DNA of 25,011 bases from a virus, in IMG/VR virus record IMGVR_UViG_3300033150_001115, positions 1 through 25,011 of that record, one strand, 5' to 3'. Under the pieces are notes generated by a model. It ran no database searches and was not told where the DNA came from. It saw only the letters and a program-made list of their open reading frames with translations. The position numbers and the translations under genes were made by a program. This document shows, piece after piece, positions 1-25,011 of this stretch. Positions within the stretch are counted from its first letter, which is position 1; each line of letters starts with the position of its first letter.

Positions 1-2
1 CA

Positions 3-1379
3 ACAGCACCCATTGTGATAATGAGCGGGGGAAATCGTTTGGGTAAGAGCCACGCTGTGATAGCTCTGGCCGTGGCCCTCGCCTGGGGCTACCGCCTCTG
101 GGAGACCAACCAGGACCGGCCCGAAAACGGCACGTTCCTGCCCCGAGAGGAAGTCCCGGCCAGTAGCTGGATCCTGCGCGCCGACGGCCTCCCGATCCAG
201 GTGCCGAACCGCGTCGTCTACTTGACCGGCCTCAGCCTGGAGCGCGGAATCGGCGAGATCTTCTGGGAGAAGTTCCGACAGCTGGTGCCGAAGGAGATCA
301 AGTACCAGGTGAAGACCGGCTCGTTGGGCGTGCCCCGGAAGATTATCTGGCCCAACGGCTCGGAGCTGATTCTCGGTAGCGCCCTGCAGCAGCAGGCCAC
401 GAGGCAGATGAGCTTCGAGGGGTTCGCGGCCGATGCCGCCCTCTTCGACGAGCCACTGGATCGGAAGACCTACATCGCCGTCAAGCGTGGCCTCATCGAC
501 CGCCATGGTCGTCTCTGGTGGTCTCTGACGCCGGTTGGTCCCAACTGTCTCTGGATCGCCAGCGATCTCCTGAACGAGGAGCGCACCGACGTCGAGCTGC
601 TCCAGGGCGACCCGATGGAACAGAACCCGTACCTCGACCGGGCATCGTTCGAGGCCTTCTTGGACGATGCGGCCCTGACGGATGAGGAGCGGGAGGCGCG
701 CCGCTACGGCAAGTTTTCGATGGTCAGCCGCAACATCGTGACCACATTCGGGGATCACGCCATCATCGAACCGACGGAGATCCCGTTGCACATACCCCGT
801 GTCATGGTATCGGACCCTCACCATGCCCGACCGACCGTCAGCATCTGGGCGGCTGTCTACGACGACGGCGAGCGGCTGGTCATCTACCGGGAAGACCCGG
901 GCTACGACATGACCAAGAAGCGGAAGTTCATCCCGTTCAGTGAGTGGGCCGGGCGGGTGAAGGCCGTTGAGGGACGGGAGCCGATCTTCTGGCGGTTTGT
1001 GGATCCCCAGTTTGGCCCTGCGAAGCCCAGCGTCCTCGGCCAACGCCAGCAGTCGTTCGTGGAGCGGGCGGCCGAGTACGGCCTGATCTACAACTACGAT
1101 GTCGACAACACCATCGACACCGGAATCGAGCGGCTCCGTGAGGCGTTCCGGGTCAGTGACATCACCGGTCGCCCCCGGGTCCAGGTGTTCAGGTCGTGCC
1201 ACAACACCATAAAGGCGTTGCGGATGTGGAGTTACGAGGAGACGGCATCGGGTACCTTGAAGGTCAGCGAGAAGTTCAAGGACCGGGTGGACGTGGTGCG
1301 GTACATGTTGTCCGCCCAGGTGCCGTTTTACATAGGAAGCGGAACCGGTTGCAACTACCTGGAGGATGTAGATGATTGA
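3..1379 (+). CDS. terL: Terminase large subunit (5' end cut by window edge)
   Basis: This is the DNA-packaging motor ATPase and nuclease, which docks on the portal and pumps genome into the prohead. The frame is open to the window edge and reads TAPIVIMSGG before the Walker A motif GGNRLGKS, so the GTG at 15 is probably not the start; the N-terminus, with the adenine-binding region, lies upstream. Numbering from that GTG, Walker A is at residues 5-12, Walker B is AALFDEPL near 141-148, and the coupling motif SLTPVG is near 170-175. The C-terminal RNase H-like nuclease has likely acidic residues D267 (VSDPH), D330 (FVDPQ) and D426 (RVDVVRY). Order and spacing of these motifs are typical of terminases. 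The stop overlaps the next start by 8 bases. I am very sure of the family, but not of the 5' boundary. Confidence 0.95.
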   Translation, partial: TAPIVIMSGGNRLGKSHAVIALAVALAWGYRLWETNQDRPENGTFLPREEVPASSWILRADGLPIQVPNRVVYLTGLSLERGIGEIFWEKFRQLVPKEIKYQVKTGSLGVPRKIIWPNGSELILGSALQQQATRQMSFEGFAADAALFDEPLDRKTYIAVKRGLIDRHGRLWWSLTPVGPNCLWIASDLLNEERTDVELLQGDPMEQNPYLDRASFEAFLDDAALTDEEREARRYGKFSMVSRNIVTTFGDHAIIEPTEIPLHIPRVMVSDPHHARPTVSIWAAVYDDGERLVIYREDPGYDMTKKRKFIPFSEWAGRVKAVEGREPIFWRFVDPQFGPAKPSVLGQRQQSFVERAAEYGLIYNYDVDNTIDTGIERLREAFRVSDITGRPRVQVFRSCHNTIKALRMWSYEETASGTLKVSEKFKDRVDVVRYMLSAQVPFYIGSGTGCNYLEDVDD

Positions 1380-1737
1380 ACACGTGGAGCGAAGACTTGG
1401 TGAGTTCTGGCCGATTCTATTCGTGGTGCTGCTTCTGATCGCGGCATTCAGTTGCCGCTACACGGACGTACGGACCGGCCCGGATGGGCAGCCCGTGGCC
1501 GTGGTCAGGGGCGAGGACAGTCTCGGGGTCCAACCCGATTCGGTTCTGGGTGTCCCCAGCGAGGACCTGGTAGGTGCCGCGAAAGATGCAGTCGAGAGTA
1601 CGGATCCAGTGGACATCGTCGAAAAAGGACGTGGCGGCGATTGGCTTGGTGTAGTCGTGGGCGTCCTCGGTGCCATCGGAGTCTTTTTGAGTGGGTTACG
1701 AATCAGGCAGAAGATCAGGAAGAGAAGGGGGTTGTGA
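1372..1737 (+). CDS. Small protein with two predicted membrane segments
   Basis: A 121-residue protein of unknown family. A hydrophobic stretch near residues 13-27 (FWPILFVVLLLIAAF) is followed by Cys, then a polar middle rich in Asp, Val and Gly. A second hydrophobic stretch lies near 90-106, followed by a strongly basic tail (RIRQKIRKRRGL). The ATG overlaps the terminase stop by 8 bases and has GGAGG at 1361-1365, so this start is well supported. The next gene overlaps its stop by one base. Two membrane spans and a position among late genes are compatible with a holin-like or other lysis role, but no endolysin is visible in the window and I see no family signature. The AFSC after the first span is only a weak lipobox. 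Function unknown. Confidence 0.75.
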   Translation: MIEHVERRLGEFWPILFVVLLLIAAFSCRYTDVRTGPDGQPVAVVRGEDSLGVQPDSVLGVPSEDLVGAAKDAVESTDPVDIVEKGRGGDWLGVVVGVLGAIGVFLSGLRIRQKIRKRRGL

Positions 1738-1931
1738 TGGCTGTATTACGTGGGCTTTTTCTGGGGCTCGTGGTTCTTCTGGTTCTCTACGCTCTCTTGA
1801 CCATTGTCCCCCCGTTCTCGGTAGGAGTCGGTGGTGGTATGGCCGTTGGAGGCGACAGTGTCCTCAATGGACAGGTGGTGATCCAGAAGGTCGTGATCCC
1901 CGATAAACCAAGTGCTACCAACGACTTATAA
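1737..1931 (+). CDS. Single-span small membrane protein
   Basis: A 64-residue protein with one clear membrane segment at about residues 6-25 (GLFLGLVVLLVLYALLTIV), then a Gly-rich linker and a short polar C-terminus. I chose the ATG at 1737 because it sits in a TGATG junction with the preceding stop, with a G-rich stretch just upstream. A longer reading of this frame from 1452 would run almost wholly inside the preceding gene and is unlikely. It is paired with the two-span protein before it, suggesting the two membrane proteins work together. No family recognised. Confidence 0.65.
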   Translation: MAVLRGLFLGLVVLLVLYALLTIVPPFSVGVGGGMAVGGDSVLNGQVVIQKVVIPDKPSATNDL

Positions 1932-1933
1932 CT

Positions 1934-2698
1934 ATGGACCTGGTATACATCCACTTCGGACACAGGCGACCTACGTTCCGCTACGGGGTGGAGCTGGGGA
2001 GCCGAATGCTACGGGATAGAGGAATCGACTGCCGTGGAATCGCCATCCTCGACCGGCCGACTCCGGATGTGGAGGGTGCGGTAAACGAGGCACTTGGTGA
2101 TTACTGGCTGGACATATGCAAAGTCGATTGGACACAGATGGCCCCGAACTGGGACGCTCGCTTCAACGCCGGGCGGCAGTTCGGCTTGGACGTCCTCGAG
2201 AAAACTGGTGCGCGCCCCAAGTGGGTCTGCTTTCTCGACGACGACATCCAGTATGGCCCGGCCTGGTTCGCCTACATCAAGAAGGTGTTGGCGGACGATA
2301 AGGTGCTGGCCTGGCGGATCGTCAGCCTGTTCCTCTGGAACAACTGGCATATCGTGAACACCAAGCAGGAACATCGGGTGACTCACTTCTTCAGATATCG
2401 GCCGGGCAGCAAGATGCGCACGGACCTGGTAGTACACCATACCGGGGACATCCACGAGGAGATCGAAGAGAATCCGGAGCTGATCAAGACGCTGCCCTGG
2501 TATGCCATCGATATCAGCGGCATCTGCGCCCAGGCGCGGCGAGAGATGTTCAAGCGGCAGGTGCAGTCCGGGAAGTATGATCCGTTCACGTTCAGGTGGA
2601 TTGAGGACCCCGACCCCATGTCCCTCGAGGACGCCTTGAGGATGGAGCCGGAGGCCTATTGGCATATGCAGATGAAACGAATCCACGGGAAAGGGTAA
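1934..2698 (+). CDS. Putative GT-A-fold glycosyltransferase
   Basis: A 254-residue protein with the outline of a GT-A nucleotide-sugar transferase. It opens with a beta strand (MDLVYIHFGHR), then has a helical stretch and a hydrophobic strand ending in acidic residues, CFLDDD at about 99-104, the expected place for the metal- and sugar-nucleotide-binding DXD motif. His and Trp residues follow (NNWHIV, VVHHTGD), and a late strand reads YAIDISG. It lacks the DTGSTD-type N-terminal motif of classical GT2 enzymes, so it is a divergent member or another GT-A family. No clear ribosome binding site precedes the ATG, which lies two bases after the previous stop, so translation is probably coupled. 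It sits between terminase and portal, an unusual place for a sugar-transfer gene. The donor and acceptor cannot be read from sequence. Confidence 0.6.
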   Translation: MDLVYIHFGHRRPTFRYGVELGSRMLRDRGIDCRGIAILDRPTPDVEGAVNEALGDYWLDICKVDWTQMAPNWDARFNAGRQFGLDVLEKTGARPKWVCFLDDDIQYGPAWFAYIKKVLADDKVLAWRIVSLFLWNNWHIVNTKQEHRVTHFFRYRPGSKMRTDLVVHHTGDIHEEIEENPELIKTLPWYAIDISGICAQARREMFKRQVQSGKYDPFTFRWIEDPDPMSLEDALRMEPEAYWHMQMKRIHGKG

Positions 2699-2701
2699 AC
2701 G

Positions 2702-4684
2702 ATGGGTTTGAATCGACTGACCAACCCTGTGTCAATTCAAGTTTTAGGGGAACTGAACTACGATCAGTTCGAGTCCGATGTCAGCAAGCTGAAGCTGCGG
2801 ATCTCCAGGGACGACGACAGCCGGGCCTCGTGGCTGAAGGACGTCAAGGAGATCATCGAGCAGCTGAATGGGAAGGACGAACGGGAGCATAAGCCGTGGA
2901 AGCACGCCTCCGACTTGTCCATGCCCCTGACCAAGAAGCTGCTACGGCGCTGGATACCGGTGCTCTACAACCTCGTGGCCGGGGCCGATCCGGTCACGTA
3001 CTTCTATGCCGGGGACGCCAAGGCGGCCGTCCAGTCCCCCAGCGCCGAGGCTTTCTTCGATTGGCTGTTCAAGGTCTACATGGACGACAGCCTCAAGGAG
3101 ATACGCTATCTGATCTACAACATCGGGGCCAAGGGCGTCGGCTTTCTCGGGGTCCACTGGGACTACCGGACCGAGGTGACAACCCAGGTGATCCAGGTCG
3201 AGGACATCTGGCCGAAGGGGCCGCCGCCCGACATCAACAGTATCGTCGGCACCCTCATCGAGCAGTATTTCGTCAAACCGCTGCGTCCCGAAACCCAGCA
3301 GTCGCTGATGGAGGCGGCTCAGCGAATACTCGAGGGGCAGAAGTTCGTCAAGTTGACCTACACCCGGGTCGTGGCCGACAAGCCGCGAATCCGCTGCTAT
3401 CGCCCCGAGGACGTCGTCGTCCCTATCGACTCCGAGGCCACCCACGATGCCGACTACGTCTGCCTGATCCACAAGCTGCTGCCCGACCGGTTGCGGCAGA
3501 TGGCCCAGGATGGAATCCTCAACCCCGAGGCCGTTGAGGCGGCGATTGGTGGCACTCCGGCCGAGGACACCCGGCAGGCTGACTCCTACGATCGGGAGCA
3601 CGATCACGACGCCGGGCTGCAGACAGAGCTTGGGGCCGAGGACGGGCCGATGACGGTCTACCAGGTCTACTGCCGTTTGGACATCAACGGCGACGGGATC
3701 GGTGAGCGGTGTGTCCTCTGGTACGCCAAGGACAAAGGGGAGGTGCTGGCCCTGCACCCGTACCCCTACCCGTTCGATTACTGGCCGGTATTCCGCTTCG
3801 ATTTCGAGGATACCGAGCGCGGGCCGTTCCGGAGCCGGGGAATCGGCCACCTGCTCAAGGACTTGCAGGACCAGTACAACAAGCAGTACCGGGCGACCAG
3901 CGACGCCATCGACATCCAGCTGGCCCCGGTCTTCATCCGCCGGGCTGCCTCCCCGCTCATGCCCCGTACGTTCAAGTGGGGCCCGGGGGCGATCCTCGAC
4001 GTCTCCAGTGTCGGGGAACTGCAAATGTTGGAGAAGACGCCCCTCAACCTGCACCAGTACCTCCAGGACCGGGCCGAGCTCAAGTCCTTTTCGGAGGAGC
4101 TGGTCGGTTCGATCGACGCGGCCCTGGCGGCCACGGGGCGGCGACTGGAGCGCCGGACGGCCTTCGAGGTGGACAAAGTGTCCGGCATCATCGAGCAGAT
4201 CACCAGCATGGACTCGGCCACGTTTCAGAGCGTGATGGGCCGGGTGTTTCAGTGCATCTGGGATCTCTGGATCGCCTTCGGACCCAACGAGATCTATTTC
4301 AATGTCCTCGGCGAACCGGAGCCCAAGCTGTTTCGGAAGGGCGAATACCAGTACAAGTTCACGCTGGTCCCGGCCGGTACGCCCGGTAACACCAACCGAC
4401 GCTACATGCTGGCCATGGCGATGCAGATCCTCGAGATCTTCATGAAGGCCGGGCCGGATCTGATAAATCGGCACTTCTTGCTCTTCTACATCGCCAACCT
4501 GCTCGATCGGCGGCTGGCCAAGAATGCGTTCCTGCCCCAGCACCAGCAGGCGCTCAACTCGTTTCTACAGCAGCTGGCCCAGCAGGTGGCGACAGGGAAC
4601 GCACCGGAAGTGCTTCAGCAGTTGACGGCTACGGAATTGCCACTACCTGAAAACTTGGGAGGAACGGCAGGTGGAGAAGCTTGA
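2702..4684 (+). CDS. Portal protein
   Basis: A 660-residue protein forming the twelve-fold ring at one head vertex through which DNA enters and leaves. The assignment rests on size, position after terminase and before scaffold and capsid, and a characteristic stem-region stretch near residues 370-405 (RSRGIGHLLKDLQDQYNKQYR and the following AI-rich helix). The N-terminus is helical and charged with the motif KPWKHASDLSMPLTKKL. The C-terminus is Gln-rich (QQALNSFLQQLAQQ), as in podovirus portals with a helical barrel. The start is an ATG 4 bases after the preceding TAA, with GAAAGG upstream. The 3' end overlaps the next gene by 14 bases. The exact portal subfamily cannot be set by eye. Confidence 0.88.
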   Translation: MGLNRLTNPVSIQVLGELNYDQFESDVSKLKLRISRDDDSRASWLKDVKEIIEQLNGKDEREHKPWKHASDLSMPLTKKLLRRWIPVLYNLVAGADPVTYFYAGDAKAAVQSPSAEAFFDWLFKVYMDDSLKEIRYLIYNIGAKGVGFLGVHWDYRTEVTTQVIQVEDIWPKGPPPDINSIVGTLIEQYFVKPLRPETQQSLMEAAQRILEGQKFVKLTYTRVVADKPRIRCYRPEDVVVPIDSEATHDADYVCLIHKLLPDRLRQMAQDGILNPEAVEAAIGGTPAEDTRQADSYDREHDHDAGLQTELGAEDGPMTVYQVYCRLDINGDGIGERCVLWYAKDKGEVLALHPYPYPFDYWPVFRFDFEDTERGPFRSRGIGHLLKDLQDQYNKQYRATSDAIDIQLAPVFIRRAASPLMPRTFKWGPGAILDVSSVGELQMLEKTPLNLHQYLQDRAELKSFSEELVGSIDAALAATGRRLERRTAFEVDKVSGIIEQITSMDSATFQSVMGRVFQCIWDLWIAFGPNEIYFNVLGEPEPKLFRKGEYQYKFTLVPAGTPGNTNRRYMLAMAMQILEIFMKAGPDLINRHFLLFYIANLLDRRLAKNAFLPQHQQALNSFLQQLAQQVATGNAPEVLQQLTATELPLPENLGGTAGGEA

Positions 4685-4928
4685 TTTCGACCAGTTGGCC
4701 GAGGATGGTTCGGTAGAGATCATCAACGAGGTGATCCGGGACGGCCGCGACACCGAGTTCGGCCAGTGGGTCCGTTGGCGAATCAGCAAACTGAAAGCGG
4801 CGACGGTGGATGCCATCGCCACGGCCAAGGATGATGCCGAACTCTGGCGGATGGTCGGCCAGCTTCGGCTACTGAACACGTTACATAGTTGGTTGTTTGA
4901 GGAGGTACAGCATGAACGGCGAAGCTGA
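4671..4928 (+). CDS. Small helical protein between portal and scaffold
   Basis: An 85-residue, acidic to mixed-charge protein predicted to be mostly helical, from its alternating hydrophobic and charged residues (DFDQLAEDGSVEIINEVI; LWRMVGQLRLLNTLHSWLFEE). It starts with GTG preceded by GGGAGG and overlaps the portal gene by 14 bases and the scaffold gene by 17 bases, so it is translated as part of the head module. Such small genes are common between portal and scaffold in podovirus-like phages, but I do not recognise a family. A role in head assembly is inferred from position only. Confidence 0.7.
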   Translation: MEKLDFDQLAEDGSVEIINEVIRDGRDTEFGQWVRWRISKLKAATVDAIATAKDDAELWRMVGQLRLLNTLHSWLFEEVQHERRS

Positions 4929-5754
4929 AAACAAAACTCAAGATCAGAATCAGAATGTCGACCCCCAGCTCGGTGCCGGGGGAGAATCGAACGAAGAAGC
5001 CCTGAAGCAGAAGCGAGATAAGATCCAGCGTCGAATCTCGCAGCTTTGGGGGGAAAAGAAGCAGGCCCAGGAAGAGGCTGCCCTGTACAAGCAGCAGTTT
5101 CAGGAACTCCAAGCACAGCTCCAGGCTACTCAGGAGGAGCTCGCCCTTCTCAAGAGCAACGCCGGATCCGGCCTCGCGGTCCCTAATGTTTCCGGGTTCG
5201 GATCCAGCCCGGCTGCAGATCCCTCACAGGTGAAGCAGCTGGTCACTGAGGCAGTCAAGGAGACTGTTGGTCCCCTTCTTGATGAGTTCCAGAAGACGAA
5301 GCAAGTACAGGAACTCCGGGTCAAGCAGCGGGAAGCGTACATGAAGGCCGTGACGGAATTTCCCGAACTGGCCGATCCGTCCAGTGATCTGTTTCAGGCC
5401 ACGGACGAGGTCCTCAAACGCAACCCCAAGCTGGCCAACGATCCGGAAGGTCCCCTGACGGCTGCCCTGATCGCCCAAGGCATCCTTGCCCGGGCGGGCT
5501 CGGAGCTGTCCGGTGGCCCGATCCAGCAGGCGACCCCGCAACAGAAGGCGGCGGCGTCGGTACCGCCCCCGTCTGCGGGAGTGAATCTGCCTGCGGGACC
5601 GAAGCAGCAACTTCAGCAGCTGGAGCAACAGTACGAGGAGCTCATGACCAAGCTCAGGAATACGGTCGATACCGTGGAGATCCAGAAGCTGTGGCGCGAG
5701 CGCTCAAGCCTGGTGGCTCAGATGGAGGGCCTGCGCAAACAAGCTGGTAGTTAA
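4912..5754 (+). CDS. Putative capsid scaffolding protein
   Basis: A 280-residue, Gln/Glu/Lys-rich protein directly before the major capsid gene, the usual place of the scaffold that templates prohead assembly and is then lost. Residues about 25-80 form a likely coiled coil (KRDKIQRRISQLWGEKKQAQEE). A low-complexity Gly/Ser/Pro linker follows, then a helical middle, a Pro/Ala-rich segment near 205-225 and a C-terminal coiled coil rich in Gln with basic residues, as in scaffold capsid-binding tails. I chose the ATG at 4912 because GAGGAGG lies 7-13 bases before it; a TTG at 4897 in the same frame would overlap that site. No protease domain is apparent. The assignment is by context and composition. 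Confidence 0.75.
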   Translation: MNGEAENKTQDQNQNVDPQLGAGGESNEEALKQKRDKIQRRISQLWGEKKQAQEEAALYKQQFQELQAQLQATQEELALLKSNAGSGLAVPNVSGFGSSPAADPSQVKQLVTEAVKETVGPLLDEFQKTKQVQELRVKQREAYMKAVTEFPELADPSSDLFQATDEVLKRNPKLANDPEGPLTAALIAQGILARAGSELSGGPIQQATPQQKAAASVPPPSAGVNLPAGPKQQLQQLEQQYEELMTKLRNTVDTVEIQKLWRERSSLVAQMEGLRKQAGS

Positions 5755-5771
5755 AGGGAGGAATCGTAAGT

Positions 5772-6698
5772 ATGGCCAGCCTTCAAACTTGGGACGAGAT
5801 AGTTGCTTCTACTCTCGACTCGAACAAGACCATCCGGGAATCGTTGCAGGACAGTATCTACAACGTCGCCCCGGCCGACACGCCCATTCTCTCTCGAGTG
5901 AAGCAGGTAGGCATCAGCCACTTTTTCACGCAGTGGCTCGAGGACACCTACCGCTCGGCCGCGACCAACGCGGTGCTCGAAGACTGGGCGTTCACCGCAA
6001 AGGACAAGACCGTCCCCAGCCGCGTGTCGAACATCTCCCAGATCTTCTACACCGGTGGACGGATCACCGACACCCAGCGGGAAGTCGAGCATGCCGGAAT
6101 GGCGGATCCCCTCGCCTACTACGAGGCCAAGGATGTGATCGAGCTCAAGAAGGACATCGAGCTCGCCCTCGTCCGTGGATCTGCTGTCACCGGTACGACC
6201 GACACCGCGCGGCAGATGAATGGTCTTCTCAACATCATCGACACCAACAAGACTGCCATCTCCGGTATCACGTTCACGGAAAAGGTCTTCAACGACCTCA
6301 TTCAGCTCACTTGGGACGTGACCCGCGAGATGCCCACCGAGGTCTACTGCTCGCCTTATGTGCGCAGAACCATCTCGTTGTTCTCCACGAAGGTCACCCC
6401 GTTCGTGCAGGCCGAGGCCAAGAAGCAGGTCCTCGCCACCGATACGTACGTCAACGATTTCGGTGAGTTCAGGGCGCTGCTCCATCGCGAACTCTCCAAC
6501 GGGTTCAGCTCGACCAACGAAGTCTTCGCGATCCGGCCCGAGCACCTGGCGACCGGGTGGCTCAAGCCCCTCAAGAGGGAGATCCTCGCCCGAGACGGTC
6601 TGCGCGTTCGGTACCAGATAAGCTGCGATCTCTCGCTGCTCTATCGGTCCGAGAAGCCGTTCTTCGCGGCCACGTCCGTCTACCCCTACATCCCTTGA
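5772..6698 (+). CDS. Major capsid protein, DUF5309/SU10-like HK97 fold
   Basis: A 308-residue protein that builds the icosahedral head shell. The sequence follows the DUF5309 (SU10 major capsid) pattern: an N-terminal helix leading to APADTPILSRV (33-43), the strand motif FFTQWLEDTYRSA (51-63), a segment SRVSNISQIFYTGGRITDTQ (83-102), then a helix with ELKKDIELALVRGSA (124-138). A C-terminal beta-rich region ends RSEKPFFAATSVYPYIP. Length is normal for the family. The ATG has GGGAGG ten bases upstream. Scaffold lies just before it. No N-terminal cleavage domain is obvious, so the shell protein may need no large proteolytic trimming. Recognition is from remembered family pattern, not a search. 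Confidence 0.88.
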   Translation: MASLQTWDEIVASTLDSNKTIRESLQDSIYNVAPADTPILSRVKQVGISHFFTQWLEDTYRSAATNAVLEDWAFTAKDKTVPSRVSNISQIFYTGGRITDTQREVEHAGMADPLAYYEAKDVIELKKDIELALVRGSAVTGTTDTARQMNGLLNIIDTNKTAISGITFTEKVFNDLIQLTWDVTREMPTEVYCSPYVRRTISLFSTKVTPFVQAEAKKQVLATDTYVNDFGEFRALLHRELSNGFSSTNEVFAIRPEHLATGWLKPLKREILARDGLRVRYQISCDLSLLYRSEKPFFAATSVYPYIP

Positions 6699-6779
6699 CG
6701 TAAGTTAAGGTAGGGTAAGGACTTATGACCTGGGCACGTCACAAAACTGCCCGCCATGGTTCAACAGCAGGAGGTGAAC
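6699..6779 (+). other. Post-capsid gap: tandem 5-base units and a hairpin
   Basis: This 81-base gap follows the capsid stop codon and is the longest on the plus strand before the terminator. It begins with four tandem 5-base units, TAAGT TAAGG TAGGG TAAGG (6701-6720). An imperfect stem, TGGGCA paired with TGCCCG (6731-6736 and 6748-6753, one G-T pair) with an 11-base loop, follows. There is no T tract after the stem, so it is not a classical terminator; an RNA processing, attenuation or stability element is possible but unproven. Confidence 0.4.
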
Positions 6780-6977
6780 ATGCACTATTCGGAAGCGTTA
6801 CAGTGGTTCGAGCGGAACTTGACCTATGGACTGCACCGGCCGTGTGACCGGGCCCATGGGCGGGAGGCGCTCAAGACACTCTATCGGATCGTACACGAGT
6901 ACGAAGAACTGAAGAAACGAGAGGAGAACCATGCGGCAAAAAGACCCGAGAGTGTTCGTAAGGGGCCAGGGAGTTGA
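6780..6977 (+). CDS. Small hypothetical protein after the capsid gene
   Basis: A 65-residue basic protein, probably helical (YSEALQWFERNL; EALKTLYRIVHEYEELKKR), of unknown family. The ATG at 6780 is preferred over an in-frame ATG at 6756 because AGGAGGTGA (6769-6777) sits just before it and nothing similar precedes the upstream codon. Its 3' end overlaps the following gene by 47 bases, and the last dozen or so residues are of low quality, as expected where the second frame dominates. A role in head completion can only be guessed from position. Confidence 0.6.
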   Translation: MHYSEALQWFERNLTYGLHRPCDRAHGREALKTLYRIVHEYEELKKREENHAAKRPESVRKGPGS

Positions 6978-7245
6978 GGAATGGCTCAAGATGCTCTGGA
7001 ACGCCTGGAGTCGGAAATTCCCCAAGAGAGCAGCAGCGTTCATAGAGCACATCAAGGAGCAGAAGCAGAACCTGGTGGTGGCCTCCGGTATGAGTAGGGA
7101 TAAGACGATGGCGTATACGGGTTCGATCCCGACGGATCTGTATCTGGTGATTACTGCGAAGTATCCGACATTCTTCAATTCGCCTCTCAACATGGAGTTG
7201 GCGCACCAGATCTTTTGCGGAGACTACCGACCCAAGAGGAAGTAG
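6931..7245 (+). CDS. Hypothetical 104-residue protein
   Basis: A small basic protein with no family I recognise. The N-terminal half is helical with aromatic residues (VEEWLKMLWNAWSRKFPKRAAAF). The C-terminal half contains a short strand-like stretch (PTDLYLVITAKYPTFF) and ends in basic residues. The ATG is preceded by GAGAGGAGA, and the gene overlaps the previous small gene by 47 bases, indicating coupled translation. Its TAG stop is merged with the next ribosome binding site (TAGGAGG, 7243-7249). Lying between capsid and glycosyltransferase, it may be a virion or assembly factor, but the sequence does not show that. Confidence 0.65.
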   Translation: MRQKDPRVFVRGQGVEEWLKMLWNAWSRKFPKRAAAFIEHIKEQKQNLVVASGMSRDKTMAYTGSIPTDLYLVITAKYPTFFNSPLNMELAHQIFCGDYRPKRK

Positions 7246-7254
7246 GAGGACAGC

Positions 7255-9717
7255 ATGAGTGGTTATAAAGTCAAGGTTCCCATCAGTTTATGTCTGATTG
7301 GCCGAAACTGTGAGAAGGACGTCGACCGGTTCGATCGGGAAGTCGTCAAACAACTGTTCGGCCACACGAAGGACGAGGTGATCTTCGTCGATACCGGCTC
7401 GACTGACAAGACAGCAGAGCGAGCGGCCAAATGTGGATGGCTCGTAATCGACGGCAGCCACTTCATCAGCAAGGAATTGCTCGAATATGCCAAGAAGGTA
7501 GCAGGTAAGGAGTTGGAAAAGTTCAAGAATCACGGCCACATCAAAACTGGGATCATCGAATCCTTTGCTGCTGCCCGGCAGCACTCTTTCGATATGGCCC
7601 GTAACCGGGTGGTGATGTGGCTCGACTTGGACGATTCATTGACGGAGCCGGTGGCGCTGCGGCAGTACATCGATATGTGCTTCAAGGACGGCAACCGACA
7701 CGGGGCCCTGTTCCTGCCGTATGACTACGCCTTCAATCAACACGGTGAGTGTATCCTGACCCTTTGGCGGGAGCGGGTGGTGTCGAAAGAGGACTACGAG
7801 TGGAAGGGGGCCTGTCACGAGGTCCTGGTCTTCAAGAAGGACCGGGAACGTCACATCAACTTCATGGCCAGGGACCCCAATTTCCCGTCTCGTGTCATCC
7901 ACAAGAAACCCCCGGCTACCCAATTCAGCGACTTGCGCAACTACGTTATCATGCGTTGGGACCTGGATGTTAAGAAACATGATGACCCCAGGACGTACTT
8001 CTACCTGGGTAATGCCTGCCGGGGTCTACATCGGTGGAAGGAATCGATCGAGTTCTACAAGAAGTTCGTGGACATCAGCGGGAATTATGAAGACGTTTTC
8101 ATGGCCTATGTCAGCTGGGTCCACGCCCTCACGCAACTGGAACGATTCTGGGAGGCGCTGGATATCGCCGACAAGGCAGCCAAGATCAAACCGTTGGATC
8201 CCCGGCCGCTGCACATGAAGGCCGAGCTCTACTTCAGGATGCGACACTGGAAGGCCGTACTCGAGTGTCTCCAGCAGGCGGAGGGCCGCCCGGTTCCGGA
8301 TACGCTCCATGCTGTCGACCCGACCAGTTTCGAGGTCATCCCGCCGCTACTTGGTGCCTGGGCGGCGCGAGAACTGCGCCAGCCGGACCTGGCCATGAGG
8401 TATGTGGGCCAAGCCATGCGGGAAAACGGGCGGAACCCGGAGGTGAAACGGGCATTCGACGACATCAGCCGCTGGGCCCAGGCCGAGAAGGTGGCCCAGG
8501 CTCAGGTGGTGGCTGTCCGAACCGCCAGCCGCGACCCCTACGAGACGGCCATGGCCATCAACATCAGCCCTCACGCCGCCGATTACGGGTTCGCGTCCCC
8601 CGAGCGGGCCGTGCCGGGTGGTTATGGAGCCGCCAAGACCCTGGCCATCTTCTGTCCGCACACCTCAACCCGCTGGGGTCCGAAGACGGACGGACGCGGG
8701 CTGGGGGCCAGCGAGAAGATGGTGTGGCTGATGGCCAAACGGTTGGCCAAGCGGGGTTTGTCGGTGACGGTCTACTGCCGATTGGCAGATCCGCCCGGGA
8801 AATACGAGGGTGTTCACTGGCGGCACTACGCCACCTTCAACCCGAAGCTCTACCGCGACTACGTCCTCTTGTGGCGGTGCCCCCAGGCGGCCGCGGAGAT
8901 AAAACCCGCTGCTGGAAGAGTTTACGTGTGGATGCACGATGTGGGGCACGACTCGGTCTGGACACCGGAGGTGCTCAAGCGGGTCGATAAGGTCTTCTTT
9001 CTCAGCAAGTTCCAGCGCCAGAAGCATCCGACGGTCCCAGAGGGGAAGGTGTTCTACACCCGCAACGGCATCGATTTGAACGTCCATCTGTACAACGGAG
9101 AGCCGAAAGAGAAGAAGATCGTCTACCTCTCCTGTCCGACCCGTGGCTGGCAGACCAGCATCCGGATCTTCGACGAGTCCGGACTGGTCAAGGAGGGCTG
9201 GAAGCTGCACCTCTTCTACGGGTTCCTCGAGGCCTTCGACGACGCCTGTAATCACCAAGTGGCCGGATACGTCCCCGACCTGGGGCACGAGACCGTGCTT
9301 CGCGAGTTCCAGGCCGACTGTCTCCGGTTGGCCGATGAGACTCCGGGGGTGGTTCGGCGCGGGCTGGTCAACTGGCACCAGATCGCCCACGAGCTGAAGA
9401 CGGCGTCGATCTGGCTCTACCCGACCCGGTTCGACGAGATCAGCTGCGTGGCCGCGATGGAGGCGATGGCGGCTGGCTGCAAGGTCCTGGCCACGGAGTC
9501 GGCGGCGCTGAAGGAGACCCTGGCCGACTACCCCGGCTGGGTGAACCTCAGCCAGAGTCAGCCGGTCATGTGGTCGTCGCTGCTCAGGAACGCAGCTTTT
9601 AATGGGTCTGACCCAATTAATTGGGCTCAGCATGCAAAACGCTTTGATATCGAGGCACTTGCGGAAAAATGGTTACAGGAGGTGTTTACCGAAGTATCGG
9701 CCATGGCCGGTAAATAG
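7255..9717 (+). CDS. Fused GT2-like / TPR-like / GT4-like glycosyltransferase
   Basis: An 820-residue three-part protein. Residues 1-215 look like a GT2 (GT-A fold) domain: strand start SLCLIGRNCE, nucleotide-binding VDTGSTDKT (45-53) and the DXD site WLDLDDS (122-128). Residues about 243-415 are paired helices of TPR type (YFYLGNACRGLHRWKESIEFY and repeats). Residues about 463-817 look like a GT-B GT4 enzyme: GLGASEKMVWLMAKRLAKRG near 482-501, HDVG at 561-564, and an E-x7-E motif at E728 and E736 within FDEISCVAAMEAMAAG. The ATG follows GGAGGA with correct spacing. GT2-TPR proteins are familiar from bacteria; joining them to a GT4 domain gives a possible two-step sugar-adding enzyme. Its place between head and tail genes suggests it acts on virion proteins or is made with them, but the target is unknown. 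Confidence 0.85.
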   Translation: MSGYKVKVPISLCLIGRNCEKDVDRFDREVVKQLFGHTKDEVIFVDTGSTDKTAERAAKCGWLVIDGSHFISKELLEYAKKVAGKELEKFKNHGHIKTGIIESFAAARQHSFDMARNRVVMWLDLDDSLTEPVALRQYIDMCFKDGNRHGALFLPYDYAFNQHGECILTLWRERVVSKEDYEWKGACHEVLVFKKDRERHINFMARDPNFPSRVIHKKPPATQFSDLRNYVIMRWDLDVKKHDDPRTYFYLGNACRGLHRWKESIEFYKKFVDISGNYEDVFMAYVSWVHALTQLERFWEALDIADKAAKIKPLDPRPLHMKAELYFRMRHWKAVLECLQQAEGRPVPDTLHAVDPTSFEVIPPLLGAWAARELRQPDLAMRYVGQAMRENGRNPEVKRAFDDISRWAQAEKVAQAQVVAVRTASRDPYETAMAINISPHAADYGFASPERAVPGGYGAAKTLAIFCPHTSTRWGPKTDGRGLGASEKMVWLMAKRLAKRGLSVTVYCRLADPPGKYEGVHWRHYATFNPKLYRDYVLLWRCPQAAAEIKPAAGRVYVWMHDVGHDSVWTPEVLKRVDKVFFLSKFQRQKHPTVPEGKVFYTRNGIDLNVHLYNGEPKEKKIVYLSCPTRGWQTSIRIFDESGLVKEGWKLHLFYGFLEAFDDACNHQVAGYVPDLGHETVLREFQADCLRLADETPGVVRRGLVNWHQIAHELKTASIWLYPTRFDEISCVAAMEAMAAGCKVLATESAALKETLADYPGWVNLSQSQPVMWSSLLRNAAFNGSDPINWAQHAKRFDIEALAEKWLQEVFTEVSAMAGK
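9603..9625. repeat. Two overlapping palindromes inside a coding region
   Basis: TGGGTC-T-GACCCA (9603-9615) is a palindrome around one base, and CCCAATTAATTGGG (9612-9625) is a perfect 14-base palindrome sharing four bases with it. Both lie in the last 40 codons of the glycosyltransferase gene, where base use shifts towards A and T. In RNA only one of the two hairpins could form at a time. An operator-like or attenuator site ahead of the adaptor gene is possible, but chance is not excluded. Confidence 0.4.
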
Positions 9718-9732
9718 AAGTGGAGGTTGAAG

Positions 9733-10698
9733 TTGCTCGATTTCACCTTGTATGAAGCGATCAAAGAGGTCCAGCGGATGACGGGCCGGAACGACCCGGA
9801 GTGGACCGAGCGTATCGAGTCCGCCATCCGCCGGGCCTACTACGCCTGGGAGTCGGAGTTCGCCTGGAGGGATCTGATCTTCGAAGCAGACCTCACATTC
9901 TACGGCGACGACCCCTATCTGGTCCTGCCCCAGGACGTGGAGAAAGTGCTGTGGATTGTCGACGCCGACAACTACGCCGAGATCGAGGCCTCGGATGGGC
10001 AGTGGGACCGTACCGATACCTATGCTCTCGTCACCAAGTACCGAGGATACGCAAAGCAGTGGCAGCCGGTCGGCATCCGGCCGTTCGCGACACTGGTTTC
10101 GACCCAGACCCTGACCCTCGAATACGTGGCGTCGGTACCGTTCGACACCCACATCAAGCAGTTTCAGGTCCGTGGCTACTGGCAACTGTCTGGGGCCACC
10201 CTGGCCAATCAGGTGTACGAGGCATTCCAGCAGTACGAGGCTTCGGGTGTGACGGCAGCAGCAGCGGTCTTCGACCTGGGTGCCGTTCTCACCAATTGCC
10301 TCTCTATCAACCTGGTCTCTGCCCTCACCTGCCCGGCTGTCTTCAAGGACGCTTCCGGGGCCCAGATCGGGATCGTCCCCCCTGGCTGCCGCACGTCGCA
10401 GTACTACTGGGTCAAGCTGTTCTACATGCCCCAGAATGGCACCAAGTTCCACTACGGCGCGATCCGGCGGCTCAGCCCGGTAACGCACTTCAGCCTCTAC
10501 TCCGACACCATCCTGCCCGGGGCCGACCCCGAGTATCTGGTGTGGCGGGCCGCCAGCGATATCTTCACCGAGATGGGCGAAGAGGAGCGGGCCGGGCTGG
10601 CCATGCGCCGGGCCTCGGGCGTGCTGCGGCGGCAACGTGAAAAAGAAGTAATGTTCGGTGATCACTCCAGTCGGATCATCCCGGAGGACTTGACGTGA
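9733..10698 (+). CDS. Putative head-to-tail adaptor protein
   Basis: A 321-residue protein placed between the head genes and the nozzle gene, fitting a ring adaptor that joins portal and short tail. The N-terminus is a helical block (RIESAIRRAYYAWESEFAWRDL) followed by a beta segment with DDPYLVLPQDVEKVLWI, a pattern common in podovirus adaptor-type proteins: helices, Trp-containing turn, then an LP.D strand. The C-terminus returns to helices (GEEERAGLAMRRASGVLRRQ). I set the start at TTG 9733, since GGAGG at 9722-9726 is six bases away; a TTG at 9727 abuts the site. The stop overlaps the nozzle start by four bases (GTGA). The role is inferred from order and pattern. Confidence 0.6.
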   Translation: MLDFTLYEAIKEVQRMTGRNDPEWTERIESAIRRAYYAWESEFAWRDLIFEADLTFYGDDPYLVLPQDVEKVLWIVDADNYAEIEASDGQWDRTDTYALVTKYRGYAKQWQPVGIRPFATLVSTQTLTLEYVASVPFDTHIKQFQVRGYWQLSGATLANQVYEAFQQYEASGVTAAAAVFDLGAVLTNCLSINLVSALTCPAVFKDASGAQIGIVPPGCRTSQYYWVKLFYMPQNGTKFHYGAIRRLSPVTHFSLYSDTILPGADPEYLVWRAASDIFTEMGEEERAGLAMRRASGVLRRQREKEVMFGDHSSRIIPEDLT

Positions 10699-12368
10699 AA
10701 CGACTCGAACAGTACTGGTTCGGCCCCGAGGAGGGCATGAACTACGACATCCACCCGTTCCTGTTGGGGGACAAGAAGGCCCCCTATCTCAGGAATGTGG
10801 AGCTGAGATCGGACGAGTCGCTGCGCTGGGCCCGCTGTGATATCAGCCTCGGCGGGCCCTACGCCACCAGTTACTCACCGGTTTTCAGCCTCTTTGCCCG
10901 GTTCGATATGACAAACCAGACGTATGTCCCCTACGTCCACGCGGGCAACTTCGTATGGTACAACGCCTCCGACGACCCCTACCAGTTCCAGTGGACGATG
11001 GCGACCCACTTCTCGTTGGCCGCTGTCGACACCCGCTGGGTCGTGGCCGACGGCATCAACATCGCCAGTGGCTACAGCAATTCGTTCTTCTTGCTGGCCT
11101 GTGCCGGGCTGGAGCCGTTCACCAACGTCACGTACCCCAATCTGTTGCTGTGGAGCTGTGAGGACCCGGCCATCTACACGGTCCACTCCTCGTACGCGCC
11201 CAACTGGGTGACGGCCTATCAGGGGCGACTCTGGATCACGGAGCCCCCGACCCGGCTCCGGTGGACGAATATCGACGATGGCGTCACCTTCGACCCGTCC
11301 AACTACCTCGAAATCGACCCGGGTGACGGCGACAAGGTGGTGGCCGTGGTGCCGCTCCGGTCCATCGAACCGCGCCTGGTAATCTTCAAGAAGCGGTCGA
11401 TTTTCTTGCTCGATATCGTCTGGAGCGACGGGGCGCTGATCCCCACGACCGAGAACAGCATCGACACCACCAACTCGGCCGTCAAGATCATGAGCAAAGA
11501 GATCGGCTGCATCGCCCCTAAGACGATCAAGTACGTCACGGGAAGCGAACGAGCCGATATCTTCTTCTTGTCCGACAAGGGCGTGTTCTCGGTCCTGCGG
11601 CTGGAGCAGGACATCGGCGGTGGCCTGTCCGAGCCGATCAGCCAGGGGATCCAGGAGTTCATCAGACGGATGACCCCCAGCGCGGCCCACAAAGCCACCG
11701 CGGCCGTCTTCGACAACAAGTATTACCTGGCCTTGCCGATCGATGGTGCGACCGAGAACAATGCCGTCTTCGTCTTCGACTTGGTCCGGAAGCGTTGGGA
11801 AGCCATCCTGGACCGGAGCGTGGTCGAGTTCCTGGTCAACACCATAGCCGACGAGGAGCGGCTGCTGGGCGCCATGTTCGACTCCACGATAGCCAGCCCG
11901 CAGCACACCGTCACCGCACCGTCGGGGGCCACACTCCTCAGCGACTGCTGGCCGGTGCTGATGATCGGGGCGCTCTCGGGCACGACCCATGTCACCCTGC
12001 CCGGCGCCGATTACGAATTCCACGTGGAGACCCCGATCTTCAACCTGGGCGTCCCCAGCCGGGTCAAGCGCTGGGACCGGGTGGAGCTTTACTACCACTA
12101 TGAGCCGGTGGACAACCGACCATTTGTGAAGCTCCGGTACCGTACCAGCCGGGACGGCTACACCACCGGTGAGTGGCCCCTGTTGACGGAGTTCACGTTA
12201 CCGGCGGCCGGGTCGGCACTGCATATGAACATCCAGACGAGCAACCTGGCCGATGTCCGGCCTTCGGAATACATACAGTTCAAGGTCAAGTCGGAAAATG
12301 CCCAGACTTTCAGACTGCTGGGGATCCGAATTGTGGGAAGTGTTCAAGAGGATATCTGGGATAGATAG
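10695..12368 (+). CDS. Putative tail nozzle / beta-propeller tail protein
   Basis: A 557-residue protein of mainly beta structure. It has the recurring signature of podovirus nozzle-type proteins: YQGRLWITE (about 175-183), a strand with FDPSNYLEIDPGDGDKVVAV, LVIFKKRSIFLLD, then GCIAPKTIKYV and DIFFLSDKGVFSVL. These Trp/Phe-ended strands resemble beta-propeller blades and form the tail tip through which DNA leaves the head. The start is GTG with GGAGG seven bases upstream, overlapping the adaptor stop by four bases. The C-terminal 150 residues form a separate beta domain (FHVETPIFNLGVPSRVKRW) that may carry a fibre or receptor interaction. No enzymatic motif is visible. Confidence is good for family type, less for exact role. 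Confidence 0.72.
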   Translation: MKRLEQYWFGPEEGMNYDIHPFLLGDKKAPYLRNVELRSDESLRWARCDISLGGPYATSYSPVFSLFARFDMTNQTYVPYVHAGNFVWYNASDDPYQFQWTMATHFSLAAVDTRWVVADGINIASGYSNSFFLLACAGLEPFTNVTYPNLLLWSCEDPAIYTVHSSYAPNWVTAYQGRLWITEPPTRLRWTNIDDGVTFDPSNYLEIDPGDGDKVVAVVPLRSIEPRLVIFKKRSIFLLDIVWSDGALIPTTENSIDTTNSAVKIMSKEIGCIAPKTIKYVTGSERADIFFLSDKGVFSVLRLEQDIGGGLSEPISQGIQEFIRRMTPSAAHKATAAVFDNKYYLALPIDGATENNAVFVFDLVRKRWEAILDRSVVEFLVNTIADEERLLGAMFDSTIASPQHTVTAPSGATLLSDCWPVLMIGALSGTTHVTLPGADYEFHVETPIFNLGVPSRVKRWDRVELYYHYEPVDNRPFVKLRYRTSRDGYTTGEWPLLTEFTLPAAGSALHMNIQTSNLADVRPSEYIQFKVKSENAQTFRLLGIRIVGSVQEDIWDR

Positions 12369-12379
12369 GAGGGAAGATG
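12364..12379 (+). promoter_or_regulatory. Ribosome binding leader GATAGGAGGGAAGATG
   Basis: The TAG stop of the nozzle gene (12366-12368) is part of the AGGAGGG ribosome binding site for the next ATG at 12377. Nearly the same sequence, with one extra A, precedes the following gene at 13161-13177. Confidence 0.7.
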
Positions 12380-13159
12380 CTTGGAAGTCTTCTTTTGGCA
12401 GCTGGTGGCGGCCTGGCCGCCGGTGCTGGTGGAGTCCTGGAGGGGCTCGCTCGCCGGGGAGCGGCCGATAAGGAGCGCCGATATCTCAAGGAACAGATGC
12501 GGCGCATGGAGTCGGAGTACAAACAGGGGTACGGTGAGGAGCGAGCAGCCGGGCTCTACGCCCTTGGCCGGTCCCGGCGCGAGGCCCTATCCCAGCAGAT
12601 GGCGGCTCGTAACCGAGCCCGCGCCCTCGTCGCCCAGACATTCATGTCGGCCCCCTACCAGGCCATGAGCGAATACGTCGGCAACCTGTTCCGCGAGGGG
12701 CTGCCCGCCCCGTTGGCCGAGGGCTACCAGAACCGGTTGCGGGCGGCGCAGCGGGCCCGGGGGACGTACTACGGCGGGGCCCCGACCAAGGACGAGGCGG
12801 CGACGCTGACCCGTATGGCCGAGCAGCAGCGGATGGCCCTCCTGCCCCAGCTCCGGCAAATGGCCATGGATCCGGCGATGCTCCAGATGCAGTTGGAGAA
12901 CCAGACGCTGGCCCAGTTCGCGGCCTCCGACCAGCTGGAGTCCAGTCAGTTCAACCGACTGATGATGGCCCGTCAGCTCCCGGCACAGATCGCGGCCGCC
13001 CGAATCAGCCCGCTTGCCCAGCTGACCATGGGGTTCACGAGCCGGATGCCCTACAGCGTGGCAGACCCCCTCGCCGGTGGGCTCCAGGCGCTGTCCGGTA
13101 GCCTGATGGGAATGGCTCCGTTGTTGGCCCGATCCGGTGGCAACACCCAGAACGCATAA
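12377..13159 (+). CDS. Putative internal virion (ejection) protein
   Basis: A 260-residue Ala/Gln/Met-rich protein. It begins with a Gly/Ala-rich hydrophobic stretch (LGSLLLAAGGGLAAGAGGVL), then long amphipathic helices with many Arg, Gln and Ala (SEYKQGYGEERAAGLYAL; LSQQMAARNRARALVAQTF). This composition and place, just after the nozzle, match small podovirus internal core proteins that are ejected ahead of DNA and may insert in the cell envelope. The ATG is strongly supported by AGGAGGG four to nine bases upstream. I do not recognise a specific family. The hydrophobic N-terminus could be a membrane-active segment, which is inference. Confidence 0.6.
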   Translation: MLGSLLLAAGGGLAAGAGGVLEGLARRGAADKERRYLKEQMRRMESEYKQGYGEERAAGLYALGRSRREALSQQMAARNRARALVAQTFMSAPYQAMSEYVGNLFREGLPAPLAEGYQNRLRAAQRARGTYYGGAPTKDEAATLTRMAEQQRMALLPQLRQMAMDPAMLQMQLENQTLAQFAASDQLESSQFNRLMMARQLPAQIAAARISPLAQLTMGFTSRMPYSVADPLAGGLQALSGSLMGMAPLLARSGGNTQNA

Positions 13160-13160
13160 G

Positions 13161-13177
13161 GATAGGAGGGAAAGATG
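13161..13177 (+). promoter_or_regulatory. Ribosome binding leader GATAGGAGGGAAAGATG
   Basis: Copy of the leader at 12364-12379 with one extra A. It drives the ATG at 13175 and lies one base after the preceding TAA stop. Confidence 0.65.
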
Positions 13178-14167
13178 CCCATAGGATACAGCAGCGACAT
13201 CGGTTTCTACGGCGGGGCACTGCCCAGCTTCGGGGCCAGCCCACTTCAGTCCATCCTGGCCACCCGGCAGTTCTTTCCCGGATTCGCCCAACCGGCTATG
13301 CCCCAGGTCAGCAGCCAGGATCTGATGAGCACCCTTTTCGGGGGCCTACCCAGCTCACTCCTGAAGCCGGAGCTGAAGGAGAAAGTGGAGGCGTTCTCGA
13401 AAGAGCTACAGGGACTCGACGCCAGCCAGCAGGCCAGTCGGCTGCGGGAGTTCGCGGCCGAAATCGGGGCCGTCCCCAGCGTCCAGGCGCAGGAGCTGGC
13501 TCTCCAGCCCGATATCCTCAGCTCACCGCTCCTCGAGGCCCCCAGCCTGGAAGAGGTGGTGAAGCAGCAGCTGTCGGCCGAAGAGAAGTCACCGCTCTGG
13601 GACCTGCTCTCGACGTTCGGTGAGGAGGGGGCGCTCCGGGAGATCCAGGCCCTCTTCAGTGGCGAGGAGACCGGGGCCCTGTCCGCGGCCATCGCCGATA
13701 CCACCACCCCCGCCGAGGAGGTAGACAAGGCCGTGGCGGCCCAGCTGTTCAAGGGGCTGGGGCCGGTCAAGCTGGCCAGCGGCGACATCTTCAACCCCTA
13801 CTCCATGGACCTCCAGGATCTGACTCGTGAGTTTCAGCTGCCTCAGGAGTTGAAGGGCCAACAGTTGACCACTTTTGGCTTGGGGATGCTCAGCAAGTAC
13901 GATCTCGGCCTGACGAAGGAACGGATCGGTCTGCTCCAGAGGGGGGTCGAGACGGGCGGTACGCGGTCGTACGGTGGCAGCAAGGGATACCGGGTGATGG
14001 ACCCGTTGCTGCAACTTGGACAGAGACTGGGCGAAGGGGAAGAAATCTCCCAGGCCACCAGGTATCGTAGTAAAGATATCGCCTGGGCCCTCGATCAAGT
14101 GTACGGTGGACGAGCCGGTGGCGGATTCGGTAGGGGATTCGCCAGCCTACTGTCGACGTTGGCATAG
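13175..14167 (+). CDS. Hypothetical virion protein, possible ejection protein
   Basis: A 330-residue protein of unknown family. Residues 1-50 are rich in Gly, Ser, Phe and Pro and look unstructured. The middle is helical and Leu/Glu/Ala-rich (LKEKVEAFSKELQGLDASQQ; EEVVKQQLSAEEKSPLWDLL). The C-terminus has basic-aromatic and Gly-rich patches ending GGGFGRGFASLLSTLA. The ATG follows AGGAGGG with good spacing. It lies between two probable internal proteins, so membership of the virion core is likely by position. I see no catalytic motif. Confidence 0.6.
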   Translation: MPIGYSSDIGFYGGALPSFGASPLQSILATRQFFPGFAQPAMPQVSSQDLMSTLFGGLPSSLLKPELKEKVEAFSKELQGLDASQQASRLREFAAEIGAVPSVQAQELALQPDILSSPLLEAPSLEEVVKQQLSAEEKSPLWDLLSTFGEEGALREIQALFSGEETGALSAAIADTTTPAEEVDKAVAAQLFKGLGPVKLASGDIFNPYSMDLQDLTREFQLPQELKGQQLTTFGLGMLSKYDLGLTKERIGLLQRGVETGGTRSYGGSKGYRVMDPLLQLGQRLGEGEEISQATRYRSKDIAWALDQVYGGRAGGGFGRGFASLLSTLA

Positions 14168-14178
14168 AGGAGGACGTC

Positions 14179-15888
14179 ATGCCTTTGACTGGACAAGATT
14201 ACTATGGTGGGATGCGCCAGCTGGCCCAGATGCAGGCCCAGTTCGGTCTGGCTCTCAAACGGCTGATCCAACAGGAACAGCAGTTCAAGCAGAGCCACGA
14301 GCTGGCCAAGAAGAAATTCGCCGAACAGGTGGAATACTGGAAGGCACAGAACCAGCTGCTCGAGACCAAAGTTCAGATCGAGATGCAGCGGGCCAAATCG
14401 GAAGAAGCTCGATGGAAAGCTACAAACCAGCTACTTTCCGATAAGTTTAAGGAAGCCAAGCGGCAATTCGAGGCCAGGTTTACGGCCGAACAAGAGCGCT
14501 GGCAGAAAACATTTGACGAGTACAAAAAGAACTGGGAAGTCAATCGACAGGCTGCTCTCCAAAATATGGAAAAGGTGCAGCAAGAAATCAAGAGTATGAA
14601 AGTTGACGATCAGCTGAAAAAGCTGTCTGGTCAGCTGCGCCAGAAAGCACAAGCCTTGGCTGAGCTCCGGTTCGAAGAAGACAAGAAAACAGCCGAAGTC
14701 AAACGGAAAGCGCTCCTCAAAGAGATCGATGTCCTCACCCAGAAGATTGAGGGTATGAAGGTAGACGACCAGTTTAAGAAGTGGCAAATGACTATCGGAG
14801 ACGCTCAGCAGAAGTTGCGTGAACGAGAAGTCATCGAAAAGGAAAAGACCGGTGTGGTTCAGAGAGAAGCTGTCAAGGCACAGACCGAAGCCACCAAAGC
14901 CAGGGCAGAAGCCACGCGGGCCCAGTCTTACTACACGGAAGCCCAGACCGAAGCCGTACAAGCACAAACCGAAACGGAGCGGATGCGGCAAGAGGTTATA
15001 GCTGGCGGTTACGAGTCGCTGTCAGAAGAAGAGCGGAAGAAACTCGGCAAGGCTGGTGTTGCCCGTTTCTTCGGTTTGAGTCCCGAGACGTCAGCTTTCT
15101 TGGGTGGCATTGTCATTCCTGGCCCCGAACCCGAGGCTCCTGCCGATATCTCTGTTAAGGAACTGAATGCTCTGGAGAAGACCGCATCCGATACTGTCAA
15201 GCAGTACTTGTCTCTTCGGATGCCGACGGGTGACGTAGTCAGTACTCCGCAGGATGTAGACCGTGTCGAAAGTAGTTACTTCAAGAACGAAGTACAGTCG
15301 AAGTTGACGGTCGTGAATAACCAGTTGACTATGATGGGTCTGAAATCTATCGAGGCCAGCTCCATTGAGCAGGCCAGTGCGGCTCTCAACTCCATCATGG
15401 CCGAACTGAAGAATCCCGAGAAGTCTGCTAAAATGATGAAGGACCTGGGCTGGACAGTTGATCAGTTCAATCAGAAAATGACCCAGCTTTCTGATTTCGA
15501 AAAAGACATCACGGTTAAGAGCCGCCAGTTCGCGCAGATGCGGGAAGTCACGCACCGGCTCAATCAATGGACCAGTGACCAATTCTCGAGACTATACTAC
15601 ACCAACAAGACAAAGGGTACTGGTCAGCCATTGCTGGCTTCGAAACAGCAGTTTGATCAGATGCTCGGCCCGGTACTCAAACGGTTCACCGGCCTCATGA
15701 ATAACTCCGACTTCGTCTCGAATCTGCAGAAATTCTACTCGCTGTCGGATCCGAAGACCAAGGAAGGTCAACAGCTACTGACCAGTTTACTCAAGGAGTT
15801 CAACGCTACTTACGACAAAGTTTCGGATGCAGACGCGCAAATCTTCAAGGCGGTTATCTTTTCGACGCATCCTGCTGGAGGTAAATAG
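14179..15888 (+). CDS. Long coiled-coil virion protein
   Basis: A 569-residue protein whose residues about 20-275 are an almost unbroken charged coiled coil (FKQSHELAKKKFAEQVEYWK). MKVDDQ followed by L/F-KK occurs twice, at residues 140 and 193, 53 residues apart, pointing to an internal duplication. An AQTEA-type repeat follows at 234-266 (AQTEATKARAEATRAQ). After a Pro-rich hinge near 311-322 (IVIPGPEPEAPADI) a second helical region has Gln/Met-rich helices. GAGGAGG precedes the ATG. Base use is unlike neighbouring genes: 14521-14580 has 26 G+C of 60 (43%) against 39 of 60 (65%) at 17281-17340. The product may be a rod-like core or ejected protein. No family recognised. Confidence 0.65.
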   Translation: MPLTGQDYYGGMRQLAQMQAQFGLALKRLIQQEQQFKQSHELAKKKFAEQVEYWKAQNQLLETKVQIEMQRAKSEEARWKATNQLLSDKFKEAKRQFEARFTAEQERWQKTFDEYKKNWEVNRQAALQNMEKVQQEIKSMKVDDQLKKLSGQLRQKAQALAELRFEEDKKTAEVKRKALLKEIDVLTQKIEGMKVDDQFKKWQMTIGDAQQKLREREVIEKEKTGVVQREAVKAQTEATKARAEATRAQSYYTEAQTEAVQAQTETERMRQEVIAGGYESLSEEERKKLGKAGVARFFGLSPETSAFLGGIVIPGPEPEAPADISVKELNALEKTASDTVKQYLSLRMPTGDVVSTPQDVDRVESSYFKNEVQSKLTVVNNQLTMMGLKSIEASSIEQASAALNSIMAELKNPEKSAKMMKDLGWTVDQFNQKMTQLSDFEKDITVKSRQFAQMREVTHRLNQWTSDQFSRLYYTNKTKGTGQPLLASKQQFDQMLGPVLKRFTGLMNNSDFVSNLQKFYSLSDPKTKEGQQLLTSLLKEFNATYDKVSDADAQIFKAVIFSTHPAGGK

Positions 15889-18800
15889 TGCCGAGCATAT
15901 TCGATCCTGATTACATCAAGAAGATGGCCTCGGAAGTTGATCGGCTTGTGGGGGAGGATTCGGCTAAGCCCCAAAAGGACCCGGATCCGCCCCCCGAGCA
16001 GCCTCAGCCCCAGCCCATGCCGGAGCCGCTTGTCCAGGATCTGGACGACAAGCGGCCGTTCCTGGGCACCCTCCTCGACACCAGCTCGATCCTCTACAGC
16101 AAGGGGTTGGGGATCAAATCGTCAAAGGATGTGCAACGGGCGCTGGCCGCCCAGCTGGCAACACCCACCACCGAAGACGATTGGGTCATTCGTGAACAGC
16201 AGCGCATGGATGAGCTGGTCGAGGCCTTCAGCAAACGGGGTCTGGCTCTGTATCCTGAGGAGCTGAAAGACTTTGCCGAACACAAGAAGGGGTTGGAGAC
16301 CCGAATGGCTGCCGCCTACGGCTCGGCTTGGGATGCCGTCGGCGATCCCCAGCTGAACGCCACCGTCTCCTCGTTGGCCCTCTTCGACCACCTCGTGGAT
16401 ACGGCCAAGTTCAAGGACGTCGAGGAGTCGATCCGGGTGCACGAGGCAGCAGTCGCCCGGTTCATGAAAGCATTCCCGGACAAGAGCGGAGGTAAGTTGG
16501 CGAACTTCAACGCCTCGAGTCTGATGGCGCTACGGGAGCTGGCGGCCCAGCACATATCGGACCCGGACATGCCGGATGCCGAAGACGCCGCCAAGCTGCT
16601 CACCGAGATCGTCACCGGCGAGAAGGACAAAGTTGACAACGAGGCAATCGCCAACTTCGGCCGCTTGTTGCAGCGGGAAATCAACATCGGGGTGAAGCAA
16701 GCAAAGCTGTCCAAGTTTGGGATTCGTGTGGATCGGGAAGCCTTCGACGAGTTTGGAGGCCTCGACTTCAGAGTGTACCCGTTCTTCAAGGATGCCCGGA
16801 ACAAGTACGAGCTCCTCTACCGCAACGACGCCATCGTCGGCAACCCCCGTTACTTCATCCGGCACCGGCTGGCCAGCACGGTCGACACCCGCGCCCGCAA
16901 CAGTGTCGAGGACGCGGTCCAGCTGCTGTCTGAGGTGACTGGGGTACTGCCGAAGGAAGGTACGGTCAAGTATCTCTATGGCCTCGACGACGAGGATCGG
17001 GTCCGTGCCGTACGGCTCATACTCTCGGCCAAGGACCCGAGGCAGCTGCCGACCCCGAAAGTGGAGGAGGCCCCGGCCCCCTCGGCCATGGCCACGCAGG
17101 AAGCATACAAAGCCCAGGCCGGGCGCGAGTTCTTCACGAAAGCCCCCGGCGACTCCATGGTCCTGTCTCCCCACACCAAGTTCAAGCACTGGCTCGAGAA
17201 GCAGGAAGCCGAGTTCCTGGCCAAGGTACCGGAGCGGGTCAAGGAGGTGAACAAGCTGCTGTCCGGTGACGAGGTGCCGAAGGAGCAGGTATGGGAGGGG
17301 CTGACGTCGGCAGTGGTGAAGGAGCGGCAGGATTGGAGCCGCCGCGCCCTCGACACCGCCTTCGAGAAGCTGTCGGCCGCCGAAGCCAAGGCTCTCCTGA
17401 TGGGCAGTCACCACCCCCTGGCCTGGGGGATGTGGCTGATGTCGGCTCCGTGGGAGGTCGTCTCCAAAGCCGTCAACACTCCCCTCAATTGGCTGAAGAA
17501 AGAGCTCGACCTCGAAGACAGCCAGAGTCTGGCCGACGTCGTCTACACCGGCATCGGCAAACTGGCCCTGGCCCAGCAGGTCCGGGAGGATCAACGGGAT
17601 CTGCTGGCCAACTGGTCCGGCGCCCGCTTGCCCAAGCTGTCCGTACGAGAGCTGGGTGAAAAGATTTTCGCCACGTCTTCACGAGCAGCCCAGTGGAAAG
17701 CACTGGCCGAGGAGTACAAGGAGAAGGGGGCCAGCCTCTGGGAATCGGCCCTGGCCAACTTCGCTTTCTTTCAGTTCCTCGGCAGGGATCTGCCCAAGGA
17801 TCTGACCCAAGCCGCTGTCGAAGACCCGGCCACGGCCGTCGTCGGCATGTTCCTACCGAAGGGAGCCCGGGCCATGCAGGCCAGCAAGCTCTCCTCGCTC
17901 CGGTTCCTGGGAGCCGGGCTCGAGACCGTCATAGAGCCGTGGCGGGCCCCGAAGGTAATCAAGGGTCTGTTCAGTGGCATCAATCCCAGCAACGTCATCA
18001 CCTACGGCATGTCGGCCCGCAAGTTCCGGCGGATGCTCAATAAGATGCCCGCCGAGATCCGGGCCAAGGAGTTGGCCAAAGCACAGAAGTATGCCCAGGT
18101 GGCCCGGCAACTCGGCATCGGCAACGAGGCCTACCTCGAGGTGCTCTCCAACCAGCTGGCCCACCAGAACATGCTCCTCAAGAAAGGGTTGAAGCTGGGG
18201 TTGGACGACGTCAAGTACATGCTTGACGCCGCCGAACACGGCATGGGGCCCGAGCTGGCCCGCATGGCCATGCTGCCCGAGAAGCTGCGGGGGAAGGTGC
18301 CGGAGCCGCTGACCAACGTGGCCGTCCGGGCGAAGCTGGCCCAACACGAGTTGGCTCAGTGGGAGCGGGGGCTGAAGACCGGCAAGATGCCCCAGACCCT
18401 GACCCAGGCCATTCTCGACGCCAAAGAAGCCTGGCACACCTTCGACCCCAGCCGGTTCCGGAAGTGGATCACCGAGCATCGGGCCAAGATGGAGCCCGCC
18501 CTCGAGTTCATGTCCGAGCGGATGGGGCTGAAGCCGCTGGTGCAACGTGTCCGGACATACTTCGACAGCCTCGAACTACGATCCGGGAAGATCACCGAGA
18601 ACCTCGAATACATCAAGCAAGGCGAGGCCCTCTATCGGGCGGCGAAGGAACAGCGCCTGGCCGTCAAGGAGAAGCTGGAGTTCTACGAGACCATGCGGGA
18701 GGCCCTCGACACCAAGATGCGGGCCTACGACACCATCCTCAGCTTCGAGCGGGAGTCGGTGAAGCACGAGTGGCGGCAGACGGCCGAGATCCTGGACACC

Positions 18801-21800
18801 CTGGAGCGCCTCTCCGGGACCGATTTCGCCACCAAGATCGAAGCCAGGCGGATGTACGTCAACAAGCTCAAGGTCTCACTCGACAGCATGGAGCGGTTCT
18901 ATCGGAGCCGCCGCGAAGACCCTGGCGTCTCCCTCGACGAGCTGGCCGCCACCCGGCAGGAGGTGGAGCTGACGAGGAAGATCTACGAGGCGGCCAAGGA
19001 GCTGACCCCCGCCAAACTCCGGAAGGGTCAGAAGCTGCCCCGGATAGAGGAGCTGAAACGCCGCCTCGTCCGGGAATCCAAGGCCCGGCAAGCGGAGCAC
19101 CTCGGCAAGATCAAGCGAATCGAGGAGACCTGGGGTCGGATGTTCAACGAGCTCGAGGCCGAGGTCGCCAGCCTCACCCGGGCCCGCAAGCTGAAGATCA
19201 CGGATAACCCGCCCCCGGACGTCAAACCCATCGAGCAGGGCCACAAGTCCCGGCTCTCGCCCCAGAGCCGCCAGTTCCTGGTGCGGGACATGACCCGTGA
19301 CTGGCTGGCCCTCCACGGTGCGGCCACCCACGTCCCCGAGAGCTGGGGCACCGCGTTGCAGCGAGAGCTGCGGAACCTGCGCCGGTCGATCAAGGGGCGG
19401 TCAGGCAAACTCGGGAAGGCGCTGGACAACTACTACCACGGCAACCTCAAACCCGGAGACCTGGACACCATCACGGTCCACCTGTCCCAGCGACTGGCCA
19501 AACACGTTGAGTGGGACGTGCCGGGTCTGGGCGAGCTCTACGAGCGGGGCGTGGCACAGCTCCGGGACCACATGCAGATCCTCCGGCAGCAGCTGGGCGA
19601 CGACGTGGCTGGGTTCGCCTTCGCCGATTTCCTGGGTATGCACATGACCGGAGGGATCCGGCGCTACCAGATGGCGATCCAATCCCAGGCCATCCACTTC
19701 TACGTCGAGCCCCACATGCGGCGACTGTCCCGGCACCTGGATAACCTGGCGGAGATGGAGCCGAAGGAGCGGGCCGCCCTGGTGGAGGCCCTGGACACCG
19801 GCCGCCGTCCGAATCCAGAGCTGTACAACAACGCCGCCGAGATGTTTAACGCCCTCGAGACTGAACGGCACGCATTTCTTGACGCCCTCGAGAGTGCCGG
19901 GCTGGTCGAGAAGGGCTTCGTCAGCAAGATGCGGCGGGGCACCTGGAACGATATCTACAACCTGGCCAACGAGTTACGGTCCGTGCTACCCGATCGGCCC
20001 GGCACCATCAAGACGGCGCCGCCCCTGCTCAACTGGCCGAAGTTCGAGCGACTGAATGTCCAGCGGACGCCGAAGGAGGTCCGGGTCCTGTACCGGAACC
20101 CCAAGACCGGCCGGGTGGTGGAGAAGAAGTTCTCGGTGCCGGGGAGGGGGAAGTCCCGGCTGCGGCCCCAGAACATCAACAAAGCCATGCGAGAGGCCAA
20201 CGCCTGGATCCAACAGCAGATCAAGTACGGTGAGTTCAGCCAGCAGGACGTCCTCTTCGGTGGCCCGGTCCGGCCCCGGGACTACAAACACCTGGCCTAT
20301 CAGGGCGCGGTCCCGGCCACGCCCGAGCTACGAATCAAAGCCATGATGGGGCTATACTCTGACCTGATCCGGAACAAGATCTACTACATCTGGGGTAGCA
20401 ATGCCGGATGGGTGAAGAACCCGGCCAAGGGTGGGCGGCTGGCGGGCCCGCCGGACGTCCCAGTCGATCGACAGGGTGAGTGGATCTTCGTGGAGAAGAA
20501 CAACGCTCTCGGCCCGCTCTCGGGTAAGTGGGTGCACAAGCAGCTGCTCCGGGAGCTGAACGCCTGGGACGAGGGTTGGCGGGTCCTGGAACGGTTCAGT
20601 GAGCAGTTTCGGGAGGACGTGCTCCAGTCCCCGTTCGCGTCCACCATCGACAAGATCATGCGCCACCGGGGCAACACCGCCTGGATGCGCTGGATCTACA
20701 AGATGCGGATTCTCCGCAATCCGTCCGTGTGGGTGACCAATTCCCTGACCAACCGGATTTTCGACTGGGCAATGGGCGCGAAGCCGCTCAGCAGGAAATG
20801 GCGACGGGCCTACAGCGATTTCCACCGCTACCTCGAGGCCTGGGAAGACGGGGTCCTGGACCAGAAGGTGAAGTCCGGCGAGCTCAGTGCCGAAGGCTAC
20901 CAGATCTTCAAGCGGGCCATGCTCGCAGGCCAGCTGTCCCCCACCATTGCCAGCCCCGTGACCGGTATGTTCGGCCACTCGGAATCGCGCCGCATGAAGG
21001 AACTGACCAGATCGATCCGCCAGAAACGTTTCAAGCGGTACCGGGAAGTGGAGCGGCAGCTGGAGCTGCTTGAGAAGTACGAAGCCCAGCTGATCGACGG
21101 TTTGGAAATGGCTGGAAAGGAGGGCCACTCGGTGCCCCAAATGGAGCAGCGGCTGGCCGAGGTGCGGGCCTCGATCAAGAAGACGAAGAACAAACTCGAC
21201 AAGATGATCGAGCCGTCTCCGGAGGTGTTCTTCAAGGACCATGCCAAAGACGTCGCCAAAGGGCTGGCTGGTATGGACAGCGCCTTCGGTGATTTCCTCG
21301 ACCGCTGGTACAGTACCATCGATGCCGCCAGTAAGTACGCCTCCATCGTCAGCCTGGCAGATCAGATCGGCGTCGAAAACGCCCTGCGTCGGGTGGGTCT
21401 GTTCCATCAGCAGTACGGCTTCGTGCCCCCGCATATCCGTGTCCTGCGCCACATCCCCGTCATCGGTTCGTTCGTCCCCAGCTTCGGTTACGAGGCCATG
21501 CGGATCTGGAAGAACATGGCCAAGCAGGGGCCGGAGTTGATTGGTCGGTTGGTGGGGCTGCCCATGGCCTGGAACAGTGCCGTTGCCTTTGCCTACAGTG
21601 GCATGACTATGAAGGACCTGGCTACAGTCTACGGTACGAAGAGTGAAGCTGAGACCCTGATGAAGATGATGTCCACGATCCTGATCCCGGCCGGTGACGG
21701 AGAATGGGCGGTAATCAACATCGGCAAGTACCAGATGCTTGATGTCTTCATGAACAGCTCGGGCTTGCTGCGTCCCGCCGTCGAGTCCGCCCGGGAAAGT

Positions 21801-22793
21801 GGTTCAGCGGGAGCGCTGGCCGCAGCCGCAATCTCCCCGTTCAGTCAGTTCTTTGGGACCCGTATCGAGACGGACTTGCTGGTGCGCATGACCGGTATCG
21901 ATCCGTGGAGGGGAGAGGAGTTGCTCTACCGTGGTGCCGGGCTCGGCGAGGTGGGCGGTAACTTCCTGGCTGGTGTGGCCCAGGTGTTCACGCCTGCCGT
22001 AGCTGGGCGAGTCTACAACGAGTTCATCAGCCCGAATCCACCCAGCCCCAGCACCGAGCACGAACGTAGGATGTATGAGCGGGTCCTCTCGGTTTTGTTT
22101 GGGTTGTCCACCACTCACGTCACCCCCAAGACGGCCGCTGCCCGAATCGCCATGCGGTACATGGACGATGGGTCCGTCAAGAGTATGTTTGCCGACATGA
22201 AAACCGAGGCGGCCGAGCTGGTGAAGTCGAAAGGATGGTTGGCCCACGTCGCCCTGAAGGAAGGCGACTATGCTAAGTTCAAGGAGATTATCGAACAGGG
22301 TAGCAAAGAAGTAGCAAAGGCGAGTGAGAAGAAAGTGTGGGCCGATGGGGTGTGGATCGATGTCGGCCTGTCGGAAAAGGAAGCGGCCAAGCGGTTGATG
22401 GACTATGCCACCCGCAACACCTTCGCCACCCTCGACCGTGTCCCCATCAAGAACTACCCACGATTTCTGCTGCACCTCAGCACCAGCGAGGTTGCAGACA
22501 AAGAACACGTCGATTATGCTTGGGAGCGGCTCCTGGATCGGAAGCGATTGCAGCAACAGAACGATCCGACCAAGCTCCTCGCCGCCCTGCAACAGAGCAT
22601 TGGCATCATGCGGCGGACCCAGAGTGAGGAGCTGAAGGTCAAGTTTGCCATCGCCACCAGGAACCTCTACATGCAGCTGATCAACGCCATCGTTAACGAA
22701 ACTAAGCGTTCGAACAAGGGACGAGCCGTTCTCAAGTTCCTCCAAAGCCCCAGGGGGAAACGACTCAAGGCCATCGTCGACCTCATCAAGTAG
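15888..22793 (+). CDS. Giant 2301-residue virion protein, probable ejected protein
   Basis: The largest gene in the window, probably an internal virion protein that leaves the head with DNA. It starts with GTG sharing one base with the previous TAG, with GGAGG at 15876-15880. Residues about 24-46 are Pro/Gln-rich (DPDPPPEQPQPQPMPEPL). Most of the rest is helical and Lys/Arg/Glu/Ala-rich, with likely coiled coils near 880-1100 and 1695-1770. Hydrophobic patches occur near 1610-1630 (RNPSVWVTNSLTNRIFDW), 1845-1875 (HIRVLRHIPVIGSFVPSFGY) and 1890-1905 (MAWNSAVAFAYSGM). Asn-Pro-Trp and Pro-Phe-rich patches of this sort are seen in very large phage proteins, including those with large polyvalent-protein-type domains. 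I see no lysozyme, peptidase or RNA polymerase motif. It is the last gene of the block, and a terminator follows 38 bases later. Confidence 0.7.
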   Translation: MPSIFDPDYIKKMASEVDRLVGEDSAKPQKDPDPPPEQPQPQPMPEPLVQDLDDKRPFLGTLLDTSSILYSKGLGIKSSKDVQRALAAQLATPTTEDDWVIREQQRMDELVEAFSKRGLALYPEELKDFAEHKKGLETRMAAAYGSAWDAVGDPQLNATVSSLALFDHLVDTAKFKDVEESIRVHEAAVARFMKAFPDKSGGKLANFNASSLMALRELAAQHISDPDMPDAEDAAKLLTEIVTGEKDKVDNEAIANFGRLLQREINIGVKQAKLSKFGIRVDREAFDEFGGLDFRVYPFFKDARNKYELLYRNDAIVGNPRYFIRHRLASTVDTRARNSVEDAVQLLSEVTGVLPKEGTVKYLYGLDDEDRVRAVRLILSAKDPRQLPTPKVEEAPAPSAMATQEAYKAQAGREFFTKAPGDSMVLSPHTKFKHWLEKQEAEFLAKVPERVKEVNKLLSGDEVPKEQVWEGLTSAVVKERQDWSRRALDTAFEKLSAAEAKALLMGSHHPLAWGMWLMSAPWEVVSKAVNTPLNWLKKELDLEDSQSLADVVYTGIGKLALAQQVREDQRDLLANWSGARLPKLSVRELGEKIFATSSRAAQWKALAEEYKEKGASLWESALANFAFFQFLGRDLPKDLTQAAVEDPATAVVGMFLPKGARAMQASKLSSLRFLGAGLETVIEPWRAPKVIKGLFSGINPSNVITYGMSARKFRRMLNKMPAEIRAKELAKAQKYAQVARQLGIGNEAYLEVLSNQLAHQNMLLKKGLKLGLDDVKYMLDAAEHGMGPELARMAMLPEKLRGKVPEPLTNVAVRAKLAQHELAQWERGLKTGKMPQTLTQAILDAKEAWHTFDPSRFRKWITEHRAKMEPALEFMSERMGLKPLVQRVRTYFDSLELRSGKITENLEYIKQGEALYRAAKEQRLAVKEKLEFYETMREALDTKMRAYDTILSFERESVKHEWRQTAEILDTLERLSGTDFATKIEARRMYVNKLKVSLDSMERFYRSRREDPGVSLDELAATRQEVELTRKIYEAAKELTPAKLRKGQKLPRIEELKRRLVRESKARQAEHLGKIKRIEETWGRMFNELEAEVASLTRARKLKITDNPPPDVKPIEQGHKSRLSPQSRQFLVRDMTRDWLALHGAATHVPESWGTALQRELRNLRRSIKGRSGKLGKALDNYYHGNLKPGDLDTITVHLSQRLAKHVEWDVPGLGELYERGVAQLRDHMQILRQQLGDDVAGFAFADFLGMHMTGGIRRYQMAIQSQAIHFYVEPHMRRLSRHLDNLAEMEPKERAALVEALDTGRRPNPELYNNAAEMFNALETERHAFLDALESAGLVEKGFVSKMRRGTWNDIYNLANELRSVLPDRPGTIKTAPPLLNWPKFERLNVQRTPKEVRVLYRNPKTGRVVEKKFSVPGRGKSRLRPQNINKAMREANAWIQQQIKYGEFSQQDVLFGGPVRPRDYKHLAYQGAVPATPELRIKAMMGLYSDLIRNKIYYIWGSNAGWVKNPAKGGRLAGPPDVPVDRQGEWIFVEKNNALGPLSGKWVHKQLLRELNAWDEGWRVLERFSEQFREDVLQSPFASTIDKIMRHRGNTAWMRWIYKMRILRNPSVWVTNSLTNRIFDWAMGAKPLSRKWRRAYSDFHRYLEAWEDGVLDQKVKSGELSAEGYQIFKRAMLAGQLSPTIASPVTGMFGHSESRRMKELTRSIRQKRFKRYREVERQLELLEKYEAQLIDGLEMAGKEGHSVPQMEQRLAEVRASIKKTKNKLDKMIEPSPEVFFKDHAKDVAKGLAGMDSAFGDFLDRWYSTIDAASKYASIVSLADQIGVENALRRVGLFHQQYGFVPPHIRVLRHIPVIGSFVPSFGYEAMRIWKNMAKQGPELIGRLVGLPMAWNSAVAFAYSGMTMKDLATVYGTKSEAETLMKMMSTILIPAGDGEWAVINIGKYQMLDVFMNSSGLLRPAVESARESGSAGALAAAAISPFSQFFGTRIETDLLVRMTGIDPWRGEELLYRGAGLGEVGGNFLAGVAQVFTPAVAGRVYNEFISPNPPSPSTEHERRMYERVLSVLFGLSTTHVTPKTAAARIAMRYMDDGSVKSMFADMKTEAAELVKSKGWLAHVALKEGDYAKFKEIIEQGSKEVAKASEKKVWADGVWIDVGLSEKEAAKRLMDYATRNTFATLDRVPIKNYPRFLLHLSTSEVADKEHVDYAWERLLDRKRLQQQNDPTKLLAALQQSIGIMRRTQSEELKVKFAIATRNLYMQLINAIVNETKRSNKGRAVLKFLQSPRGKRLKAIVDLIK

Positions 22794-22810
22794 GCTGTTC
22801 TCCTCTCAAG

Positions 22811-22820
22811 CCCCCGGGGG
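22811..22820. repeat. Perfect GC palindrome CCCCCGGGGG
   Basis: A ten-base perfect palindrome lies between the end of the giant gene and the terminator. It has no loop, so it cannot form a stable simple hairpin; any role is unknown. Confidence 0.4.
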
Positions 22821-22831
22821 TTCTCATATGC

Positions 22832-22864
22832 GGGGCCGTCGGTTCTACTCCGGCGGCCCCTTTT
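22832..22864 (+). terminator. Rho-independent terminator ending the late block
   Basis: An 11-base stem GGGGCCGTCGG (22832-22842) pairs with CCGGCGGCCCC (22850-22860) with one G-U pair and a seven-base loop, followed by TTTT and then TCTACATCTCC. It is strong for plus-strand transcripts. Read on the minus strand, the stem is followed by GCATATGAG, so it is a weak terminator for the convergent operon. Confidence 0.85.
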
Positions 22865-23377
22865 CTACATCTCCTTATCCACAAGACCGTACCGGATGGC
22901 GTCTTTCAGTTCGAGATAGATCATACTCTTGCCTTTGAGTTTCTTGCGCCACCAGGCCCGGGTCTTGCCGGTAAATTCCGTCATCAAGTCATAGAACAGC
23001 TTGCGCTCTTTCTCGATTGCCAGCCGATCGGCCGCGGCCGCTGCCGGATCCTCGCTCACTTCAGTCAGATAAGGTTCGTGAACGCCAAGGAGGGCGTAGC
23101 GGTGCATGTAGCGCAACCCCGGACTACCCATAGCGGCGAGAACCGCGAAACCGGAAAGGCAGTCGCCATACGTTTGTGTAATCAAACGATTCTGTGTCCT
23201 ATGGTATTCTACATGACCAAACAATAGACGATACATATCAGCATCAGTACCAGGACCACATAGATTAAGCTGAATGTGCTTAGCTGGATAGAGCCGAGCG
23301 GCAATTGATATTTGTCTTATGATATCATTGCTCAGCTCACCAATAACGTCGAAAAAAATTGCGTTCTCATCTACCAT
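22865..23377 (-). CDS. ClpP-like serine protease, possibly with altered catalytic triad
   Basis: A 170-residue protein of the ClpP/crotonase fold. The likely nucleophile is Ser75 in YGDCLSGFAVLAAMG, the pattern of the ClpP active site. His100 follows in MHRYALLGVHEP, matching the ClpP histidine strand. A Gly-rich strand (CGPGTDADMYRLLF) lies where ClpP has its SPGGS oxyanion motif, and the C-terminus KDAIRYGLVD matches the ClpP EAxxYGLID ending. An ungapped alignment to the family end puts Met152 where ClpP has catalytic Asp. The start is the ATG at 23377, since GGAGG is 6 bases upstream; the longer reading from 23398 would place the ribosome binding site inside the gene. It overlaps the previous gene by 11 bases. 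It could degrade host or phage proteins, or mature heads; the minus-strand context argues for an early or middle role. Confidence 0.75.
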   Translation of the reverse strand: MVDENAIFFDVIGELSNDIIRQISIAARLYPAKHIQLNLCGPGTDADMYRLLFGHVEYHRTQNRLITQTYGDCLSGFAVLAAMGSPGLRYMHRYALLGVHEPYLTEVSEDPAAAAADRLAIEKERKLFYDLMTEFTGKTRAWWRKKLKGKSMIYLELKDAIRYGLVDKEM

Positions 23378-23669
23378 TCTTGGCCTCCATCCTGTCATCT
23401 TTACCCAGCTCCAGTAGCCAGTAGACGTAGAGTATCATGATCCGGGCCGCGGCGTGGCCGAGAGCGTGCAGCCCACTCTCAGGGTCGATATCCTGCCCAG
23501 CCCAGAAATCGAGCAGATGTCGCATCGCCGCGGCGTAGTGGCAGCTCCACGGATAACCACGCCGCCAATCCAATCGCCCATGCTTCTCGGCACCGAAATC
23601 CATGACCTGGGCAATAAGCTTGATGAAAGCGGGCTCGACAAGATCAATCGGCGGCTTCTTATCAGCCAT
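23367..23669 (-). CDS. DUF5664 / dATP-dGTP diphosphohydrolase-like protein
   Basis: A 100-residue protein with a clear DUF5664 pattern: PIDLVEPAFI near the start, FGAEKHGRLDWRRGYPW (25-41), then AAMRHLLDFWAGQD (47-60), IDPESGLHALGHAAA (61-75) and a hydrophobic helix. The family is all-helical, related to MazG-type nucleotide pyrophosphohydrolases, with acidic and His residues binding metal. Members are frequent in phages, and some relatives act on dATP or dGTP, including in viruses that alter their DNA bases. The start ATG sits after TAGGAGGTAGAG, and the gene ends 11 bases inside the ClpP-like gene. A nucleotide-pool role is likely, but the substrate cannot be told from sequence. Confidence 0.8.
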   Translation of the reverse strand: MADKKPPIDLVEPAFIKLIAQVMDFGAEKHGRLDWRRGYPWSCHYAAAMRHLLDFWAGQDIDPESGLHALGHAAARIMILYVYWLLELGKDDRMEAKNGR

Positions 23670-23680
23670 CTCTACCTCCT
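23667..23680 (-). promoter_or_regulatory. Junction element AGGAGGTAGAGATG, copy 1
   Basis: Reading the minus strand, TAGGAGG merges the stop codon of the 101-residue gene with the ribosome binding site of the DUF5664 gene, and the ATG follows at 23669. The identical 14 bases occur at 23982-23995 and 24164-24177. Confidence 0.75.
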
Positions 23681-23984
23681 ATTCTCTGGAATCGTTATAA
23701 ATTTCGATAAGCCGCTCTTCGAAGTTAATAATGAGCTCACTCTTAAAATCGTCCTCAATCTTTTTCAAATCTTTAAGAGTCCTAATTTCAATCTCGGCTG
23801 GTTTGGTTTTAACCCAGATCCTATAAGGATTTATGGCTCTGGCGATTTTTCGTTGTGTCGCCGTACGAAGTTCTTTCTCGAGTAATCCATACCGCTTCGC
23901 CATACGTTTTTCTCGCAGCATGGATGCTACTTCTGCCTCCCAGCATGCGTAGTGTGGCCGAGTCATCTTTAACGTAAACTTCAT
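23679..23984 (-). CDS. Hypothetical 101-residue basic protein
   Basis: A small basic protein of unknown family. The N-terminal half has two predicted helices rich in Arg, Lys and Glu (ACWEAEVASMLREKRMAKRY). The C-terminal half contains TKPAEIEIRTLKDLKKIEDD and ends FEERLIEIYNDSRE, a strand-helix-strand pattern that resembles short phage proteins with an EIEI...TLEEL...IEIYD layout; I offer this as a resemblance only. Coding is A/T-rich: 23701-23760 has 23 G+C of 60 (38%), well below the structural genes. The ATG at 23984 is preceded by AGGAGGTAGAG, which also encodes the end of the gene before it. The stop TAG is the first part of the next ribosome binding site. Confidence 0.7.
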   Translation of the reverse strand: MKFTLKMTRPHYACWEAEVASMLREKRMAKRYGLLEKELRTATQRKIARAINPYRIWVKTKPAEIEIRTLKDLKKIEDDFKSELIINFEERLIEIYNDSRE

Positions 23985-23995
23985 CTCTACCTCCT
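23982..23995 (-). promoter_or_regulatory. Junction element AGGAGGTAGAGATG, copy 2
   Basis: Here AGG AGG TAG encodes the final Arg-Arg and the stop of the 59-residue zinc-ribbon-like gene while also serving as ribosome binding site for the ATG at 23984, two bases beyond the stop codon. Confidence 0.75.
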
Positions 23996-24166
23996 ACCGC
24001 AATAAGCACAAGGCTCGTCTGTATTACCTGTGTCCCAATCAGGTTTCTGCCCGCACCAGTTATACTTATGTCGCTGTTTATCGTACCACTTCTCAAAACA
24101 TTTTGGGCATAAAACCATTGCCCAGCCATGTCCCTCAAACGTGATGAAATACTTTTTACTTGCCAT
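23987..24166 (-). CDS. 59-residue zinc-ribbon-like protein
   Basis: A short gene found by translating the gap by hand. It begins MASKKYFITFEGHGWAM and has two CxxC pairs, CPKC (20-23) and CAYC (53-56), near the two ends, with Trp/Tyr/Lys-rich sequence between them including KWYDKQRHKYNW and a further Cys at 38. The protein ends GRR. The layout suits a small zinc ribbon that binds nucleic acid or a protein partner. AAAAGGAGGTAGAG precedes the ATG, and both neighbours use the same leader, which supports it being a real gene. Base use is A/T-rich like the 101-residue gene. The specific partner is unknown. Confidence 0.75.
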   Translation of the reverse strand: MASKKYFITFEGHGWAMVLCPKCFEKWYDKQRHKYNWCGQKPDWDTGNTDEPCAYCGRR

Positions 24167-24177
24167 CTCTACCTCCT
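24164..24177 (-). promoter_or_regulatory. Junction element AGGAGGTAGAGATG, copy 3
   Basis: AGG AGG TAG encodes the final Arg-Arg and stop of the metallophosphoesterase and doubles as ribosome binding site for the zinc-ribbon-like gene, whose ATG begins two bases after that stop. Confidence 0.75.
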
Positions 24178-24861
24178 TTTCATCTCAGCGCGCTTACCGT
24201 TTGGCGTGAAGATAGTCAGCTGTCCCTTGCGAAGTATGCCGCACGCATGACTCCAGTCGTTGAGGCTGGTGTAGCTCTGCTTGATCGAGCACAGGCACCC
24301 CAGCTCGGCGGCGTAGATCACGGAACCGTCCGGCCGCCCGTGCTGCACCAGGGAGACACGGTGGCTGTGACCCTGGATCGAGTTGCAGCCGAACATCAGG
24401 TTCTGGCGGCAAGCTGTCCGGCCCCACTTCTTGCCGTGCTGGAGAAGGACACCTTGCTCCATGACGTAGTCGCCGTAGTCCAGGGTTTGCCACTTGTCGG
24501 GAATACCGAGGAGGTGACGCAACCGCAGCTCAGGCAGCTCGGCCAGGACGGCAGCGTGGTTGAGGAGGTACCGGTAGAGTCGGGCCTCGTGATTGCCGTA
24601 AAGGTATGTGAATCTTGCACTTGGGAACTGTTCGGCTAACCAGTGCAGAAACTTGCGGGCGCGCTGCAACTCGATTGGCAAGGCCAGCTGGTCCTTGAGA
24701 GACTTGCTGAAGCGCGACACCGAGTCGAGGTTGAGGACATCACCGAGAAGGATGACGTGCTTAGGATTCTGCTGTTTCAGGGTCCGAACCGCCCACCTCA
24801 CCGCCTTCTTGTCCTCGGCCGGGATGTGGATGTCCGGGATGATTGCTGTCGTCGTTGCCAT
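24169..24861 (-). CDS. Calcineurin-like metallophosphoesterase
   Basis: A 230-residue metal-dependent phosphoesterase. All core motifs are visible in order: PDIHIP with D10 and H12, ILLGDVLNLD with D41, YLYGNHEARL with N90 and H91, a later His at LLQHGKKWG (H142), and QGHSHRVS with H165 and H167. These bind two metal ions and cleave phosphate esters; family substrates include phosphoproteins, nucleotides and DNA ends. The ATG has GGAGG six bases upstream. The stop TAG is shared with the next gene's ribosome binding site. Its upstream neighbour overlaps its first 101 bases. With DUF5664 and a zinc ribbon nearby, a role in nucleic acid or nucleotide metabolism is likely, but the substrate cannot be fixed. 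Confidence 0.88.
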   Translation of the reverse strand: MATTTAIIPDIHIPAEDKKAVRWAVRTLKQQNPKHVILLGDVLNLDSVSRFSKSLKDQLALPIELQRARKFLHWLAEQFPSARFTYLYGNHEARLYRYLLNHAAVLAELPELRLRHLLGIPDKWQTLDYGDYVMEQGVLLQHGKKWGRTACRQNLMFGCNSIQGHSHRVSLVQHGRPDGSVIYAAELGCLCSIKQSYTSLNDWSHACGILRKGQLTIFTPNGKRAEMKRR

Positions 24862-25011
24862 TGATTTCCTCCAGTAGCTTTTCGAGGCATTCCTGCATGT
24901 ACTGCGTCCGGCACCCCTTCAGTAGCCGGGTGATCTTCTTAACTCCAGGTTTGTCGGGGATAATTACTTGCCGCCCCCGGCCGAAGTACTGTTGTGTCCA
25001 CGGCCACACCA
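24761..25011 (-). CDS. 3' end of an unknown gene (cut by window edge)
   Basis: The only minus-strand frame open across 24862-25011 reads WPWTQQYFGRGRQVIIPDKP then a basic helical segment (TRLLKGCRTQYMQECLEKLL). It runs to the window edge, so its start is probably outside. Its stop lies inside the metallophosphoesterase gene, giving a 101-base overlap, and the last 30 or so residues (rich in Gly, His, Pro, Asp) look like a by-product of that other frame. A sequencing frameshift or an earlier true stop is possible. No family recognised. Confidence 0.45.
   Translation of the reverse strand, partial: VWPWTQQYFGRGRQVIIPDKPGVKKITRLLKGCRTQYMQECLEKLLEEINGNDDSNHPGHPHPGRGQEGGEVGGSDPETAES

Follow-up and report, generated by a model that had tools for sequence, protein, structure and literature searches.

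A predicted GT2-TPR-GT4 fused glycosyltransferase in a phage head operon as a candidate enzyme for virion glycosylation

Tailed phages are commonly imagined as particles of bare protein; to our knowledge, glycosylated particles have been documented for only a small number of phages. From the window analyzed here, which is the entire 25,011-base viral record IMGVR_UViG_3300033150_001115, a head and packaging operon can be deduced on the plus strand of the left part, with the gene order terminase, portal, scaffold, SU10-type capsid protein, g8, a predicted GT2-TPR-GT4 enzyme, adaptor and tail protein (Table 1). This raises the question of what a fused glycosyltransferase is doing between capsid and adaptor genes, for which a preliminary description of the DNA had proposed a dedicated virion-glycosylation enzyme adding two sugars in turn.

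Table 1. Head operon genes of the window and domains and motifs of the fused glycosyltransferase; nucleotide positions refer to the window, residues to the enzyme.
Feature	Nucleotides	Residues	Strand	Basis or remark
Terminase	15-1379		+	
GT-A-like ORF, candidate second glycosyltransferase	1934-2698		+	Between terminase and portal; PF00535 at 0.011, below cut-off
Portal	2702-4684		+	PF23899 SU10_portal, 8.1e-18
Presumed scaffold	4912-5754		+	Homologues; position between portal and capsid genes
Major capsid protein, SU10 type	5772-6698		+	PF17236 SU10_MCP, 2e-57; phrog_1328, 2.1e-53
g8, 104 aa	6931-7245		+	Directly 5' of the enzyme in most lineage-1 relatives
GT2-TPR-GT4 fused glycosyltransferase (predicted), 820 aa	7255-9717		+	
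GT2-type GT-A domain	7255-7980	1-242	+	
DTGSTD	7390-7407	46-51		GT2 domain
WLDLDD	7618-7635	122-127		GT2 domain
HE	7816-7821	188-189		GT2 domain
TPR-like helical region, proposed protein-substrate dock	7981-8559	243-435	+	TPR_2, 9.7e-7; helix pairs in AlphaFold2 model
GT4-type GT-B domain	8617-9714	455-820	+	
RNGID		603-607		GT4 domain
SCPTRG		626-631		GT4 domain
E728-x7-E736	9436-9462	728-736		GT4 domain
Presumed head-tail adaptor	9727-10698		+	Synteny and homologues
Presumed tail / stabilization-type protein	10695-12368		+	Homologues are annotated phage stabilization proteins in loci L002 and L003

The tight spacing between capsid and adaptor genes described beforehand is confirmed, as the enzyme gene is separated from each neighbor by only 9 bases and its ribosome-binding site, a perfect AGGAGG at 7244-7249 located 5 bases 5' of the ATG, overlaps the g8 stop. 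Its GC content of 59.6% is like that of the operon, and a sigma-70-like promoter was not detected in the first 13.2 kb of the window. While the capsid gene is assigned by direct family matches, none were obtained from Pfam and PHROGs for the gene 3' of the enzyme. The latter is named adaptor because of its position and its homologues, including a PF24175 SU10_adaptor found 3' of the enzyme in a second lineage; for this gene, an alternative start at TTG 9733 with GGAGG ahead is possible. The ORF between terminase and portal genes possesses an invariant DDD motif and syntenic homologues in L004, L006, L009, L032 and other loci, was unmatched in the annotated phage collection and may encode a second glycosyltransferase of the head operon. 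Besides, the plus strand contains an ORF of 65 codons (6780-6977) that has a strong AGGAGG site, lies between the capsid gene and g8 and overlaps the g8 start. Outside the operon, a 2301-aa protein (15888-22793, plus strand) that may be an internal virion protein or one that is injected shows little similarity even to its part seen in the close relative L004, and two minus-strand ORFs resemble by eye a ClpP-type protease (22865-23398; SGFAV, MHRYALLGVHEP) and a metallophosphatase (24169-24861; GDVLNLDS, GNHEAR).

The reading frame of the enzyme is intact, with all 820 codons open. Pfam assigns its N-terminal part to GT2 (PF00535, 2.4e-7, above the cut-off) and the following region to TPR_2 (PF07719, 28.9 bits versus a cut-off of 27), and the C-terminal matches to Glyco_transf_4 (4.5e-6) and Glyco_trans_1_4 (1.5e-4) are both slightly below the curated cut-offs; from PHROGs, glycosyltransferase families match at 6.9e-17 and 1.3e-12. 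As an AlphaFold2 model built from four sequences was of low quality (pLDDT 63.6), a run with an alignment of 49 homologues was used, resulting in a model that is confident throughout (pLDDT 93.1, pTM 0.89). When the structure search against GT2 and GT4 families that had been suggested at the outset was performed by Foldseek with this model, the N-terminal half led to SunS and ThuS and the C-terminal half to retaining GT4-type enzymes, namely tll1591 (TMt 0.72), PimA (0.68) and also MshA. OGT and SPINDLY (SPY) ranked first by E-value because of their TPR-plus-GT-B arrangement, yet with low TM-scores and large rmsd. Like FlmG, these enzymes have TPRs adjoining a GT-B catalytic domain, but they belong to GT41, whereas the GT-B domain of the phage enzyme is GT4-like; hence, the arrangement is similar without the family being the same. 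A membrane-like segment is absent from the enzyme (maximum 19-residue hydropathy 1.42). Membership in GT2 (GT-A) is supported by Pfam, motifs and model, that in GT4 (GT-B) by motifs and structural matches, and that of the middle region in TPR by Pfam and the helix pairs of the model; the protein is predicted to be a true GT2-TPR-GT4 fusion, with exactly the domain order originally read from the letters.

Alignment of the 49 homologues corroborates the conservation of the catalytic residues. In the GT2 domain, WxDxDD (here D124/D126/D127) and HE188-189 are invariant (49 of 49); DTGSTD is intact in the window's enzyme, with D46 being kept in 38 and G48 in 46 of the aligned sequences. Invariant residues of the GT4 domain are N604, R630, H561-D562 and E728. 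Of the residues expected in such folds, D46 would represent the nucleotide-binding Asp and D124/D126/D127 the DxD metal motif of GT-A, and R630 the basic phosphate-binding residue of GT-B. The second glutamate of the E-x7-E motif, E736, is present here and in 36 of the 49 homologues but replaced by lysine in 12, so that the motif in the preliminary description is real in this enzyme without being universal. In line with the earlier impression of two intact catalytic modules, the motif sets are complete, the AlphaFold2 and Foldseek results agree with them, and both modules are predicted to be intact and presumably catalyze sugar transfer.

For assessing the likely acceptor, a profile of the GT2 domain only, with the TPRs removed, was compared with solved structures, closeness thus being relative to what has been solved. 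GmaR was matched across the whole domain at 1.6e-36, followed by SunS (1.1e-18) and ThuS (9.9e-15), whereas polysaccharide enzymes came next with about 45 bits or less and partial domain coverage. With the full enzyme profile, SunS was matched at 1.8e-25 over profile positions 4-352, and the HE motif is common to the GT2 domain of the phage enzyme, GmaR and SunS. By these profile comparisons, the GT2 domain is related to polypeptide glycosyltransferases of the GmaR/SunS type. SunS, which is derived from the SPbeta prophage, and ThuS are S-glycosyltransferases modifying small bacteriocin peptides on cysteine; their GT-A plus TPR-like architecture resembles the N-terminal half of the phage enzyme, but they are devoid of a GT4 domain and encoded outside a head operon. 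Flagellin, the substrate of GmaR, and capsid protein are both many-copy subunits of structural polymers. In GmaR, a GT-TPR protein that transfers GlcNAc to Listeria flagellin and also acts as MogR antirepressor, the TPRs following the N-terminal GT2-type domain have been proposed by the authors to recognize the substrate (PMC9638930), and the TPR domain of FlmG binds flagellins (PMC7591256). However, GmaR is encoded by a bacterial chromosomal gene and bears an antirepressor domain at the C-terminus where the phage enzyme has GT4 (PMC9638930). Considering the kinship with GmaR and SunS, the docking by TPRs and the flagellin parallel, a protein acceptor is most likely and, given the operon, this would be a virion protein.

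While a single-protein scan of viral contigs did not find relatives, alignment-based scans succeeded, and at least 555 enzyme-encoding stretches were confirmed in viral contigs by scanning with the enzyme profile. The best 80 of these were fetched, and further loci came from other scans; in genome_contigs, none of 71 pattern matches was confirmed as an enzyme relative. Gene position was counted in 100 loci whose enzyme ORF is long, including a few near-duplicates. In line with the survey proposed beforehand for a position next to the capsid gene, the latter is found upstream on the same strand in 73 loci (median frame gap 632 bases), 49 of which also have adaptor/tail homologues downstream. 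This count is not circular, since nearly all loci were obtained by enzyme similarity alone; L004-L006 were first found with the capsid protein and then again with the enzyme profile. In the other 27 loci, a capsid gene was not detected, some of them being fragments and a few representing sugar cassettes outside this head operon. As evidence against a virion role, the preliminary description had named relatives carrying the gene in a host-sugar operon without link to structural genes. Placement inside sugar cassettes with no capsid gene detected does occur (L079, L085, L089, and L098), but most relatives keep the head-operon position. In L085 and L089, which belong to larger phages, the enzyme gene opens a sugar cassette just 3' of fiber-like or repeat-rich genes.

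When the capsid protein alone was used for scanning, seven loci exceeded 50% identity, each of them on an enzyme-carrying contig, and six were distant, the enzyme being detected in none of the latter. In a second lineage, the enzyme gene is situated between a capsid gene of a seemingly unrelated family (phrog_14242, 3.1e-47) and SU10_adaptor (PF24175, 2.4e-20). The capsid-to-enzyme interval of this lineage (L016, L018, L020, and L107) encodes glycine/serine-rich linker proteins and repeated NRDxDxSEQ proteins, possibly decoration proteins and glycan acceptors. LUZ24/tf-like and SU10-like podoviruses share the kind of capsid protein, the portal and the gene order around the slot with the window's phage, but the enzyme is absent from the inspected records of cultured phages of the same capsid family (LUZ24/tf-like, Sulfitobacter, Rhizobium, and Microcystis). 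Hence, the enzyme is accessory but stable in the head operon. In MW202711 and MW202496, a short slot gene bears the annotation 'putative glycosyltransferase'; it was left out of the evidence.

In many relatives, further genes including a glycan-synthesis cassette are found 3' of the enzyme within the capsid-to-adaptor interval. Among 67 slot ORFs, Pfam identified 20 further GT2 members as well as GT4 members, cytidylyltransferases, LicD and sulfotransferases, a tally indicating presence rather than frequency, as the ORFs were hand-picked with a bias towards sugar genes. Rhamnosyl O-methyltransferase-like proteins (8.6e-56), a GDP-mannose dehydratase (3.8e-118) and a DegT aminotransferase (1.4e-72) are also encoded. 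The phage of the window represents the minimal form of the slot, having one fused enzyme plus the separate GT-A-like ORF 1934-2698. Within or close to the head operon, GroEL-like chaperonin genes were observed next to glycosyltransferases at positions 5644-6993 of L080 and in MW202497 (L003, 5640-7208, annotated as groeL). Besides the capsid protein, which is a candidate substrate of the enzyme, g8 is a possible partner or substrate. Profile matches to g8 were obtained in about 60 enzyme-bearing loci and in none of 13 enzyme-less ones; g8 had zero PHROG matches and showed no significant profile match to the small post-capsid protein of enzyme-less LUZ24-like phages (hhalign probability 0.4%). 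A Ser/Thr-rich capsid protein was considered as a mark of the substrate and dropped, because the Ser plus Thr content is only slightly higher in enzyme-bearing than in enzyme-less phages (0.179 versus 0.154) and this difference is confounded by ancestry.

In 45 loci having enzyme, capsid and portal genes, the protein distances of enzyme and capsid protein are strongly correlated (r = 0.88), close to the value of the capsid-portal control in the same loci (r = 0.92), and neither correlation was reached in any of 2000 permutations. The partial correlation between enzyme and capsid protein given the portal is 0.52. Stable linkage and co-inheritance of the enzyme with the head genes are thus found, which support virion glycosylation without defining it, and since enzyme distance tracks capsid distance, free exchange of the enzyme as cargo is not expected.

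Modification of the host surface is the main rival to a function in virion glycosylation. By altering O-antigen or some other glycan of the surface, a late enzyme acting on the host envelope could help released virions to avoid debris or prevent competing phages from adsorbing, and its place in the head operon would then reflect late transcription only. A late operon would indeed express such an enzyme at the right time, and pelagimyophage glycosyltransferases encoded beside tail-fiber genes have been interpreted likewise (PMC7029224). The whole sugar cassettes in the slot of relatives and the annotation of the phage PaBG relative as LOS glycosyltransferase also fit host-surface modification. 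Nevertheless, we consider it rather unlikely, as the enzyme has no membrane segment, is co-inherited with the capsid gene almost as tightly as capsid is with portal, and possesses a GT2 domain whose closest solved kin use polypeptides as acceptors, polysaccharide enzymes following at a distance; moreover, TPR docking domains suit protein acceptors. In addition, judging by integrase, which was found in only one of 14 related records, lysogenic conversion by the enzyme seems unlikely.

Improbable, too, is the enzyme being mere accessory cargo in an insertion hotspot, where position would say little about function. The capsid-to-adaptor interval is highly variable in its genes, and enzyme-less relatives have HNH endonucleases or a tail spike in this region, but in most loci the enzyme remains immediately 3' of g8, and it follows the phylogeny of the capsid protein; the variation mostly concerns additional genes, among them many sugar genes. 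Hydroxymethyl pyrimidines usually originate from enzymes of the thymidylate-synthase family. A thymidylate-synthase-family gene was found in none of the 14 related records (33-53 kb, possibly incomplete; only this base-modification route was searched) and neither domain relationships nor gene position suggest an activity on DNA, so that glucosylation of modified bases in the phage's own DNA, a role that is classical for glycosyltransferases of phages (PMC12619734), is highly improbable.

The best explanation of the enzyme is therefore, with good probability, a protein glycosyltransferase that is soluble, expressed late and dedicated to the virion. The initial proposal of such an enzyme is favored by the head-operon position, the GT2 kin glycosylating proteins and the slot cassettes, while the minority of relatives in sugar cassettes for which no capsid gene was detected does not conform to it. 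In the mechanism we propose, the TPR region would dock a structural protein, which could be the capsid protein, g8 or a further protein of head or tail, and the GT-A/GT2 domain would use a nucleotide sugar to attach a first sugar to a side chain. Extension of this sugar would then fall to the GT-B/GT4 domain, an order we infer from the presence of two active sites. In relatives, the extra enzymes of the same operon slot might elongate and decorate the glycan, and the purpose would probably be an altered particle surface.

As far as the descriptions in the cited sources go, phage-encoded glycosyltransferases decorate capsid and tail-tube proteins of mycobacteriophages Che8, Corndog and Myrna (PMC12363180, PMC12619734), and in Maravista, a relative of Che8, glycosyltransferase genes are located near the genome's 3' end (PMC11256854). 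These are different phages, and the likeness drawn here to the fused enzyme is one at the level of description. While phage-encoded virion glycosylation as such is known already, the GT2-TPR-GT4 fusion and glycan cassettes in the head operon of these phages are apparently new, as no prior description was found in the open-access literature searched; this absence is not proof, since most subscription papers lie outside that scope.

More tentatively, a widespread group of environmental podoviruses could carry glycosylation islands in their capsid operons, with the fused GmaR/SunS-like and GT4 enzyme starting a glycan on a virion protein and variable slot genes elongating and decorating it to variable, serotype-like coats resembling the glycans of bacterial flagella; we regard this as plausible, though not yet as probable. 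If true, many uncultured phages would devote part of the head operon to a glycan coat of their own, with bearing on adsorption, particle stability, recognition by host and predator, and phage-phage competition. A GT2-TPR-GT4 gene 3' of the capsid gene would then serve as gene marker for selecting isolates suited to tests of virion glycosylation.
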